A stretch of 64,000 bases of DNA, taken from assembly GCF_001659685.2 (NCBI RefSeq), contig NZ_LXYE02000001.1:124001-188000 (forward strand), given 5' to 3'. The position numbers were made by a program, and so were the translations under genes. Below the pieces are notes generated by a model that made no database searches, was not told the origin of the DNA, and saw only the letters and a list, made by a program, of their open reading frames with translations. Position 1 is the first letter of the stretch. The number at the start of each line of letters is the position of its first letter. This DNA comes from Labilibacter marinus. GTDB lineage: Bacteria; Bacteroidota; Bacteroidia; Bacteroidales; Marinilabiliaceae. Shown here piece after piece: positions 1 through 64,000 of this stretch.

Positions 1-66
1 TCGCTTGTTAGTTGTTTGATGCTCAAAAATACAAAAGGTTTAATGCTGAGCTGATATTATTTTACA

Positions 67-627
67 TTATTCTATATTTTCCTTTAAAAAGGCTTCAATT
101 TTTTTTGTTGCATGATGATAAGAAGCTTTTAAGGAGCCTATAGAAGTATCTGTTATTTCAGATATTTCCTGATATTTCATTTCTTCAAAATACTTCAAGT
201 TAAAAATAATACGTTGCTTATCTGGTAATGTGGCAATAGCTTGTTGTAACTTAAGTTGTAAGTCGTTTCCATCGAAATATGGATCGCTTTTTAGGGCATC
301 TCCATGGTTGTTGTCTTCATCATTAATGGAGTATTGACTTACCTTTTTCTTCTTCTTTAGTAAAGTTAGAGCTTCGTTGGTTGCAATACGATAAAGCCAA
401 GTGTACAAAGCTGAGTTACCTTGGAAGCCTCCAAGGTTTTGCCAGATTTTAATAAAACAATTCTGAAGTGCGTCATCAGCATCATCATGTGTAACTACAA
501 TTTTTCTAATGTGCCAATATAAGCGTTCCTTATATCTGGACATTATCAACCTAAAAGCATCCTGTTGTTTGCCTTCGGAATTAAATAGTTCAATTATTTC
601 TATATCTGTAAGTTCCTGATCGACCAT
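67..627 (-). CDS. ECF-type RNA polymerase sigma factor
   Basis: A 186-residue sigma-70 family protein that would direct RNA polymerase to a specific promoter set. Region 2 spans roughly residues 22-90 (DDADDALQNCFIKIWQNL, then TWLYRIATNEAL) and region 4 roughly 125-180 (LPDKQRIIFNLKYFEEM, then a helix-turn-helix ending SLKASYHHATKKI). The length is normal for ECF factors and the ATG at 627 leaves a full region 2. It is transcribed leftwards, so any cotranscribed anti-sigma gene would lie outside the window. The linker is unusually long, with an acidic, Asn-rich stretch around residues 100-120. The regulon is unknown. Confidence 0.93.
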   Translation of the reverse strand: MVDQELTDIEIIELFNSEGKQQDAFRLIMSRYKERLYWHIRKIVVTHDDADDALQNCFIKIWQNLGGFQGNSALYTWLYRIATNEALTLLKKKKKVSQYSINDEDNNHGDALKSDPYFDGNDLQLKLQQAIATLPDKQRIIFNLKYFEEMKYQEISEITDTSIGSLKASYHHATKKIEAFLKENIE

Positions 628-850
628 TAATACATTTCAATAACCATCGTACCATTTGACGAAGATTGTATAAAAAGGTTTAATCTTTTAATTAAAATAT
701 TTTGGTGAGATGTGTTGAATGTGCTTTTGTTGGTTGTAAATGAGGAGTATAGGTGTGAGGGTGTTTTAAAGAAATGATTATATGACTATGTTGTTCAAAC
801 TTATAGAGGCAGATTATGAGTTTGTATTTTTACCAACCAAAAAATTGATG

Positions 851-858
851 TACTTTTG
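851..858 (+). promoter_or_regulatory. candidate -7 box upstream of ychF
   Basis: TACTTTTG fits the Bacteroidota TAnnTTTG -7 element and lies 43 bases before the ychF start codon. The nearest TTTG (821-824) is about 26 bases upstream, longer than the usual spacing, so the -33 element is not convincing. Confidence 0.4.
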
Positions 859-901
859 CACCACTTTTTGATAATCTAGTGACACTGAAATAAATATAAA
901 A

Positions 902-2002
902 ATGGCATTACAATGTGGAATCGTAGGTTTACCCAATGTTGGTAAATCAACCTTATTTAATTGTTTATCAAACGCAAAGGCCCAATCGGCTAACTTTCCT
1001 TTCTGTACTATTGAGCCCAATGTTGGTGTTATAACAGTGCCAGATGATAGATTAATAAAATTAGAGGAATTGGTAAATCCTCAGCGAGTTTTACCTGCAA
1101 CGGTTGAAATCGTAGATATTGCGGGTTTAGTTAAAGGAGCCAGTAAAGGTGAGGGTTTAGGAAATAAATTTCTTTCTAATATTAGAGAAACCGATGCAAT
1201 TATTCATGTGCTTCGTTGTTTCGAAGATGATAATATTACGCACGTTGATGGATCGGTAAATCCTGTTAGAGATAAAGAGGTGATTGACCTTGAGTTGCAG
1301 CTAAAAGATCTTGAAACGGTTGATGCCAGATTACAAAAATCTGAGAAAGCAGCTAGAGCTTCTAACGATCCTGATATGAAAAAGCTGGTTGAGGTACTTC
1401 ATTTATATAAAGCAGCCTTAGAAGAAGGTAAATCTGCTCGTTCTGTTGAGTTATCTGAATCGCAAGAAAAGGTAGCGAAAGAATTATGGTTGTTAACAAA
1501 TAAGCCTATTTTATACGTTTGTAATGTGGATGAGGCATCTGTTATTGATGGAAACAATCATGTAGAAGCTGTAAAGGCAGTTGTTGCTGATGAAAATGCT
1601 GAAGTATTAATAATTGCTGCTCAGACAGAAGCTGATATTGCTGAGTTAGAATCGTTTGAAGAACGTCAGGAATTTTTAGAGGATATTGGATTGAATGAAT
1701 CAGGAGTAGCTAAATTAATTCGCTCAGCTTACAAGTTGTTAAATTTAGAGACTTACTTTACTGCAGGAGAAAAAGAGGTAAGAGCATGGACCTATCATAA
1801 AGGAGCTACTGCGCCGCAGGCTGCTGGGGTAATTCATACCGATTTCGAAAAAGGTTTTATTCGTGCAGAGGTTATTAAATATGACGACTACGTTAATTTA
1901 AAAACTGAAGTAGCTTGTAAAGAAGCTGGTAAAATGAATATTGAAGGGAAAGAATACATTGTTCAGGATGGAGATATCATGCATTTCAGATTTAATGTTT
2001 AA
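902..2002 (+). CDS. ychF: redox-regulated ATPase YchF (Obg family)
   Basis: Universal OBG-family P-loop NTPase of 366 residues that prefers ATP over GTP and associates with ribosomes. The G1 motif GLPNVGKST is at residues 8-16, DIAGLVKGASKGEG is the switch II/G3 region, and NVDE replaces the guanine-specific NKxD, as is normal in YchF and explains the ATP preference. The C-terminal TGS domain starts near residue 280 (TYFTAGEKEVRAWTYHKG). Full family length. It is a single-gene transcript with its own -7 box and a strong terminator at 2026-2058. Housekeeping gene; assignment is secure. Confidence 0.98.
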   Translation: MALQCGIVGLPNVGKSTLFNCLSNAKAQSANFPFCTIEPNVGVITVPDDRLIKLEELVNPQRVLPATVEIVDIAGLVKGASKGEGLGNKFLSNIRETDAIIHVLRCFEDDNITHVDGSVNPVRDKEVIDLELQLKDLETVDARLQKSEKAARASNDPDMKKLVEVLHLYKAALEEGKSARSVELSESQEKVAKELWLLTNKPILYVCNVDEASVIDGNNHVEAVKAVVADENAEVLIIAAQTEADIAELESFEERQEFLEDIGLNESGVAKLIRSAYKLLNLETYFTAGEKEVRAWTYHKGATAPQAAGVIHTDFEKGFIRAEVIKYDDYVNLKTEVACKEAGKMNIEGKEYIVQDGDIMHFRFNV

Positions 2003-2025
2003 GAATATATACTAATTCTATATTT

Positions 2026-2058
2026 AAGCCGATCTGTTTTTAATAGATCGGCTTTTTT
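2026..2058 (+). terminator. Rho-independent terminator of ychF
   Basis: Inverted repeat AAGCCGATCT / AGATCGGCTT with a short T-rich loop followed by a run of T, starting 24 bases after the ychF stop codon. Confidence 0.9.
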
Positions 2059-2137
2059 TATCTATGTGATAATTTTTGTTCTTGCATATGCAACCAGTAC
2101 GTATTAATTTCGTTCTGTATAAGTCGCAGTTGTATAA

Positions 2138-2740
2138 ATGATTTATAAATATTTTTTCATACTAGTGTTGGTGCTATCTACGAGCTGGATAGTAAGGGGG
2201 CAATCGAGAGAATCGATAAATCCAGGGGTGAATTATGTAGAAAAGAAGTTAGTGGAAGGTGATACGCTACCTCATGTAAACATTGATGAAGTGAAGGTTG
2301 TACAACCATGGAAGTTTAAAAATAATCGTCAGCAACGCAGATATAGTAAGTTAGTTATTAATATAAAAAAGACCTTACCATATGCTCGATTGGCAGAGAA
2401 GAGGCTAAAAGAGATTGCATTGGAATTAGAAAATATAGAGGGAGAAAAGAATCGGAAAGTCTTTTTAAAGGATGCGGAAAAAGAATTGTTTGAGGAATTT
2501 GAAAAACCATTACGAAAGTTGACCTACTCTCAAGGTAGAATGCTTATAAAACTGATTGATAGAGAAACGGGTGATACCAGCTATGAGCTTATAAAGGATC
2601 TTAAAGGTGGTTTCTCCGCATTTATGTGGCAGTCAGTGGCTCGACTTTTTGGTTCTAATTTAAAGTCGGAATATGATGGAGGAGGCGATGATGCCATGAT
2701 TGAGCACATCATATTAATGATTGACTATGGTATGTTATAG
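2138..2740 (+). CDS. DUF4294 domain-containing exported protein
   Basis: A 200-residue protein with an N-terminal signal peptide (hydrophobic residues 4-20, cleavage likely after residue 21). The rest matches the Bacteroidota-specific DUF4294 family: a basic RQQRRYSKLVINIKKTLPYA segment, a long charged helix, and LTYSQGRMLIKLIDRETG followed by FSAFMWQSVARLFGSNLKSEYD. No catalytic motif is evident and the function is unknown; a periplasmic location is inferred. It is flanked by a terminator and converges with a LytTR regulator, with 1 base between their stop codons, so it is probably monocistronic. Confidence 0.9.
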   Translation: MIYKYFFILVLVLSTSWIVRGQSRESINPGVNYVEKKLVEGDTLPHVNIDEVKVVQPWKFKNNRQQRRYSKLVINIKKTLPYARLAEKRLKEIALELENIEGEKNRKVFLKDAEKELFEEFEKPLRKLTYSQGRMLIKLIDRETGDTSYELIKDLKGGFSAFMWQSVARLFGSNLKSEYDGGGDDAMIEHIILMIDYGML

Positions 2741-2741
2741 A

Positions 2742-3488
2742 TTAAATAAAATTATTAGCCAATTTTGATAGCTCCTCTATTAAAGGCTTTAAGTTAGCTG
2801 ATGCTAAAGGGATTTCGATGTTAGAAAGCAAAATAAGGTTTTTCTCTTTATCTATTTCCGTGATGAAATTAAGATTTACAATACTAGATCGGTGTGTTCT
2901 GAAAAAATGATTCTTAGGTAAATTTTCTTCAATACTTCCTATTGTTCTTGAAACATATAATGGATCGCCTGTAGTCTTGTATATTTTGCAATAGTTACCA
3001 TCAGCAACAATAGCTTTTATTTGATTGTATGATACAATATGAACCCCTTTTTGGTGGTTAACTAGTAATTTGCAGGTGTTATAAGCAACATCGGTATTTT
3101 GATTAATATTGTTATTATTCGATGAGTTCTTTTTAAGATTAATTTTTAAAACAGCATCAACAATGTCTTTAGGTTTAATAGGCTTCAGTAGATATCCAGA
3201 AGCACCTAGACCAACAGCATCAACAGCATATTGTTGGTGCGCTGTAATAAAAATAACATCAAAATTAACAGTATCTAAATAGTTGAATAAGTCGAGGCCA
3301 GATTGATGTGGCATAGAAATGTCCAGAAAAACTATGTCAGGATCGTGTTTCTTTATAAAAGATATACCATCAGTTAAATTATCACCAGAAGCAACTACCT
3401 CAATAACATCATGTAGATACATTTGAAGAATCTTTTCAATGCTTTGTCTTGCAGAAACTTCATCATCTATAATTATTGCTTTTAGCAT
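2742..3488 (-). CDS. LytTR-family response regulator
   Basis: A 248-residue two-component regulator. The receiver domain occupies residues 2-120 with acidic pocket DDE at 8-10 and phospho-acceptor Asp56 in VFLDISMP, plus the conserved Lys in LLKPIKPKD. A low-complexity Asn-rich linker (around 122-130) joins it to a C-terminal LytTR DNA-binding domain (about 140-245; FFRTHRSSIVNLNFI is diagnostic). The cognate kinase of this type is usually a LytS-like protein next door, but none is adjacent here, so it is an orphan in this window. Confidence 0.94.
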   Translation of the reverse strand: MLKAIIIDDEVSARQSIEKILQMYLHDVIEVVASGDNLTDGISFIKKHDPDIVFLDISMPHQSGLDLFNYLDTVNFDVIFITAHQQYAVDAVGLGASGYLLKPIKPKDIVDAVLKINLKKNSSNNNNINQNTDVAYNTCKLLVNHQKGVHIVSYNQIKAIVADGNYCKIYKTTGDPLYVSRTIGSIEENLPKNHFFRTHRSSIVNLNFITEIDKEKNLILLSNIEIPLASANLKPLIEELSKLANNFI

Positions 3489-3689
3489 ATATACGGAATA
3501 AAATCTATGGTATTTGGTATTTCTATAGCGTAAACTTAAGCAAAAAATATAATACTGTAAAGAAAACTTTTATTTATAAAAGGGGGTATTTCGTTTAAAA
3601 AAGTATTGTCTTCACTAAGTGGATAACGAAAGAGTTTTATTTTCAATTAAAATAATCCAACTTTGTAAAAGTAACCTAACACTTAAGTT

Positions 3690-3815
3690 ATGAGTAAAAT
3701 TACATTAAATTATCGATCATGGTTTGGCATTAATAAAATAGAATTCCCAAATTTTATTCTGTTTGTTCAATGTGTAATTGTTGCAACAGTTGCACTCTTA
3801 CTTATAGTTCATTAA
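3690..3815 (+). CDS. possible 41-residue single-span membrane protein
   Basis: Short reading frame from ATG 3690 to TAA 3813-3815. The predicted peptide has a polar, basic N-terminus (MSKITLNYRSW) and a C-terminal hydrophobic stretch of about 20 residues (FILFVQCVIVATVALLLIV), as in a tail-anchored mini-protein. A strong terminator follows at 3860-3887 with no other plus-strand gene to use it, which supports a real transcript. No recognised family, so existence as a gene is tentative. Confidence 0.4.
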   Translation: MSKITLNYRSWFGINKIEFPNFILFVQCVIVATVALLLIVH

Positions 3816-3859
3816 ATACTTATTGTTTTCCAAAGAAAAGTATTACCAAACCAAAAGAA

Positions 3860-3887
3860 AGGCTTCTAAACGTAGAAGCCTTTTTTT
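3860..3887. terminator. terminator hairpin between the small ORF and elbB
   Basis: Perfect stem AGGCTTCTA / TAGAAGCCT with a 4-base loop and T7 on the plus strand. It overlaps the elbB stop region, and the minus strand also has a T-rich flank, so it may act in both directions. Confidence 0.85.
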
Positions 3888-4533
3888 ATATCATTTTCAA
3901 TAGTTCTGTCACTAGCTTATTTGTTCCAGTCTCAATATCAATAATACTAGCATCTAACATGTAGCATGGGGTTGTTACTATTTTATTATCAGCATCCACT
4001 ATTACTTCTCCATGATTAGATGATGTATGAATAGCACCCATTATTTCAATGGCTTCAGACGTTGCTTTATCCGATCCAATGGATACGTTTACATTTCTTA
4101 AAACATTAGCTAATATAACAGGCGAAATACACATTGCTCCAATAGGTTTTTGTTTGGAATGGAACTGTTTAATGATTTCTGCAATTTCGGAATTAACCAC
4201 GCAGTTTTCTCCGTTGAATGCAAAGTCTGAAAGGTTTTTTGCTGCACCGAAACCACCTGGTAATATCAATGCATCAAAGTCATCTATCTGCAAGGTCGAA
4301 GTAGGGTAGATATCACCTCTAGCTATTCGAGCAGATTCCTCAAGTACGTTTCTTGTTTGCTTAACTTCATCACCATTTATATGATTGATAACGTGATGCT
4401 GGTTCATATCTGGAGCAAAACATATGTACTTGCAGTTATGCTTTGCAATGGCTAATAGAGTTAAGGTGGCTTCATGAATTTCAGCCCCATCAAAGACGCC
4501 ACAACCAGATAATATTACAGCTATATTTTTCAT
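3886..4533 (-). CDS. elbB: ElbB-type glyoxalase (class I glutamine amidotransferase-like, ES1 family)
   Basis: A 215-residue cytosolic protein of the DJ-1/PfpI superfamily, ES1/ElbB branch. Family landmarks are the N-terminal GCGVFDGAEIHEA, the ARGDIYPT segment, LPGGFGAAKNLSDFA, and a nucleophile-elbow Cys in GAMCISPVILANVL. E. coli ElbB has glyoxalase activity and was named for an isoprenoid link. Length fits the family and the ATG start is clear. It is transcribed alone, ending at the hairpin at 3860-3887. Annotation is solid at family level; the physiological substrate is uncertain. Confidence 0.93.
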   Translation of the reverse strand: MKNIAVILSGCGVFDGAEIHEATLTLLAIAKHNCKYICFAPDMNQHHVINHINGDEVKQTRNVLEESARIARGDIYPTSTLQIDDFDALILPGGFGAAKNLSDFAFNGENCVVNSEIAEIIKQFHSKQKPIGAMCISPVILANVLRNVNVSIGSDKATSEAIEIMGAIHTSSNHGEVIVDADNKIVTTPCYMLDASIIDIETGTNKLVTELLKMI

Positions 4534-4578
4534 GATATTAAAAGTATGTGTTGAAAAAAAATGTTGAAACAGATAATT

Positions 4579-6387
4579 TTACTCAAACTCTAATATAATG
4601 GCAGACTTTGGGTCGAGTAAAACATTACTTAAATTTGTATAACTAATTTTTGAAATAGGGTTGATAGCCTTACTGTATTTATTGCTTACGTTACTAATGC
4701 TAGTTAAATCTATTTTTTGGTGACTGGTGTTATTGTTGTATACGATAAGAATATCGGAATTGCTATTGTATCTTAAAACGGCATAAATACCATTCTTGGG
4801 GTTATAGTGTTTTGTATTACCCCTTTGTAGAACGGTTTTGTTTAATCTCCAATTCAGTACGTCTGAGATATACTTGTGTGTTTTTAAAACATTAGAGCTC
4901 ATATTACTTTTGTCAGGAAAAGCACCTCTAACATAATCTACCCCTCTTTGGTTTGAACCTTGTAATAAGTATTCACTACCATATAAAATTGACGGAATTC
5001 CCCTATTTGTTAAAATATAGGTGTATAACATCTGAACAATTCCAGGATCTTTATCAGCTATGTTATAGGCTCTTGAAGATATGGAGTTATCAATAAATAC
5101 AACTTGGTTCTCAGGTTGCTTGTAATTAAAGTCTCTACTTAAGTTTTCTAAAAGTAAATTTACCCCTTCTTCTGCTGAAATATATTCTGAGAATGAATTT
5201 CGAAGTGTATGATGAATAGGATAATCATAATTAAAAACAGAAAGATCAGAAGGAATATGTTTACTATAATTTGCTAATCTATCTTGGTCTTTCGTATTAA
5301 GATCCGTTACTATTTGTAGGCTTGGAAAGTTAGTGTTAATCTCCTTTAGTAATTCAGCTATAAAATGAGTTTTATTTAGGTGTGTTTCGCAAATTTTAAT
5401 AGCATCAGGCATACATTTTTCAATCCACCAAATCGTGTTTTGTATTAAATATTGTTTTGAGATAGGAGCGTCTTGATTAATTAATTGGCTCGTGGTGATG
5501 TTGTCCTTATAATATTGATACGGAATTAAGTCCTGATCGTTATATGGATCAGATAGGTAATGGTTTTTGTCTGAGTAATCTATGTTTAGCTCCATAGGAA
5601 TCACCCAGCCCTTTATGATTGATTTACCAAAAATATGATGAATGTAACTAGACTCGTGTAGTACTAGGTTTTGAATGTACTTAATGTTACTAGCTTTACA
5701 ATTTTGCCTAAAAATATTAAGATCGGCAAAGGAGCCAAAACGTTTATCTAGTTTGTAATGATTGGTTATCTCATTACGATAATAGGAGTGTGAAAACTGA
5801 TTGCTTTCGTATATAGGAGAAAGCTCTACGGCTGTAAAACCCATCTCTTTAATATAATCGAGTTTGCTAGTAATCCCTACTAAATCACCTCCATGTATAC
5901 CTGAAATGCTAGCGTTATCTGGTTTCTCAAAATATCCTTCAGGTTGATCATTTTCAGAATCTCCATTAATAAATCGATCTATTACAACTTGGTATATTGC
6001 ATCTGACGAACTTAATTTTTCGGTATTAAAGTTTTTGTTTTTTGCGGTTAATGTAAAATTTATGCTTTGTTGTAATCGTCCTGACTGATAAATGTTTATT
6101 GGAACAACGCCTGGCGTTGCATTGGCTAAGATTTCTAAATCAAGAAATACTAAACTAGGAACCTTTGTAAGAATGACTTTATTTAATTTTACACTGGAGT
6201 GAGAAATCTGAATATTAGAGGATGAAATGGCTGTTCCTTCAATTGAAACAAGGATGTTATTATACTTCATTCCTGTCCACCAATTTTTTGGAAAATAATC
6301 TTTTACTACATTTTTCCCAAAGACATTCATAGATGTAAATAGAAAAAATACTACAAGTAATATGTTAAATGAAATTAATCTTTTCAT
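4579..6387 (-). CDS. secreted GH13 alpha-amylase-like protein with lost catalytic residues
   Basis: A 602-residue exported protein (signal peptide 1-24) with an N-terminal cyclomaltodextrinase-type beta domain (about 28-115) and a GH13 TIM-barrel fold (about 125-500; IYQVVIDRFINGD, GGDLVGITSKLDYIKEMGFTAVELSPIYES, RGIPSILYGSEYLL). All catalytic signatures are changed: region I reads NLVLHE at 240-245 instead of DxxxNH; the nucleophile site at 328-333 reads DAIKIC instead of DGFRID (Arg to Lys, Asp to Cys333); the acid/base position reads VTDLN around 360-364 instead of GE; region IV reads DNSI at 433-436 instead of DNHD. The frame is intact, so this looks like a conserved non-enzymatic carbohydrate binder or scaffold. 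It stands alone, not in a starch-utilisation locus. Confidence 0.88.
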   Translation of the reverse strand: MKRLISFNILLVVFFLFTSMNVFGKNVVKDYFPKNWWTGMKYNNILVSIEGTAISSSNIQISHSSVKLNKVILTKVPSLVFLDLEILANATPGVVPINIYQSGRLQQSINFTLTAKNKNFNTEKLSSSDAIYQVVIDRFINGDSENDQPEGYFEKPDNASISGIHGGDLVGITSKLDYIKEMGFTAVELSPIYESNQFSHSYYRNEITNHYKLDKRFGSFADLNIFRQNCKASNIKYIQNLVLHESSYIHHIFGKSIIKGWVIPMELNIDYSDKNHYLSDPYNDQDLIPYQYYKDNITTSQLINQDAPISKQYLIQNTIWWIEKCMPDAIKICETHLNKTHFIAELLKEINTNFPSLQIVTDLNTKDQDRLANYSKHIPSDLSVFNYDYPIHHTLRNSFSEYISAEEGVNLLLENLSRDFNYKQPENQVVFIDNSISSRAYNIADKDPGIVQMLYTYILTNRGIPSILYGSEYLLQGSNQRGVDYVRGAFPDKSNMSSNVLKTHKYISDVLNWRLNKTVLQRGNTKHYNPKNGIYAVLRYNSNSDILIVYNNNTSHQKIDLTSISNVSNKYSKAINPISKISYTNLSNVLLDPKSAIILEFE

Positions 6388-6740
6388 GCTGCCAATTTAT
6401 ATCTGCGATAATACTCAAAATTATCCATAAATATGCAATTCTCCAAAAAGGGGTTTTTTGTTGAGTAATAGTCATGAGGTGTAAAATAATACCTAATAGG
6501 GGTTATTTTATAACGCATGTTTCAAAAGGGTGTACATTTAGTTCAAAATTAGTACTCATGCGTACTATTAAGGTTTTTTAACTTGTGTGATGAACCTTTT
6601 TTTAATAGTTTTAAGATATGAAGGTCACTAAAAGGGCAAAAATAGTGGTGACATTCAGGTAGAAAAACAGTGTTGTATTTAACGTAATTTGATAAGGGGC
6701 TGGTTTTCTATTTTTTATTTGAGAGTAATTTTCGGGTTTT
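6388..6740. other. 353-bp intergenic region
   Basis: AT-rich spacer between the divergent GH13-like gene and a small plus-strand frame. It contains imperfect inverted repeats (for example AGTAC/GTACT near 6551-6566) but no clear -7/-33 pair and no RNA gene that I can identify. Confidence 0.5.
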
Positions 6741-6893
6741 ATGAAACTAAAATTTAAGGACATGTTTAGAAAGACGGAGGATAATACCGTAAGGTTGAAG
6801 AGAAAGATATTTTGGTTCTTTGTAATTGAGGTATTATTAGTAATTGCATTATTAGGCTTTACTTTTTTCTTAATAACGGTAGTATTAAACTAG
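6741..6893 (+). CDS. possible 50-residue single-span membrane protein
   Basis: Reading frame from ATG 6741 to TAG 6891-6893. The N-terminal half is strongly basic and polar (MKLKFKDMFRKTEDNTVRLKRK); the second half is one hydrophobic segment (IFWFFVIEVLLVIALLGFTFF and on), giving a positive-inside single-span topology. This charge pattern is unlikely in random AT-rich DNA. It converges with the DUF3859 gene, 10 bases apart. No family recognised. Confidence 0.5.
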   Translation: MKLKFKDMFRKTEDNTVRLKRKIFWFFVIEVLLVIALLGFTFFLITVVLN

Positions 6894-6903
6894 CAGTTTA
6901 TAT

Positions 6904-7287
6904 TTACTTTACATATAGGGATTTTTGAAATAGTATTTTCCCGTCAAGCCAAGTGGTCAACTTCCATTCACCTTTTTTATTGTGAATGGGTTCCCATATG
7001 GTATCTCCTAAAAAGAATTCGTAATTGTTAGAGTTAACAAAGTACTCTCCTGTAAACGGAGGTGCTGGGTTACCATCTTCATCAGGAAAAGCTGGGTGGT
7101 ATATTTCAAATTGTATACGTTTACCCTTGGCTCCTTTTATGCGTACCACATATCCGAATTCAACATCTAACTCGCATGGTATCTCCGTAGTTATTTTTTG
7201 AAGCTTAGGGAGGTCTTTTGAGCCGCGTTCCCAACGACTGTAAATTCCATAACTATATAATTCAGAGTCTATTTTCTTTTTTGCCAT
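6904..7287 (-). CDS. DUF3859 domain-containing protein
   Basis: A 127-residue protein without a signal peptide that spans one DUF3859 domain, a small predicted beta-rich fold of unknown function. Recognisable features are YGIYSRWERGSKDLPKLQ at the start, PAPPFTGEYFVNSNNYEFFLGDTIWEP in the middle and GEWKLTTWLDGKILFQKS at the end. It begins 7 bases after the TPR gene at 7295-9493 and is almost certainly cotranscribed with it, suggesting the two act together. Function unknown. Confidence 0.85.
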   Translation of the reverse strand: MAKKKIDSELYSYGIYSRWERGSKDLPKLQKITTEIPCELDVEFGYVVRIKGAKGKRIQFEIYHPAFPDEDGNPAPPFTGEYFVNSNNYEFFLGDTIWEPIHNKKGEWKLTTWLDGKILFQKSLYVK

Positions 7288-7294
7288 TTGTAAT

Positions 7295-9493
7295 TTATTC
7301 TTCCAGTTGATATTTTAATTGGTCTAGTATGATTGGAATATCCGTTTGCTGAATTCCATTTGATAAAAGTACGGGCATGTCTTCTTCAAAAGTCTCATAA
7401 AACTCAGTAAACCCTTTAGGTAACTGAGAAATGGCCTTAGCGTAAAACTTCAATGCTTCTAATCGATTATCCTTACACCAAAATACATGACCAATATTTA
7501 TTAGGTCGTGTGTTCCTGTTTCTGAAATAAGTAGTTTTTGGTAATACTTTTCCGCCTGATCAAACTTGCCATTGACCAAGGAGCACCATGCGATTGGTCG
7601 CCATACTTTTGTGTTGGACTGATCGAGATATTCTACTTTAAAATAATACTTTAAAGCCTCATCGTAATCCTTAAGGTCTAAAAAGCAATGACCAATGGAG
7701 GCCTGCGTATGTAAATCTTCAGGATTAATTCTTTCTGCAACCTGATAATATTCAAGTGCTTTATCAGGATTCTTAAGTTGTTTGTATGTTAAGGCTATTT
7801 TCTTTGTTGTCCACAGTTGCTCTGGTTTTAAAATGTCAGCCTTTAAATAGGCATTTAAAGCCTTTTTGTGTTGCTTAAGCTGTTGATAACAATACCCAAG
7901 TTTTTGCGTTATTTCAAGGTTATTAGATTCTGCAGAATCAATACTTCCAAAGCATTCAGACGCTTCTTGAAAATATTCCTTCTTAAAAAAGAATTCAGCA
8001 ATTTGACGTGTTTTATCATTATCGGTAACTAGAGTTTGAAAAAACCATTTGTTATAGAAATCCATCCTCCACGAAAAGATATCTTCAAACTGACTATGCT
8101 GAGGATGTACTTTGTAAAAACGATACAAATCCTGAATATACCTATTAGATATCATCGAATTTTCTTTGTTGGATGACAACATTTTTTCATCCTTTTCAAT
8201 CTCATCCATTTGCTCCAGTTGTTGTTTAAACATAGTTCCCATCATGTCTTTTTGAAACTGAGGCATGTGAGGAACACTAAGAAAAAGAGAGTACTTGTCA
8301 GAGTTACACAAGAAACCGGAATTGGCTAAACTGTCTTGAATTTCTTTAGATGAAAAGATATGTGTTTCATCCTTTAATGTTTCCTTTAATTCTTCATTAT
8401 CTAGATGAAAGGGCATCAGCCAATTGTGCATCGTATTGAAAAAACTAAAATGCTTTAGCATCTTAAATGTATTTAGAAAAACATCTGCGCCTTCCATTTG
8501 CAGTTCTGTCAATTCTTCCAATTTACTCATTAACTCAGGTGAATCTTTAAAGAAGTCTTCCCATTCTGGGTTTTCGCCTTCGTTAAATTTCTCGCCTAAC
8601 ATATTATCCAAATCTAATTTGTCTCGAAGGTTAGGTTGCATTTTTACAACTTCAGGAATAATCTCATCCATCAACTTTTTCGAAATCTTTTCCGTTTCTC
8701 GAGTTCTGATTAATTGAATAGCTATGGTTAAAATATTAGAAATTAATTTCTCATCTTCTTGCATGATGCTTAAGCGAGAAGTAATTTCAGGATACAATTT
8801 TAAGCGCTTGTCATATTTAAATAAAACCAGTAATAAACTGGTAATTACTCTTTGTTTTATTTCCTTATAGTCTATTGCCAAAAAGTCAAATAGCAAAAGT
8901 ACTTTCTCTAAACAAAACTCTTTTAGCGTACCAATACTTAATGCCGAAACAAAAATGCATTTGTAACTATAATGCAAAGTTTCATCATGGATTAAATCTT
9001 TAATAAGAATGCATTCTTCTTTAGAAATTGAATTGCTAACCCAAAGTTTATTAAATAAGATTTTTAGGGCTTCTTGTTGATTATTACTAGTAAGCCCAGT
9101 TTGTTCTGTAATTTGCTTTTGAGCTATTTCACCAAATAAATTATCGATGTTTTGTTTTAAACTCTGAGTAACACCAATATTTCGTTTGGTTTCGTAAAAG
9201 AGACCATTTGATTGTTTACTGTTAATTTCTGAGAATAATTTATCAGATAAATGGTAACACGAGGTTAATATATTGTCGTATACTTTCTGGCGTTCTGGGT
9301 CGCTAACTCCTTGAACGGTATACTTAAGCATGCTTTTGTAAGTGAATTCGATATTATAATGCTCATCAATGAAATCACCAATGTGCTGGTCTTTTATAAG
9401 TGCACCTAAAATGGTTAAAGCATCTTTAATTCTTTTCTCGCTTAAAGCTAGCTCTACCTCAGTTTGTTTTGACTTTATATTTGATATACTCAT
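7295..9493 (-). CDS. large tetratricopeptide-repeat protein
   Basis: A 732-residue cytosolic-looking protein with no signal peptide. The first 500 residues are helical and not recognised. From about residue 520 there are at least four TPR units (EITQKLGYCYQQLKQHKKAL, LWTTKKIALTYKQLKNPDKAL, LHTQASIGHCFLDLKDYDEAL, VWRPIAWCSLVNGKFDQAE), a protein-protein interaction scaffold. It is first in a two-gene unit with the DUF3859 gene. A candidate -7 box lies just upstream at 9523-9530. No enzymatic motif seen; its partner is unknown. Confidence 0.88.
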   Translation of the reverse strand: MSISNIKSKQTEVELALSEKRIKDALTILGALIKDQHIGDFIDEHYNIEFTYKSMLKYTVQGVSDPERQKVYDNILTSCYHLSDKLFSEINSKQSNGLFYETKRNIGVTQSLKQNIDNLFGEIAQKQITEQTGLTSNNQQEALKILFNKLWVSNSISKEECILIKDLIHDETLHYSYKCIFVSALSIGTLKEFCLEKVLLLFDFLAIDYKEIKQRVITSLLLVLFKYDKRLKLYPEITSRLSIMQEDEKLISNILTIAIQLIRTRETEKISKKLMDEIIPEVVKMQPNLRDKLDLDNMLGEKFNEGENPEWEDFFKDSPELMSKLEELTELQMEGADVFLNTFKMLKHFSFFNTMHNWLMPFHLDNEELKETLKDETHIFSSKEIQDSLANSGFLCNSDKYSLFLSVPHMPQFQKDMMGTMFKQQLEQMDEIEKDEKMLSSNKENSMISNRYIQDLYRFYKVHPQHSQFEDIFSWRMDFYNKWFFQTLVTDNDKTRQIAEFFFKKEYFQEASECFGSIDSAESNNLEITQKLGYCYQQLKQHKKALNAYLKADILKPEQLWTTKKIALTYKQLKNPDKALEYYQVAERINPEDLHTQASIGHCFLDLKDYDEALKYYFKVEYLDQSNTKVWRPIAWCSLVNGKFDQAEKYYQKLLISETGTHDLINIGHVFWCKDNRLEALKFYAKAISQLPKGFTEFYETFEEDMPVLLSNGIQQTDIPIILDQLKYQLEE

Positions 9494-9522
9494 TGCTCAA
9501 GTGGTATGTAAATTCGAATTAG

Positions 9523-9530
9523 CAAAGTTA
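9523..9530 (-). promoter_or_regulatory. candidate -7 box for the TPR/DUF3859 unit
   Basis: On the minus strand the sequence reads TAACTTTG, matching TAnnTTTG, about 30 bases upstream of the ATG at 9493. No well-spaced TTTG -33 element was found. Confidence 0.35.
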
Positions 9531-9660
9531 TTAATATTATGTATATGGCGAAAAACACAAGCTCCAATATATTACTTTTTAAGTGATACTTTTTGTTTGT
9601 TAGAATAATTCAATAAAATGTTTTATTAAATTTAACCAGCATTATTATTTAAAAGGTAAA

Positions 9661-10590
9661 ATGAAGACTAAATATAAAATACTTGTTTCTATCTCTACAC
9701 TCATTGTGGCAGCCGTTTTAGTGTTTGGAAATATAGCAGGACGTTTAATTATTCAGATTAATAATAATACGCATAGAGCTAAGCACGTGCACAAACCGTT
9801 AGTTTATGGATTAAAAGATAAAAAAGTTGTTTATACTTCAAAAGACGGGTTAAAGCTTTCTGCTATTTTGGTGCAAACAGAAATAGAACAGCAAAAAGGA
9901 ACAGTAATATTAGTACATGGTATTCGTTCAGGAAAAGAACATTATTTGCCAGTAAGCAAATTGTTATCAAAACATGGATACAATTCGGTATTGGTTGATT
10001 TACGAGCACATGGCCAGAGCGAAGGAAAGTATACTACATTTGGCTATCATGAAAAATATGACATGAGCATATTAGTGGATTCTTTAATGAAAATGAATAA
10101 TGTAAGCCATCATATTGGAATATGGGGTAATTCTCTAGGTGCAGCCGTTTCGTTGCAGGCGATGTCTATCGATAAGCGAATTAAATTTGGAATTATAGAG
10201 AGCACTTTTGCTGATTTTAAAACAGTTGTTCATGAATATTCGGCGGGAACAGTTGGCTTCAATGTCCCAATATTGAATAATTATGCCATTTGGTGGGCCG
10301 AAATAATAGGCGATTTTAATGGGAAAGAGGTGGTTCCATCAGAAGCAGTAAAGAATATAAGCCAAGCTGTGATGATGGTGCATGGAACCGTAGACAGTAA
10401 TATTGATATTAAATACGGAAAAAAGAATTTTAAGAACTTGGCAAGTACAGAGAAGAGTTTTGTGGAAGTGCCAAATGCTAATCATGGTAATGTATGGCAA
10501 GTAGGAGGGGAAAGATATTTTCAACAGGTTATTGATTTCGCGGATAGTGTATCGATGAAAAAAGTGTCATCTTATCATACAGCACTATGA
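9661..10590 (+). CDS. alpha/beta hydrolase, membrane-anchored
   Basis: A 309-residue serine hydrolase of the alpha/beta fold with an N-terminal hydrophobic segment (8-30) that anchors or exports it. The oxyanion-hole HG is at 86-87, the nucleophile elbow GNSLG gives Ser158, and the probable Asp245 (HGTVDSNID) and His275 (NANHGN) complete the triad. The fold resembles the BAAT/YqkD-type peptidase-like hydrolases; the substrate cannot be read from sequence. The stop overlaps the next start by 4 bases (ATGA), so it is translationally coupled to the L,D-transpeptidase, suggesting an envelope role. Confidence 0.9.
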   Translation: MKTKYKILVSISTLIVAAVLVFGNIAGRLIIQINNNTHRAKHVHKPLVYGLKDKKVVYTSKDGLKLSAILVQTEIEQQKGTVILVHGIRSGKEHYLPVSKLLSKHGYNSVLVDLRAHGQSEGKYTTFGYHEKYDMSILVDSLMKMNNVSHHIGIWGNSLGAAVSLQAMSIDKRIKFGIIESTFADFKTVVHEYSAGTVGFNVPILNNYAIWWAEIIGDFNGKEVVPSEAVKNISQAVMMVHGTVDSNIDIKYGKKNFKNLASTEKSFVEVPNANHGNVWQVGGERYFQQVIDFADSVSMKKVSSYHTAL

Positions 10591-11330
10591 AAAAGGTAGT
10601 TGTAGTGCTCGCATGTTTGATCTTGATGTCTTTCGTTTCAGATGGGTTTAAAGCAGAGCAAAAGAGATACCCGAGAGTTAGAAAGGCTTACGAGGAAAAA
10701 GGAGCAAGTGTAAATCAAATATTAGAAGCTACATCAATAAAAGTGGATGAGCTTGAAATTTACATACGTGTTTTTAAGCACAGTAAGGAATTAGAGCTGT
10801 GGGGGAAAGCCAAAAAAGATAGCACTTTTAAAATTTTAAAGATTTACGATATCTGTAAAACTTGTGGCCTTCTTGGCCCTAAACGACAACAAGGCGACAT
10901 GCAGATTCCGGAAGGTTTTTATCATATTGATGCTTTTAATCCTGCAAGTAATTTTCATTTATCTATGCGTGTAAACTACCCCAACAAGTCGGATAGAATA
11001 TTAGGCGTAAAAGGAAAGTTAGGCGGTAATATTTGTATTCATGGAGCATGTGTTACTATTGGTTGTATGCCAATAACTGATGCGCAGATTCAAGAATTAT
11101 ATTTGTTTTGTATTGAAGCTAAAAATAATGGACAAGTGAAAATTCCGGTTAGTATTTTTCCTGCACGATTAGGTGATAACAATATGAATGTTTTAAAAGA
11201 TAAATATGCTTCGGATAAGTCTAAATTAGATTTATGGGAAGATTTAAAGCAAGCTTACGATAAGTTTAATGAATCAAAGAAGTTACCTAGTATTCAGTTT
11301 TTAGTGAATGGAAGGCACATGGTACTATAA
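10587..11330 (+). CDS. YafK-type L,D-transpeptidase
   Basis: A 247-residue exported protein (signal-like segment 1-18) of the L,D-transpeptidase/YkuD superfamily, YafK branch. The catalytic signature is NICIHGACVTIGCMPITD, with His152 and nucleophile Cys160. Upstream elements GLLGPKRQQGDMQIPEGFYHID and FHLSMRVNYPN are typical of YafK. Such enzymes form or cleave peptidoglycan cross-links or protein-peptidoglycan links in the periplasm; E. coli YafK (DpaA) releases Braun lipoprotein. The final step here is not predictable. Coupled to the preceding hydrolase. Confidence 0.92.
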   Translation: MKKVVVVLACLILMSFVSDGFKAEQKRYPRVRKAYEEKGASVNQILEATSIKVDELEIYIRVFKHSKELELWGKAKKDSTFKILKIYDICKTCGLLGPKRQQGDMQIPEGFYHIDAFNPASNFHLSMRVNYPNKSDRILGVKGKLGGNICIHGACVTIGCMPITDAQIQELYLFCIEAKNNGQVKIPVSIFPARLGDNNMNVLKDKYASDKSKLDLWEDLKQAYDKFNESKKLPSIQFLVNGRHMVL

Positions 11331-11358
11331 AGTGAATACTGAATAAAACTATAAACAC

Positions 11359-11544
11359 ATGAAAGAACATAATTGCGACAATTGTAGTATGAGGTCAAAA
11401 TTCGATTCTAAACCAAAGTCCTTAGTAGGACGATTTTGGAGATGGCATATTAACTTTTGTCCTGGTTGGAAAGCTTATTTTAATGATTTAGATGAAAGCA
11501 GTAAACAGGAGTTGAGAATTAAATACAATCTGAAAAATAGCTAA
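11359..11544 (+). CDS. small conserved CxxC protein
   Basis: A 61-residue protein with a CDNC motif at residues 5-8 and a third Cys in the aromatic block GRFWRWHINFCPGWKAYF. This composition, together with its position 28 bases after the transpeptidase, suggests a real gene, possibly metal-binding. I know of similar small hypothetical proteins in this phylum but no function. Its stop overlaps the end of the convergent U32 gene by 4 bases. Confidence 0.75.
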   Translation: MKEHNCDNCSMRSKFDSKPKSLVGRFWRWHINFCPGWKAYFNDLDESSKQELRIKYNLKNS

Positions 11545-13778
11545 ATTCCTTTATTGTAATTAGCATTTATTGTAGGCTTAATAGATTCTTGAATGCTATT
11601 ACTTGATTCGGATGAATCCTTGATTAAGCCATTAAACTGCTCAATTATTTCATGTTTATTATTTCCTAAATCAGTAGCTGTTTTAATCTGACTAAAATCA
11701 GTACAGAAAGAGTCAAATTTGTTGGGGAAATCAGTTATGATATCTGTATTTAGGCAATTATGAGAAGCATAAACGTAGTGATGACTTCCCTTGTTTTTGT
11801 CTATGATAAAAGAGCTTCCATTTTCTTTAGTAATACTTGTTTGCTTTACGCAGTCGTTTATGCAATGCTCATCCACTTGTGGTTTATAGCAACCAGTTGT
11901 TTGCTGAAATAAGCATTGTCTTGTAGTCATTAGCACAATGGGGTGATAGATTTGATAATGTAATTCAAAATCTTTTGGCGCTTTAATACCCAGCATCTGT
12001 TGCTTATTTAATTCATCAGAAATAAAAGCTCCTGAGCAATTAAACTCCTCTTTTAAACATAGAATACTGTATGAGTTTGTTAAGTTTAATTGAGGCCCAG
12101 CAATCCAATTTATATCTTGCTTAAATGCCTCCATGGCTATCCCCAAATTATCTGTAACTATACGCGTTGGTTGAACTTTTTTAAGAAATGAAACTGCCTG
12201 TGCAAACTCATTTCCAATTAATATACTTGGAAACCAAGGAGTGATATTTCTGTGTTTTAAGAAAAACTCTTCCAAGCGTTTCTCCTGACTAGTTAAATCA
12301 CTAGGCATTTTGTAAAAAGTAGAACTAGCCTTGGTGCTTAAATCTTTGTCATCTATCGAAGAAATAATAATAGATAATGCCGTTTCTTTCTTATGTGAAA
12401 CTTCGTGTTTTAACTTAGGAAGTTTAATAGGTGCAACAAAAGCCTGCTCGTTTAGCAAATAAAATAAGTCGTTTTTTAAAGTAGTAAGTTCTTTAAATGG
12501 CAAAAAGACTTGCTCTGAGAGTTCACTTAAATCAATATCAGAAATTGTATAGTTAGTTTCGTTGAGTGCTTTTAATCTTTTATATATGGAATCGTAGTTT
12601 AAAGCTTCCGTTTTATTAACTCGTAGTTTAAGTTTCGATTCAAGTATATAAGTGTCGGTGGGAGTTTTTGCCGTAATTTTCAAGGGCTGGCCTTCCGTCC
12701 CAGATACGTAGAGTTTTAAGTCTAACTTTTCTATTGAAATTGCATTAATTCGCGCCTCAACAATAGCTTTCAACTCCTCTTTGTGCCTAAGAAGTTCTCG
12801 CTCGGCATGCTGCCTTTCTGCATCCGAAACATCGCTATGTATTTTCTGAACTCGCAAAAGGGTATTGTCTCTAGGGTTGTCGATAAACATGGAATTGGAA
12901 ATGCCTGAATGCAAATATCCGTTTGAAAAATCCCTGTTAAATACGGTATATAATTTCTCTTTATCGTTTAGTAAATCTTTATTTTTTAAATAGCTATTAA
13001 TCTGTTCTTTATAAGTGCTAATTACGGTGTGTATATAGTCATGTTTTTTAATTCTACCTTCAACTTTTAAAGAATAAACACCAGCGTCAATTAAACTATT
13101 AACATCCAAATAAGCAGCATTATCCTTCATATTTAAAGGATAGGTTTTTCCCATGCGGGTGGGCTCAAATTTATCTCTACAAGGCTGACTGCATCGACCT
13201 CTATTGCCCGATTGTCCACCATATACCGAACTCATATAACATTGGCCAGAAAACGAAATGCAATTAGAACCATGCACAAATACCTCGGTAGAAACTTGGT
13301 GTTGTTGGCCAACCGACGTTAGATGTTTTATTTCAGATAAATTAAGCTCCCGCGATAGATTAACACGTTCTGCCTTTAATTTACTCAATGCTTTTATCTG
13401 CCCCTCGTTATGCGTGGTAAGTTGTGTAGAAGCGTGAACTCGAAGTGTTGGAAAGTAATTTGTAAGTATGTAGAATAAACCTAAGTCCTGAATGATTACA
13501 CCATCAATAGAGGTGTTTACAAGCTTGTTAAGCAAGGTGATGAGGTTCGGAATTTCACTTTCCAGGATAAGGATATTTAGGGTAAGAAATACTTCGCAAT
13601 GGTGCTGGTGGGCTAAATGAATAACGCCAACTAATTCTTCAAAACCAATGTTGGAAGCCCTGTTGCGTGCGTTAAACTTATTTAATCCACAATAAACAGC
13701 GTCCGCTCCAGCTAATATTGCAGCTTTAATACTATCCAAATCTCCTCCAGGAGCCAATAACTCAATTTTCTTATCCAC
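11541..13778 (-). CDS. U32 peptidase family protein, RlhA-like (with DUF3656 domain)
   Basis: A 745-residue member of the U32 family. The TIM-barrel-like N-terminal domain begins ELLAPGGDLDSIKAAILAGA (6-25) and carries the cysteine signature SGQCYMSSVYGGQSGNRGRC followed by SQPC, which in related proteins contributes Fe-S ligands. The C-terminal part corresponds to DUF3656 and a Cys-rich end (CLFQQTTGCYKP, HCINDC). This long architecture is that of RlhA, which hydroxylates 23S rRNA C2501 in E. coli; the peptidase name is historical. RlhA function is likely but not proven, since other long U32 proteins exist. Confidence 0.88.
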   Translation of the reverse strand: MDKKIELLAPGGDLDSIKAAILAGADAVYCGLNKFNARNRASNIGFEELVGVIHLAHQHHCEVFLTLNILILESEIPNLITLLNKLVNTSIDGVIIQDLGLFYILTNYFPTLRVHASTQLTTHNEGQIKALSKLKAERVNLSRELNLSEIKHLTSVGQQHQVSTEVFVHGSNCISFSGQCYMSSVYGGQSGNRGRCSQPCRDKFEPTRMGKTYPLNMKDNAAYLDVNSLIDAGVYSLKVEGRIKKHDYIHTVISTYKEQINSYLKNKDLLNDKEKLYTVFNRDFSNGYLHSGISNSMFIDNPRDNTLLRVQKIHSDVSDAERQHAERELLRHKEELKAIVEARINAISIEKLDLKLYVSGTEGQPLKITAKTPTDTYILESKLKLRVNKTEALNYDSIYKRLKALNETNYTISDIDLSELSEQVFLPFKELTTLKNDLFYLLNEQAFVAPIKLPKLKHEVSHKKETALSIIISSIDDKDLSTKASSTFYKMPSDLTSQEKRLEEFFLKHRNITPWFPSILIGNEFAQAVSFLKKVQPTRIVTDNLGIAMEAFKQDINWIAGPQLNLTNSYSILCLKEEFNCSGAFISDELNKQQMLGIKAPKDFELHYQIYHPIVLMTTRQCLFQQTTGCYKPQVDEHCINDCVKQTSITKENGSSFIIDKNKGSHHYVYASHNCLNTDIITDFPNKFDSFCTDFSQIKTATDLGNNKHEIIEQFNGLIKDSSESSNSIQESIKPTINANYNKGI

Positions 13779-14016
13779 AAGGCAAAGGTAGATTAATTGT
13801 TATCACAACAAAAAGGTTAATACGCATGCTTTTTCATTCAGCATCGCTAAAATATGACTGCGTTTCATTGTTTTTTTATTCAGTGCTACTACTTTTTAAT
13901 TGGTAACTGAAGCTTTGTTAAATGCTTAGGGTGACGAATCAATTTTGCGTGATGACGAGTTAAGTTATCAGTATTTGCATGTTATAAATAGCTTAAATAA
14001 AATGGTTTTAAAAGTG

Positions 14017-14046
14017 TTTGTCTTGAATTTATTATACGATATTTGT
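14017..14046 (+). promoter_or_regulatory. candidate promoter of the lactamase-fusion operon
   Basis: TTTG at 14017-14020 is followed 18 bases later by GATATTTG at 14039-14046, one mismatch from TAnnTTTG. The start codon is 17 bases further on, giving a very short leader. Confidence 0.35.
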
Positions 14047-14062
14047 GTAAAACCCTTTTATC

Positions 14063-15319
14063 ATGAAGAAACTTCTTTTTATTATTTTAGCGCTGTTACC
14101 ATTAACAGGAGCTTACGCGCAAAAGTCTACACAGCAAATTATTAATCAATATTTTGAAGCTTTTAATAAGGCCGACCTTGTCTCCCTTAATTCTTTAATT
14201 ACAAATGATTTTGTAATGCAGGAGGGCAGTTTTGTAATCTGTAATAACCGAAAAAGCTTTGCTACTATTTTTAGATGGGATTCTGTTTTTCAACCTAAGT
14301 TTGAAGTGCAAAAGATTACACCTAATGAATCGGGGGCAATTGTGCGTATTGCCAAAACAGGTACACGAATTCAGTTTTTGCATGATTCCCCAATGGTATC
14401 AGATATTCATATTAAGATTATAGACCATAAATTAAAAACCATAACTATCAACGATTATGTGAAGTTTGATAATGAAAAATGGCAAGGTAGGTTAAATGAT
14501 TTAAAGAATTGGGTAAGTAAGCATCATCCTGATTTAAATGGCTTTGAACGTGACTTAACTAAACGCGGTTCTCAAAATTATTTGAAGGCTATTAAGCTAT
14601 ACTCAAAGAGAGAGCTGGCTCTCGAAGAAAAAATATTTATAGATAAAACCTTACAATTAGTTCATTTAAAGGATTCTATTTTTTTGCATGTTAGTTGGTA
14701 TCCATACGGAGGAGGCAAGCCTTATCCTTCAAATGGACTATTGGTGGTGAAAAATGGAAAAGCAATTATGATTGATACGCCACCTGACAATAAAAAAACA
14801 AAAAAGCTTTATGAGTTTTTGTTGAGTAAAATGAATATTGAGGTTACTTATCTAATTCCAGGGCATTTTCATATTGACTGTATGGGAGGTATTGATTTTT
14901 TGCATAAACAAGGGGTGCATAGTTTGTGTGGAAGTATGACATACGAAAAGTGTAAAACGGAAGGATTAACCTTACCAAATGAATACTTTAAAAAAGAAAA
15001 GGTGCTCAATTTTAACGGCCTTACAGCAGAATGTAAATATTTTGGTGGAGGTCATTCTTTTGATAATATTACGGTTTGGTTGCCGGAATCTAAGGTGCTG
15101 TTTGGAGGCTGCATGATTAAGGATGTGAAGGCTAATGGCATGGGGAACTTAAGTGATGCAAGCGTTAATGAGTGGGATGGTACAGTCATGAAAATACAAG
15201 ATGAATACCCGCAAGCTGAAATTGTTATTCCTGGTCATGGAGATTATGGAGGTAAGGAATTACTGGCCCATACGATTGAAGTCGTTCAAAACTATAAAGC
15301 GAGCAATGTCACAAAGTAA
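14063..15319 (+). CDS. secreted NTF2-like domain fused to a subclass B1 metallo-beta-lactamase
   Basis: A 418-residue exported protein (signal peptide 1-20). Residues 22-135 resemble a SnoaL/NTF2-like domain (IINQYFEAFNKADLVSLNSL, DFVMQEG). Residues about 190-412 form a complete class B1 zinc beta-lactamase fold: HFHID gives His268, His270 and Asp272, His331 is in GGGHSFDN, Cys350 in FGGC, His392 in PGHGD; Lys353 and the GNLSDAS loop match substrate-binding residues of B1 enzymes. Typical B1 enzymes are about 230-250 residues, so the N-terminal half is extra. Carbapenem or other beta-lactam hydrolysis is plausible; the native substrate could differ. Its end overlaps the kinase gene by 14 bases. 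Confidence 0.9.
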   Translation: MKKLLFIILALLPLTGAYAQKSTQQIINQYFEAFNKADLVSLNSLITNDFVMQEGSFVICNNRKSFATIFRWDSVFQPKFEVQKITPNESGAIVRIAKTGTRIQFLHDSPMVSDIHIKIIDHKLKTITINDYVKFDNEKWQGRLNDLKNWVSKHHPDLNGFERDLTKRGSQNYLKAIKLYSKRELALEEKIFIDKTLQLVHLKDSIFLHVSWYPYGGGKPYPSNGLLVVKNGKAIMIDTPPDNKKTKKLYEFLLSKMNIEVTYLIPGHFHIDCMGGIDFLHKQGVHSLCGSMTYEKCKTEGLTLPNEYFKKEKVLNFNGLTAECKYFGGGHSFDNITVWLPESKVLFGGCMIKDVKANGMGNLSDASVNEWDGTVMKIQDEYPQAEIVIPGHGDYGGKELLAHTIEVVQNYKASNVTK

Positions 15320-15686
15320 ATTCTCCTTCCTTAAAAGGTTGCATAGTTTTAAATATGCTTTTAATGGATTAAAAATATTATTAAAGGAAGAGCATAATTC
15401 AAGGATTCATTTGTTTGCAACAATTGTGGTATTAGCACTTGGGCTTTTTTTTAAAATAAGTAAAGGAGAGTGGATTGCGGTGATATTGGCCATCGGAATA
15501 GTTATTTCTATGGAGTTAATTAATTCGGCTATTGAAAGTTTAGCGGATTTTGTGAGCGCTGATAGACACCCGCTTATTAAAAAGAGCAAAGATTTAGCTG
15601 CAGGAGCTGTTTTGTGGGCAGCGATTTGTGCATTTGTGGTTGGATCGATTATCTTTTTACCTAAAATTTGGAATTTAATTTTTTAA
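15306..15686 (+). CDS. diacylglycerol kinase family protein (probable undecaprenol kinase)
   Basis: A 126-residue integral membrane kinase of the DgkA family with an N-terminal amphipathic part (FKYAFNGLKILLKEEHNSRIH) and three membrane segments. The signature ELINSAIESLADFVSADRHP with KDLAAGAV is close to the Gram-positive-like undecaprenol kinases, which return the C55 lipid carrier to the phosphorylated pool used for wall and polysaccharide export. I chose ATG 15306 over an in-frame ATG at 15201 because homology begins here; this start overlaps the lactamase gene by 14 bases. Confidence 0.9.
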   Translation: MSQSKFSFLKRLHSFKYAFNGLKILLKEEHNSRIHLFATIVVLALGLFFKISKGEWIAVILAIGIVISMELINSAIESLADFVSADRHPLIKKSKDLAAGAVLWAAICAFVVGSIIFLPKIWNLIF

Positions 15687-15689
15687 AAG

Positions 15690-16262
15690 ATGAAGAGTAA
15701 GTTTTACAAAGAGCAAGAAACAGTTGATCAGTATATTAAGATGGCCCAGGAGCATGATGGTGCTAATATTATCGAAAAACTAAAACCATATTTAAATAAA
15801 GAGGATCAAATTTTAGAGTTGGGTTCTGGTCCTGGTTCCGATTTTAAAATTCTTAGTCAAGATTATTCTGTGATTGGGTCGGATTATTCCGATGAGTTTA
15901 TTAAGCGCTTAAAGGCGTTATACCCAAATGAAAAGTTTTTAAACCTGGATGCTATTACGTTATCAACGGATTTAAACTTTAATGCAATATATAGTAATAA
16001 AGTATTACATCATTTGGAAGATGAAGAACTACAAGCATGTATTGTGAGACAAGCTGTAGTTTTACGTCCAAATGGAATAATATGCCATACTTTTTGGAAA
16101 GGGAATGGAACGGAGGATTTTAATGGAATGTTTGTAAATAATCATAAGGAGGAAGAGTTAAAGGACCTGTTTTATGATTTATTTGAAGTTTTAGAGCTTC
16201 AATCCTACAAAGAGTTTGAAGAAGGGGATTCTATTTTAGTTATAGCAAAAAAGAAGAATTAA
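15690..16262 (+). CDS. class I SAM-dependent methyltransferase
   Basis: A 190-residue cytosolic methyltransferase. Motif I is ILELGSGPGSDF, followed by VIGSDYSDEF (motif II acidic residue) and AIYSNKVLHHLEDEEL (motif IV region), typical of the Methyltransf_11/25 type. The gene begins 3 bases after the kinase gene, so it closes a three-gene unit with the lactamase fusion and the kinase. The substrate is not predictable. Confidence 0.88.
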   Translation: MKSKFYKEQETVDQYIKMAQEHDGANIIEKLKPYLNKEDQILELGSGPGSDFKILSQDYSVIGSDYSDEFIKRLKALYPNEKFLNLDAITLSTDLNFNAIYSNKVLHHLEDEELQACIVRQAVVLRPNGIICHTFWKGNGTEDFNGMFVNNHKEEELKDLFYDLFEVLELQSYKEFEEGDSILVIAKKKN

Positions 16263-16460
16263 CGGTTCGTTTAACTATTTTAACTTCTGGATGTTTCGTT
16301 AATTTAACGAGCTTTTTGTCTAACTATATTATAAACAGATAGTAATTAGTAACAATCTTACCACAGTAAAGTCATCGTATATTCATAGTTTTATATAGAA
16401 CGCATGTTGTTATTGCTCAAGAATAAATAGCTAAAAACTAAGACTTTATTAAAAAATCCT

Positions 16461-17633
16461 ATGACAAATCAATCTACATCTATTCGTTTTCATGTGGTAG
16501 ACGCCTTAAGAGGTTTTGCCATTGTTTCTATTATGCTTTTGCATAATATCGAGCATTTCGATTATTATTTTAAACCTACAGGTTTACCTGATTGGATGGT
16601 TAGCTTAGATACAGGTATTTGGGACACTTTATTTTTTCTGTTTGGAGGAAAATCCTATGCTATATTCGCCTTGTTATTTGGCTTAACCTTTTTTATTCAA
16701 TCCAATAATCAGGAAAAGAAAGGAAAAGATTTTAGAGGGAGGTTTGCCTGGCGTATGGTTTTGCTATTTGCATTTGGAATCTTCAATTCGGCATTTTACC
16801 AAGGCGATATACTTACGCTTTATGCGGCTGTAGGAGTCCTACTGATTCCCTTTGCTAAAGTGAACAACAAGGTGGTTCTTGCGGTAATTATTATGTTAAT
16901 TCTTCAACCACTTAATTTATATCACTTTATTACTGCGGTTCAAAATCCAGATATGGAATTGGCAAACCCTTCTTCGTGGGCTTATTTTGGTAAGGCAAAG
17001 GCCTATCTATCCGATAACTCGTTTTGGACAAATGTTGTAGGTAACCTCACTAATGGAAAGAGTGCGGTTGTTTTATGGAGTTGGGAGAATGGTCGTTTTT
17101 TCCATATGTTGGCCTTATTTCTAACGGGCATGTTAATAGGTAGAAAACAGCTTTTTGCAGAAAGTACAGGGAATAAAAAGTTTTGGATAAAGACTCTAAT
17201 TGTTTCTTCAGTTGCATTTGTTGTGTTGTTTTTTATTCAAAAAAATGCAGGTGAACATCTTACTACTAAAGCTTTAAAAAGAACATTTATGGTATTGGAG
17301 GTATCGTATACCAATCTTGCTTTTATGTTGGTGTTGGTTTCAGGGTTTACTCTATTGTTTTGGAGTAGAATAGGAGTTAAGGTTTTAAGTGTATTTTCAC
17401 CCATAGGTAAGATGAGTCTTTCTAATTATATTTTCCAGTCCATAATAGGGGCAAGTTTGTATTATGGTTTCGGATTAGGCCTTTACAAATATATAGGAGC
17501 TACCTATAGCCTTTTAATTGGTGTTGTATTAGCCATTTTGTTAGGCGTTTTCTGTACTTGGTGGGCTAAAAGATTTAAGCATGGTCCGCTAGAACGTATA
17601 TGGCATAAACTAACTTGGATAAACTTGAAGTAG
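16461..17633 (+). CDS. DUF418 multi-span membrane protein
   Basis: A 390-residue polytopic inner-membrane protein with about ten predicted helices. The start DALRGFAIVSIMLLHNI is the hallmark shared by DUF418/HGSNAT-like and acyltransferase-3 proteins; the C-terminal DUF418 block reads IGKMSLSNYIFQSIIGASLYYG. A transport or acyl-transfer role at the membrane is inferred only by superfamily. Monocistronic by spacing; it converges with the hybrid kinase, with 1 base between stops. Confidence 0.88.
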   Translation: MTNQSTSIRFHVVDALRGFAIVSIMLLHNIEHFDYYFKPTGLPDWMVSLDTGIWDTLFFLFGGKSYAIFALLFGLTFFIQSNNQEKKGKDFRGRFAWRMVLLFAFGIFNSAFYQGDILTLYAAVGVLLIPFAKVNNKVVLAVIIMLILQPLNLYHFITAVQNPDMELANPSSWAYFGKAKAYLSDNSFWTNVVGNLTNGKSAVVLWSWENGRFFHMLALFLTGMLIGRKQLFAESTGNKKFWIKTLIVSSVAFVVLFFIQKNAGEHLTTKALKRTFMVLEVSYTNLAFMLVLVSGFTLLFWSRIGVKVLSVFSPIGKMSLSNYIFQSIIGASLYYGFGLGLYKYIGATYSLLIGVVLAILLGVFCTWWAKRFKHGPLERIWHKLTWINLK

Positions 17634-17634
17634 A

Positions 17635-18759
17635 TTAAGGTACTTCTGTAAAATTAAAGTAAAAGGTAGTTTGATTAATGTAAGAGGAGGTATACGAAAT
17701 ATCTCCTCCGATACTTTTGGCCAATGATTTTGCATTAAAAAGTCCCAGTCCTGAACCTCTCTTTTCAGGATAAATATTGTTTCCTCTGTAAAAGGGATCA
17801 AATAAGGATTGTTCGCTAATCTTGTTATTCATTACTCCTTTATTCCATACTGAAAATTGCCAATCATGATGGTGTTTTTTCTTTAATTCAATTTTTACGC
17901 GACCATCTTTAGAGTAATTGACTGCATTGTCAATGATGTTACTTAATATTTTGTAAATACTTTCTTTATCAGAGTTCAAATTAATATCAGGGTTAACCAA
18001 ATTGTTTAATTCAATATTGTTCAAATTATAATATTTAAGTTTTATATCTCGAGTAATATTAGTTATCAAATTAAAAGGGTTAAAACTATGGGTGACATGG
18101 TTTGTTTGTCCTGTAATAATTAATGATGCTTCTAAAACATTTTCAACTGTATCAAGTAATTCCTTACCGCTTTTATAAACTAATTCTAAATAGGGTATGA
18201 GATGGGTATCTCCTGTTTCATTTTTAGCATATTCAGTAAATCCAAGAATACTATTTAAAGGTGTTCTTATTTCGTGCGAAATATTATTTAGAAACTCTCT
18301 TTTAAGTTTATTGGCTCGTTGCTCATTTTTTAGAGAAACCTGAAGGCTTTCCATGAGCTGTTTTTTCTCTATTTGTAATGCGTATTTTTCAAGGGCGCTG
18401 TATAAAATAGATTTTAAATGTAAATAATTCCAAGGTTTTTGAATAAACTGAAAGAACACATTAAAATTAAAGGCATTTATAACTAAATCCATATTTGTAT
18501 AGGCTGTAACAAGAATGAAAATAGCATCAGGAAACTGATCCTTAATTCTCATGACAAATGATAAACCATCTTCATCCGGCATTTTAAAATCAACCAAAAA
18601 TACAGCAATTTTATGTTCATCTAAAATCTGATTGGCTTCCGTTTTATTGCTGGCGGTTATGATATTAAAATCCTTATAGTAGCTTGTTTTAAAACCAAGT
18701 AGATTTTCTTTTTCATCATCTATGTAAAATATGGCTGGGTATTCTTTTCCATTTCTCAT
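17635..18759 (-). CDS. response regulator-histidine kinase hybrid (REC-HisKA-HATPase)
   Basis: A 374-residue soluble protein with an N-terminal receiver domain (about 8-120; DDE at 14-16, phospho-acceptor Asp57 in VDFKMPDEDG), a short coiled coil, HisKA with His162 in NISHEIRTPLNS, and a HATPase domain (N box NIIDNAVNY, G boxes near the end: KRGSGLGLFNAK). The reversed order (receiver first) marks it as an intermediate in a phosphorelay rather than a primary sensor. It is the last gene of a four-gene signalling block, 39 bases after the chemoreceptor gene. Confidence 0.93.
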   Translation of the reverse strand: MRNGKEYPAIFYIDDEKENLLGFKTSYYKDFNIITASNKTEANQILDEHKIAVFLVDFKMPDEDGLSFVMRIKDQFPDAIFILVTAYTNMDLVINAFNFNVFFQFIQKPWNYLHLKSILYSALEKYALQIEKKQLMESLQVSLKNEQRANKLKREFLNNISHEIRTPLNSILGFTEYAKNETGDTHLIPYLELVYKSGKELLDTVENVLEASLIITGQTNHVTHSFNPFNLITNITRDIKLKYYNLNNIELNNLVNPDINLNSDKESIYKILSNIIDNAVNYSKDGRVKIELKKKHHHDWQFSVWNKGVMNNKISEQSLFDPFYRGNNIYPEKRGSGLGLFNAKSLAKSIGGDISYTSSYINQTTFYFNFTEVP

Positions 18760-18798
18760 ATGATATTAGTTTATAATTGTTTTTACACAGATAATGAC

Positions 18799-20409
18799 TT
18801 ATAGTATGGCGTTATTCACTTGTAAATCGCTTACCATTTTGGTTTTAAAATAAGAGATGGATTCTTTTAACTGCTCTGATTGGCTAGCTAATTCTTCTGC
18901 ACTGCTTGCCAACTCTTCACTGGCAGATGCATTTTGCTGTGTAATACCACTAAACTGAAGAATGGCATTGTTTATTTCATTAGCTCCTTTATTCTGTTCT
19001 GTACTTCCCGCAGAAATTTCTTCAACCAAATCTGTGCTTTTTTCAACTTTTGGAATGGTAGCCTGAAGCTCGGTGTTGGTTTCTTGGGTTAATTTATAAC
19101 TTTTCTCAGCAAGACTTACTATCTTATCAGCTGCAGTTTTACTTCTTTCGGCAAGTTTTCGTACTTCAGCTGCTACCACAGAAAAACCTCTCCCTGCTTC
19201 TCCTGCGCGTGCTGCTTCAACAGCTGCATTTAATGCCAGTATATTGGTTTGGAAGGCAATATCGTTAATGATTGATATGTTTTCTGAAATAATTTTGCTT
19301 GCCTCAGAGGCTTCCTGTGTAATGGCAGATAGTTGCATTATACTATTATTAGCATCGGTTGAGATATTTACAGCGGATTTAGAATTGGCACTATTTTGCT
19401 CAATGTTTGCGGCCATTTCTTCCATGGTTGATGATACTTCCTCAATGGATGATGCCTGTTCATTGGCTCCTTCTGATATGGTTTGCGAAGTGCCACTTAA
19501 TTGCTCACTTGCTGAAGCTATTTGTTCTGATCCAACTATGATTTCTGAAATTACTGTACGGAATTTTTCTATCATTGAATTCATGCTTTGAGATAGGACC
19601 CCAATTTCATCCTTTGAAACTACGTTTATAGATACGTCTAAATCACCTTCGGCGACTAATTTTACTTTTTCAACTACCTCAATTATTGGATTGGATATTT
19701 TTTTGCCAATAACGAATGATATTAATGTAGCTACAACTAGAATAAGGATTACAGATATTAAAAACGAATATAGAATTCTTCTCATTGCGGCTTTATTTTC
19801 TTGTTCTTTGCTTTTGACAATGGTTTGAATTTCATCGATATAGTTTCCTGTTCCTACTACTAAGTTAAATGGTTCGTAGTATTTACTATAACTCCTTTTA
19901 GGGAAAGCATCGCCTCCACCTGCTTTAGGAAACCAATAATCCGTATATCCACCACCTTGTATTCCAGCATTAATAATATTTTGAATAAATAGGTTTTTTC
20001 GAGCATCTACTGCATTGTATCTATTTTGTCCTTCAGCATCTTTCCCAAGTAATACAATACAGTTGCCATCTTTGTCATCGGCCCAAAAGTAGCCACTTTC
20101 ACCATACCTAATATCTCTGAGTGTGTTAATGGCAAGTGATTTGGCTTCATCTGCGCTAATTTCTCCCGTTTTGTGCAGGTGATTAAATCTTTCAAACATG
20201 GAAATAACAGTTTCAACTTCTTGTTTAACCATTAAATCAAAGTCTTCAAGCAAGGTGTTGGCAATCATTTCAACATCTTTTTTTTGCTTGCTAGTGTTTA
20301 AAACGTAAAAAATAATTCCTCCAATTAGCCCCACGAATAAACCACAACTTATAGCTAGTAGTACAATTTTATTAGCAACCTTCTTCATTTTAGTGTGTAT
20401 TAGTTTCAA
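18799..20409 (-). CDS. methyl-accepting chemotaxis protein with single Cache sensor
   Basis: A 536-residue transmembrane chemoreceptor. TM1 is at about 13-34; the periplasmic part is a Cache type-2 domain ([14 protein letters not shown], then a [14 protein letters not shown] end); TM2 is at about 207-232; then HAMP and a long signalling domain whose tip is [24 protein letters not shown]. Cache_2 domains usually bind small organic ligands. It lies inside a kinase/regulator block, separated from the upstream regulator gene by 131 bases containing a large palindrome. There are no che genes in the window, so its output partner is unknown. Confidence 0.93.
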
Positions 20410-20499
20410 TTACACTGTTTAAATCAAATTGGCTGCCAAAGTGTGTATGTTGTATGTAGTTAGTGAGTTAGGGTTTGAGTATGAGTGTAGGTAATAAGA

Positions 20500-20543
20500 T
20501 AAATACACGATATTTAGTATATATACTAAATATCGTGTATTTA
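20500..20543. repeat. perfect 44-bp AT-rich palindrome
   Basis: Two 21-base arms (TAAATACACGATATTTAGTAT and its exact reverse complement) around a central AT form an uninterrupted palindrome. It lies at the 3' end of the NtrC-type regulator gene and includes that gene's TAA stop codon. No T-run follows on the minus strand, so it is not a classical terminator. It could be an RNA-processing or attenuation hairpin, or a dyad operator for the downstream chemoreceptor gene. Confidence 0.85.
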
Positions 20544-21983
20544 AGATTTGCTAATACCTAGTTTTTTTAGTTTGGAATCCAGAGTAGAGGGGTGAAGTTC
20601 TAAAAGCTCAGCAGCTCCACCTGCACCTCTTATTTTCCAGTTAGTATATTTAAGCACTTTTGTTAGGTATGTTTTTTCATGTTCTTCAAGACTAACGATA
20701 TTATTAGGAATTGATGTTTGTCCTGTTTGCAACCTGAGTTGCGACTTATCAATAACAAGTTTTTCTCCTTCAGATAAAACTAGATATCTTTCAATAATGT
20801 TTTCAAGTTCTCTCACATTTCCAGGCCATTGATATTTTAGTAAATGCTCTAAAGATGATGGGGAAATAGAAGATATTGTTTTGCCGTATTTTTTATTGTA
20901 TTTATTTACAAAGTGGTTTGTTAAAAGTGGAATATCTTCTTTACGTTCTCTTAAAGGCGCAATACTGACTGGGATTACGTTTAAGCGATAAAACAAATCT
21001 GCCCTAAATGTTCCTTTTTTCAATTCTGCTTCCAAATTTTTATTAGTAGCTGCAATGATTCTTACATTTACTTTTAAATTCTCAGTCCCGCCAACACGCT
21101 GTAGCTCTCCCTCTTGCAATACTCTAAGCAGTTTAGACTGAATTAAAAGAGGAAGTTCGCCTATTTCATCCAAAAAAATAGTTCCTTTATTGGCCAATTC
21201 AAATTTTCCGAATTTACGCTCGTTGGCTCCAGTAAATGAACCTTTTTCATGACCAAATAGCTCACTTTCAACTAGGTTTTCGGGAATTGCAGCACAGTTT
21301 ATTTTAATTATATTTTCTTCCGATCTATTACTTTTGCTGTGTATTTCATTTACAAAGACTTCTTTGCCAGTGCCACTTTCTCCCATTAAAAGTACGGTTG
21401 CATCTGATTTGGCAGCCATATGTACCATCTTTATGGTTTGCGTTATAGCTTTAGAGTTACCTATTATTCTGTTGCTTAAGTTATTATTAAGCTCATACTT
21501 AAGTTCAGTGTTTTCCTGTTCTAATTTGCTTTTGAGGTTACTTATCTCTTGAAAGGCTATTTCTAATTGGTTGTTTTTATTGACCAAATCACTCATTAAA
21601 AGTTCATTCTTACTTTTAAGGTTATATGTGTTAAATGCAGCAATGAGTGTTTGGTGTAAGTCGCTTAATTCCCATGGTTTAAGAAGGTATCTAAAAATAT
21701 TACCCTGGTTAATAGCTTCCATAACAGTTGAACTATCGTCAAAAGCTGTTAATATAATAATTATGGTTTTGGGGCTTTGTGTTCTAAGTATTTTTGCTAA
21801 TTCTAACCCAGTTATTTCTGGCATGCGCTGATCAGTAATAACTACTTTATATGCATGTTCTTTAAACATTTGTAAAGCTTCTTTCCCGTTAATAGCTGTG
21901 TCTACCTTATACCATTTTGAAAGGGATATTTTCAATGGCAATAAGTTATCTGTTTCGTCATCAACGTATAAAATCCGATCCAT
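20541..21983 (-). CDS. sigma-54-dependent response regulator (NtrC family)
   Basis: A 480-residue transcription activator. The receiver domain (3-118) has phospho-acceptor Asp51 in VITDQRMPE. The AAA+ domain (about 165-390) has Walker A GESGTGKE, the sigma-54 contact loop GSFTGA (a natural variant of GAFTGA) and Walker B GTIFLDEIGEL. The C-terminal Fis-type helix-turn-helix ends at residue 478 (GAAELLELHPSTLDSKLKKLG). It starts 4 bases after the histidine kinase gene, so the two form a cognate pair. Its targets should be sigma-54 promoters. Confidence 0.96.
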   Translation of the reverse strand: MDRILYVDDETDNLLPLKISLSKWYKVDTAINGKEALQMFKEHAYKVVITDQRMPEITGLELAKILRTQSPKTIIIILTAFDDSSTVMEAINQGNIFRYLLKPWELSDLHQTLIAAFNTYNLKSKNELLMSDLVNKNNQLEIAFQEISNLKSKLEQENTELKYELNNNLSNRIIGNSKAITQTIKMVHMAAKSDATVLLMGESGTGKEVFVNEIHSKSNRSEENIIKINCAAIPENLVESELFGHEKGSFTGANERKFGKFELANKGTIFLDEIGELPLLIQSKLLRVLQEGELQRVGGTENLKVNVRIIAATNKNLEAELKKGTFRADLFYRLNVIPVSIAPLRERKEDIPLLTNHFVNKYNKKYGKTISSISPSSLEHLLKYQWPGNVRELENIIERYLVLSEGEKLVIDKSQLRLQTGQTSIPNNIVSLEEHEKTYLTKVLKYTNWKIRGAGGAAELLELHPSTLDSKLKKLGISKS

Positions 21984-21987
21984 GCGT

Positions 21988-24858
21988 TTATTTTAAAGGT
22001 AGTTTAATGATAAATTCAGTGCCATTTTTTAAGGTTGGGTTTAGGTTAATTGTGCCATTATGTTCTTCAATAATGCCGTGAACAATGGCTAAACCTAAAC
22101 CAGTGCCTTTACCTACATCTTTTGTTGTGAAAAATGGGTCAAATACTTTGGAATGTAAGGGCTTATCAATTCCTGTTCCATTGTCTTTAATAGAAATGTA
22201 AACATCATTTTCTCCTTCAAGATATGTCCTGATTGTGATAGTTCCCTTTTCTTTAATAGCCTCAATAGCATTGATTAATAAATTTAAAAATACTTGTCCT
22301 AATTTACCGGCAAAACAATTAATAGAAGGGACTTCTTCGTATTTTTCTATCACCTCAATGTTGTTTTTGGTTTTATTATTTAAGATTACCAGAGTTGATT
22401 TAATAATTTCGTGTAAATCAGCTTCCACCTTTTTTTCAGAATCTAAACGAGAAAAGGTTCTGAGACCTCTCACAATTTCGGTGGTGCGCGAAACGCCATT
22501 ACGCATAGATTGAATTAATTCTGGTATGGTTTCAAATATTTCAATGGTATCTTTATTACAGCTATTACATACATTATTTTTAATATTACCTCCAATAGTC
22601 TTCGTTATCTCGTTCAAATAAATTTCTAATCCAGTAAGACCGCTATTTATAAAGTTAATTGGGTTGTTAATTTCGTGAGCTATACCGGCAGTTAAAATAC
22701 CTATTGAAGCCATTTTCTCGGATTGTACAAGTTGTTTTTGTGTTTGTTTTAAAGTGTCAATAGTGTGTTCTAGTTCATCGGTTTTAATTAATAAATCATC
22801 ATTGGTTGCATTTAATTCAGCATTGCTTTCAATGAGTAATTCGTTTAATTCTTTTACTTTTTTTGTTCGTTGATTTACCAATGATTCTAAATTAGTTTGA
22901 TGTTTAAGTAATTCGCTTTTTGCTTCCAGTAATTCGCTGTTTTTATCACTTAATTGGTGTTCTACCTTTTTTTGATGAGAAATATCTATGGCAACTCCAA
23001 TAATTCCTTGTACATTTCCTTTGTGATCTATATGAGGGATTTTGCTAGTTAAAAACCACCCTTTTTGTTCTTTCCATGACCAAGGTTCTTCGTAATTGAG
23101 TTTAGCTGTTTTTTGCTTCATTACTTCAAGGTCATCCTTAAAATATAAATCGGCTAATTCCTGATTGTAAAAGTCGGAAACATTTCGGTTTATCATTTGG
23201 CTTCTTTCTAGGCCTGCACTATCGGCCATAAACTTATTGACGTATTTAAAATGGTTTTTAGTGTCTTTATAAAAAACCAAACCAGGTATACTGTTGATGA
23301 TTAAGTGTAATTCGTCAGATAAGGATTTGTATCGTTCTTTACTTTCGATTAGTTTATTTTCTGTGTTTTTTTCATTGGTAATGTCAAATAAAATACCTTC
23401 CATAGTAAGGATATTGTTGGAGTTATCTCTAATATATCTTCCCGCTTCGTAAACCCATTTTATTTTATTTCCTACTTTAATTCTGTATTGTATTTTCCAA
23501 AAGTCATCTTGGTTAATATTGTGGCGTCTATTTTCAATAACCATTTTCACATCTTGATTATAAATGAAATGATTGTAAAAATCTATATTTTTATTTATAA
23601 AATGACTAGCTTTTAAATTACACAATGATTCAATGTTTTCGCTGATATAAATTACTTTATCGTTGTCAATAACATCTACTTGATATACCGTTCCTGGAAT
23701 GTTAGAGATGATGGATTCCAAGCGCAATTGTTTAAACTCTAATTCTTGTTTAATTCGTTTGGTTTTGTTTAAGGCGAAGGTTAATATAATGATGAAAACA
23801 AGAAGTATTAGAATAACGGTAATAATAAAGTTTACTACTTTTCTATATTTTTGAAATACAGAAATAGGTTTATGGAGGATTATACTATTAGTAGGAATTT
23901 TACTTTCATCAATATGGTTCTTTATTAATTCAGGATAATCAAAAATGTAATTGTGCGTTGTAGAGTACTGTACGGGGATGCTATCTATAGGGGTGCCCAA
24001 CAACAGTTGCAATGCTGTGTTAGCTACATCCATTCCATGGGCATATGAGTTTACAACGTATCCTCCTATGATTCCGTTTTCAATACTAAAATCCCACGAA
24101 GCATATATCGGTGCGTTGGTATTTTGAGTAATTAGTTTTGTCCCTTCGTCGTATTCATAGGTTTTTCCTAGTGCATCTCTAAAAAAGAAGGTAAGTAATA
24201 CTACGTCTGATTCTCCTAATTTTTGTAAAGACTTTTTCAACTCTTTTTCGGATATAGTATGTATAATATCGATATATGGAGTGGAATATTTTTTACGAAT
24301 GTTTTGCAACTCTCTCTGTAAATGAATGCCTGTATGCGTATCGTCAGTAATGGCAAATATTCTTTCGCACTTAGGGTGGAGGGATTTAATTAGCTCTATG
24401 TTTCTCTCTAAGTCAGCTATTTCGCTTATTCCAGTAGCATTATATAAGCTATCGTAATCAGCTTTATTAAAGTAGTTAGTTCCGCAAAATGCAATGGGTG
24501 TGTGCTTGAAAATACAAGTACGGTTGTTGTAAACAAAGTCCAATGCATTATCATCGCAGGTGATTATTAAATCAAAGGTATCCTTAAGGTATTTGATATT
24601 TATAAAGTCAATTAGACCTTGCTGAAATTCATCATCAAAATGATTTTTAGTATCCATATATTCAATGGATAAATTGATGTTGTATGGAGCAAATATATCC
24701 TCCACACCTTTCACTATATCATCTGACCATTTATAACCTTTGTGATAAGAGTTTAGAAGCAATACACTTTTGTGGGAAAGTTCGGAAGATATTTCATTTG
24801 CGAAAAGATTAGGCATTGTTACAACGAATACCAATATATATCCAAGTAGCCACTTCAC
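21988..24858 (-). CDS. histidine kinase with periplasmic substrate-binding domain and two PAS domains
   Basis: A 956-residue sensor kinase. The order is signal peptide (1-20), ABC substrate-binding-like periplasmic domain (about 30-325; VLLLNSYHKGYKWSDDIVKG and IITCDDNALDF are typical of the ABC_sub_bind family), TM (about 342-364), PAS (about 385-500), PAS with PAC (about 520-640), long coiled coil, HisKA (AGIAHEINNPINF, His near 728) and HATPase (GKGTGLGLAIVHGIIEEH). A CNSC pair sits near residues 763-766, between the phospho-acceptor helix and the next helix. It should sense a small ligand and phosphorylate the adjacent NtrC-type regulator. Confidence 0.94.
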   Translation of the reverse strand: MKWLLGYILVFVVTMPNLFANEISSELSHKSVLLLNSYHKGYKWSDDIVKGVEDIFAPYNINLSIEYMDTKNHFDDEFQQGLIDFINIKYLKDTFDLIITCDDNALDFVYNNRTCIFKHTPIAFCGTNYFNKADYDSLYNATGISEIADLERNIELIKSLHPKCERIFAITDDTHTGIHLQRELQNIRKKYSTPYIDIIHTISEKELKKSLQKLGESDVVLLTFFFRDALGKTYEYDEGTKLITQNTNAPIYASWDFSIENGIIGGYVVNSYAHGMDVANTALQLLLGTPIDSIPVQYSTTHNYIFDYPELIKNHIDESKIPTNSIILHKPISVFQKYRKVVNFIITVILILLVFIIILTFALNKTKRIKQELEFKQLRLESIISNIPGTVYQVDVIDNDKVIYISENIESLCNLKASHFINKNIDFYNHFIYNQDVKMVIENRRHNINQDDFWKIQYRIKVGNKIKWVYEAGRYIRDNSNNILTMEGILFDITNEKNTENKLIESKERYKSLSDELHLIINSIPGLVFYKDTKNHFKYVNKFMADSAGLERSQMINRNVSDFYNQELADLYFKDDLEVMKQKTAKLNYEEPWSWKEQKGWFLTSKIPHIDHKGNVQGIIGVAIDISHQKKVEHQLSDKNSELLEAKSELLKHQTNLESLVNQRTKKVKELNELLIESNAELNATNDDLLIKTDELEHTIDTLKQTQKQLVQSEKMASIGILTAGIAHEINNPINFINSGLTGLEIYLNEITKTIGGNIKNNVCNSCNKDTIEIFETIPELIQSMRNGVSRTTEIVRGLRTFSRLDSEKKVEADLHEIIKSTLVILNNKTKNNIEVIEKYEEVPSINCFAGKLGQVFLNLLINAIEAIKEKGTITIRTYLEGENDVYISIKDNGTGIDKPLHSKVFDPFFTTKDVGKGTGLGLAIVHGIIEEHNGTINLNPTLKNGTEFIIKLPLK

Positions 24859-25153
24859 GGGATTTTATTTAAAATGATGATTTCCTAAGGTAATATTAAA
24901 TTGCTATAATCAATAAAATTTGCTTGCTAATTTTAATAAATGATGTATTCTGCTTATTGTATTATAATAGTGAAGTAAATTATTGTAATCTCTTAAAGTT
25001 GAAATTTGAATAATACTGACTAAATGTTTTTTAGCTTTATTTATTATTTGTAATTGAATACAATTAAATAGCCTAAAATGCCTAATAACTTAATCGATCT
25101 ATTGAAAGAAGAGTTTACATATAAATCTAGAACGTAGACTATATAAGTAGAAT

Positions 25154-26449
25154 TTATGGATTTCTACTATTTTCCTGTTTGTTAAACCTATATCCTACTT
25201 TAAAATTCAGTCCATACGATTTACTCTTAACTTTCAAAAAGCTATGTTTCTGCATCGATAGTGAGTAATAAGGCTGAAGTTCTAAATTCCATCTTTTATT
25301 GAGCTGGTATGCATAACTAATACCAAAATTAAGTTTTGCTAAAGGGTGTATGTTTTCAAAGGCGCCAAGTTCTGTAGTTTGGCTTTTAGGATTCTCTTCA
25401 GGGATTCTCATTGAAGAGGTGTATTTTTCCGATAAGTAGAACCTAGCTACAGTTCCTAAGCTAAGAGATATACTATGTTTATTTGCTTCGTACAGTTGAT
25501 ATTTTAACTGTAACGGAATGTCTAAATATTGCCAATCTACTGACCTGAATAAAGTAGAATCTACCGAGTTTTGAACGAAAGTAGAATCATCTACAGTTAC
25601 CCATTTATAACTTGTATAATCATACGAATGATCACCATAACTGCTACCGTAATTAATTCCTCCAGAAAGGTTTAGTCGTGGACTAATGTTTCCACTGACT
25701 CCAATACCAATGGCTTTGTTTAATAAGCTCATTGAGTCTAGATTATTCTCATTGCTAATGTTGGTTAATAAATAAACTGTGTTGGGTCCAGTAAATTTTT
25801 GACTAGAATTTTTCTGCTGCTTTAAATCAATTTGTGGCCAGTTTAGTTGAAACTTCCTTTTGGTTTTTTTGTGTTCCTTTTGGGAGCTCTTTGGAGTAAT
25901 CTCAATTGTATTTAATGTTCCTAATTGAAGCTTGTATTCCTGTTGAATTATTTCTTGGCGTATAGGTAAAGCGGCCAAGGTACTTTCAGCACCTGTGTTT
26001 CTTCCAGATGTTGGATGTTGAATTTCAGGCTCAATAAAAATATATTCCTTTTTAATGATGGGTTTGTGTTGGCTTTCGGTAAATAGTATTTTGTTTTTAT
26101 CTGTTGAATTACTACTAGTTATAGCTGCTTTTTCCTTACTTTCTGCTTGCAATTGTTTTAGTTTATTTACTTCCTTTTTAAGCTCATTTACTTCTTTAGA
26201 TAAAGCTGCATTAAGCTCTATGTGTTCAGCTGTATCGGAGCTGTTTATTGTGGTGTAATACAGAGTAAGCATGATAATTAAGCCGCAACCAAGTCCGTAA
26301 AGCCATGGTTTTAACCATACAGGAGCACTGCTTTGACTACTTAAGCGCGCACTCATCTTCCCCCAAGCTTTTTCGTTAAAAGCAGGTTCATAGCCTTCAA
26401 GCTTTCGCTTTAAGCTATCCGTAAATTTATCTTCACCTGGCCTTCCCAT
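25154..26449 (-). CDS. membrane-anchored protein with outer-membrane beta-barrel-like C-terminus
   Basis: A 431-residue protein made of a cytoplasmic N-terminus (1-43, with FNEKAWGKMSARL typical of Bacteroidota anti-sigma-like proteins), one TM segment (about 45-66), a coiled coil (75-105), a disordered linker and a C-terminal beta-barrel-like domain (about 225-425) of the porin/OMP_b-brl type (alternating strands, ending YGLNFKVGYRF). It overlaps the ECF sigma gene by 17 bases and so is its likely partner. An inner-membrane helix plus a barrel in one chain would span the envelope. An anti-sigma role is inferred from context only. Confidence 0.85.
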   Translation of the reverse strand: MGRPGEDKFTDSLKRKLEGYEPAFNEKAWGKMSARLSSQSSAPVWLKPWLYGLGCGLIIMLTLYYTTINSSDTAEHIELNAALSKEVNELKKEVNKLKQLQAESKEKAAITSSNSTDKNKILFTESQHKPIIKKEYIFIEPEIQHPTSGRNTGAESTLAALPIRQEIIQQEYKLQLGTLNTIEITPKSSQKEHKKTKRKFQLNWPQIDLKQQKNSSQKFTGPNTVYLLTNISNENNLDSMSLLNKAIGIGVSGNISPRLNLSGGINYGSSYGDHSYDYTSYKWVTVDDSTFVQNSVDSTLFRSVDWQYLDIPLQLKYQLYEANKHSISLSLGTVARFYLSEKYTSSMRIPEENPKSQTTELGAFENIHPLAKLNFGISYAYQLNKRWNLELQPYYSLSMQKHSFLKVKSKSYGLNFKVGYRFNKQENSRNP

Positions 26450-27002
26450 AATAATCGTAGTCTTTAATTAATTCACGTAGTTTGTGTTTTGCTCGGGTAA
26501 GGTTTGAGCGCGATGTGCTAGCTGTAATTTCTAGTTTTTTCGCAATCTCGTCATGATTATAGCCTTCTAATATGTATAAACTAAATACCATACGGTATTT
26601 AGCAGGTAGTTTTTGTAATAAGGCTATAATTTCTTCTGCATCAATAGTATTTAGGTTAAGGTCTACTTGCTCAGGATGGTCAATTTCTTCCAGAACAATG
26701 AGTTGATTATTCTTTTCATTGGCCCTGTAATTGTCAATGGCGGTATTTATAATTATGCGTCTAAACCATGGTTTAAAACTATCTCCCTTTGTATGAAGTT
26801 CAATTTTGGTAAATAGTTTATAAAAGGCATCATTACAAACTTCTTCGGCTTGTGTGTACGATGAAGTGTAGCGCAAAGCAATACTCATGGTATAACCATA
26901 GTATAAACCATAAAGATGCTCCTGGGCTTTTCTGTTACCCTTGGAGCATCTCTTTAATAGTTTTTCAGTATTTGCTATGTCTTTCGACGTTTGAATGATA
27001 AT
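26433..27002 (-). CDS. ECF RNA polymerase sigma factor with non-ATG start
   Basis: The first ATG (26888) would give 151 residues and cut sigma region 2 in half. The same frame stays open upstream to the TAA at 27018-27020 and encodes the missing part: LLKRCSKGNRKAQEHLYGLY runs straight into YGYT and MSIALRYTSSYTQAEEVCND. There is no ATG, GTG or TTG in that extension; ATT at 27000-27002 or 26994-26996, or ATC at 26997-26999, are candidate starts. Region 4 is LPAKYRMVFSLYILEGYNHDEIAK through RSNLTRAKHKL. It is cotranscribed with the barrel protein that follows. The start shown is my inference. Confidence 0.85.
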   Translation of the reverse strand: MIIQTSKDIANTEKLLKRCSKGNRKAQEHLYGLYYGYTMSIALRYTSSYTQAEEVCNDAFYKLFTKIELHTKGDSFKPWFRRIIINTAIDNYRANEKNNQLIVLEEIDHPEQVDLNLNTIDAEEIIALLQKLPAKYRMVFSLYILEGYNHDEIAKKLEITASTSRSNLTRAKHKLRELIKDYDYYGKAR

Positions 27003-27017
27003 AGGTTTTAGGCTTGT

Positions 27018-27803
27018 TTAATTAATCTCTTCTATTTCTTCAATTTTAATACCGAGTACAATGTTTTTTTGTGTGAATTCGCAATCACTTACATTTTTAA
27101 TATCCTGCAAAGGTATATATTGTAGCTTTACTTTTAGCTTATCATTTAATTTAGGTGTGTAATTAACTTCATCATTTATTTCGTCAAACACATAATTAAA
27201 TGTAGAATCTTGATGTGATCTTTCTAACCATAGGTTTTTCCAAGCTCCAATTTGGTTGCAAGGTGTTTCTTTAACGGTTAGTGTTTCAAAATAATAATGT
27301 ATAACTGGTTCTGTTGGCTTATCATCTTTAATCGGTATATTCTTAAAAATAATATGGTTATCAGTTTGCGCATGGTTGATGACATCAAAATACAAATTGT
27401 CTTCTTTTAATAGTGAAGTTGGAATTTTTAGTTTATCTAAACTAATATGTAAGGAATCCTGTATGGTAGAAGTTCCATTGTCATCATCTGTTAAATGAGA
27501 GATACTTATTTTTAATGTTTTTTTATCTCCTTCCTCTATGATTTTCTCATCCCAATGAACAGAAAATTCATGACCTTTTTCTCCCCCTGTGTACGAGAAG
27601 TTTAAAAATAAATGGTTGTAATGCATCCCTGCACTCAAAATGGTAAAAGGTGCTCCATTAGTTGCTAAATCCGAGGCAGACGTACTGGCGTACTTCAATT
27701 CCGATTTTAGTTCTGATTCATCAATTATTGTTTCAGAATCCTTGTTGCAGGCTAATGTTGCAACCATAATAGCTAAGCTTGTTAAAAATAAATTGAACTT
27801 CAT
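27018..27803 (-). CDS. lipoprotein of unknown function
   Basis: A 261-residue exported lipoprotein. The signal peptide ends in a lipobox with Cys19 (ATLACNKD). The mature part is predominantly beta and contains a region resembling NigD-like lipoproteins (YTGGEKGHEFSVHWDEK), but I cannot name the family with certainty. It lies directly upstream of, and in the same reading frame as, the ECF sigma gene (only the TAA separates the frames), so the two are probably one transcript. Confidence 0.8.
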   Translation of the reverse strand: MKFNLFLTSLAIMVATLACNKDSETIIDESELKSELKYASTSASDLATNGAPFTILSAGMHYNHLFLNFSYTGGEKGHEFSVHWDEKIIEEGDKKTLKISISHLTDDDNGTSTIQDSLHISLDKLKIPTSLLKEDNLYFDVINHAQTDNHIIFKNIPIKDDKPTEPVIHYYFETLTVKETPCNQIGAWKNLWLERSHQDSTFNYVFDEINDEVNYTPKLNDKLKVKLQYIPLQDIKNVSDCEFTQKNIVLGIKIEEIEEIN

Positions 27804-27991
27804 AACTTCATGTTTTTGTTTAATGTACCCCCCTAAACGAGTGAATAAGCAAAAGTGCTGCGTGGAATTTATTTTTATTTCAAAATTAGTTCAACTTTTT
27901 CGTATTTGTATTTATAATTTGCTGCAACCATAGTGCTTTTATACCTTTAAGGCCAGATAATAATTATTACCTATCAACAAAAAATAGAATA

Positions 27992-29638
27992 ATGAAGAGT
28001 AGCTATTTGTATGTATTAGGATGTGTTATGTTATTGAGTGCTTGTAATTCCCCAAAGCAAGTAGATACAAAATACACCGCATCCATCCCTAATGTAAAGG
28101 AGAAAGTAGAAGAGTTTACCAAGTTTGAACTGAATGCTGATATTTCAATTTTATCCGATAACCAAAAGAAAATGTTGCCTTTGTTATTTGATGCAGCTCA
28201 AATAATGGACGATTTATTCTGGAAACAAGCCTGGGGTGATAAAGCTTCTTTGTTTTCGAAAGTGGAAGATGAGTATATTAAACAGTACTTGAAAATCAAT
28301 TATGGTCCTTGGGAGCGATTAAACGGGAATAATTCTTTTATCAAAGGTATTGGAGAAAAGCCTGCTGGGGCCCAGTTTTACCCTGCTGATATGACCAAAG
28401 AAGAGTTTGATGCTTTAGAAGATGATAGCAAAAATGGTTTGTACACCATAATTGTTCGCGATAATCAAGGGAAACTAAAGGTTGTGCCTTATCATGTAGC
28501 TTACGCCGAGGAATTGAGCAAAGTAGCCAGCTTATTAAATAAAGCAGCTGCTTTAGCTGATGATGCAGGCTTTAAGGATTACTTGCAAAAAAGAGCAGTG
28601 GCCTTGATGGATGGAGAATACTTTGAAAGTGATTTGGCTTGGATGAGCATGAAAAGTAATAAAATTGACTTTGTAGTGGGGCCTATCGAAAACTATGAAG
28701 ATGCACTTTATGGTGCCAAAACGAGTTTTGAGGCGTACATCCTGATTAAAGATTTAGAGTGGTCTGAGAAGCTGACGCACTTTGCATCATTATTGCCTGA
28801 ATTACAAAAAGGGTTGCCTGTGGATGCCAAATATAAAGCTGAGGTTCCTGGTAGCGATTCTGATTTAGGTGCCTATGATGTGGTGTATTATGGAGGAGAT
28901 TGTAATGCGGGTAGTAAAACCATAGCTATCAATTTGCCTAACGATCCTAAAGTGCATTTGCAAAAAGGTAGTCGTAAATTACAATTGAAAAACTCCATGC
29001 GTGCTAAATTCGATAAAATATTGATGCCTATTAGTGAACTGTTAATTGTTGAAGAGCAACAAGAGCATGTTAGTTTTGATGCCTTTTTTCAGAATACCAT
29101 GTTTCATGAAGTGGCGCATGGTTTAGGTGTTAAAAATACTTTGGATGGAACAGGAACTGTGCGTGAAGCCTTAAAAGAAACTTCTACAGCCATTGAAGAA
29201 GGTAAGGCCGATATTTTAGGTTTATACATGGTGGATATGCTTACGCAGATGAATGAGCTTGGCGAGGATCAGGTTTTAATGGACAACTATGTGACCTTTA
29301 TGGCAGGTTTATTTCGTTCTATTCGCTTTGGGGCTTCAAGCTCGCACGGAAAAGCCAATATGATTCGCTTCAATTATTTTAAGGAAAAACAAGCCTTCAC
29401 AAAAGATGAGTCAGGTAAGTATAAGGTTGACTTTGATAAAATGCGTGAGGCTATGATTGACCTTTCTGGAGAGATACTTGTAATGCAAGGAGATGGAGAC
29501 TATGCCAAAGCCCAAAAAATGATTAAAGAAATGGGGTTTATTCAGCCAGAACTGCAAGCTGATTTAGATAAGATTGCAGCAGCAGGAATACCACGCGATA
29601 TTGTATTTGAGCAAGGAGCACATATGTTAGGGTTGTAA
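27992..29638 (+). CDS. dipeptidyl-peptidase III-like zinc peptidase (M49), lipoprotein
   Basis: A 548-residue exported protein with lipobox Cys18 (LLSACNS). It belongs to the M49 peptidase group of the short bacterial type: the zinc motif is HEVAH at 372-376 (HExxH, whereas eukaryotic DPP III has HExxxH) and the third ligand is in the EEGKAD segment at 402-407. YGPWERLNGNNSFIKG and PAGAQFYPADMT are family blocks. It probably cleaves dipeptides from peptides in the periplasm or at the surface. Own promoter region upstream (divergent from the lipoprotein gene); a weak terminator follows. Confidence 0.9.
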   Translation: MKSSYLYVLGCVMLLSACNSPKQVDTKYTASIPNVKEKVEEFTKFELNADISILSDNQKKMLPLLFDAAQIMDDLFWKQAWGDKASLFSKVEDEYIKQYLKINYGPWERLNGNNSFIKGIGEKPAGAQFYPADMTKEEFDALEDDSKNGLYTIIVRDNQGKLKVVPYHVAYAEELSKVASLLNKAAALADDAGFKDYLQKRAVALMDGEYFESDLAWMSMKSNKIDFVVGPIENYEDALYGAKTSFEAYILIKDLEWSEKLTHFASLLPELQKGLPVDAKYKAEVPGSDSDLGAYDVVYYGGDCNAGSKTIAINLPNDPKVHLQKGSRKLQLKNSMRAKFDKILMPISELLIVEEQQEHVSFDAFFQNTMFHEVAHGLGVKNTLDGTGTVREALKETSTAIEEGKADILGLYMVDMLTQMNELGEDQVLMDNYVTFMAGLFRSIRFGASSSHGKANMIRFNYFKEKQAFTKDESGKYKVDFDKMREAMIDLSGEILVMQGDGDYAKAQKMIKEMGFIQPELQADLDKIAAAGIPRDIVFEQGAHMLGL

Positions 29639-29661
29639 GTTTTTTATTTAAATATAATGTA

Positions 29662-29696
29662 GAATCCTTTAGCGACATTCGTTGTTAAAGGATTTT
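29662..29696 (+). terminator. probable terminator of the M49 peptidase gene
   Basis: Stem AATCCTTTA / TAAAGGATT followed by TTTGTAT, 24 bases after the stop. The T-run is short. Confidence 0.55.
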
Positions 29697-29731
29697 GTAT
29701 ATTTGTGGATTCGCTAATTGGATAATTAACC

Positions 29732-29911
29732 ATGCAACCAGAAACCATGAAAAAAATACTACTCGACATTATTTTTATCGTAATTGCTGCAGCTACCTTA
29801 GTTGCGCTTAATCAATATGGCCTTTTCGAAAAATACATAGGGTTTGCTCTTATTCCTATTTTAATAGCTTATTACTTGGGGCAATATGTTGCTAAAAAGC
29901 ATCATAGCTAA
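29732..29911 (+). CDS. 59-residue two-span membrane protein
   Basis: ATG 29732 to TAA 29909-29911. Two hydrophobic segments (LLDIIFIVIAAATLVAL and IGFALIPILIAYYLGQYV) are joined by a short polar loop (NQYGLFEKY) and end in a basic tail (AKKHHS). The second in-frame ATG (29747) is an alternative start. The amphipathic order is convincing for a real small membrane protein. Not recognised; no neighbours in operon. Confidence 0.6.
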   Translation: MQPETMKKILLDIIFIVIAAATLVALNQYGLFEKYIGFALIPILIAYYLGQYVAKKHHS

Positions 29912-30091
29912 CAAGTCATACTTTTTTTATATATTGCGCAAAAATTAGTCAACCTATATTGAAATCCCTAAAGGATGAGAATTCTTCTCATTATACTACC
30001 GCTATTTACTTGAGTGGGTAGAATCCTTTTATTATTTAAGGTTGCCTAATGTTTTTTACAAAACCTTATCAAGCAATTATCGCAACACGTC
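29912..30091. other. 180-bp intergenic region
   Basis: AT-rich spacer between the small membrane gene and the 160-residue exported protein. I see no RNA gene or strong promoter match in it. Confidence 0.4.
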
Positions 30092-30574
30092 ATGAAAAAT
30101 TTAAAACTAGTTTTTATTGGACTGTTGGTTTCCAGTGCATGTATTTTATCGGGGCAAAATACATCGGATTCCATACAAGTTCAAAAAAAGATGAGTACCA
30201 TCTTTATGCAGGAAGGCAAAAGGTTAACGCCTAAACAACTGCTGCAAATTACAAAAGTTAATACCGAAGCGTATGAATTAATGAAGTTGGCAAAATCAAA
30301 TTATAATGCGGGGGCTGTATTTGGATTTGCTGGTGGAGCTTTAATAGGTTGGCCTTTGGGCACAGCTCTTGGTGGGGGCGATCCTAACTGGGTATTAGCT
30401 GGCATCGGGGCTGGATTTGTATTGATTTCAATTCCATTTTCTGTGGCATATACCAAACATGCCACAAAGGCCGTAAGCATATATAACGACGGTATTGCCA
30501 ATGCTGAATCGCGCAAAGTCGATTTTAATGTAGGGTTAACTAGCGTTGGTGTTGGATTAACCATGACATTTTAA
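30092..30574 (+). CDS. exported or membrane protein with glycine-rich hairpin
   Basis: A 160-residue protein with a signal peptide (1-21, ending ILSGQ). The conserved helical part (RLTPKQLLQITKVNTEAYELM) is followed by two Gly-rich membrane segments (AGAVFGFAGGALIGWPLGTAL and LAGIGAGFVLISIPFSVAY), like a glycine-zipper hairpin. The C-terminus (VDFNVGLTSVGVGLTMTF) ends in Phe like an outer-membrane strand. No function assigned. It precedes a TonB-domain gene by 12 bases. Confidence 0.75.
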   Translation: MKNLKLVFIGLLVSSACILSGQNTSDSIQVQKKMSTIFMQEGKRLTPKQLLQITKVNTEAYELMKLAKSNYNAGAVFGFAGGALIGWPLGTALGGGDPNWVLAGIGAGFVLISIPFSVAYTKHATKAVSIYNDGIANAESRKVDFNVGLTSVGVGLTMTF

Positions 30575-30586
30575 AACATAATTACT

Positions 30587-31021
30587 ATGAGTTTTAAATT
30601 GTCAAAAAAGGCAACAATACTATTGTTGCTGTTATCGTCATTAAATATTGATGCGCAAATTCCTCATCAATTTAAATCATTATTGTGTGATGTTGATACA
30701 ACTGGTTTAGTATTTAAACCTGATGTTAAACCTCATTTTAAAGGAGGTTATAGTGGTTTAGTAAATTATTATACACATAATTTTAGGTATCCTGAAAAGG
30801 CAAGATATTATGGCATTGAGGGAGATGTTAAGGTACTTTTTGTAGTAGAAAAGGATGGGCATTTAACGAGTATTAAAGCGACGAATAAAGTGAACAAGGA
30901 GCTAGAAGAATTTGCTGTAGAGTTTATAAAAAATATGCCTAGGTGGGTACCAGGGGAAAAGAATGATAGTATTGTGCGTGTGTTAAATGTTAAAACGGTT
31001 AGTTTTAAGTTGAGACACTAA
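30587..31021 (+). CDS. secreted TonB C-terminal domain protein
   Basis: A 144-residue protein with an N-terminal signal peptide (1-23, ending IDAQ) and one TonB C-terminal domain (about 45-140: LVNYYTHNFRYPEKARYYGI, GDVKVLFVVEKDG). It lacks the membrane anchor and Pro-rich linker of true TonB, so it is not an energy transducer in the standard sense and may bind receptor plugs or other partners in the periplasm. It follows the Gly-rich exported gene by 12 bases and is probably cotranscribed. Confidence 0.82.
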   Translation: MSFKLSKKATILLLLLSSLNIDAQIPHQFKSLLCDVDTTGLVFKPDVKPHFKGGYSGLVNYYTHNFRYPEKARYYGIEGDVKVLFVVEKDGHLTSIKATNKVNKELEEFAVEFIKNMPRWVPGEKNDSIVRVLNVKTVSFKLRH

Positions 31022-31034
31022 GTAATATCTTTAT

Positions 31035-31056
31035 AATACTAAAATAATTTAGTATT
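31035..31056. repeat. 9-bp inverted repeat after the TonB-domain gene
   Basis: AATACTAAA / TTTAGTATT with a 4-base loop, 14 bases after the stop codon. There is no T-run, so it is at best a weak terminator or an mRNA-stabilising hairpin. Confidence 0.5.
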
Positions 31057-31190
31057 GTAATTTGCACGTTAGTAGTCGGTTACTGTGGTTTTAAAATAGA
31101 CCTCAAAAAATCACTTGAATTAAGTTTGTAATTATAGCGTAGGGTATTGAAAAATTACATATTTTTGCGCAATTTTTCATTCGAACGACT

Positions 31191-32687
31191 ATGGCAAATA
31201 TAATTAACGAAGTTTCAAGAACCTTTAATGAGTATCTCATTATTCCAGGTTTAACAACCAAAGAACATACCCCTGACAAGGTAGATTTAAAGACTCCGCT
31301 TGTGAAGTATAAAAAGGGTGAAGAAGCTAAAATCTCTTTAAATGTTCCGTTTGTGTCATCTATTATGCAATCGGTTTCCGATAGCGGTATGGCAAAAGCA
31401 TTGGCAAAAGAAGGTGGGCTTTCATTTATTTTTGGTTCGCAGTCGATTGAGGAGCAATGTAAAATGGTTAAGCTGGTTAAGAATTACAAAGCTGGATTTG
31501 TTGAAAGCCGTGCAAACTTAACTCCTGAGCATACCTTAAGAGATGTAATTGAGTTAAAAGCCAAAACGGGTTTTTCTACTATCGGTATAACTGAAGATGG
31601 AACAGCAACAGGTGTTTTTAAAGGCTTAGTTACAGGTAGAGATTATCGTCCGAGTAGAGATGATCATAATACAAAGGTGAAAGATTTTATGACACCTTTA
31701 AAAGGTCTAATTTACGCCAAAAGTGGAGTTTCTTTAAAAGAGGCCAACGATATAATTTGGGAGCATAAATTAAACACGCTTCCTGTTCTGGATGAGGATG
31801 GAAATTTGCTTTATTTTGTTTTCCGTAAAGATTATGATAGTCATAAGGAAAATCCATACGAATTATTAGACAATCAAAAGCGTTTATTGGTTGGAGCTGG
31901 CATTAACAGCCGCGATTTCCAAGAACGTGTACCTGCTTTAGTTGAAGCTGGCGTTGATGTACTATGTATCGATTCTTCAGATGGTTTCTCAGAATGGCAA
32001 AAAGATACCATTCAATATATCAAAGAGAAAATTAGCAGCGATGTTTTAGTTGGAGCTGGTAATGTTGTAGATAAAGATGGTTTTCTATATTTAGCTGAAG
32101 CTGGTGCTGACTTTGTAAAAGTTGGTGTTGGTGGTGGTTCTATTTGTATTACACGTGAGCAAAAAGGTATTGGTCGTGGCCAAGCTACTGCTTTAATTGA
32201 AGTAGCTGCAGCTAGAGATGAATACTTTGAAAAAACAGGTGTTTATATTCCAATTTGTTCTGATGGTGGTATCGTTCAAGATTACCATATGACCTTAGCT
32301 TTAGCTATGGGAGCAGATTTCTTGATGATGGGTCGTTACTTTGCTCGTTTTGATGAGAGTCCTACTCGTAAGTTATTAGTAGGTGGAAACTACGTAAAAG
32401 AGTACTGGGGTGAAGGTTCAAATAGAGCTAGAAACTGGCAGCGCTACGATATGGGAGGAAACAACAGCCTTAAATTCGAAGAAGGTGTAGATAGTTATGT
32501 ACCGTATGCAGGCAAGTTAAAAGATAACTTAGATATGACGGTGGGTAAAATTAAATCAACCATGTGTAGTTGTGGAGTGGCTTCTTTAAAGGAGATGCAA
32601 GCAGATGCTAAACTTACTTTAGTATCTTCAACAAGTATTATTGAAGGTGGTGCACATGATGTTATCGTAAAAGAAACGAAGAATTAG
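31191..32687 (+). CDS. guaB: inosine-5'-monophosphate dehydrogenase
   Basis: A 498-residue enzyme that oxidises IMP to XMP with NAD+, the committed step of GMP synthesis. The barrel carries the catalytic loop [11 protein letters not shown] with Cys319 (most relatives have GPGSICTTR). A CBS-pair regulatory domain is inserted at about 104-215. The mobile flap holds the Arg-Tyr dyad in NWQRYDMGG, and the C-terminus has [11 protein letters not shown]. This loop and flap variant belongs to a divergent IMPDH subgroup. It is monocistronic with a clear terminator. A TATTTTTG -7-like box is at 31160-31167. Confidence 0.96.
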
Positions 32688-32713
32688 GTAACTAATTAAT
32701 TCTTATAAAATAT

Positions 32714-32749
32714 AACGTCCTACTTGATTATTCAGGTAGGACGTTTTTT
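32714..32749 (+). terminator. Rho-independent terminator of guaB
   Basis: Perfect 10-base stem AACGTCCTAC / GTAGGACGTT with a 12-base loop and a T-run. Confidence 0.9.
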
Positions 32750-32875
32750 GTTGGGGTATTGTGAGCTAGGATAGGGTAATATTGTGTAGGTGTTCCTGAT
32801 TAATAATGGTTTAATTGTATTTTATGTAAGTGTATATTAAACTATACTGTTATCAATAGGGATAAAAACAATATT

Positions 32876-33913
32876 ATGACAAAATCAATTATTTTAAGTA
32901 TTCTACTTGTTGTCTCCATGAATCTGTGGGCGACAAATAAACCTAAATCAGACAATGCAATTCCTCAGCCAGCCAAGTTATTTGTAGAGCTGCCGGATTA
33001 TTGTCCAACGCCAGATGCATTTGCTATTGCGCCCGATGGTAGTTTGACTTTATCGTGTCCAAATTTTGCAGATAGAACAAAGCCTGGAGTTTTAATGAAA
33101 ATTACTAATGATGGTAAAATATATAAGCTTGCAGAGTTAAAAGGTGTAAAAGAAGGAAGTAAAGCCAATCCGATGGGTTTAGCCTATGCTCCAGATGGTA
33201 GTTTATACGTGTGTGATCCGCAAGGCAAAAATGGTAGGATATTACGCTTAACATTTAAAAATGATGAACTTCAAAAAACGGAAGTGGTGGCAAAGGGTAT
33301 GAGTAATCCCAATGGAATACGTTATTATCAAGGCGCTATATATGTGACTCAGCCTAAGTTAGAAAAGTTTAAAACAGAAAAGCTGACGAGCGGAGTGTAT
33401 CGATTTTTGGCAACAGACCGAGATGTTCAGGTAAATAATGATAGTACAGATACTAATCTTATTTTTATTTCTCAAACGCAAAATTCCGATCGTCAGTTTG
33501 GCATAGATGGTTTGGTGTTCAATAAAAAAGGTCGATTGTTTGTAGCTGATTTTGGTGATTCAAATATATATCAGTTGACACTAAATAAAGATGGTAAAGT
33601 AATTAACCAAGAGTTATATGTAGATTTACCCAATACTACTGGTATTGATGGAATGGCCATAGATAAAAAAGGAAATTTGTATTTGGCTGGGTTTTCTCAA
33701 AACCAAATACTTCAAGTGGATAAAAAAAGAAGAACAACTATTCTTGCTCAATATCCAGATAATGATGGTTCTAATGGGCAGATTGATCAACCTGCAGACT
33801 TGATTGTATATGGCAATAAGCTCGTAATTTCTAATTTTGATTTGATGGTACAAAAAGGAATGATTAACTCAGGTCATAGTAAACCTTATACTATTTCGTA
33901 TATCGATTTATAA
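32876..33913 (+). CDS. secreted SMP-30/gluconolactonase-like beta-propeller protein
   Basis: A 345-residue exported protein (signal peptide 1-20) with the six-bladed propeller of the SMP-30/LRE group: repeated blades such as GLAYAPDGSLYVCDPQGKNG, GLVFNKKGRLFVADFGDSN and GMAIDKKGNLYLAGFSQNQ. Members hydrolyse sugar lactones with a divalent metal ion, but many of this secreted type have unknown substrates. Stand-alone gene. Confidence 0.88.
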   Translation: MTKSIILSILLVVSMNLWATNKPKSDNAIPQPAKLFVELPDYCPTPDAFAIAPDGSLTLSCPNFADRTKPGVLMKITNDGKIYKLAELKGVKEGSKANPMGLAYAPDGSLYVCDPQGKNGRILRLTFKNDELQKTEVVAKGMSNPNGIRYYQGAIYVTQPKLEKFKTEKLTSGVYRFLATDRDVQVNNDSTDTNLIFISQTQNSDRQFGIDGLVFNKKGRLFVADFGDSNIYQLTLNKDGKVINQELYVDLPNTTGIDGMAIDKKGNLYLAGFSQNQILQVDKKRRTTILAQYPDNDGSNGQIDQPADLIVYGNKLVISNFDLMVQKGMINSGHSKPYTISYIDL

Positions 33914-34030
33914 AATAAACCTCTTCAAAGGGGAAAAAGTATACGAGTTAAACAAAAATGTATTGGGATGTATTAAACTGTTTGTGCGATATTTGTTGTG
34001 TAATATTTCAGAAAGAAAAAAGAAAAACAC

Positions 34031-34939
34031 ATGCAACACTTCTCAACACTCTCTGCATTCTTAAAATATGCTGGACAGCCTGCTCCAGAGCATCCTCAAT
34101 TGTATGTTCTGGATTTGGCAGCCAATCAAACAGAGATGGAGTGTTCGCGTAAAAGCAGTCCTCCTATCACTGGCGATATTTATAATATATCGCTCAAGAA
34201 AGTAACCCAGGGAAGTGCACATTACGGTCGCACTAAATACGACTTTCAAAAAGGAGTAATGGTTTTTACTCCGCCTCGTCAGATTGTACAGTGGAATAAT
34301 GTTTCTATTGCACCAAGTGGTTTCTCTATTTATTTTCACGAAGACTATATTAAGGGTTATGATTTAGCCAGAAAAATTAAGCAGTTTGCCTTTTTTGATT
34401 ATGCTACTTATGAGGCTTTGCACCTTTCTCCCAAAGAAGAGGGCATACTAACGTCTATTTTTAAAACCATTGAAACGGAGTATTACAACAATCAGGATGA
34501 TTTTAGTAAGGATATTATCATAAGCCATCTAGAAGCATTGCTGAGTTATTGCGAACGTTTTTATAAAAGACAATTTATCAACAGAAAAGAGTTGAATTCA
34601 GAACTGTTTTTTAGATTAAAGACGGTGTTGATGGATTACTTACAAAGTGGAAGTTTTGAAGTAAATGGAATCCCTAAAGTTGAATGGATTGCGGATAAGC
34701 TAGAAGTAAGCCAGCGCTATTTAAATGATAGCTTAAAAGTGGAAACAGGAAAAACCACTATAGAACAAATTAACCTGTTTTTAATGGATGAAGCCAAAAC
34801 TATGCTGTTGAATAAATACTCCATTTCAGAAACGGCTTATAAATTGGGCTTTGAATATCCACAATATTTTTCTCGATTATTCAAGAAAAAAGTAGGCTTA
34901 ACCCCTTCGGAATATATACATCAGAATATTTCAAATTAA
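34031..34939 (+). CDS. AraC-family transcriptional regulator
   Basis: A 302-residue regulator. The N-terminal part (about 20-160) is a ligand-binding cupin-like domain and the C-terminal 95 residues carry two helix-turn-helices, ending KLGFEYPQYFSRLFKKKVGLTPSEYI, the AraC signature. It lies 22 bases upstream of a short-chain dehydrogenase gene, which is probably its target and cotranscribed. Confidence 0.93.
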   Translation: MQHFSTLSAFLKYAGQPAPEHPQLYVLDLAANQTEMECSRKSSPPITGDIYNISLKKVTQGSAHYGRTKYDFQKGVMVFTPPRQIVQWNNVSIAPSGFSIYFHEDYIKGYDLARKIKQFAFFDYATYEALHLSPKEEGILTSIFKTIETEYYNNQDDFSKDIIISHLEALLSYCERFYKRQFINRKELNSELFFRLKTVLMDYLQSGSFEVNGIPKVEWIADKLEVSQRYLNDSLKVETGKTTIEQINLFLMDEAKTMLLNKYSISETAYKLGFEYPQYFSRLFKKKVGLTPSEYIHQNISN

Positions 34940-34961
34940 TTACCACTTAACAAAAACACTT

Positions 34962-35771
34962 ATGAAAACGATTTTTATGACCGGTACATCAACCGGTTTA
35001 GGGCGATCGTCTGCCCTATTATTTGCAGAAAAAGGATGGAAAGTAATTGCAACTATGCGTAATCCAGACAAAGAAACGGAGCTTGGAAATCATCCTAATA
35101 TTACTTTAATGGCTTTGGATGTAACCGATGTTGAACAGATAAAACAAGTGGCGAAAAACACCATAGCCATGGGTAAAGTAGATGTGGTTTTTAATAATGC
35201 AGGTTATGGTTTAGCAGGACCGTTTGAAGGTGCTTCGGATGAGCAGATGATGCAGAATATCAATACTAACTTATTTGGTGTTATGCGAGTGACAAAGGCT
35301 TTTTTGCCTCATTTTAGAGAGAATAAAGGCGGTTTGTTTATTACAACTACCTCTATTGGAGGTAGTTTGGCCTTACCTTTTAATTCAATATACCATGCTA
35401 CAAAATTTGCTCTTGAAGGGTGGAGTGAAAGTATGGATCTAGAATTAAAGAAGTTTGGCATTGGAATTAAAACAGTAGCGCCTGGAGGAATTAAAACGGA
35501 TTTTGCAGGGCGTTCATTAGTATTGGCAGAACATGAAGCATATAAGGAAATGTTGGATAAGGTAGTTGCTGTTTTTATGGATCCAGAGCGTGCTCAAATG
35601 CAATCTACACCTGATCAAATTGCAGCCGTGGTTTATGAAGCAGCAACAGACAATAAAGACCAATTGCGTTATTATGCAGGGGATGATGCTAAAGCTATGT
35701 TTGCCAGAAAACAGGAGTTGGGTTATCAGGCATTTAGAGATGAGCTAGATGCTACATTTTTTGGAGAATAA
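34962..35771 (+). CDS. short-chain dehydrogenase/reductase
   Basis: A 269-residue classical SDR. The cofactor motif TGTSTGLG is at 7-14, the NNAG motif is in VFNNAGYG, and the catalytic Tyr and Lys are in the YHATK motif, preceded by TTTSIGG. The Arg after the glycine motif and ATMRNPDKE suggest NADP(H). Substrate unknown. Cotranscribed with the upstream AraC regulator; terminator at 35792-35818. Confidence 0.92.
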   Translation: MKTIFMTGTSTGLGRSSALLFAEKGWKVIATMRNPDKETELGNHPNITLMALDVTDVEQIKQVAKNTIAMGKVDVVFNNAGYGLAGPFEGASDEQMMQNINTNLFGVMRVTKAFLPHFRENKGGLFITTTSIGGSLALPFNSIYHATKFALEGWSESMDLELKKFGIGIKTVAPGGIKTDFAGRSLVLAEHEAYKEMLDKVVAVFMDPERAQMQSTPDQIAAVVYEAATDNKDQLRYYAGDDAKAMFARKQELGYQAFRDELDATFFGE

Positions 35772-35791
35772 ACTTAGTTTTGTAAATGAAG

Positions 35792-35818
35792 AAAGGCCGC
35801 ATCGAAGCGGTCTTTTTT
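35792..35818 (+). terminator. terminator of the araC-SDR unit
   Basis: Stem AGGCCGC / GCGGTCT (one G-T pair) with a short loop followed by T6. Confidence 0.8.
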
Positions 35819-35927
35819 GTTTTAAGAAATATATTAAGTGAGTTAGTGATAGATGAATTATATGCCGTAATGAACTGATTTGATTATGTGGATGTTATGT
35901 TTATACACCATAATAACATGTAGTAAA

Positions 35928-36341
35928 ATGAAAGCAAAATATAATATAGATGAGGATAAAGCATTATTGTTTGAGGTGTTTTATGGGGATATCAATTTAG
36001 CGGACTTGGAGGATATCGTTCGTCATCAGATGCAAAACCCTGCCTTTAATGATGTGAAGAAGGTAATTTCAGATACACGAGGAGCTAATGTAATTATAAG
36101 TGCTCATCAATTAAATGATTATGTAAATGGATTAAAAGAATACCTCTCGAAGGTAAAAATAAGATGGGCTATAATTGTTGATGATCCCAGAACAGCTGCA
36201 CTTTCTATATTAATTAAAAAGGATTCCTTTTTTAAGAATAGGGTAGAGGTGTTTAGTACCTTTGAGGCGGCTGTACATTGTTTGCAACTTGCATTAAGTC
36301 AGTATGAAGTGGAGCAATTTGAGTATACTCCTGTAGAATAA
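35928..36341 (+). CDS. SpoIIAA/STAS-like protein
   Basis: A 137-residue cytosolic protein with an alpha/beta pattern resembling the SpoIIAA-like (STAS/SEC14) fold: DKALLFEVFYGDINLADLED, VKKVISDTRGANVII, KIRWAIIVDDPRTAALSILIKK, VFSTFEAAVHCLQ. I chose ATG 35928; an in-frame ATG at 35880 would add a hydrophobic 16-residue leader. Similar proteins in this phylum are often single genes of unknown function. Confidence 0.72.
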   Translation: MKAKYNIDEDKALLFEVFYGDINLADLEDIVRHQMQNPAFNDVKKVISDTRGANVIISAHQLNDYVNGLKEYLSKVKIRWAIIVDDPRTAALSILIKKDSFFKNRVEVFSTFEAAVHCLQLALSQYEVEQFEYTPVE

Positions 36342-36364
36342 AAAAAGCTGCACGATGGCAGCTT
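36341..36364 (-). terminator. terminator of the DUF4293 gene
   Basis: Stem AAGCTGC / GCAGCTT with a 6-base loop. On the minus strand it is followed by T6, so it ends transcription from the DUF4293 gene. It lies at the stop codon of the convergent gene. Confidence 0.8.
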
Positions 36365-36392
36365 ATAATATTTTATAATAGATGTAAAGTTA

Positions 36393-36854
36393 TTACCTAA
36401 TTCTATCCATTGATCTCACTAAAGCTTCGTCTTTACCAATAGCTCTTAGTGCTAAAAAGTTTAAGATTGCCCCAACAATAGGAAATACCATACTTAATTT
36501 GTACGAAATAATTGTAGTGCCTAACTCCTTATTGGCAACTGTTCCAAAATAATATGCCAAAGCTGTAACGCCAATTAATAATCCAATATTAGCCGAACAA
36601 AGTCTTATTTGGATCATTCTCTTTTTAAATAAAAGAATAGAAGCGAGTGAAACTAAAGGTGTAAGAACTAATAATATAGTTAGTGCCGTGGTGGCTATGC
36701 TTTTTGTTGTTTCTGATGGTTCAACTGCATTAATACCCTTGAAGTTTAAAATATATTCTACTTCGGCCATAAATGTAATTTGTGGTGTGAAAAACATCGA
36801 TGCCCCAAAGGCAAAGGCTAGTAATAAGTAAATGGTTTGTATTCGCTGTATCAT
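36393..36854 (-). CDS. DUF4293 membrane protein
   Basis: A 153-residue protein with four transmembrane helices that begins MIQRIQTIYLLLAFAFGASM, the hallmark of the DUF4293 family, which is common and nearly restricted to Bacteroidota. Its function is unknown; in the phylum it is often near rho, but rho is not visible here. A TATTTTTG -7-like box lies upstream at 36871-36878 (minus strand). Confidence 0.92.
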   Translation of the reverse strand: MIQRIQTIYLLLAFAFGASMFFTPQITFMAEVEYILNFKGINAVEPSETTKSIATTALTILLVLTPLVSLASILLFKKRMIQIRLCSANIGLLIGVTALAYYFGTVANKELGTTIISYKLSMVFPIVGAILNFLALRAIGKDEALVRSMDRIR

Positions 36855-36956
36855 GTTTATTTTTTTTTGCCAAAAATATAAAGAAAATTGTAAGGATTAC
36901 GACTTTTGGGGACTAATTAAAGAAATACAAAGTTGTTGTTACACTAATTATATAAT

Positions 36957-37331
36957 ATGGGTATGAAAAATATATTATTAATTGCTATGCTATCCGGTTT
37001 TGTGATAGCTTGTTCTTCATCTGAGGATCCTAAGCCTGATAAGGATGGAGATGTTGGAGGAGGTGGTGATAATACGGAATTGGTGGCTGCCGAAACATAT
37101 TTCACAAATAACCTGAAGTCCTTAATTTCGAACAATTGCGTTTCGTGTCATTCAAATTATCATTCCGGAGGATCGAAAAATTACAGTGTTTTTACCAATG
37201 CTAAAAATGCAGCATCGGGCATGTATGGTCAAGTAAATGCAGGAACAATGCCTAAGGGGGCAGCAAAGCTATCGCAAAGCGACATTGATAAGTTTAAAGA
37301 GTTTTTAGATTTGGTAAATGCCATACCATAG
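36957..37331 (+). CDS. lipoprotein with c-type heme motif
   Basis: A 124-residue (122 from the second ATG at 36963) exported lipoprotein: lipobox IACSSSE, then an acidic and Gly-rich linker, then a cytochrome c-like domain with one heme site CVSCH (NNCVSCHSNYH). A Met in AGTMPKGAAKLSQSDIDKF could be the distal ligand, and this end block is typical of planctomycete-like and Bacteroidota mono-heme cytochromes. It may act in periplasmic electron transfer, but no partner gene is next to it. Confidence 0.8.
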   Translation: MGMKNILLIAMLSGFVIACSSSEDPKPDKDGDVGGGGDNTELVAAETYFTNNLKSLISNNCVSCHSNYHSGGSKNYSVFTNAKNAASGMYGQVNAGTMPKGAAKLSQSDIDKFKEFLDLVNAIP

Positions 37332-37338
37332 GTTATAG

Positions 37339-37372
37339 CAAAGCCAGAACAAATTAACATGTTCTGGCTTTG
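37339..37372 (+). terminator. terminator hairpin after the cytochrome-like gene
   Basis: Stem CAAAGCCAGAAC / GTTCTGGCTTTG with a 10-base loop, 8 bases after the stop codon; the T-tract is weak. Confidence 0.7.
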
Positions 37373-37390
37373 TGTTAATTCGTAGCTGTT

Positions 37391-38548
37391 TTATTTAAAA
37401 GCCACATTTTCTACGGCGTAAGTTACTTTCCAAGTGTCTTCCCACTTGTTCCAATATAAGGTCCAATTACCTTCTTCCGTTAATATTTTACCATCTTTAA
37501 ATTTACCAGTTACATTAAATTTTTGTGTTACCATTGCTTTCTTTGGGTTCATCATATGTATAATTTCATTATCGATACTAACCTTGTATGTTTTTAATGA
37601 TGCGATATTTTTAGCTTGTAGTTCCTTTAAATCTTTTAAAGTAAATACTTTTTCGCCATTAATTACCATTTTAAATGTTCCATTATCAGCAAAATAACTC
37701 TGAAATTTGTCTAGTTCTCCTAGGTTATAATACTCTACCATGTCTGACATGATTTTTTCAACTTCGGGTTTAGCCATTTCGCACTTATGGGTAAACATGG
37801 CCTTTTTTGCTTTTTTTTGTGAATAAGTAAAATGGCTATTTAATTCAAATGCTTTGTTAAAGTGCTCTTTGGCTTTTTTGTATTCTTTTTGAGCCATAAA
37901 ATAATCGCCTTTTGAATCGTAAGGGTTGGCTCTGTTTGGTGCTAGTTCAATATATTTATCAAATGCGACTTTTGCTTCATCCATTTTATTTTTTTTCATT
38001 AAAATATAGCCTTTCATATTATTGGCCGGAGCAAAATCAGAATGAAGGTCTAGAGTTGAATTAATGGATGCTAGTGCTTTGTCAGTATGGCCGTATCTGT
38101 TTAAATGATAGGCAAGCATTAAATGAGTAAAAGCTACTTTAGGATAAGCTTTTACTAAATCCGAATAATGTTTAAGGACGGTTTCTTCATCACCTTTGTA
38201 GTTAATAACTATTTGCTGTAAAATCTTTTCTCCTTTGTTTAGTTTTCCATCAAAATCACTCACAAGTTGAATATACTTTTCGCGCTCTTCTTTATCTTCG
38301 TTATAGGTGAGTAAATAGTGTCCCATAAAAAACGAGGCATCTTTCTCTAAAGCTTGTTTTGCAAATTCACGTCCTTCAAACCATTCGCTATTGGTGTATG
38401 CATCCATAGCCTTTTGGTATAGTTGTTTGGCTTCTTTCGATTTAGTACTTGCAGGTAAATATAAATTCTGAGCAACAGCAGAAAAAGAAAAGCTAGCCAT
38501 TATAAAGGCTACCGAAATCAACCTAATTAATCTTTTTGTAGTTTCCAT
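37391..38548 (-). CDS. exported TPR protein with C-terminal NTF2-like domain
   Basis: A 385-residue secreted protein (signal peptide 1-26). Residues about 30-240 hold TPR units (AKQLYQKAMDAYTNSEWFEG, HTDKALASINSTLDLHSDF, NPYDSKGDYFMAQKEYKKA), and about 260-385 form a SnoaL/NTF2-like domain (MVEYYNLGELDKFQSYFAD, WTLYWNKWEDTWKVTY). The NTF2-like domain may bind a small ligand or be an enzyme-like fold. Stand-alone gene; function unknown. Confidence 0.85.
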   Translation of the reverse strand: METTKRLIRLISVAFIMASFSFSAVAQNLYLPASTKSKEAKQLYQKAMDAYTNSEWFEGREFAKQALEKDASFFMGHYLLTYNEDKEEREKYIQLVSDFDGKLNKGEKILQQIVINYKGDEETVLKHYSDLVKAYPKVAFTHLMLAYHLNRYGHTDKALASINSTLDLHSDFAPANNMKGYILMKKNKMDEAKVAFDKYIELAPNRANPYDSKGDYFMAQKEYKKAKEHFNKAFELNSHFTYSQKKAKKAMFTHKCEMAKPEVEKIMSDMVEYYNLGELDKFQSYFADNGTFKMVINGEKVFTLKDLKELQAKNIASLKTYKVSIDNEIIHMMNPKKAMVTQKFNVTGKFKDGKILTEEGNWTLYWNKWEDTWKVTYAVENVAFK

Positions 38549-38727
38549 CTTTAAGTTATTAATGAGCGTATTAACTTAATATAGTGATAAATTAACGCTA
38601 AGTCAATGCTTGAGTCGATTAAATAGGATGATATTGTCTTTTTATTTAAGAAATCAGATTTGTTAGGCTATCTGCTTTTGTTTTTCTAAAAATAAATTAC
38701 CTTGCTTTTAAATTAGTATTTCAAATT

Positions 38728-39603
38728 ATGGACCGTAGAATAGAAGAGTCAGAATTAATCATAAATAAGGATGGGAGTGTGTTTCATCTGCACCTAAAAC
38801 CAGGCGAAATTGCCGATAATATAATTTTAGTGGGTGATCCTGGTAGGGTAAAAACGGTGGCTTCTTTTTTTGATGACGTAGAGTTAGAGCATAGCAATAG
38901 AGAGTTTGTAAGTATTACTGGAAAATATAAAGGTCAGCGCATGTCGGTTGTGGCAACTGGTATTGGTACCGATAATATTGATATAGTAGTAAATGAACTG
39001 GATGCGTTAGTAAATGTTGACTTTAAGAGCCGAACCGTTAATAAGGAGCTTAAAAAACTAAATTTAGTTAGGATAGGAACATCCGGATCATTACAAAAAG
39101 ATTTGCCTGTTGATAGTTGTTTGCTTAGTGATAAAGCCATTGGTTTTGATGGTTTGTTGAATTTTTATGCAGGTAGAAACGAAGTGGTTGATATAGCCTT
39201 TGAAGAAAGTTTTAGAAAAGAGCTTGATTGGAATCCGTTGCTTACTGCCCCATACGTGGTGGATGCTTCTGATGAGTTGATAAAAAAGCTTTCGGTTAAT
39301 GGGTTTAATCAGGGAGTTACTATATCTGCACCTGGTTTTTATGGACCTCAAGGAAGGGTGATACGTTTGGGTATTCAAGATGAGGATATTAACGAAAAAA
39401 TCAGTAAATTTAAACATGAGCAGCACAGAATAACTAACTATGAGATGGAATGTTCTGCTATTTATGGCTTGTCAAAATTACTAGGGCATAACGCAGCTTG
39501 TGTGTGTGCCATTATTGCCAACCGAAAAGCGGGAGAATACAGTAAAGATTATAAACCAGTGATCAAAGATTTGATAAAGAAAGTGCTGGATAGTTTAGTT
39601 TAA
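38728..39603 (+). CDS. nucleoside phosphorylase (uridine phosphorylase-like)
   Basis: A 291-residue enzyme of the PNP/UDP family. The phosphate-binding motif is ILVGDPGRVKTVASF; the family block LVRIGTSGSLQ and the ribose/base-binding NYEMECSAIYG near residue 236 are clear. It likely splits a nucleoside (uridine or a purine) with phosphate; subfamily cannot be fixed. It is 15 bases upstream of the SirB1-like gene. Confidence 0.9.
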   Translation: MDRRIEESELIINKDGSVFHLHLKPGEIADNIILVGDPGRVKTVASFFDDVELEHSNREFVSITGKYKGQRMSVVATGIGTDNIDIVVNELDALVNVDFKSRTVNKELKKLNLVRIGTSGSLQKDLPVDSCLLSDKAIGFDGLLNFYAGRNEVVDIAFEESFRKELDWNPLLTAPYVVDASDELIKKLSVNGFNQGVTISAPGFYGPQGRVIRLGIQDEDINEKISKFKHEQHRITNYEMECSAIYGLSKLLGHNAACVCAIIANRKAGEYSKDYKPVIKDLIKKVLDSLV

Positions 39604-39618
39604 TTAAAAACATTCGCC

Positions 39619-40485
39619 ATGGATAAATCAAAAGTACATGCTTTAATTACTTTGTTAGATGATCCGAGTGAAGTTGTTTTTAACTCAGTGGAAGAGGAGC
39701 TTTTAAAAGAAGAGGTTGAGGTAGTAATTGAGTTGGAAAAGGCTTGGGAAGAATCTCGCGATGATAATTTTCAACGTAGGCTCGAGAATATAATACATAC
39801 GCTTCAACTGAAGGATGTAAAGAGCCTTATGGCTAAATGGGTAAACGAAGGAGGTAAGGATTTATTCTATGGTTCGTTCTTGGTAGCAAAATACCAATAC
39901 CCCGATTTAAATTTTGAGGATTTAAATAATAAGATTAATGTGCTTAGGCGCGATATATGGCTGGAGTTAAATGATCACTTAACCTCATTGGAAAAGGTTC
40001 GCATCATTAATCATGTGATGTTTGATATGCATCAATATGTTAGGAATAGCAGTAATTTTTTTGCTCCTCAAAATTCGTATATAAGCGAAGTGGTGGATAG
40101 TAAAAAAGGAAATCCCATTTCATTATCAATTATTTATTCGGTGGTGGCTCAACGGCTTGGATTACCTATTTATGGGGTAAACCTGCCTAAAAATTTTATT
40201 CTATGTTATATCGATGAAAATATCAATTTAAAATCTTCAGATCCACATGCTGATAATGTGATGTTTTATATCAACCCTGTTAATAAAGGAGCTATTCTAG
40301 GACGGAAAGAGATAGAGTATTTTATCAAACAACAAAAGCTTAATAATATACATTCATATTTTAATCCATGCAGTAATTTAGATATCATTAAGCGAGTGTT
40401 ATATAATCTTTCGTACGCCTACGAAAACCAAGGTAATGAATTGAAAAAGGATGAAATTAAAGTATTGCTCAATTTGTTTGAATGA
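39619..40485 (+). CDS. SirB1/transglutaminase-like family protein
   Basis: A 288-residue protein. The middle carries the SirB1/transglutaminase-like_2 core (LNDHLTSLEKVRIINHVMF, YISEVVDSKKGNPISLSIIY, RLGLPIYGVNLPKNFIL), while the catalytic Cys of true transglutaminases is not evident (NPISLS), as in the SirB1 group. The C-terminal part can carry TPR-like helices. Probably cotranscribed with the preceding phosphorylase gene. Function unknown. Confidence 0.85.
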   Translation: MDKSKVHALITLLDDPSEVVFNSVEEELLKEEVEVVIELEKAWEESRDDNFQRRLENIIHTLQLKDVKSLMAKWVNEGGKDLFYGSFLVAKYQYPDLNFEDLNNKINVLRRDIWLELNDHLTSLEKVRIINHVMFDMHQYVRNSSNFFAPQNSYISEVVDSKKGNPISLSIIYSVVAQRLGLPIYGVNLPKNFILCYIDENINLKSSDPHADNVMFYINPVNKGAILGRKEIEYFIKQQKLNNIHSYFNPCSNLDIIKRVLYNLSYAYENQGNELKKDEIKVLLNLFE

Positions 40486-40532
40486 TATTTTAATTAGTTA
40501 TGAGATAAAAGCTTTAGTAATGCATTAAAAGC

Positions 40533-40569
40533 AAAAGGCGATTGGTAAACACACTGATCGCTTTTTTTT
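40533..40569 (+). terminator. terminator after the SirB1-like gene
   Basis: Imperfect stem (GCGAT / ATCGC with A-T flanks and one bulged G) followed by a long T-run. Confidence 0.65.
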
Positions 40570-40661
40570 ATACGGCAGAAGACGAACAACTGAATTATTT
40601 CATAAGTTAAATTGTGATGTGTTTATATATTTACAACTTCTAAAAACTAAGAGATAACAAA

Positions 40662-42119
40662 ATGAATATATTAAAAGATTTGAAGCCAACGGTAGTTTGG
40701 GACTACTTTGAGCAAATTTGTCAGGTGCCTAGACCATCAAAGAAAGAAGAAAAGATAATTGCCTTTCTAATTGCTTTTGCAGAAGAAAAGGGTTTAAGTT
40801 ATAAGCAGGATGAAATTGGAAATATTCTAATTTCTAAACCAGCCACCAATGGGTGTGAAGATATAAAGTCTGTTTTATTGCAATCTCATATTGATATGGT
40901 TTGTGAAAAACATGCTCACATAAAGCATAACTTTGAGAAAGATCCGATTATCCCGCAGATTGATGGAGAATGGGTGAAAGCTACAGGAACTACATTGGGT
41001 GCAGATGATGGTATTGGTGTGGCAGCTCAGTTGGCTTTGTTAGCAAGTAGCGACATTACTCATGGAGATATTGAGTGTTTGTTTACTGTTGATGAAGAAA
41101 CGGGCTTAACAGGCGCATTTAACTTAAAGGATGGCTTTTTTGAAAGTGAGATTCTGCTTAATTTAGATTCGGAAGATGATGGCGAGCTATTTATAGGTTG
41201 TGCTGGAGGTATAGATTCTGTGGCTACCTTTAATATAGAAACTAAAGATACTCCAGAAGGATACTTTGCCTTTAAGATGGAAATTTCTGGATTAAAAGGA
41301 GGACATTCTGGCGACGATATTGATAAAGGGCTGGGGAATGCCAATAAAATATTAAATCGTTTTTTGTGGCAAGCTACTCGTACCTATGGATTGGAACTTC
41401 ATAGTATTAAAGGAGGTAATTTAAGAAATGCCATTGCTCGTGAGGCATCAGCAGTAGCTGTTGTTCCTTCTTCTCAAAAAGAACCTATCAGAGTGGCGTT
41501 TAATATATATTACGATGAATTGTGCACTGAACTTGAATCTACAGAGCCAGGGTTAAAAATGCACTTAGAGTCGTGTGATACGCCTAAAACGGTTTTTACT
41601 AATGAATTTCAAACTGCGTTGTTAAATGCAATTTATGCGTGTCCGCATGGTGTAATTGAAATGAGCAGAAAAATTGAAGGATTGGTTGAAACTTCTACCA
41701 ATTTAGCAGCCATCAAACAGGAAGGTGAGCAATTAATTATAACAACGAGTCAGCGTAGTTCAGTAGAGACTGCTAAGCATGATATTGCGGCAATGGTACG
41801 TAGTGTTTTTGAATTGGCTGGGGCCGAAGTTGAGCATGGTGATGGTTATCCAGGTTGGGCACCTAATACAGATTCTGAAATTTTAAAAATTACTAGAGAT
41901 TCATATGAGCGACTATTTAATCAGAAACCTTTGGTAAGAGCTATTCATGCAGGCCTAGAGTGTGGTTTATTCTTAGAAAAATATCCATCATTGGATATGA
42001 TATCTTTCGGACCAACCATCAGAAGAGCACATTCGCCAGATGAAATGATAAATATTGAAACCGTAAATAAGTTTTGGCTACATCTATTAGATGTCTTAGC
42101 TAATATACCAGTAAAGTAA
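40662..42119 (+). CDS. pepD: aminoacyl-histidine dipeptidase (M20 family, Xaa-His dipeptidase)
   Basis: A 485-residue cytosolic di-zinc peptidase of the PepD type, cleaving carnosine-like and other dipeptides. Key residues are visible: SHIDMVCEK (first zinc His), TLGADDGIG (bridging Asp), DEETGLTGA (catalytic and ligand Glu), and LHSIKGGNLRNAIARE. The C-terminal half carries the lid insertion. Full family length. Terminator at 42129-42167. Confidence 0.95.
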   Translation: MNILKDLKPTVVWDYFEQICQVPRPSKKEEKIIAFLIAFAEEKGLSYKQDEIGNILISKPATNGCEDIKSVLLQSHIDMVCEKHAHIKHNFEKDPIIPQIDGEWVKATGTTLGADDGIGVAAQLALLASSDITHGDIECLFTVDEETGLTGAFNLKDGFFESEILLNLDSEDDGELFIGCAGGIDSVATFNIETKDTPEGYFAFKMEISGLKGGHSGDDIDKGLGNANKILNRFLWQATRTYGLELHSIKGGNLRNAIAREASAVAVVPSSQKEPIRVAFNIYYDELCTELESTEPGLKMHLESCDTPKTVFTNEFQTALLNAIYACPHGVIEMSRKIEGLVETSTNLAAIKQEGEQLIITTSQRSSVETAKHDIAAMVRSVFELAGAEVEHGDGYPGWAPNTDSEILKITRDSYERLFNQKPLVRAIHAGLECGLFLEKYPSLDMISFGPTIRRAHSPDEMINIETVNKFWLHLLDVLANIPVK

Positions 42120-42128
42120 AGTCATATA

Positions 42129-42167
42129 GATAAGCCTTGTTTATTCAGAAGCAAGGCTTATTGTTTT
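42129..42167 (+). terminator. terminator of pepD
   Basis: Stem ATAAGCCTTG / CAAGGCTTAT with a 12-base loop and TTGTTTT. It overlaps the stop codon of the convergent kinase gene at 42158. Confidence 0.8.
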
Positions 42168-44233
42168 CTAGTATATGGTAAAGTAAACCAAAATGTAACT
42201 CCTTTTCCTTCTTCCGAATGAACACCTATTTCCCCTTGGTGAGCTTCAATGGCTAGTTTGCAAAATGCTAAGCCTAGTCCCGAGGAGTGCGACCCATAAT
42301 TGTGTTGTTCGTCTGAACTTATAAATTTATCAAATAATGTATCTAACTTTTGTTGTGAGATAGGGTTGCCTGAATTAAAAATATTGATTCGTAAATACTC
42401 TGTCTCATTTCTCATTTCGTTTTGTGAAGTAATCTTAATGTAGATATCTTCTCCTGCATATTTTGCAGCATTGGAGAAAATGTTGACAAAGACTCTTCCA
42501 ATTGTCTTGTTATCAATTTCAAGGTTTATATCATTCGAAATTTCATTCTGCAATTCTATCTTACGAGTTGAAACTAGGAAGTAAATATTATTGTATGCCT
42601 CCTCTATGAGCCTTCGAATATTAACCAAGGATGTATTTGGCTTATAATTAGCAGATTCATATTTATCTACATCAAGTATATTTTGAATAAGGTTTTCCAT
42701 CTCCCAGCCAGAACGTAAAATGTATTTACTATTATCATTTTCAAGAAGATTTAATTGTGTAAAACCCATGATGCTATTAAGAGGAGCCTTTAAATCATGA
42801 ATCATCATGCTCGTCATGTCTTGCTTAAAACGAGCGAGTTTAACTAATTTGTTATTAGTCTCTTCAAGTTCCTTCGCTTTATGTTCGATCTGTAGCTTTT
42901 GCCTCTGAACTTCAGTGGTTCTTTTTTCAACTTTTAACTCAAGATTTTGAGCATGTTCGCCAAGTTTAATATATAGTTTCTCACTTCGAGCATATGCCGA
43001 AGAGGTTTTTTGTGCTAATACATATGCCTGAGAAAAAGAAGCAAAAAACAACCCTAAAGGCATTAGATATAAACTGTTAATTGTGTTTATATACACTAAA
43101 GCATCATGGATAGATAATAAAAAGAAAATAAAAAAGCCTATAAATATTGGGGCTGCATATGCTCTTCTTTTCATAAGCGCCACTCCAATTTTCACCAATA
43201 AATAACATGCCAATATTCCAAAAGGAATTAATGACAAAGAAGGTATGTAAGAAAATGTAGTTGGAGAGAAAAATAAAACGATGGCTGAAAATAATATACT
43301 AAAGGCAATGGTAATTTGTACAATTAATCTAGATATATCTTTTGGGAACAAACTCCTAACAAATAGAGAAGTATATACGGGTAATGCAAAAAAAGATAAA
43401 TATTCCAGTTTAATAGAAATGTTCCAACTTAAAAAAGGAAACATTTCTAGCATTATCCTTTCGCCCGTATAACCTAATCTTAAAAACATTACAAAACAGA
43501 GTATACTAAAGTATAAAATAGATTTGTCTTTACGTCGGAAGGCAAATAAGGAAAGGTGGTAGATGAATAATATAAATAATGAACCGATAATAAAGAGTTC
43601 AATTCCTGCTTGTTTACTTTTTCTGTATGAAATTTCTCTGGGATGTCCAATTACTATAGATCCCGTTAGGCCTCCTTTTTTATGATGAAAATTAGATACT
43701 TGTATAACCACATCAATTAGATCTCGCGATGTGGAAAAATAGTATTCCATCTGATAGCGTGATGGACTCATATCTTTAGAGCTTGTACCTACTTTTCCCG
43801 AACCTCCTAATAATTCTCCATTGGCAAATATCTGATACGCTGATTTAATATCTTTTATCTTAATTGCGTATAACCCAGGTTCAGGCGTTAATACTTTAAA
43901 TCGATATGTGCCATACCCATGACCATTGCGTAAATTTGATTCGGTTATGAATTGATTCCAGTTCTCGGATATTTTTGGATAACCAGTAGGAGTGGTGTTG
44001 CTCTCAATAAAGTTTTCAGGAAATAATAATGTATCTAAATAAAACTCAACTTCTCCATTTAAAAGAACAACTTTATCTTCTTCAAAAGAAATATTTCTTA
44101 AGTCAAATATGGCATTTTCAACGTCTGGATATTTAGTATGGTTAGAAAGTGTAAATTTGGCATAATAGAGTATCATTGCGCCAATAATTAATATTACAAC
44201 TCCCCACAGAATAGCCAGTATACGTTTATTCAT
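42158..44233 (-). CDS. 7TMR-DISM sensor histidine kinase
   Basis: A 691-residue sensor kinase. The order is signal anchor (about 5-25), periplasmic 7TMR-DISMED-type domain (about 40-190), seven transmembrane helices (about 195-400), coiled coil, HisKA with His in MMIHDLKAPLNSIMGF, and HATPase (GSHSSGLGLAFCKLAIEAH). I favour ATG 44233 (MNKRILAILWGVV); an in-frame ATG at 44272 adds 13 residues. Such kinases sense extracellular carbohydrate-like ligands in other systems. No cognate regulator is adjacent. Confidence 0.9.
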   Translation of the reverse strand: MNKRILAILWGVVILIIGAMILYYAKFTLSNHTKYPDVENAIFDLRNISFEEDKVVLLNGEVEFYLDTLLFPENFIESNTTPTGYPKISENWNQFITESNLRNGHGYGTYRFKVLTPEPGLYAIKIKDIKSAYQIFANGELLGGSGKVGTSSKDMSPSRYQMEYYFSTSRDLIDVVIQVSNFHHKKGGLTGSIVIGHPREISYRKSKQAGIELFIIGSLFILFIYHLSLFAFRRKDKSILYFSILCFVMFLRLGYTGERIMLEMFPFLSWNISIKLEYLSFFALPVYTSLFVRSLFPKDISRLIVQITIAFSILFSAIVLFFSPTTFSYIPSLSLIPFGILACYLLVKIGVALMKRRAYAAPIFIGFFIFFLLSIHDALVYINTINSLYLMPLGLFFASFSQAYVLAQKTSSAYARSEKLYIKLGEHAQNLELKVEKRTTEVQRQKLQIEHKAKELEETNNKLVKLARFKQDMTSMMIHDLKAPLNSIMGFTQLNLLENDNSKYILRSGWEMENLIQNILDVDKYESANYKPNTSLVNIRRLIEEAYNNIYFLVSTRKIELQNEISNDINLEIDNKTIGRVFVNIFSNAAKYAGEDIYIKITSQNEMRNETEYLRINIFNSGNPISQQKLDTLFDKFISSDEQHNYGSHSSGLGLAFCKLAIEAHQGEIGVHSEEGKGVTFWFTLPYTRKQ

Positions 44234-44465
44234 CTCTCCCTGTAATTTGATTCCCAAATATAATACGAGCATAGTTCAATAATGTTTAACATTAATGAAA
44301 CTCGTTGAATATTATTTTAATATGATGTTTTGGGATGCGCAAATATAACGTTTATTGTATATGAGATGTGAATATTATGGACTTTTTTATAAGAATGGTT
44401 TTTTGTTTTATCAGTTTTCCTGTGTTTATATACTATTCAGGTGTAATTAATTAAAGATTATATGT
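44234..44465. other. intergenic region before the nrtS pseudogene
   Basis: AT-rich spacer of 232 bases. I find no complete gene or RNA signature here. Confidence 0.4.
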
Positions 44466-44690
44466 ATGCGGGGAATATTTTTTTCAAGAAAAGTAGTTTT
44501 AACGGAGCTAAAAATGTCATTTATTGTAGGTAGTATTTTGGCATTAATAAATCATGGAGGTGCTATTGTAAAATTTACTTTGCCAGCAAGGCAAACAGTT
44601 TAAATATTAACAAGCTATTTAGTTCCATATTTCGTATCAACTTATTCTGCAGCTAAATCTATAATTCATGTTACTAAAGAGTCTAATTAA
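44466..44690 (+). pseudogene. nrtS: NrtS-like membrane protein gene broken by an in-frame stop
   Basis: ATG 44466 opens a frame with the first half of an NrtS-type protein (LKMSFIVGSILALINHGGAI), runs to TAA at 44601-44603, then continues in the same frame with the second half (ILTSYLVPYFVSTYSAAKS) to a second TAA at 44688-44690. The two parts together, 74 codons with the internal stop at codon 46, match the length and both conserved blocks of NrtS, a small nitrate/nitrite transporter family. A single base change (AAA to TAA) would explain the stop. Either a recent pseudogene, readthrough, or a sequence error. Confidence 0.75.
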
Positions 44691-44758
44691 CTGCCTAATT
44701 TGATTTAATTTATATTCTAGTTTTTTTTCGAGGTAACACTAGTGTTGGTGATATAAAT

Positions 44759-44788
44759 TTTGAATTCAAAAAAATGTTATTACTTTTG
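44759..44788 (+). promoter_or_regulatory. promoter of arsR (Bacteroidota type)
   Basis: TTTG at 44759-44762, an 18-base spacer, and TACTTTTG at 44781-44788, an exact TAnnTTTG match. The arsR ATG is 30 bases downstream of the -7 element. This is the best promoter match in the window. Confidence 0.8.
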
Positions 44789-44807
44789 TTCGTAATAATA
44801 CGAACAA
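44786..44807. promoter_or_regulatory. ArsR operator 1
   Basis: Perfect 9-base inverted repeat TTGTTCGTA / TACGAACAA with 4-base centre, overlapping the end of the -7 element and the expected transcription start. The core is TTCG-N8-CGAA. Binding by ArsR here would block its own transcription, as in other ars operons. Confidence 0.8.
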
Positions 44808-44817
44808 GCGCACATAT

Positions 44818-45120
44818 ATGAGTTTTAAATTAGAAATAGAGGCAATTAAGCAGCAAAAGTTAGCTAGGTATTCAAAAGCACTTAGTCATCCAATTAGGGT
44901 GTATGTACTTGAGTTGCTTTCAAAACAAGCTTGCTGTTATAGTGGTGATTTAAGCGATGAGCTAACTATTGCTAAATCAACCTTGTCTCAGCATTTAAAG
45001 GAGTTGAAGGATGCCGGGTTAATTCAAGGAGAAACAGAAGCGCCTAGAGTGAAGTATTGTATTAATAAAGAGAAATGGGCAGAAGCACAGCTTTTGTTTA
45101 AGGAATTTTTAAGATTGTAA
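44818..45120 (+). CDS. arsR: ArsR-family metalloid-responsive repressor
   Basis: A 100-residue winged-helix repressor. The DNA-binding helices are in DELTIAKSTLSQHLKELKDAG; a Cys pair (CCYS, near residues 39-40) and a later Cys (KYCINKE, near 80) are candidate arsenite ligands. The start ALSHPIRVYVLELLSKQ is typical of the family. The gene begins just after an operator and promoter, and a second copy of the core operator lies 18 bases after its stop, so it probably controls itself and the downstream genes. Confidence 0.93.
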   Translation: MSFKLEIEAIKQQKLARYSKALSHPIRVYVLELLSKQACCYSGDLSDELTIAKSTLSQHLKELKDAGLIQGETEAPRVKYCINKEKWAEAQLLFKEFLRL

Positions 45121-45138
45121 AAAAATTTAAAAATAATG

Positions 45139-45154
45139 TTCGTTGTTTTGCGAA
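45139..45154. promoter_or_regulatory. ArsR operator 2 (between arsR and the thioredoxin gene)
   Basis: TTCG-N8-CGAA (TTCG at 45139-45142, CGAA at 45151-45154) has the same half-sites and the same 8-base spacing as operator 1, 18 bases after the arsR stop. An overlapping ACGAA follows at 45157-45161. It may control a second promoter for the efflux genes. Confidence 0.6.
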
Positions 45155-45192
45155 TGACGAATGATTGTATCATCATCATAAATTAATTAATC

Positions 45193-45426
45193 ATGGATAT
45201 TAAAGTTTTAGGAACAGGATGTACAAAATGTAACAACCTGCTAAAAGTAACAACCGAGGCCGTAAACGAATTAGGAATTGATGCAACAATAACTAAAGTA
45301 GAAGATTTTCCAAAAATAATGGAGTTTGGTGTTATGACTACTCCTGCTTTGGTTGTAGATGGTAAAGTGATATTAAAAGGATCTGTACCAAAGTTAGACG
45401 AACTAAAAGGTTTATTGAATCAGTAA
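45193..45426 (+). CDS. small thioredoxin-like protein (ArsE-like)
   Basis: A 77-residue thioredoxin-fold protein of the redox-active disulfide protein family. The active site is CTKC near residues 10-13 (GTGCTKCNNLL) and the cis-Pro loop is GVMTTPALVVDGKV. In ArsEFG operons the small thioredoxin partner is called ArsE and is proposed to supply electrons to ArsF. It lies 15 bases before the ArsF-like gene. The role is inferred from operon context. Confidence 0.85.
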   Translation: MDIKVLGTGCTKCNNLLKVTTEAVNELGIDATITKVEDFPKIMEFGVMTTPALVVDGKVILKGSVPKLDELKGLLNQ

Positions 45427-45441
45427 AATACAGGTAAAATT

Positions 45442-45945
45442 ATGAAGAATATTACCCAGATTTTAGCCGCAATTTTCTTTGTGGCAATAATAAGTGCTTG
45501 TAATACTAAAGCAAAAGAACAAACAAGTAAAATAGAGAGCGCTTGTTGTTCAGATGATTCTAAAGAAACGTCAGAGTCATGTTGCAGCGAAAAAAAGTCA
45601 GAAACGAAGTCCTGTTGTTCAACAGAAGCAGTCGCCGATAGTGAAGTTCAGGCATATTATTTTCATGCGACAAGAAGGTGTGCTACTTGCGAAGCTGTAG
45701 AAAAAGTTACTGCAGAAACAATTGAAGAAGACTTTAAAGGCAAAGTGGCTTTTGTCTCTATTAATAGAGAAGAGAATAAGAAGAATCCTTTGTTAGAAAA
45801 ATATAAGGTAGATGGACAAACTCTAATCTTGGTAAAGGGTGATAAAGTAGAGAATTTAACAACAACAGCTTTTTTGAATGCTCGTAGTAATCCTGAAAAG
45901 TTTAAAGAAAAACTGAAAAGTTCAATTAATACATTGTTAAACTAG
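45442..45945 (+). CDS. ArsF-family lipoprotein (nitrophenyl-arsenical reductase subunit family)
   Basis: A 167-residue exported lipoprotein. Lipobox Cys20 (IISACNT) is followed by a Ser/Lys-rich stretch with three adjacent-Cys pairs at 35-36, 47-48 and 58-59, well suited to binding As(III). The rest (about 68-165) is a thioredoxin-like domain with CATC at 80-83. It corresponds to the ArsF family, reported to take part in reducing nitrated aromatic arsenicals with ArsE. It shares one base with the ArsG-like gene (TAGTG). The three CC pairs are visible; the function is by family. Confidence 0.8.
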   Translation: MKNITQILAAIFFVAIISACNTKAKEQTSKIESACCSDDSKETSESCCSEKKSETKSCCSTEAVADSEVQAYYFHATRRCATCEAVEKVTAETIEEDFKGKVAFVSINREENKKNPLLEKYKVDGQTLILVKGDKVENLTTTAFLNARSNPEKFKEKLKSSINTLLN

Positions 45946-46643
45946 TGGAGATTCTCAATCAAATATTAGAGAATACAAATTCTCCTTTTATCATGGCTTT
46001 GGTTTTAGGATTAATGACTGCCATTAGTCCTTGTCCTATGGCTACTAATATTACCGCTATTGGATTTATTAGTAAAGATATAGAGGACAAACGAAGGGTG
46101 TTTGTAAATGGAATTCTATATACGATAGGAAGAAGTATTACCTACACTTTTATAGGGTTATTGTTTTTCTTTGGAGCTGACGAATTTAATTTATCGGGTT
46201 GGTTTCAGGAATGGGGTGAAAAGTTGCTTGGACCTTTACTTGTTATAATTGGTTTATTTATGTTAGGCTTGTTTAAGTTTTCATTACCAGGAATTTCAAA
46301 ATTTACAGACCGTTTTGAAGATACCTTTAAAAATGGGTATAAAGGAGCACTGTTGTTAGGTATAGTGTTTGCGTTGGCCTTTTGTCCTTATAGCGGCGTT
46401 TTATTTTTCGGCATGCTAATTCCCATAACTATAAACAGTGCTTCTGGACTGTATTTACCTATTGTATTTGCTATTGCAACAGGTGTTCCTGTTATTCTAT
46501 TTTCTTGGTTGCTGGCATATAGTGTGGGCTCTGTTGGCAAGTTATATAAAGGAATGAAAAGTTTTGAATTTTGGTTTCGAAAAGTGGTTGCCGTGCTTTT
46601 TATAGGCGTTGGTATCTATTATTCTATCATGTATTATCTGTAA
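45945..46643 (+). CDS. ArsG-family aminobenzyl-arsenical efflux permease (DsbD/CcdA-like)
   Basis: A 232-residue polytopic membrane protein with a GTG start overlapping the previous stop by one base. It has the DsbD/CcdA-like six-helix fold with two Cys-Pro sites: SPCPMATN (Cys30) and FCPYSG (Cys147). ArsG family members export aromatic arsenicals; membership is inferred from the fold, the Cys sites and the operon. It could alternatively move electrons across the membrane to the ArsF-like lipoprotein, as CcdA does. Confidence 0.82.
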   Translation: MEILNQILENTNSPFIMALVLGLMTAISPCPMATNITAIGFISKDIEDKRRVFVNGILYTIGRSITYTFIGLLFFFGADEFNLSGWFQEWGEKLLGPLLVIIGLFMLGLFKFSLPGISKFTDRFEDTFKNGYKGALLLGIVFALAFCPYSGVLFFGMLIPITINSASGLYLPIVFAIATGVPVILFSWLLAYSVGSVGKLYKGMKSFEFWFRKVVAVLFIGVGIYYSIMYYL

Positions 46644-46653
46644 AAAAATTATA

Positions 46654-47700
46654 ATGAGTCAAAATCTCGTATTGTCAGAAAAATCTAACCGTTCGTGGTT
46701 GCTACCTCTTTTATTACTTCCTATATGGATATTGTTGTACATCAACCTGCAACCTATAGCGGATTATTTAACAGATACTGTATTAGGCTTAAGCACAGGT
46801 ACGCATCTAACAGAAACTATTCGATTTTTTATATTCGAAGTGCCCAAAGTAATGTTACTGCTAGTGGCTATTATTTTTGTGGTTGGAATGGTACGGTCGT
46901 TTTTCACTACTGAAAAAACACGCAAGGTTCTAGAGGGGAAATCACTATTTGCAGGCAATGTAATGGCTTCGTTGTTAGGAATAGTTACGCCCTTTTGTTC
47001 GTGCTCTGCTATTCCTCTGTTTTTAGGCTTTGTTGAAGCAGGAGTTCCGCTTGGTGTTACCTTTTCATTTTTAATTGCTGCACCTATGATTAATGAGGTG
47101 GCGTTGGTATTGCTGGTTGGACTTTTTGGTTGGAAAGTAGCTGCAATTTATGTAGCAACGGGATTATTTATCGCTATTTTTTCGGGTTGGTTGATTGGTA
47201 AATTTAAACTGGAAAAATATGTTGAGGATTGGGTTTATCAAGTAAAAACAAATCATGAAGGTGAGCAAGAACAAAAGCTTACTTTAAATGATAGAGTTAA
47301 ATCAGGGTTTGCTGCAGTGAAGGAAACGCTGGGTAAAATTTGGATTTACATTATTATTGGTATTGCTGTTGGTGCTGGTGCTCACGGTTATGTACCTGAA
47401 GATTTAATGGGGCAATTATTGGGTAAAGATAATTGGTATGGAGTGCCTTTAGCTATTCTAATTGGAATTCCGATGTACTCTAATGCAGCAGGTATCATTC
47501 CTATTGTAAGTGTATTGATTGAAAAAGGAGTTTCATTGGGGACAGCTTTGGCATTTATGATGTCTGTAATAGCGCTTTCGTTACCCGAGATTATCATATT
47601 AAAAAAAGTACTAAAGTGGCAATTAATTGCCTTTTTTGTAGGAGTTGTAGCTATGGGAATTATTACCGTGGGATTTATTTTTAATTACATTATGGTATAA
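46654..47700 (+). CDS. arsP: ArsP-like permease (DUF318, organoarsenical efflux)
   Basis: A 348-residue membrane protein of the DUF318/ArsP permease family, with ten or so helices. The hallmark TPFCSCSAIPLF (Cys115 and Cys117) and the later YSNAAGIIPIVSVL are conserved. ArsP in Campylobacter exports trivalent methylarsenicals and reduced roxarsone; related permeases export Cu/Zn. I chose ATG 46654 over an in-frame ATG at 46609 that overlaps the previous gene. Last gene of the ars operon. Confidence 0.87.
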   Translation: MSQNLVLSEKSNRSWLLPLLLLPIWILLYINLQPIADYLTDTVLGLSTGTHLTETIRFFIFEVPKVMLLLVAIIFVVGMVRSFFTTEKTRKVLEGKSLFAGNVMASLLGIVTPFCSCSAIPLFLGFVEAGVPLGVTFSFLIAAPMINEVALVLLVGLFGWKVAAIYVATGLFIAIFSGWLIGKFKLEKYVEDWVYQVKTNHEGEQEQKLTLNDRVKSGFAAVKETLGKIWIYIIIGIAVGAGAHGYVPEDLMGQLLGKDNWYGVPLAILIGIPMYSNAAGIIPIVSVLIEKGVSLGTALAFMMSVIALSLPEIIILKKVLKWQLIAFFVGVVAMGIITVGFIFNYIMV

Positions 47701-47819
47701 ATTAGCAAAAGTATTATTTAAAGGTAGGATTAAATAAGTTGAAGAGGTGATGTAATGAAGTGTTTCATACTTGTTTATGAATATAATGACTCATTATTTT
47801 AACTTTCCCTAAAAACAAC

Positions 47820-47827
47820 TACTTTTG
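47820..47827 (+). promoter_or_regulatory. candidate -7 box upstream of ruvX
   Basis: TACTTTTG, an exact TAnnTTTG match, lies 20 bases before the GTG start at 47848. No well-spaced TTTG was found upstream. Confidence 0.4.
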
Positions 47828-47847
47828 CGAGTTATAAATATAAGATT

Positions 47848-48273
47848 GTGGGAAGGATAATAGCTATTGATTACGGAAAAAAGAAAACAGGTTTGGCTGT
47901 AACTGACCCTTTGCAAATTATTGCAAATGGATTAGAAACAGTTCCGTCCCATACCTTAATAGAGTATTTAGAAAGGTACTTTAATAATGAGGAGGTGGAA
48001 CTTATTGTGTTGGGTTATCCCAAACAATCTACCGGCGAGGATTCGGAATCAATGAAATATATTAAGCCTTTTTTTAATCGTTTAAAAAACAAATTTCCCC
48101 ATATGCCTGTTGAATGGGTAGATGAGCGTTATACATCAAAAATTGCCTTTCAAGCAATGATTGATGGAGGGTTAAAAAAGAAAGCAAGACGGGATAAGAA
48201 TTTGGTGGATAAAATTAGTGCTACCATTATTCTACAATCTTATTTAGAACAAAAAGGAAATTTTAGTTTATGA
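47848..48273 (+). CDS. ruvX: Holliday junction resolvase-like protein RuvX (YqgF)
   Basis: A 141-residue RNase H-like protein with a GTG start. The motifs [14 protein letters not shown] (first acidic residue), [17 protein letters not shown], and VDERYTS are present, as in YqgF, which processes pre-16S rRNA in E. coli and was first named as a resolvase. It overlaps peptide deformylase by 4 bases, a frequent arrangement in Bacteroidota. Confidence 0.93.
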
Positions 48274-48821
48274 TATTACCAGTTTATGTATACGGACATC
48301 CTGTATTAAGAAAGGAGTCTGAAGAAATAGATGAGGATTACGAAGGATTAGAAAAGTTGATAGATGATATGTGGCAAACCATGTATCATACCGATGGTAT
48401 TGGTCTAGCAGCTCCGCAAATAGGAAAAAATATCCGTTTAATGGTTATTGATGCCACACCAATGGCAGAAGAGTTTCCAGAACTTGAAAATTTTAAAAAA
48501 GTATTAATTAATCCGATTATTACAGAATTTGGAGATGATTCTTGTAATGAATCTGAAGGTTGTTTAAGTCTGCCTGGAATTAGGGAAGAGGTAAAAAGAC
48601 CGAAGAAAATTACGATTGAGTACGAGAATGAGAATTTTGAATTAGTGGAGGAAGTATTAGAAGGGTTTGCAGCTAGAGTTGTACAACACGAATACGACCA
48701 TGTTGAAGGTAAATTGTTTGTTGATCATATTTCGTCTTTGAAAAAGAGGTTGATTAAAGGTAAACTAAACGCTATATCTAAAGGTAAGGTAGATGTTAGC
48801 TATAGAATAAAAACAGCTTAG
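48270..48821 (+). CDS. def: peptide deformylase
   Basis: A 183-residue metalloenzyme that removes the formyl group from nascent chains. All three motifs are present: GIGLAAPQ at 43-50, EGCLSLPG at 96-103 (Cys98 metal ligand) and QHEYDHVEG (HExxH at 140-144). The length is normal. Coupled by 4-base overlap to ruvX; terminator follows. Confidence 0.97.
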
Positions 48822-48849
48822 TAGAACGATATTTTTACAGCATAAGCAC

Positions 48850-48883
48850 AAAGGGCGTTAATTTAATTAATGCCCTTTTTTTA
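48850..48883 (+). terminator. terminator of ruvX-def
   Basis: Stem AAGGGC / GCCCTT with flanking ATTAA pairs, then T8, 28 bases after the def stop codon. Confidence 0.85.
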
Positions 48884-49033
48884 TGCTCAAAAACATAAAT
48901 TACTGTAAAAGGCTAGTTATTACTTATAAATCGATAGTAAAACCTGTAATAAATAATAAAACTGAAATATAAATTAGGGGTGTTGCGTTGAAAAATATAC
49001 ATTTTCGACGTATTACCTATTAATTTACTACGT

Positions 49034-50017
49034 ATGGTTGCTTATTTATGGCTCTTTTTGTTGGGAGTGGTATGTTTTTGTGTATGGTTGTTTCTAAAAA
49101 ACAAGAAACTTAAAAAATTAGTTGAATCTCATCTACATTTTCCTCAAATAGAAAAGGAAGTATCCGCTAAGGATACTCTTAGTGATGAAAAGCAGCAAGA
49201 GATGGAGCGTTTGTCCATTGTAGCTAAGCAAACAGATAATGCTATTATGATTATGGATCCTAAGGGAAATATACAATGGATCAATAATGGTTTTACACGA
49301 ATGTATGAATATACTTTTGAGGAGTTTACTCGTTTAAGAGGAACTAATATTTTACAAACGAGTTTTAATCCTCTTGTGCGACAAAGTATTGAGCAATGCC
49401 TCCATACCAAAGAACCTGCATATTACGAGGCCATTAACAAAATGCCTTCGGGCAAAGAAATTTGGACCCATACTTCGCTTTCACCTGTTTTAAACGAACA
49501 AGGAGATATTATCAATTTAGTTGCGGTTGATTCTGATATTAGTAAAAGAAAGGAAGCTGGAGATGCCTTAGTACAACGCGTAGAGGTGTTGACCGATAAG
49601 ATTGCTATTTTATCACAACAGCAAAATAGTTTGAATACCTATACGCATAATTTAATGGATGAGGTAAGCGCTTCCAATTCGAAAATTCACGAAACGGATC
49701 AAATTATTAATTTTATCAAAGATATGTCGGATAAGATTAAGTTAATGGGATTAAATGCATCAATTGAGGCGCAACGTGTAGGTGAAGGAGGAAGCGGTTT
49801 TAGGGTAATTTCTGGTGAGATTGTACAAATGTCGGATTTAACCAAACGTTATTCTCATGAGATTTCTGAAATTATTCAACAGATTCAAGATTCTTCCAAA
49901 ACACTCCATGCCGGAAAAGAACTCGTGGCAGAAGCTTCTCATAAATATGAAAAAACAGTAAAAGAACTCAAGCAAGAGGTGAGTTTAGTTCATCAAGTGG
50001 TGGCAGAATTAAACTAA
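49034..50017 (+). CDS. PAS-domain protein with MCP-like signalling region
   Basis: A 327-residue protein with one N-terminal TM segment (about 3-22), a PAS/PAC domain (about 55-175; AIMIMDPKGNIQWINNGFTRM, NLVAVDSDISKRKEA), and a C-terminal coiled coil that resembles a chemoreceptor hairpin (LMGLNASIEAQRVGEGGSGFRVI, in place of the usual [14 protein letters not shown]...GFAVVA). The hairpin is divergent and short, so it may not reach a CheA/CheW array. No che genes are near; role unknown. Confidence 0.82.
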   Translation: MVAYLWLFLLGVVCFCVWLFLKNKKLKKLVESHLHFPQIEKEVSAKDTLSDEKQQEMERLSIVAKQTDNAIMIMDPKGNIQWINNGFTRMYEYTFEEFTRLRGTNILQTSFNPLVRQSIEQCLHTKEPAYYEAINKMPSGKEIWTHTSLSPVLNEQGDIINLVAVDSDISKRKEAGDALVQRVEVLTDKIAILSQQQNSLNTYTHNLMDEVSASNSKIHETDQIINFIKDMSDKIKLMGLNASIEAQRVGEGGSGFRVISGEIVQMSDLTKRYSHEISEIIQQIQDSSKTLHAGKELVAEASHKYEKTVKELKQEVSLVHQVVAELN

Positions 50018-50259
50018 TAGTGTAGTTCAATTATATTATGGCAAAATATTTGAAAATATGGACATCTGATTAACTCGATTTCTACTAAAAAAGATTGTTC
50101 TACTTCGTCCATCTCTATTGCTTTTCAGGATTTCCGCAACCTTTAAACAGTAGGATAAAATCCGTTAATAATAAAAAATGTAGATTTTATAAAAAAACGC
50201 CCATATATTGATGGAGAATAGATATTTTAGGAGATCAAATTTGAAAAACTAAAACTCGC
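50018..50259. other. 242-bp leader region before the exopolysaccharide cluster
   Basis: AT-rich, non-coding. It is the likely promoter region of the cluster, but I see no clear -7/-33 pair or JUMPstart-like element. Confidence 0.4.
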
Positions 50260-51021
50260 ATGAGGAAATTCTCCTTAATTATAGGAATTGCACTATTGTT
50301 ATTCAGTTGTGTTCCGCAAAAGGACGTTGTATATCTACAAGGTTCTGACCTTTCTGTAGCAGAAAATATCTATGAAAATGTAAAGACCGAAAACAAGATT
50401 AAGATTTTTGATCAGGTTTATATTCAAGTGTCTAGTTTCGACGACGGTAAGGTTAATTTTATGAGCAATGATCAAAACCGTTATGGAGGTGGTCGATCGG
50501 AAGCAGATTTAGCCATGGTGGCTTTTACTGTGGATAAAGATGGAAGCGTAAAGCTACCCATTGTAGGCAAAACAAAAATTGAAGGATTAACCACAGAAGC
50601 TGCTGCGGAAAAAATAAGATCGGATTTAGAAAGATATTTGAATACGCCGTCTGTTAGAATAAGTTTTGTAAATAAAAGTGTAACTGTACTTGGTACTGTA
50701 AATAAACCTGGTAGGTATTTCTATGCTTCGGAATATTTAAGTGTTTTTCAGGCACTCGGACTGGCTGGAGATATCCAAGAATATGGTAACAGGCGTGAGG
50801 TGGTTATTATTAGAGATAAACAAGATAAGGTTACTTACAAAACTTTAAACCTTACGGATGTTCATTTGCTAGCTCACGAAGATTTATATGTACAGCCTGA
50901 TGATGTATTGTACGTTCAGCCATTAAAAAGAAGGCATTGGGGATTTCAATCTTTCCCTTGGGCGCTTGTCTTAAGTTCCGTTACTACTGTAATTCTAGTT
51001 GCTAACTACGTTGAAAAATGA
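50260..51021 (+). CDS. polysaccharide export lipoprotein (Wza family)
   Basis: A 253-residue outer-membrane lipoprotein (lipobox FSCVPQ, Cys17). The Poly_export domain (about 45-125; KIFDQVYIQVSSFDDG, GSVKLPIVGKTKIEGLTTE) is followed by an SLBB domain (SVTVLGTVNKPGRYFY) and a C-terminal hydrophobic helix (ALVLSSVTTVILVANY). It forms the export channel with the following Wzc protein, whose start overlaps its stop by 4 bases. First gene of the cluster. Confidence 0.93.
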   Translation: MRKFSLIIGIALLLFSCVPQKDVVYLQGSDLSVAENIYENVKTENKIKIFDQVYIQVSSFDDGKVNFMSNDQNRYGGGRSEADLAMVAFTVDKDGSVKLPIVGKTKIEGLTTEAAAEKIRSDLERYLNTPSVRISFVNKSVTVLGTVNKPGRYFYASEYLSVFQALGLAGDIQEYGNRREVVIIRDKQDKVTYKTLNLTDVHLLAHEDLYVQPDDVLYVQPLKRRHWGFQSFPWALVLSSVTTVILVANYVEK

Positions 51022-53393
51022 GTATAAAAAATAGTGCTTCAAACGAAAACCATGTAGATGTTAAGAAGGTTCTAAAACATGTTTTTAAAAACTGGTTTTG
51101 GTTTACCATCTCGTTAATGTTTTTTCTGGCTCTAGCCATCGCAACATTAAAAGTATTAAAACCTAAATATTTAGTTTCTTCTAGTATTTATATGAAGGAA
51201 GATACTGGTGCGCAAGGCCAAAAGGCCATGGAGTTTATTCAAAGTTTTAGCCTGTTCGATCAGAAAAAGAACTATCAAAATGAAATGCTAATCTTAAACT
51301 CTTCTCCATTACTTAGGAAAACCATTGAGCAGTTAAATTTTGAAACAGAGTATTATCTAGAAGAGAACTTCTTAACTAAAGAAATTTATAAAGATTCGCC
51401 GTTTACGGTAGTTATAGACTCATTACATAACCAAATATCAAACGTTGTTTTTAATGTAGAATTTGGAGATGATGGAAGCTTTTTGCTAACAGCAAATGAA
51501 TCTGAATATAGAGTCATTAATTATTCAACAGGTAAAAGTTATAAAGCAAATAAGTCGATTGAGATTATAGATATTTTCTTTCAGTCTTCTCTTGTTGAAG
51601 GTGATGACTATAAGTTTAGGATTTATTTAAACGAAGATGTCGATTTAAATAAAATCATCGATAAAAAATACTCTTTTAGCTTTTTTGATGTTGAATTATT
51701 GGTTCGTGAATACCAGGAAAAGTTAAAGGTTAAGCCTGTGAATACAGAGGTGAGTGTGGTGCAAATGTCTTTAAAAACAGAGACGCCAGCCAAAGGAATT
51801 GATTTTGTAAGTACTTTGGTTGAGTTGTATTTGGATAAAAATCTGGAAAGAAAGAATCACTTAGCTTTAAACACCATCGATTATATCAATAGGCAGTTGG
51901 ATGAAATATCAGATTCTTTAAGTTTTGCTGAAAGTAAACTAGAGAATTTTAGAGCTAGAAACCAGGTGATGGATATTACCACCAAGGCAACACGTGTTTT
52001 GGAACGCCTACAACAGTTAGAAATTCAGAAGAGTACAACAGAAAGGTCGTTTAATTATTATAAATATCTGGATGAGTACTTTCAACAAGATGAGGATTAT
52101 AGCAAGATTGTGGTGCCTTCTTCAATGGGAGTTCAAAATGTAACGCTGAATGAGTTTATCCGCGATTTATTAATCTTATCGAATCAAAGAAATGATTTAA
52201 TTGCTCGCGATCAGCAAGAAGGGCCCTTCTTTAAAAACCTCGAAATAAAAATAGAGAATTTAAGAAATAGTATAATGGAGAATATTTCTTTCTCCAAAAC
52301 CTCTTTACAGCGTGAGGTAGAGAAGTTTGAAGATCAGATTGCGCAGTTGGAGATTCAGGTTCAATCTTTACCTAAAACAGAGCGACAACTGGTGGGCATG
52401 GAACGTAAGTATAAAATTAATGATGCCATTTATACTTTCTTACTTCAGAAAAGGGCGGAAGCTCAAATTGCAAAAGCGGGGAATCTTCCAGAGCATGAAA
52501 TTGTTGAGCCAGCTCGCCTGATGCATAAGGTGTTCCCGAATACAAAAATTCATATTGCATTAGCCTTGTTTTTAGGTTTAGCTATTCCTGCTGTGATTCT
52601 TTTAATCGTGCATTTTGCAGATGATAGAATTAAGCGAGAGTCAACTTTAAAAGAAGACTTTAAAGAAGTGCCATTTTTAGGAAGTATTGTTAAAAGTGAA
52701 GAAGGACAATCAGAATTAGTGGTGCAGACAGAACCAAGTTCAATTATTGCCGAAACATTTAGAACTATACGCACAAATATCTTCTTTTTTATGGAAGGAG
52801 AAGGGCATAAAACCATTTTGGTTTCGTCGTGTTTAGCGGGTGAAGGCAAGAGTTATATTGCCAGTAACCTTGCAGCTTCGATGGCTCAATTGGGAAAAAA
52901 GGCCATAATTGTTGGCTTTGATCTAAGAAAACCAGGGCAGTTCTCAGAATTTAAACATGACAAAAAGATTGGTTTGAGTTCATATTATTTGAAGGCAAAA
53001 AACGTGGATGAAATAATAGTAGATTCTGGTATTGAAAACTTGGATTTCATCCCACAAGGTATAATTCCTCCAAATCCTTTAGAATTGATAGGGAACGAAT
53101 TGACCAAGGATTTATTTGCTGAACTAAAAAAGAAATACGACTATATAATAATAGATACACCTCCAATTGGCGTTTTAAGCGACGGCTTTATGCTGATGAA
53201 ATATGCCGATGTTAACCTGTTTGTTGTACGCGAGAAACATACAAGTAAAAATGTATTAACTTCTGTGTTAGAAGAAATCCAACAGAAAGGTTTCCATAAT
53301 ATTGGTATGGTTTTAAATGCCAGTAGAATGGAAGGTAAAAAGTACAAGTATGACTACTATAGCAAATATGGTAATCATAAGGATTTATCCTGA
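51018..53393 (+). CDS. polysaccharide co-polymerase/tyrosine autokinase (Wzc family)
   Basis: A 791-residue inner-membrane protein. Two TM segments (about 27-49 and 507-527) flank a periplasmic Wzz-like coiled-coil domain. The cytoplasmic BY-kinase has Walker A (AGEGKSYIASNLA near residues 606-618), Walker A' (GFDLRKPGQF) and Walker B (IIIDTPPIGVLSD), and ends in a Tyr cluster (YKYDYYSKYGNHKDLS) that is autophosphorylated. It controls chain length with the Wza-like channel. Full family length. Confidence 0.95.
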   Translation: MSIKNSASNENHVDVKKVLKHVFKNWFWFTISLMFFLALAIATLKVLKPKYLVSSSIYMKEDTGAQGQKAMEFIQSFSLFDQKKNYQNEMLILNSSPLLRKTIEQLNFETEYYLEENFLTKEIYKDSPFTVVIDSLHNQISNVVFNVEFGDDGSFLLTANESEYRVINYSTGKSYKANKSIEIIDIFFQSSLVEGDDYKFRIYLNEDVDLNKIIDKKYSFSFFDVELLVREYQEKLKVKPVNTEVSVVQMSLKTETPAKGIDFVSTLVELYLDKNLERKNHLALNTIDYINRQLDEISDSLSFAESKLENFRARNQVMDITTKATRVLERLQQLEIQKSTTERSFNYYKYLDEYFQQDEDYSKIVVPSSMGVQNVTLNEFIRDLLILSNQRNDLIARDQQEGPFFKNLEIKIENLRNSIMENISFSKTSLQREVEKFEDQIAQLEIQVQSLPKTERQLVGMERKYKINDAIYTFLLQKRAEAQIAKAGNLPEHEIVEPARLMHKVFPNTKIHIALALFLGLAIPAVILLIVHFADDRIKRESTLKEDFKEVPFLGSIVKSEEGQSELVVQTEPSSIIAETFRTIRTNIFFFMEGEGHKTILVSSCLAGEGKSYIASNLAASMAQLGKKAIIVGFDLRKPGQFSEFKHDKKIGLSSYYLKAKNVDEIIVDSGIENLDFIPQGIIPPNPLELIGNELTKDLFAELKKKYDYIIIDTPPIGVLSDGFMLMKYADVNLFVVREKHTSKNVLTSVLEEIQQKGFHNIGMVLNASRMEGKKYKYDYYSKYGNHKDLS

Positions 53394-53405
53394 TTTAGTT
53401 AATAT

Positions 53406-54533
53406 ATGAATAGCTCCGAGGATAAAAGTATTTGTTTTGTTATACCGCACTTTGTTACTTTTAGTACGGGTGGCGCTGAAATACAGATACATTACCTTAC
53501 GCAGTCTTTTATTAAAAGAGGATGGAAGGTTGAAGTGATATGTGCAGGTCTTGGATTAGAGCAGAGGATGAAGGCATCGCCCTTCTATAACGGAGCTATC
53601 ACTTACCATTATTACAAAAAAAGAACCATCCGTTTTATGGAATATTGGGATGTGTTAAAACTGCTCAAGTTAACTAATTGTAACTATTATTATCAACGAA
53701 CAGACTTTGCTTTAACAGCAGCTACATATTCATTTGCAAAAAGAAACAGAAAAAAAATGGTATTCGCTTTAGCGAGCGATTCTGATGCGGAAAGAAACAA
53801 GTATAGCAAGGCATTCAAGCAATTTAAATATACCGGAATCGTAAAGAAACTAGTTAGGAAAGTAGATTTTAAGGTGTTGGATAAAATGATTGAATGGGCA
53901 AAATCAGGAGTCAAGCATGTAGTGTTTCAAAACGAATATCAAGCACAAACATATCTAACAAACTTCAATAAAAAGGGCGTGATTATTCCAAATTCGTTTT
54001 TGCCGAGTAATCAGGAATCAACCACTAAAGAAAATGTGATATTGTGGTGTGGAAATGACAGTCCGGTAAAACGACCACAATTATTCGTGGATTTGGCCAA
54101 GCAGTTGTCCGACTTTAAGGATTGGACTTTTGTAATGATAGGTTCAGCTTGCAATCAAATTAACGAAAAGAATATATCTGCTAATTTGAAGGTTCTTGGA
54201 TCTGTAAGTTATCAGGAAGCGAATAACTGGTTTGCTAAATCTAAGATTTATATAAATACTAGTGAAGTTGAGGGAATGCCAAATACTTTTATTCAGTCAT
54301 GGTATTACGAAACACTTGTATGTAGCTTATCTGTTGATCCGAATGCTTGTTTCTCGAATGAAAATACAGGAATATTTGCTGACGATGACTTAAATGAAAT
54401 GTACCAGGTGTTAAAAGATATCATGCAGAAAGGTGTGAATGAGCAAATAATTACAAATGGAACAAAGTACTTTAAAATGTATTTTGATTTAGAGCAGAAT
54501 ACGGAAAAATTAATCAATTATATTACGGCTTAA
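53406..54533 (+). CDS. glycosyltransferase family 4
   Basis: A 375-residue GT-B enzyme. The N-terminal Rossmann domain (FVIPHFVTFSTGGAEIQIHYL) and the C-terminal nucleotide-sugar domain (ILWCGNDSPVKRPQLFVDLA, INTSEVEGMPNTFIQSWYYE, the EGxPxxxxE-like loop of GT4) are clear. It adds a sugar to the lipid-linked repeat unit; the donor is unknown. Begins 12 bases after wzc. Confidence 0.9.
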   Translation: MNSSEDKSICFVIPHFVTFSTGGAEIQIHYLTQSFIKRGWKVEVICAGLGLEQRMKASPFYNGAITYHYYKKRTIRFMEYWDVLKLLKLTNCNYYYQRTDFALTAATYSFAKRNRKKMVFALASDSDAERNKYSKAFKQFKYTGIVKKLVRKVDFKVLDKMIEWAKSGVKHVVFQNEYQAQTYLTNFNKKGVIIPNSFLPSNQESTTKENVILWCGNDSPVKRPQLFVDLAKQLSDFKDWTFVMIGSACNQINEKNISANLKVLGSVSYQEANNWFAKSKIYINTSEVEGMPNTFIQSWYYETLVCSLSVDPNACFSNENTGIFADDDLNEMYQVLKDIMQKGVNEQIITNGTKYFKMYFDLEQNTEKLINYITA

Positions 54534-54553
54534 ATAAAATCTTAAAGAGCAAC

Positions 54554-55804
54554 ATGAAAGTACTTCAATTATGTGGTAAAGATTTTTTTGGTGCAGGAAG
54601 AGCTGCCTATCGATTGCATAAGGGCTTGCTAAATGCAGGTGTTGATAGTGTAATGTGGGTGGGTGCCAAAAGAACAAAGGACGACACAGTAATTGATATT
54701 CAGAAAAGTAACTATAAAAAAAAACTAACCAAGGTATATGTAAATCTTGAAAAATTAATAATAAAAGGTTCGGCAGGAGGGGCAACGGAGATGTTTTCCT
54801 TGGGGTATCCAGCGCATGGAATTCGTAAAAAGATAGAGCATGAAAAGCCAGACTTAATTCATATACATTGGATAAATAGAGGATTTTTTAATTTAAGAGA
54901 CTTACAAAAATTGAATATTCCCATTGTTATATCTTTACATGATATGTGGTGGTATACAGGCGGCTGTCATTACGATGAAGAATGTGGTGCTTATGTCAGA
55001 GGCTGTGAATCATGTCCCGTTTTAAAAAAAGATGCTCAGCAAGGATTAAGTTATCGTCAGTTAAGGGCTAAGAAAGGAATATTGCAAACCACCAAACATC
55101 TTACATTTATAGGTTTAAGCGCATGGATGAAAGACTGTGTTTCTGAAAGCTTAATAGGTAAAGAACATCAGGTAGTAGGTTTACCCAATGGTATTGATAC
55201 AAATAAGTTTAAACCTTTGCACAAGGATGAATGTCGAGAAAAGTTAGGACTTCCTAAGAATAAAAAGCTAATCATGTTTGCTGCAGTAGACGTTTTGTCA
55301 GAATCCCGCAAAGGATATCGTTATATTAGCGAGGCCTTAAAGAAACTAAATAACGATAAATATGAGTTGGTGGTTATTGGCGAAAAGAGTCAGGAAACTA
55401 CCATTGGTGGATTAAAAACATATTTTTTAGGTGAAATAAATGATGACCAGTTAATGATTGAGTATATGTCGTCTGTAGATGTTGCGGTAGTCCCATCCTT
55501 ACAAGAAAACCTTTCAAATCTAATTATGGAAAGTTTATCTTGTGGAACACCTGTTGTAGCTTTTAAGATTGGAGGAAATGGTGATATGATTCAGCATCAA
55601 AAAAATGGTTACTTGGCGGAAGATAAGAACGTAACTGATTTAGCAAAGGGGATTGAATATTGCACGATAGATGAATATCAAGAAGCTTTGTCAAATAGTG
55701 CAAGGCAAAATGTTCTCGATCATTTTAATATAAGGGATATTGCCCCAAAGTATATCGATTTATATCAATCTATCATTAAAAACATATCAGGTAATAATGC
55801 TTAA
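54554..55804 (+). CDS. glycosyltransferase family 4
   Basis: A 416-residue GT-B enzyme. The N-terminal half contains a Cys-rich acceptor-binding region (HDMWWYTGGCHYDEECGAYV, CESCPVLKKD), typical of a GT4 subgroup in Bacteroidota. The C-terminal domain has FAAVDVLSESRKGYRYISEA, VVIGEKSQE and the ENLSNLIMESLSCGTPVVAF donor loop. Overlaps the polymerase gene by 8 bases. Confidence 0.92.
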   Translation: MKVLQLCGKDFFGAGRAAYRLHKGLLNAGVDSVMWVGAKRTKDDTVIDIQKSNYKKKLTKVYVNLEKLIIKGSAGGATEMFSLGYPAHGIRKKIEHEKPDLIHIHWINRGFFNLRDLQKLNIPIVISLHDMWWYTGGCHYDEECGAYVRGCESCPVLKKDAQQGLSYRQLRAKKGILQTTKHLTFIGLSAWMKDCVSESLIGKEHQVVGLPNGIDTNKFKPLHKDECREKLGLPKNKKLIMFAAVDVLSESRKGYRYISEALKKLNNDKYELVVIGEKSQETTIGGLKTYFLGEINDDQLMIEYMSSVDVAVVPSLQENLSNLIMESLSCGTPVVAFKIGGNGDMIQHQKNGYLAEDKNVTDLAKGIEYCTIDEYQEALSNSARQNVLDHFNIRDIAPKYIDLYQSIIKNISGNNA

Positions 55805-57023
55805 TCTTTCAAAAATAACGGACTATATTCTGATATACCTGATGATTGCATTTTCGGGTATTCCTTTTTTTTATAAGGCACATATAGCTATGATGATTGC
55901 ATTTTTGGCCATCCCAGCGTTGGTATTTGCTATTCGTAAAAGAAAGATTGACCGTTATTTTGTTATTTATGTGGTGGTTCTTATTTGTATTCAACTTGGA
56001 CAAACACTTAAGTTTTACGACTTACCTATAGCTACTTACATTGGGATGCATGTGCGGGTTATGTTTGCCTATCTTACTATAAAAGCTGTTGGAAGGAAAA
56101 CTGTTGATTACTATATCGATATCATGGTGTTTTCGGTATTGGCTAGTTTGGTGTTTTACTTGAGTTCGTATATCGGACCTGTTGAGCGATTTATGGAAGG
56201 TACCATAGCTCCATTATTTGAAAACCCGCTGATTAAAGAATCTAACTATAAGGTATGGCCTAATATTATTCTGTACACCTTTAATTCGCAGGGAGAAGGG
56301 CTTGTATTGCTTAAGCGTAACTCAGGTCCATTCTGGGAACCAGGTGCTTTTTCGGGATTTTTAATTGTTGCTTTACTATTTAGTATTATTAAAACGGGGA
56401 AGCTACATACCCGAAAAAATAGAATTCTTATGCTGGGCGTTATTACCACATTTTCTACTTCGGGATTAGTGGTGGTGGTTGGTCTGATTATCTTCTATCT
56501 GTTAATTAATAAAAATAGTACGCTGCGATATATTATGATTCCGTTGGTCGTTGTAACAGGCTTAATTGCTTTTTTTAGCCTCAACTTTTTGGGTAATAAA
56601 ATCATTCAAAAGATGAGCTACTCTAGTGCTACTTATAATACTCGCTTTAAAAGTGCAGAGATAGATTTTTATGATTTCTTGAAGCATCCATTAATTGGTA
56701 TGGGGCGTTCGGAAGATACACGCTTTCAAGGAGAGAAAGAAGCCCGAACGATTCACCGTAATAATGGCGTTACTAATCATTTGGTCATGTACGGAGGAAT
56801 CGCTTTTATCCTTTATTTTTACTTGATGTACCTAGGATTTCGTAGAATGTGTATAGCCTACGAAGTAGATAAACGGATGGCTTTTTTCGCTATTGTTACT
56901 ATATTTCTGATTGGGTTTTCACAAGTTTATTTTATTAAAGTTTTTTTCATTGCACTGACTTTGTTTCCTGTGTTATACAATGATGATACGAATTCAATAG
57001 AAAACCATGTTAGCACTAATTGA
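55797..57023 (+). CDS. O-antigen/exopolysaccharide polymerase (Wzy-like)
   Basis: A 408-residue inner-membrane protein with about ten helices. Between late helices it has the large periplasmic loop with the Wzy-type signature (YNTRFKSAEIDFYDFLKHPLIGMGRSED). It polymerises repeat units at the periplasmic face. I chose ATG 55797 over an in-frame ATG at 55740, which overlaps the preceding GT more. Confidence 0.85.
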   Translation: MLNLSKITDYILIYLMIAFSGIPFFYKAHIAMMIAFLAIPALVFAIRKRKIDRYFVIYVVVLICIQLGQTLKFYDLPIATYIGMHVRVMFAYLTIKAVGRKTVDYYIDIMVFSVLASLVFYLSSYIGPVERFMEGTIAPLFENPLIKESNYKVWPNIILYTFNSQGEGLVLLKRNSGPFWEPGAFSGFLIVALLFSIIKTGKLHTRKNRILMLGVITTFSTSGLVVVVGLIIFYLLINKNSTLRYIMIPLVVVTGLIAFFSLNFLGNKIIQKMSYSSATYNTRFKSAEIDFYDFLKHPLIGMGRSEDTRFQGEKEARTIHRNNGVTNHLVMYGGIAFILYFYLMYLGFRRMCIAYEVDKRMAFFAIVTIFLIGFSQVYFIKVFFIALTLFPVLYNDDTNSIENHVSTN

Positions 57024-57027
57024 TGGT

Positions 57028-57900
57028 ATGAAGATATTTGTTGTAATAGCTGTTTTTAACAGAAAAGAATATACCCATCAATGCATCCAATTGCTCCAAC
57101 AGCAAAGCATTAAGAATATTGGTATTGTTATCGTTGATGATGGTTCCACAGATGGCACTTCAGAAGAAATCAAAGCCAAGTATCCTGAAGTGAATGTAGT
57201 AAAAGGAACAGGTGATTGGTGGTGGACTAAATCCATGAATGAAGGTTGCAAGGCTGCTATTAAGTTTGGTGCTGATACTATTATCACTTTAAATAATGAT
57301 ACCTATTTTGCACCTACGTTAATAGAGAGTTTAGTAAAGCATCATCATAACAAACAGAAGGCTATCATCGGTTCTTTAAATCTTGTAAAAAAAGAAAAGG
57401 AGTATATATTCTTTTCGGGGGTAAAGGATATTGTTTGGTGGAAGGCTAAGGAAGTTAAATATCATAAAGCATTTACGCCTCTTACTAATAGTTTAAGCGG
57501 ACTGTATAATAGTAAATGTTTAAATGGACGAGGAACTTTAATTCCAGTATCTATTTTTAAGGAAGTAGAAGGTTATAACGAACAACTGCCACAATATGCA
57601 TCTGATTATGATTTAACCTTGCGTATTCAAGAAGCCGGTTACGACGCTTATATCAGTTATGACTCTCCCGTTTATTCTTATATTGAAGAAACAGGAGGAG
57701 GAAAGAGTTTTGTAAAGCAATCTAGTTGGTCTTTCTTTCAATCATTTAATAATGCTTATGCACAAACGAGCCTTAAAATGTGGTTCAGATATTATAAATC
57801 TCACGCTCCCAAATCAGTCTTTTTATTAGGTTTTGCAATGCAACAACTAAGGGCGGTTTATGCTTTTTATAAAAAACGAAATACGCTATCTAAAATATGA
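57028..57900 (+). CDS. glycosyltransferase family 2
   Basis: A 290-residue GT-A enzyme. VVIAVFNRKEYTHQCIQLL opens the Rossmann-like core, IVIVDDGSTDGT carries the nucleotide-binding Asp, TLNNDT is the DxD-like metal motif (NND), and NGRGTLIPVSIF is the acceptor loop, as in rhamnosyltransferase-type GT2 proteins. ATG 57028 is chosen over ATG 57007, because homology starts there. Overlaps the next gene by 4 bases. Confidence 0.9.
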   Translation: MKIFVVIAVFNRKEYTHQCIQLLQQQSIKNIGIVIVDDGSTDGTSEEIKAKYPEVNVVKGTGDWWWTKSMNEGCKAAIKFGADTIITLNNDTYFAPTLIESLVKHHHNKQKAIIGSLNLVKKEKEYIFFSGVKDIVWWKAKEVKYHKAFTPLTNSLSGLYNSKCLNGRGTLIPVSIFKEVEGYNEQLPQYASDYDLTLRIQEAGYDAYISYDSPVYSYIEETGGGKSFVKQSSWSFFQSFNNAYAQTSLKMWFRYYKSHAPKSVFLLGFAMQQLRAVYAFYKKRNTLSKI

Positions 57901-58862
57901 TATCATTTATAATTATTGGTAGGAATGAGGGCTGGCGTTTAGAGTTATGCTTAACAAGTACGGTGAAAGTTTTAACTGATGGTCAACTGGATGCTGAAAT
58001 CATATATGTAGATTCTAAATCGACAGATGATAGTATAAAAGTCGCCAATCAGTTTTCTGAAGTAAATACTTTTTTAATTACAGGAAGATACAACGCGGCC
58101 ATTGCACGAAATATTGGAGTTAAAGAATCTAAAGGAGATAGTTTAATATTTCTGGATGGCGATATGGAAGTAAATCCTGATTTTTTGAATTTAATTTTAG
58201 ATGAGCAGGGCGTACTAAAACATGATTTTGTTTCAGGTAATTTTATGAATTACTATTACGATGTGGATGGTAATTTTTTACGAAAGGATTTTTACAGAAA
58301 GATTTATTGTGAAAAGGATACGCTCCAGAATACAACCGGAGGATTATTTGCTGTCAAGCGCTCCGTTTGGGATAGTGTTGGAGGAATGCGTAATATGTTT
58401 AAAAAAGGGCAGGATTTAGATTTTGGCTACCGTTTGGCTTTAAAAGGAATTCCGCTTTTAAGGAAAAAGGAATTGATGGCAAATCATCATACCATAGACT
58501 ATAATGATACCAGTAGATTATGGCGTTCTTTTATTGATGGAAGATATCTTTATACACGATCTGTGCTTTATAGGAGTAACTTTTACAACAAGTATGTAAT
58601 TAAAAGAATGCTGACGAGTGACCCAACTTGGTTGTTACTTATTGGAATGATTGTATTAGCTGCGCTGACTCATCAAGTATGGCCATTTATGGTGTACGGA
58701 TTTTTAACCGCTATTGCGGTTGCTTATAACATGCGAAAGGGTAGTTTTGTATCTTATCCAAACAGACTCATAAACCATATGTGTCGTGATTTATATAGCC
58801 TGTTTGCATTTATTTTTATCTATCCAAAAAGAAAGTTAAAACTAAAGTATAAGCGGGTTTGA
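57897..58862 (+). CDS. glycosyltransferase family 2, membrane-associated
   Basis: A 321-residue GT-A enzyme: FIIIGRNEGWRLELCL, IYVDSKSTDDS (substrate Asp), FLDGDMEV (DxD) and the GQDLDFGYRLALKG acceptor motif. Two hydrophobic helices near the C-terminus (about 242-280) attach it to the membrane. It is the last gene of the cluster in this window; no Wzx flippase or initiating transferase is seen. Confidence 0.9.
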   Translation: MISFIIIGRNEGWRLELCLTSTVKVLTDGQLDAEIIYVDSKSTDDSIKVANQFSEVNTFLITGRYNAAIARNIGVKESKGDSLIFLDGDMEVNPDFLNLILDEQGVLKHDFVSGNFMNYYYDVDGNFLRKDFYRKIYCEKDTLQNTTGGLFAVKRSVWDSVGGMRNMFKKGQDLDFGYRLALKGIPLLRKKELMANHHTIDYNDTSRLWRSFIDGRYLYTRSVLYRSNFYNKYVIKRMLTSDPTWLLLIGMIVLAALTHQVWPFMVYGFLTAIAVAYNMRKGSFVSYPNRLINHMCRDLYSLFAFIFIYPKRKLKLKYKRV

Positions 58863-58901
58863 TTGCCTAACGACTAAAACTAAACTCTAATTGCTTAATC
58901 G

Positions 58902-59732
58902 CTAATATACTTTAGGTACGTATGTTTGTTCATCCTTAGGAGGTCGAATGTAATTATCCTTGTCTTGTAATTCAGGAAGTTCTAATTTTTCGTAAGAAAC
59001 TTTCTTGTACGGAATCTTCGATAATAAATGAGAAATACAGTTTAAACGAGCTTTCTTTTTATCATCACCATCTACCACAAACCAAGGTGCTTTCTTGGTA
59101 TCTGTATACTGAAACATTTTATCCTTGGCCAAAGAATAATCTACCCAATGGGTGCGTGAAGCCATATCCATGGGACTAATTTTCCATCGTTTCAAGGGTG
59201 TTTTAATGCGCTCCGAAAATCGTTTTTCTTGCTCCTCATCGCTTACAGAGAACCAATATTTAATGAGTGTGATACCAGATCGAATAAGCATGCGCTCAAA
59301 TTCAGGGCAGGAACGAAAAAACTCTTCATATTCATCATCAGAGCAAAATTTCATCACCTTTTCTACTCCCGCACGATTATACCAACTACGGTCAAAGATA
59401 ACCATTTCGCCAGCAGCGGGAAGGTGAGAAACATAGCGTTGAAAGTGCCATTGGGTTTTCTCTCGCTCGGTAGGAACAGGTAGGGCTACCGTTTTAACAA
59501 TACGCGGATTCAAGGGTTGGGTAATGCGCTTGATGGCACCTCCTTTACCGGCAGCATCTCGGCCTTCAAAAATTACTACAACTTTTAAGCCTTTGTGTTT
59601 TATCCACTCTTGTAGTTTTACTAATTCAAGCTGTAAACGTTCCAGTTCATTAAAGTAATACTCTTTATCCAGTTTCCCATTCTCTTGGTAGATAGGTTCT
59701 ACTTTCTTTTTTTTATGATTCCCGTTACCCAT
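58902..59732 (-). CDS. ppk2: polyphosphate kinase 2 family protein
   Basis: A 276-residue PPK2-family enzyme that uses polyphosphate to phosphorylate nucleotides (or the reverse). Walker A is FEGRDAAGKGGAIKR (GRDAAGKGG at 57-65), Walker B-like FDRSWYNRAG at 113-122, and the lid has SDEEQEKRFSERIKTPLKRWK. It matches the single-domain class; class I (diphosphate) is likely from its length, but the direction is not certain. Stand-alone, convergent with the exopolysaccharide cluster. Confidence 0.94.
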   Translation of the reverse strand: MGNGNHKKKKVEPIYQENGKLDKEYYFNELERLQLELVKLQEWIKHKGLKVVVIFEGRDAAGKGGAIKRITQPLNPRIVKTVALPVPTEREKTQWHFQRYVSHLPAAGEMVIFDRSWYNRAGVEKVMKFCSDDEYEEFFRSCPEFERMLIRSGITLIKYWFSVSDEEQEKRFSERIKTPLKRWKISPMDMASRTHWVDYSLAKDKMFQYTDTKKAPWFVVDGDDKKKARLNCISHLLSKIPYKKVSYEKLELPELQDKDNYIRPPKDEQTYVPKVY

Positions 59733-59851
59733 TATTTCTTTAGTAGATTTATTTCAGGATTATAATATACATATAATCATAAGACTTTCCTGATGTTGAA
59801 ATCAATAAGTTGTTAATATCAACAAGGATTCAAGCGGACCAAATAAGAAAA

Positions 59852-61711
59852 TTATATATCCATCAGATACATATCTTCTTGATTTATTTTAAATTCGGAA
59901 TCATGTAGTGTTTGTGATTCATTTAACGCTAATGTACTTGTTTTCTGATTAAGTTGTTGAATCGCATTATTCATTTCATCTACTGCATCCGAAACTTTTA
60001 AGAACAGATCAGAGGCTTTTTTACATTTATCTGTCGACGATTTTAGTTTAGTCTCTGTAATATCAAAATACTGTTTTACTTCTATAGAATTACTTTTAAT
60101 TTTCTGCGTTTCAAGAGTCGTATTTTCAGCAAGCTTTTTTACCTCACTTGCCACTACTGCAAATCCTTTTCCTACATTACCCGCTTTAGCTGCTTCAATA
60201 GCCGCATTGAGCGATAAAATGTTAGTTTGAACCGAAACCGCTTGAATGGTATTTGCTATTCCATCAAATTTTTCAACGAGTTTACCTTGTTTTACAAAGG
60301 CTGCTTCAAGTTCATCAAATTCACCCTTTAGTTCTTTAAAAATTAGCAACATGTCGCTAATCGATTTAAACTTTTTATGTAATTCAGTAATGGTTTCCGA
60401 TACCGAAGTTGAGATATTTAGAATAACGGAACTTTTAAAATAATGGCAATTTTCCTTCTTATTAAAACCATTAAATATAGCAGTTGCCATATCTTCGCAC
60501 GAACCATATCCACACGAACAGCAATTATACACTTCTTTTTCAGAGGATTTATTCAATGTTTTATAAATCTCCCATTTCTCTGTTTCACTCGGAATCAATA
60601 TGGTATTATTGGAGCTTTTATCAATATATGACCTATTGTACAAACCTTCTTCCCAAAAACTATTCACTGTTCTTGAAAATACTTTTTTCCCCTTTCGATT
60701 ATTATACTCGGCAATCATTGTATTTTTTCTGGCTTCAATCAATGATTCAATTCTATCCAATGATTTATCATGCGTTAAAGTCCCTGGGCCTCCATTACAC
60801 CCGTGGTGGCAATTCAAACAGTCTATTAGTAATGGGGCAATTCCATTTTCTATATCTGCAGGTAAGTTATCCAAGTAATCGTAAATAACTTCCTTTCCTT
60901 CTATTTTTCTGGTTTTGTCTACTATTTCAGGAACTTCTCTGCAAGCGGTTCTTAATAATCCTCCAGGTGTAGAGAACAATACTGCACGTTCGGCAGGAGG
61001 GTTATCAAAATCGATTGGAGAAAAATCGAAAAGGTTAATCTTATTTGAGGTAAAGTATTGGTTAAAAGATGCAAAAGTTACATTTAAAATGTCGTATTCA
61101 CTATCTTCAAATTCTCTGGTTTTAGCCAAACAAGGCGATACAACAATAAACTTATAATCGGCGTACTCACTATAGAATTCCTTTACCATTTTAATGGTGT
61201 GTAACATGGGACTGTCTGCAGGGGCGAGGTATTTAATTAGCTCGGGTTTATACAATTCAATGTATGAAACAATGGCAGGGCATGGTTGGGCAATAACTGA
61301 CTTAGGCTCAGATTTAAGATGTTCTAGATACGATTTAACGGTAAGTTCAGCACCAAAACTTACATCAAAAATGGCTTTAATACCAATACTCTTTAACCAT
61401 CCATTAAACTCGTTGTAAGCTCCCGGGAAACTTGCTGCAATGGCAGGCGCTACAATGGCCACGTACTTATCGCCTTTGGATAAATTTTCAAATAGCAAAT
61501 CAAAATCATCTTTTGGAACCCTGGCATCGTGTTTACAAGCAGGTATGCAACTAGCGCAAGCAATACATAAATCGCTATTAATTGACATGTGATTGCCTTT
61601 GTCTATGTTACAGAATTTTACAGGACAAGCAGTTATGCAGGCATGACAGTTAACACATTTTTCTTCATCAACAAAAATAACTTTCTTTAAAGGATAAGTT
61701 TCTGTACTCAT
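59852..61711 (-). CDS. soluble [FeFe]-hydrogenase-like sensor fused to a chemoreceptor signalling domain
   Basis: A 619-residue cytosolic protein with no TM. Two [4Fe-4S] ferredoxin motifs (Cys19/22/25/29 and 49/52/55/59) lead to an [FeFe]-hydrogenase H-cluster domain (about 80-330) retaining the four cluster ligands: Cys144 (QPCP), Cys193 (SPCLAK), Cys301 and Cys305 (NCHHGC). The proton-transfer Cys of the TSCCP motif is Pro here. A further Fe-S motif (CCSCGYGSC, 397-405) precedes an MCP hairpin ([20 protein letters not shown] and on, about 440-590). Such domains sense H2 or redox state; here the output is the chemoreceptor. I use ATG 61711; upstream extension has only TTG. Confidence 0.9.
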
Positions 61712-61864
61712 TGTGTTGGGATTTAAATTCACGATCAATAGGTTTGATATTCAGCGAATTGTTGTTTTATATAAGTTACAGAATCTAAATGATGAAAGAA
61801 TTGCTCGATTGATTAAAGGAGTTATTATTGAGATAAACGTGAATGTAACTGTTATGAGTGAATA

Positions 61865-62584
61865 TTAAGTTAGAAAGTTTTCATCAATATATTTCTGAAA
61901 AGCCTCTTTATATTGCTCACTTACAGGAATACGAACATCTTCGTTAAAGATGATACGCATACGTTCTATGGTGGTAATTTTTTTGAGATTAACAATGTAG
62001 GAGCGATGCACACGCATAAAGCTATTGTGCGGTAGCTTCTCCATCAGCTTTTTAAAGCTCAATAAGGTAATAACAGGTTTTTGGTTGGATAGATGAATAC
62101 GAACATATTCGCGCATTCCCTCAATATAGGTGATGTTTTTAAGCTCTACGCGAATGATTTTGTACTCCGATTTAATAAACAAATAATCGTTATTGCCTTT
62201 TAATTCTTCGGTTGATTTATTTTCCTGAGAAAGACGTTGTTTGGCTTTATCCACAGCAGTGATAAAGTTATCGTATCCAATGGGCTTTAAGATATAATCG
62301 ATGGCGTTAACTTTAAATCCATCCAGTGCGTATTCACTATAGGCAGTGGTGAAAATGATACCGATGTTTTGTTTGAGAGATTTGGCAAAATCCATACCCG
62401 ATAACTCGGGCATATTAATATCTACAAATAGTAAATCTACCTCGTTATTATCCAACACCTCGTAAGCCGATGTTGCACTACTTAAAGCAGCCACTAACTC
62501 TAAGGAGGGAGTTCGTTCTATGTAGCTCGAAATCTGTTTTAAGGCCAGTGGCTCATCATCAATAGCAACGCACTTTATAATCAT
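61865..62584 (-). CDS. LytTR response regulator
   Basis: A 239-residue regulator: receiver domain (3-120) with Asp55 in LFVDINMPE and the Lys in YILKPIGYD; LytTR DNA-binding domain (about 140-238; SFMRVHRSYIVNLKKIT). Its start overlaps the upstream sensor kinase gene by 4 bases, so the two form a translationally coupled pair. Confidence 0.95.
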   Translation of the reverse strand: MIIKCVAIDDEPLALKQISSYIERTPSLELVAALSSATSAYEVLDNNEVDLLFVDINMPELSGMDFAKSLKQNIGIIFTTAYSEYALDGFKVNAIDYILKPIGYDNFITAVDKAKQRLSQENKSTEELKGNNDYLFIKSEYKIIRVELKNITYIEGMREYVRIHLSNQKPVITLLSFKKLMEKLPHNSFMRVHRSYIVNLKKITTIERMRIIFNEDVRIPVSEQYKEAFQKYIDENFLT

Positions 62585-63714
62585 ATTGGTAATTTAATAA
62601 TGCTTGAATAAATTTTATCGCTTTGGTTTACTTCCCAAATGTACTTATCGCCATAGTACAAGTCAAGTCTTTTGCGCGTATTTACTAATCCAATACCACT
62701 ACTTTCGGCCTGTGGTAATGATACCTCTGCCTGTTTGCAGTTGCTGCAGTCCACCACTAAGTAGTTATCTTTAACGGTAATACTTAAATGGATAAAACAG
62801 TTTTTATTGATGGCAGCTCCATGCTTAAATGCATTCTCTAAAATAGTAATAAATACAAATGGCGGAATAGATATTTTTGGCGTTACCTCTGGAAATTTAA
62901 GTTTCACCTCCAATTCATCTGAATAACGCATTCGCATCAGGTTGGTATAACTTTTAATAAACTCAATTTCCTTTTCCAAGGAAGTCTTTTTATCTTCTTT
63001 TTCGTACAGCAAATAACGAAGCATATGTGATAATCCAACAATAGAATGCTGCGCATCTTTGGGCGCCAATTCAACCAATGCATGAATATTATTTAATGTA
63101 TTCATTAAAAAATGGGGACTAATTTGATGCTTTAAAAAAGCTAATTCAGCCTGTAGTTTTTCTTCGCTTAGCTGATGTCTTAAACGCTCTTCGTTCACTA
63201 GCCTGCCTGCCTGTTTAATAGCCGTGTTAAATCCAACTACCATGGCAGCTAAAAGCATAGTGTTTAGGTAACGAATAAAAATACCTTTTCCCGGTGGTGC
63301 CATTCCTGCTCTAAAGGTCTCCAAATTCTGACCGCGAGGAGGTCTACTTAAAGGAGAAAAACCAGATCCGTGAGGACGCACATTAGGTCCTAGTGGCTGC
63401 AGATTATCGGGTAGCGGAATAAGTTCGTGCAATTGCCTTATAAGGGCTGGATGACTTAAACCAAGGATTAAAATACCAGTAATGCTAAAATACCAAATGT
63501 ATTTTTTCTTGAATAATAGATGTGGTGTAAGCCATTTGTTATTGATAAAAAATATAAGAAAAAACGGAAGCATTGAAGCTAAATCGTGCATTACCTTGTA
63601 CCATTGAATCTCGTCGTTTCTTTCGGATAAAAAAGTGACAAAGGTGACTAGAATAGTCCATACAGCTAGGTATATGATATTTTCTATTTGTTTGTGTTTA
63701 AGTGTTGTTTTCAT
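62581..63714 (-). CDS. LytS-type sensor histidine kinase
   Basis: A 377-residue membrane kinase. Four hydrophobic segments occupy about residues 10-180, with a Gly/Pro/Arg-rich loop (PLGPNVRPHGSGFSPLSRPPRG). The His_kinase domain has QISPHFLMNTLNNIHAL (phospho-His) and a HATPase domain with ILENAFKHGA and SSGIGLVNTRKRLDLYYG. ATG 63714 is chosen over ATG 63765 (adds 17 polar residues). It forms a pair with the following LytTR regulator. Confidence 0.91.
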   Translation of the reverse strand: MKTTLKHKQIENIIYLAVWTILVTFVTFLSERNDEIQWYKVMHDLASMLPFFLIFFINNKWLTPHLLFKKKYIWYFSITGILILGLSHPALIRQLHELIPLPDNLQPLGPNVRPHGSGFSPLSRPPRGQNLETFRAGMAPPGKGIFIRYLNTMLLAAMVVGFNTAIKQAGRLVNEERLRHQLSEEKLQAELAFLKHQISPHFLMNTLNNIHALVELAPKDAQHSIVGLSHMLRYLLYEKEDKKTSLEKEIEFIKSYTNLMRMRYSDELEVKLKFPEVTPKISIPPFVFITILENAFKHGAAINKNCFIHLSITVKDNYLVVDCSNCKQAEVSLPQAESSGIGLVNTRKRLDLYYGDKYIWEVNQSDKIYSSIIKLPI

Positions 63715-63765
63715 CGGTTGTTTTTGTTCAATAGATAAGGTGATAAGATCAAAGTCAATAGTCAT

Positions 63766-64000
63766 AAAGTTAAATGTTCCCCCATTTTCTTACCAATGCT
63801 TTATCAAAACTAATAAAACAAAAGCTATTGACTTATTTTATATTACAATTTTAAGATGGAATGGGTTCGAAAACAAATACTTTCAACAAACCAATTGATT
63901 TTATCAATGAAACGGCTTTGGATTTCAAGTATAGTATTACTAATGTTAATTGTTTATGTTGAGTAAAACATAACCTTTAGTCATAATATCAGTATTTGTA
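63766..64000. other. terminal intergenic region
   Basis: 235 bases of AT-rich DNA at the window edge. On the minus strand, TAGTTTTG at 63805-63812 is a -7-like match for the LytS-type gene, but no -33 element is spaced correctly. No supported gene is visible. Confidence 0.4.

Follow-up and report, generated by a model that had tools for sequence, protein, structure and literature searches.

Within a 64,000-nucleotide stretch of Labilibacter marinus DNA (hereafter the window), one gene encodes a protein that joins an [FeFe]-hydrogenase-like domain to an MCP signalling hairpin. A sensor combined with a chemoreceptor is the best reading of this protein. It would most probably sense H2 or redox and signal to CheA/CheW, its H-cluster, ligand and output all being putative; the choice of H2 as ligand, over redox state or some other gas, is what we infer. 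On balance we favour, with reasonable but far from full confidence, a stand-alone, soluble, single-chain H2 or redox transducer of the HydDB [FeFe] group C2 kind, with an H-cluster built by HydEFG and a conformational relay to the MCP tip and CheA/CheW.

Layout of the fusion protein and its neighbourhood

The sequence-only reading had described one chain carrying ferredoxin clusters, an H domain, a further Fe-S motif and an MCP hairpin, and this layout (Table 1) was confirmed by Pfam, by alignments and by homologs. Fer4, Fe_hyd_lg_C and MCPsignal scored above their Pfam cut-offs in the window protein, the FeS domain beneath its own. Domain hits by chance and a spurious reading frame were ruled out, since full-length homologs keep the identical domain order. 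The ferredoxin ligands are C19, C22, C25 and C29, followed by C49, C52, C55 and C59, with an extra invariant C34, and C397, C400, C405 and C422 reproduce exactly the Cx2Cx4Cx16C spacing of the sensory groups C and D. The MCP hairpin begins at the residue directly after C422, the last cluster Cys, and is antiparallel with a conserved tip; in a structure match it aligned with the 6s1k_E core signalling unit at 34% identity and 1.5 A over 102 residues. As in known receptors, the tip is presumably the region that contacts CheA and CheW. No membrane segment was predicted in the 619 residues, where no 19-residue stretch reaches a hydropathy of 1.6, and the Pfam scan gave no PAS family of the HydS type at E ≤ 0.01.

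Table 1. Positions in the window of the fusion gene, its motifs and its neighbours
Feature	Position	Strand	Basis
Whole gene, [FeFe]-hydrogenase-like sensor/chemoreceptor, 619 aa	59852..61711	-	ATG at 61711; full-length homologs
Two [4Fe-4S] ferredoxin motifs, aa 13-63	61523..61675	-	Pfam Fer4 families
H domain (Fe_hyd_lg_C), aa 82-309	60785..61468	-	Pfam 1.1e-28; same site in genome-wide search
Motif L1, Q-P143-C144-P, ligand C144	61277..61288	-	Alignments
Motif L2, S192-P-C194-xx-K197, ligand C194	61121..61138	-	Alignments
Motif L3, D-C298-L299-N-C301-xx-G-C305-N-x-G, ligands C301 and C305, extra Cys298	60788..60823	-	Alignments
C-terminal cluster motif C397-x2-C400-x4-C405-x16-C422	60446..60523	-	Alignment; Pfam FeS below cut-off
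MCP signalling hairpin, aa 423-618, helices 423-509 and 511-618	59858..60445	-	Pfam MCPsignal 1.1e-23; predicted model
Hairpin tip, aa 494-517	60161..60232	-	Likeness to 6s1k_E core signalling unit
LytTR response regulator, upstream neighbour	61865..62584	-	Pfam; similar gene in 1/15 other loci (L083)
His_kinase/GHKL-type histidine kinase, upstream neighbour	62581..63765	-	Pfam; similar gene in 1/15 other loci (L083)
Polyphosphate kinase 2 (PPK2), downstream neighbour	58902..59732	-	Pfam; 0/15 other loci

No conserved flanking gene was found over the 16 loci compared, some of which are short (5.7-12 kb), and an operon partner was rejected because no neighbour is kept across them. Gene order is common only to the close relatives L070 and L071. 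Where several loci have a gene in common, as with one in L073, it resembles genes for signalling proteins or receptors.

Elsewhere in the window, a 327-aa frame at 49034-50017 (+) has a degenerate MCP tip (GLNASIEAQRVGEGGSGF) that still scores above the MCPsignal cut-off (1.4e-18), a PAS-like start by reading and no methylation motif. An ordinary membrane chemoreceptor of 536 aa, with two hydrophobic windows and several methylation motifs, lies at 18799-20409 (-). Glycosyltransferase- and polymerase-like frames follow one another at 53406-58862 (+) and, judged by their translations, resemble a polysaccharide locus.

Distribution and outputs of the family

Close matches (E below 1e-140) were present in 9 of 61 genomes, these being the organism's own and 60 relatives; one of the nine, G009, has broken copies only. 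Homologs 65% identical to the window protein occur in a genome of the same genus (G008) and in Plebeiobacterium sediminum, the latter among eight loci from a scan of named contigs that also gave two Bacteroidales, three Spirochaetes/Spirochaetales, one Treponema and one Chitinispirillum. With a profile of the core built from 16 sequences (A3) and a threshold of E ≤ 1e-100, we obtained matches in 6 of 395 sampled genomes of the window's phylum, its own included, against 87 of 392 genomes of the spirochaete phylum (that of the Treponema genome G459). A search for the family in Bacteroidota genomes, proposed as a check on the initial reading, therefore did find it there; the same numbers led us to reject it as a Bacteroidota marker.

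The 48 distinct members considered from here on are the window protein, 15 from the scans of relatives and named genomes, 5 from its own phylum and 30 loci of the spirochaete phylum, minus three repeats; broken copies (two in G009, one on contig C58 of G033) are excluded. In a quick tree, a branch with an SH-aLRT of 100 separates these members from 18 further H-domain rows drawn from own and related genomes. The output is an MCP hairpin in 44 members, PAS plus SpoIIE in three, and PAS plus histidine kinase plus receiver in one. Motif calls account for 37 of the hairpins and reading for the seven with variant tips, and all eight of the 44 that were scanned with Pfam match MCPsignal.

The same H core carries PAS and SpoIIE phosphatase (three, by Pfam) or a hybrid histidine kinase (one) in L075, L091, L092 and L099; the histidine kinase and receiver of L099 were read from the sequence and are incomplete at the locus end. 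The broken copies, at 126417-128204 of contig C58 in G033 and on contigs C5 and C9 of G009, have one internal stop each, so the gene is sometimes lost.

The active-site pocket and the maturases

All four H-cluster ligand Cys named in the sequence-only reading are present, although the second had been placed one residue too early: alignment puts them at 144, 194 (not 193), 301 and 305. Both the alignment and the fold match, in which the predicted model of the H domain matches CbA5H and CpI, line them up with the H-cluster ligands. The proton-transfer Cys of catalytic group A (CpI C299) is replaced by Pro143, as had been noticed, and this holds in 48/48 members. Taking this replacement as a sign of a sensor rather than of H2 turnover is supported, as a missing Cys is usual in sensory [FeFe] proteins; excerpts from PMC10055695 give Cys in 17%, Ala in about 43% and Pro in about 10% of sensory sequences at this position. 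The positions of CpI Met353 and Met497 hold Ser192 and Leu299, assigned by motif on the alignments with the numbering of PMC10055695 and PMC8163306.

Every member (48/48) is identical at the eight ferredoxin Cys, C34, P143, C144, S167, S192, C194, K197, C298, L299, C301, C305 and the four C-terminal Cys, an invariance somewhat flattered because the 48 are the best-scoring matches. As pocket and ligands are unchanged in all of them, we rejected the idea that the window gene is a decaying hydrogenase. The counterpart of Lys197 holds a cyanide of the [2Fe] subcluster in catalytic enzymes, and with this residue and all ligands in place the protein might be imagined as a working hydrogenase for which the MCP hairpin is a mere scaffold. 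Such a role is highly improbable in view of Pro143, Ser192 and Leu299, of the likeness between the hairpin tip and the E. coli core unit, and of a segment that is shorter here than in the solved enzymes, where the alignments show gaps and where the E279/E282/R286 relay lies.

The assembly around the window (6.03 Mb, 99.78% complete) encodes the three maturases expected beside a functional H-cluster protein: HydG on contig C49, HydE on C30 and HydF on C65, each above its curated cut-off. Their absence from the genome, which had been named as evidence against the sensor, is thus not what we found. Among 21 carrier genomes, HydG was above its cut-off in 18 (absent from G042, G046 and G111), HydF in 20 (absent only from G111) and CheW in all 21; leaving aside G009, which has all three and broken copies only, the counts become 17, 19 and 20 of 20. 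They can be set against 14 named control genomes, which are unmatched to the carriers; of these only Thermotoga maritima had HydG and HydF above the cut-offs, and seven had CheW. Four carriers (G046, G052, G220 and G460) have a non-MCP output on the core, so their CheW is uninformative on MCP coupling.

Carriers without maturases count against the preferred sensor reading, G111 lacking both HydG and HydF, and G042 and G046 lacking HydG while having HydF. The genome of G111 is 99% complete and its fusion (locus L097) has intact ligands, so that either an unusual cluster or an assembly gap would account for the absence. Leu299 also counts against the preferred reading, given that an M497L variant of a prototypical enzyme did not properly integrate the [2Fe] subcluster (excerpts from PMC10055695), but TamHydS of Thermoanaerobacter mathranii, with Leu at 497 and Ser at 353, is active according to those of PMC8163306. 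The G111 gene, the M497L result set beside the invariant Leu299, and the two extra invariant Cys, C34 and C298, could together indicate a site that takes up no more than the [4Fe-4S] part of the H-cluster, or a different cluster altogether, and responds to O2, NO, CO or iron-sulfur status. We hold this to be improbable, since HydF is kept in 20 of the 21 carriers, Lys197 is invariant and TamHydS works despite its Leu.

Seven proteins of the genome match Fe_hyd_lg_C, the window protein counted, and one of the seven exceeds the cut-off of the group B1 model. By reading of their translations, two would be bifurcating-type HydA beside NuoE/NuoF-like genes and one a protein of 456 aa whose C-terminal part has a cluster motif. 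At 10385-15983 of locus L008 (contig C4) and 8279-12933 of L010 (C40), translation gives sensory-looking [FeFe] proteins with PAS-like tails, then a phosphatase-like gene; His and Ala stand at their Pro143 position.

The bifurcating-type sets, if read correctly, would link H2 to ferredoxin anyway, and in the window protein two ferredoxin motifs share a chain with the H domain in a receptor without a membrane segment. It might therefore be an energy sensor that reports internal redox rather than H2, its two N-terminal clusters letting the H-cluster equilibrate with the ferredoxin pool. We consider this rather unlikely: a plain ferredoxin-type sensor would need neither H-cluster ligands invariant in 48/48 members nor maturases, yet HydG and HydF accompany the gene in 18 and 20 of 21 carriers, and no electron-carrier gene lies beside the window gene.

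Signal output, adaptation and relatives

Partners for the hairpin had been predicted outside the window, and the genome has them in the form of two CheA and three CheW genes: contig C13 encodes CheA, two CheW, CheB, CheR, CheD and a CheY-like regulator, and contig C11 a second CheA and CheW alongside an MCP. It also encodes 24 MCPsignal matches, the window protein counted, and GldL. GldL is part of the gliding/type IX secretion motor, and together with the number of receptors it suggests directed movement. The presence of two separate CheA sets, and the related cores that bear SpoIIE phosphatase or histidine kinase instead of a hairpin, nevertheless make it quite possible, if short of an even chance, that the output is not motility and that an alternative Che pathway, such as the contig C11 CheA/CheW/MCP set, controls expression, biofilm or polysaccharide. 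This would be compatible with the other readings; besides the signs of directed movement, it counts against it that nothing assigns the receptor to either CheA set.

For the H2 or redox transducer that we prefer, HydE, HydF and HydG would build the H-cluster on C144, C194, C301 and C305. Binding of H2, or redox state communicated through the two N-terminal clusters, would alter the state of the H-cluster without fast turnover, as might be expected because Pro143 sits at the proton-transfer Cys and Ser and Leu at Met353 and Met497. A conformational shift would then reach the C-terminal cluster domain; in the model geometry the last ligand of this domain, C422, directly precedes a long helix that extends as far as the MCP tip. 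A conformational rather than a redox relay is favoured by TamHydS, for which excerpts from PMC13104023 report a C-terminal cluster unresponsive to H2 and mention an H2-induced change in secondary structure. The tip would enter the CheA/CheW arrays of the genome and change CheA activity, most likely steering gliding or another Che-controlled process. Over the family, the spacing between the tip and the last cluster Cys takes stepped values (79, 87, 91-92, 96, 126, 138-140, 147, 165-168 and 191 residues), as expected for a sensor rigidly attached to hairpins of set length.

In the window protein we found no copy of the consensus methylation motif that marks the CheR/CheB sites of a methylated chemoreceptor, scored strictly as [ASTG]2-x2-[EQ]2-x2-[ASTG]2; shuffled tails contain it in 20 of 1000 cases. 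It occurs in 17 of the 20 other own receptors examined out of 23 further MCPsignal matches, and in 18 of the 43 family hairpins scored (that of L114, missed by the tip motif, lies outside the 43). In the window's branch the count is 0/4 (P0001, L082, L083 and L087), and in another Bacteroidota branch 1/4 (L084, L085, L086 and L072). This suggests an unmethylated receptor, short of proving it because the motif is a simplification, and the missing motif counts against the preferred reading. With it missing, adaptation of the receptor may be slight or follow a non-standard path. A bolder version, which we put forward with considerable doubt, is that the Pro143/Ser192/Leu299/Cys298 pocket would be a signalling-tuned H-cluster, with the C-terminal cluster domain as a rigid link between it and the chemoreceptor helix, and in the window's lineage a non-methylated, hardly adapting H2 receptor that feeds CheA and directs the gliding of Bacteroidota to H2 or away from it.

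For termite-gut treponemes, hydrogen sensors were reportedly described by Ballor in 2012, with mention of methylation and chemotaxis. They possibly belong to the same family, which is common in the phylum of Treponema (87/392). HydDB lists group C2 as 'Chemotactic (putative)', a sensory [FeFe] hydrogenase tied to methyl-accepting chemotaxis in a role that is proposed (PMC5037454). The window protein resembles it in having MCPsignal (1.1e-23) in the same chain, a likeness of domain layout, and such a fusion is not described in the excerpts from PMC5037454. A point against the preferred reading is that in PMC9431212 the matches to group C2 from acetogens did not survive the study's own checks. 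Thermotoga maritima HydS likewise combines accessory clusters and a signalling tail with an H domain that lacks the proton-transfer Cys, but it ends in PAS and has Ala/Gly/Ser at 299/353/497 in place of Pro/Ser/Leu (excerpts from PMC10055695). TamHydS, of group D, shares the Cx2Cx4Cx16C spacing (M2e/M2f, groups D and C), Ser 353 and Leu 497 (PMC8163306), whereas no output domain is described for it, and H2 leaves its C-terminal cluster unreduced, in the parts of PMC8163306 and PMC13104023 that bear on it. Hairpin fold and tip are like those of the soluble T. maritima chemoreceptor (3g67) and the E. coli receptor core unit (6s1k), receptors without a hydrogenase-type sensor, from which the window hairpin differs in lacking the consensus methylation motif.

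The finding is a Bacteroidota example of an already listed putative class, and the idea is not new. It would add to that class an invariant Pro/Ser/Leu, Cys298 and Cys34 signature, an output swap on one core, a branch devoid of the methylation motif, and a genome in which the partners are encoded. The window protein is a good test case for the class: a natural chemoreceptor fusion would make CheA kinase activity available as a direct assay, and the phosphatase and histidine kinase relatives on the same core would supply ready output swaps. If the reading is true, anaerobic Bacteroidota and spirochaetes would have in it a soluble receptor through which H2 guides their behaviour.
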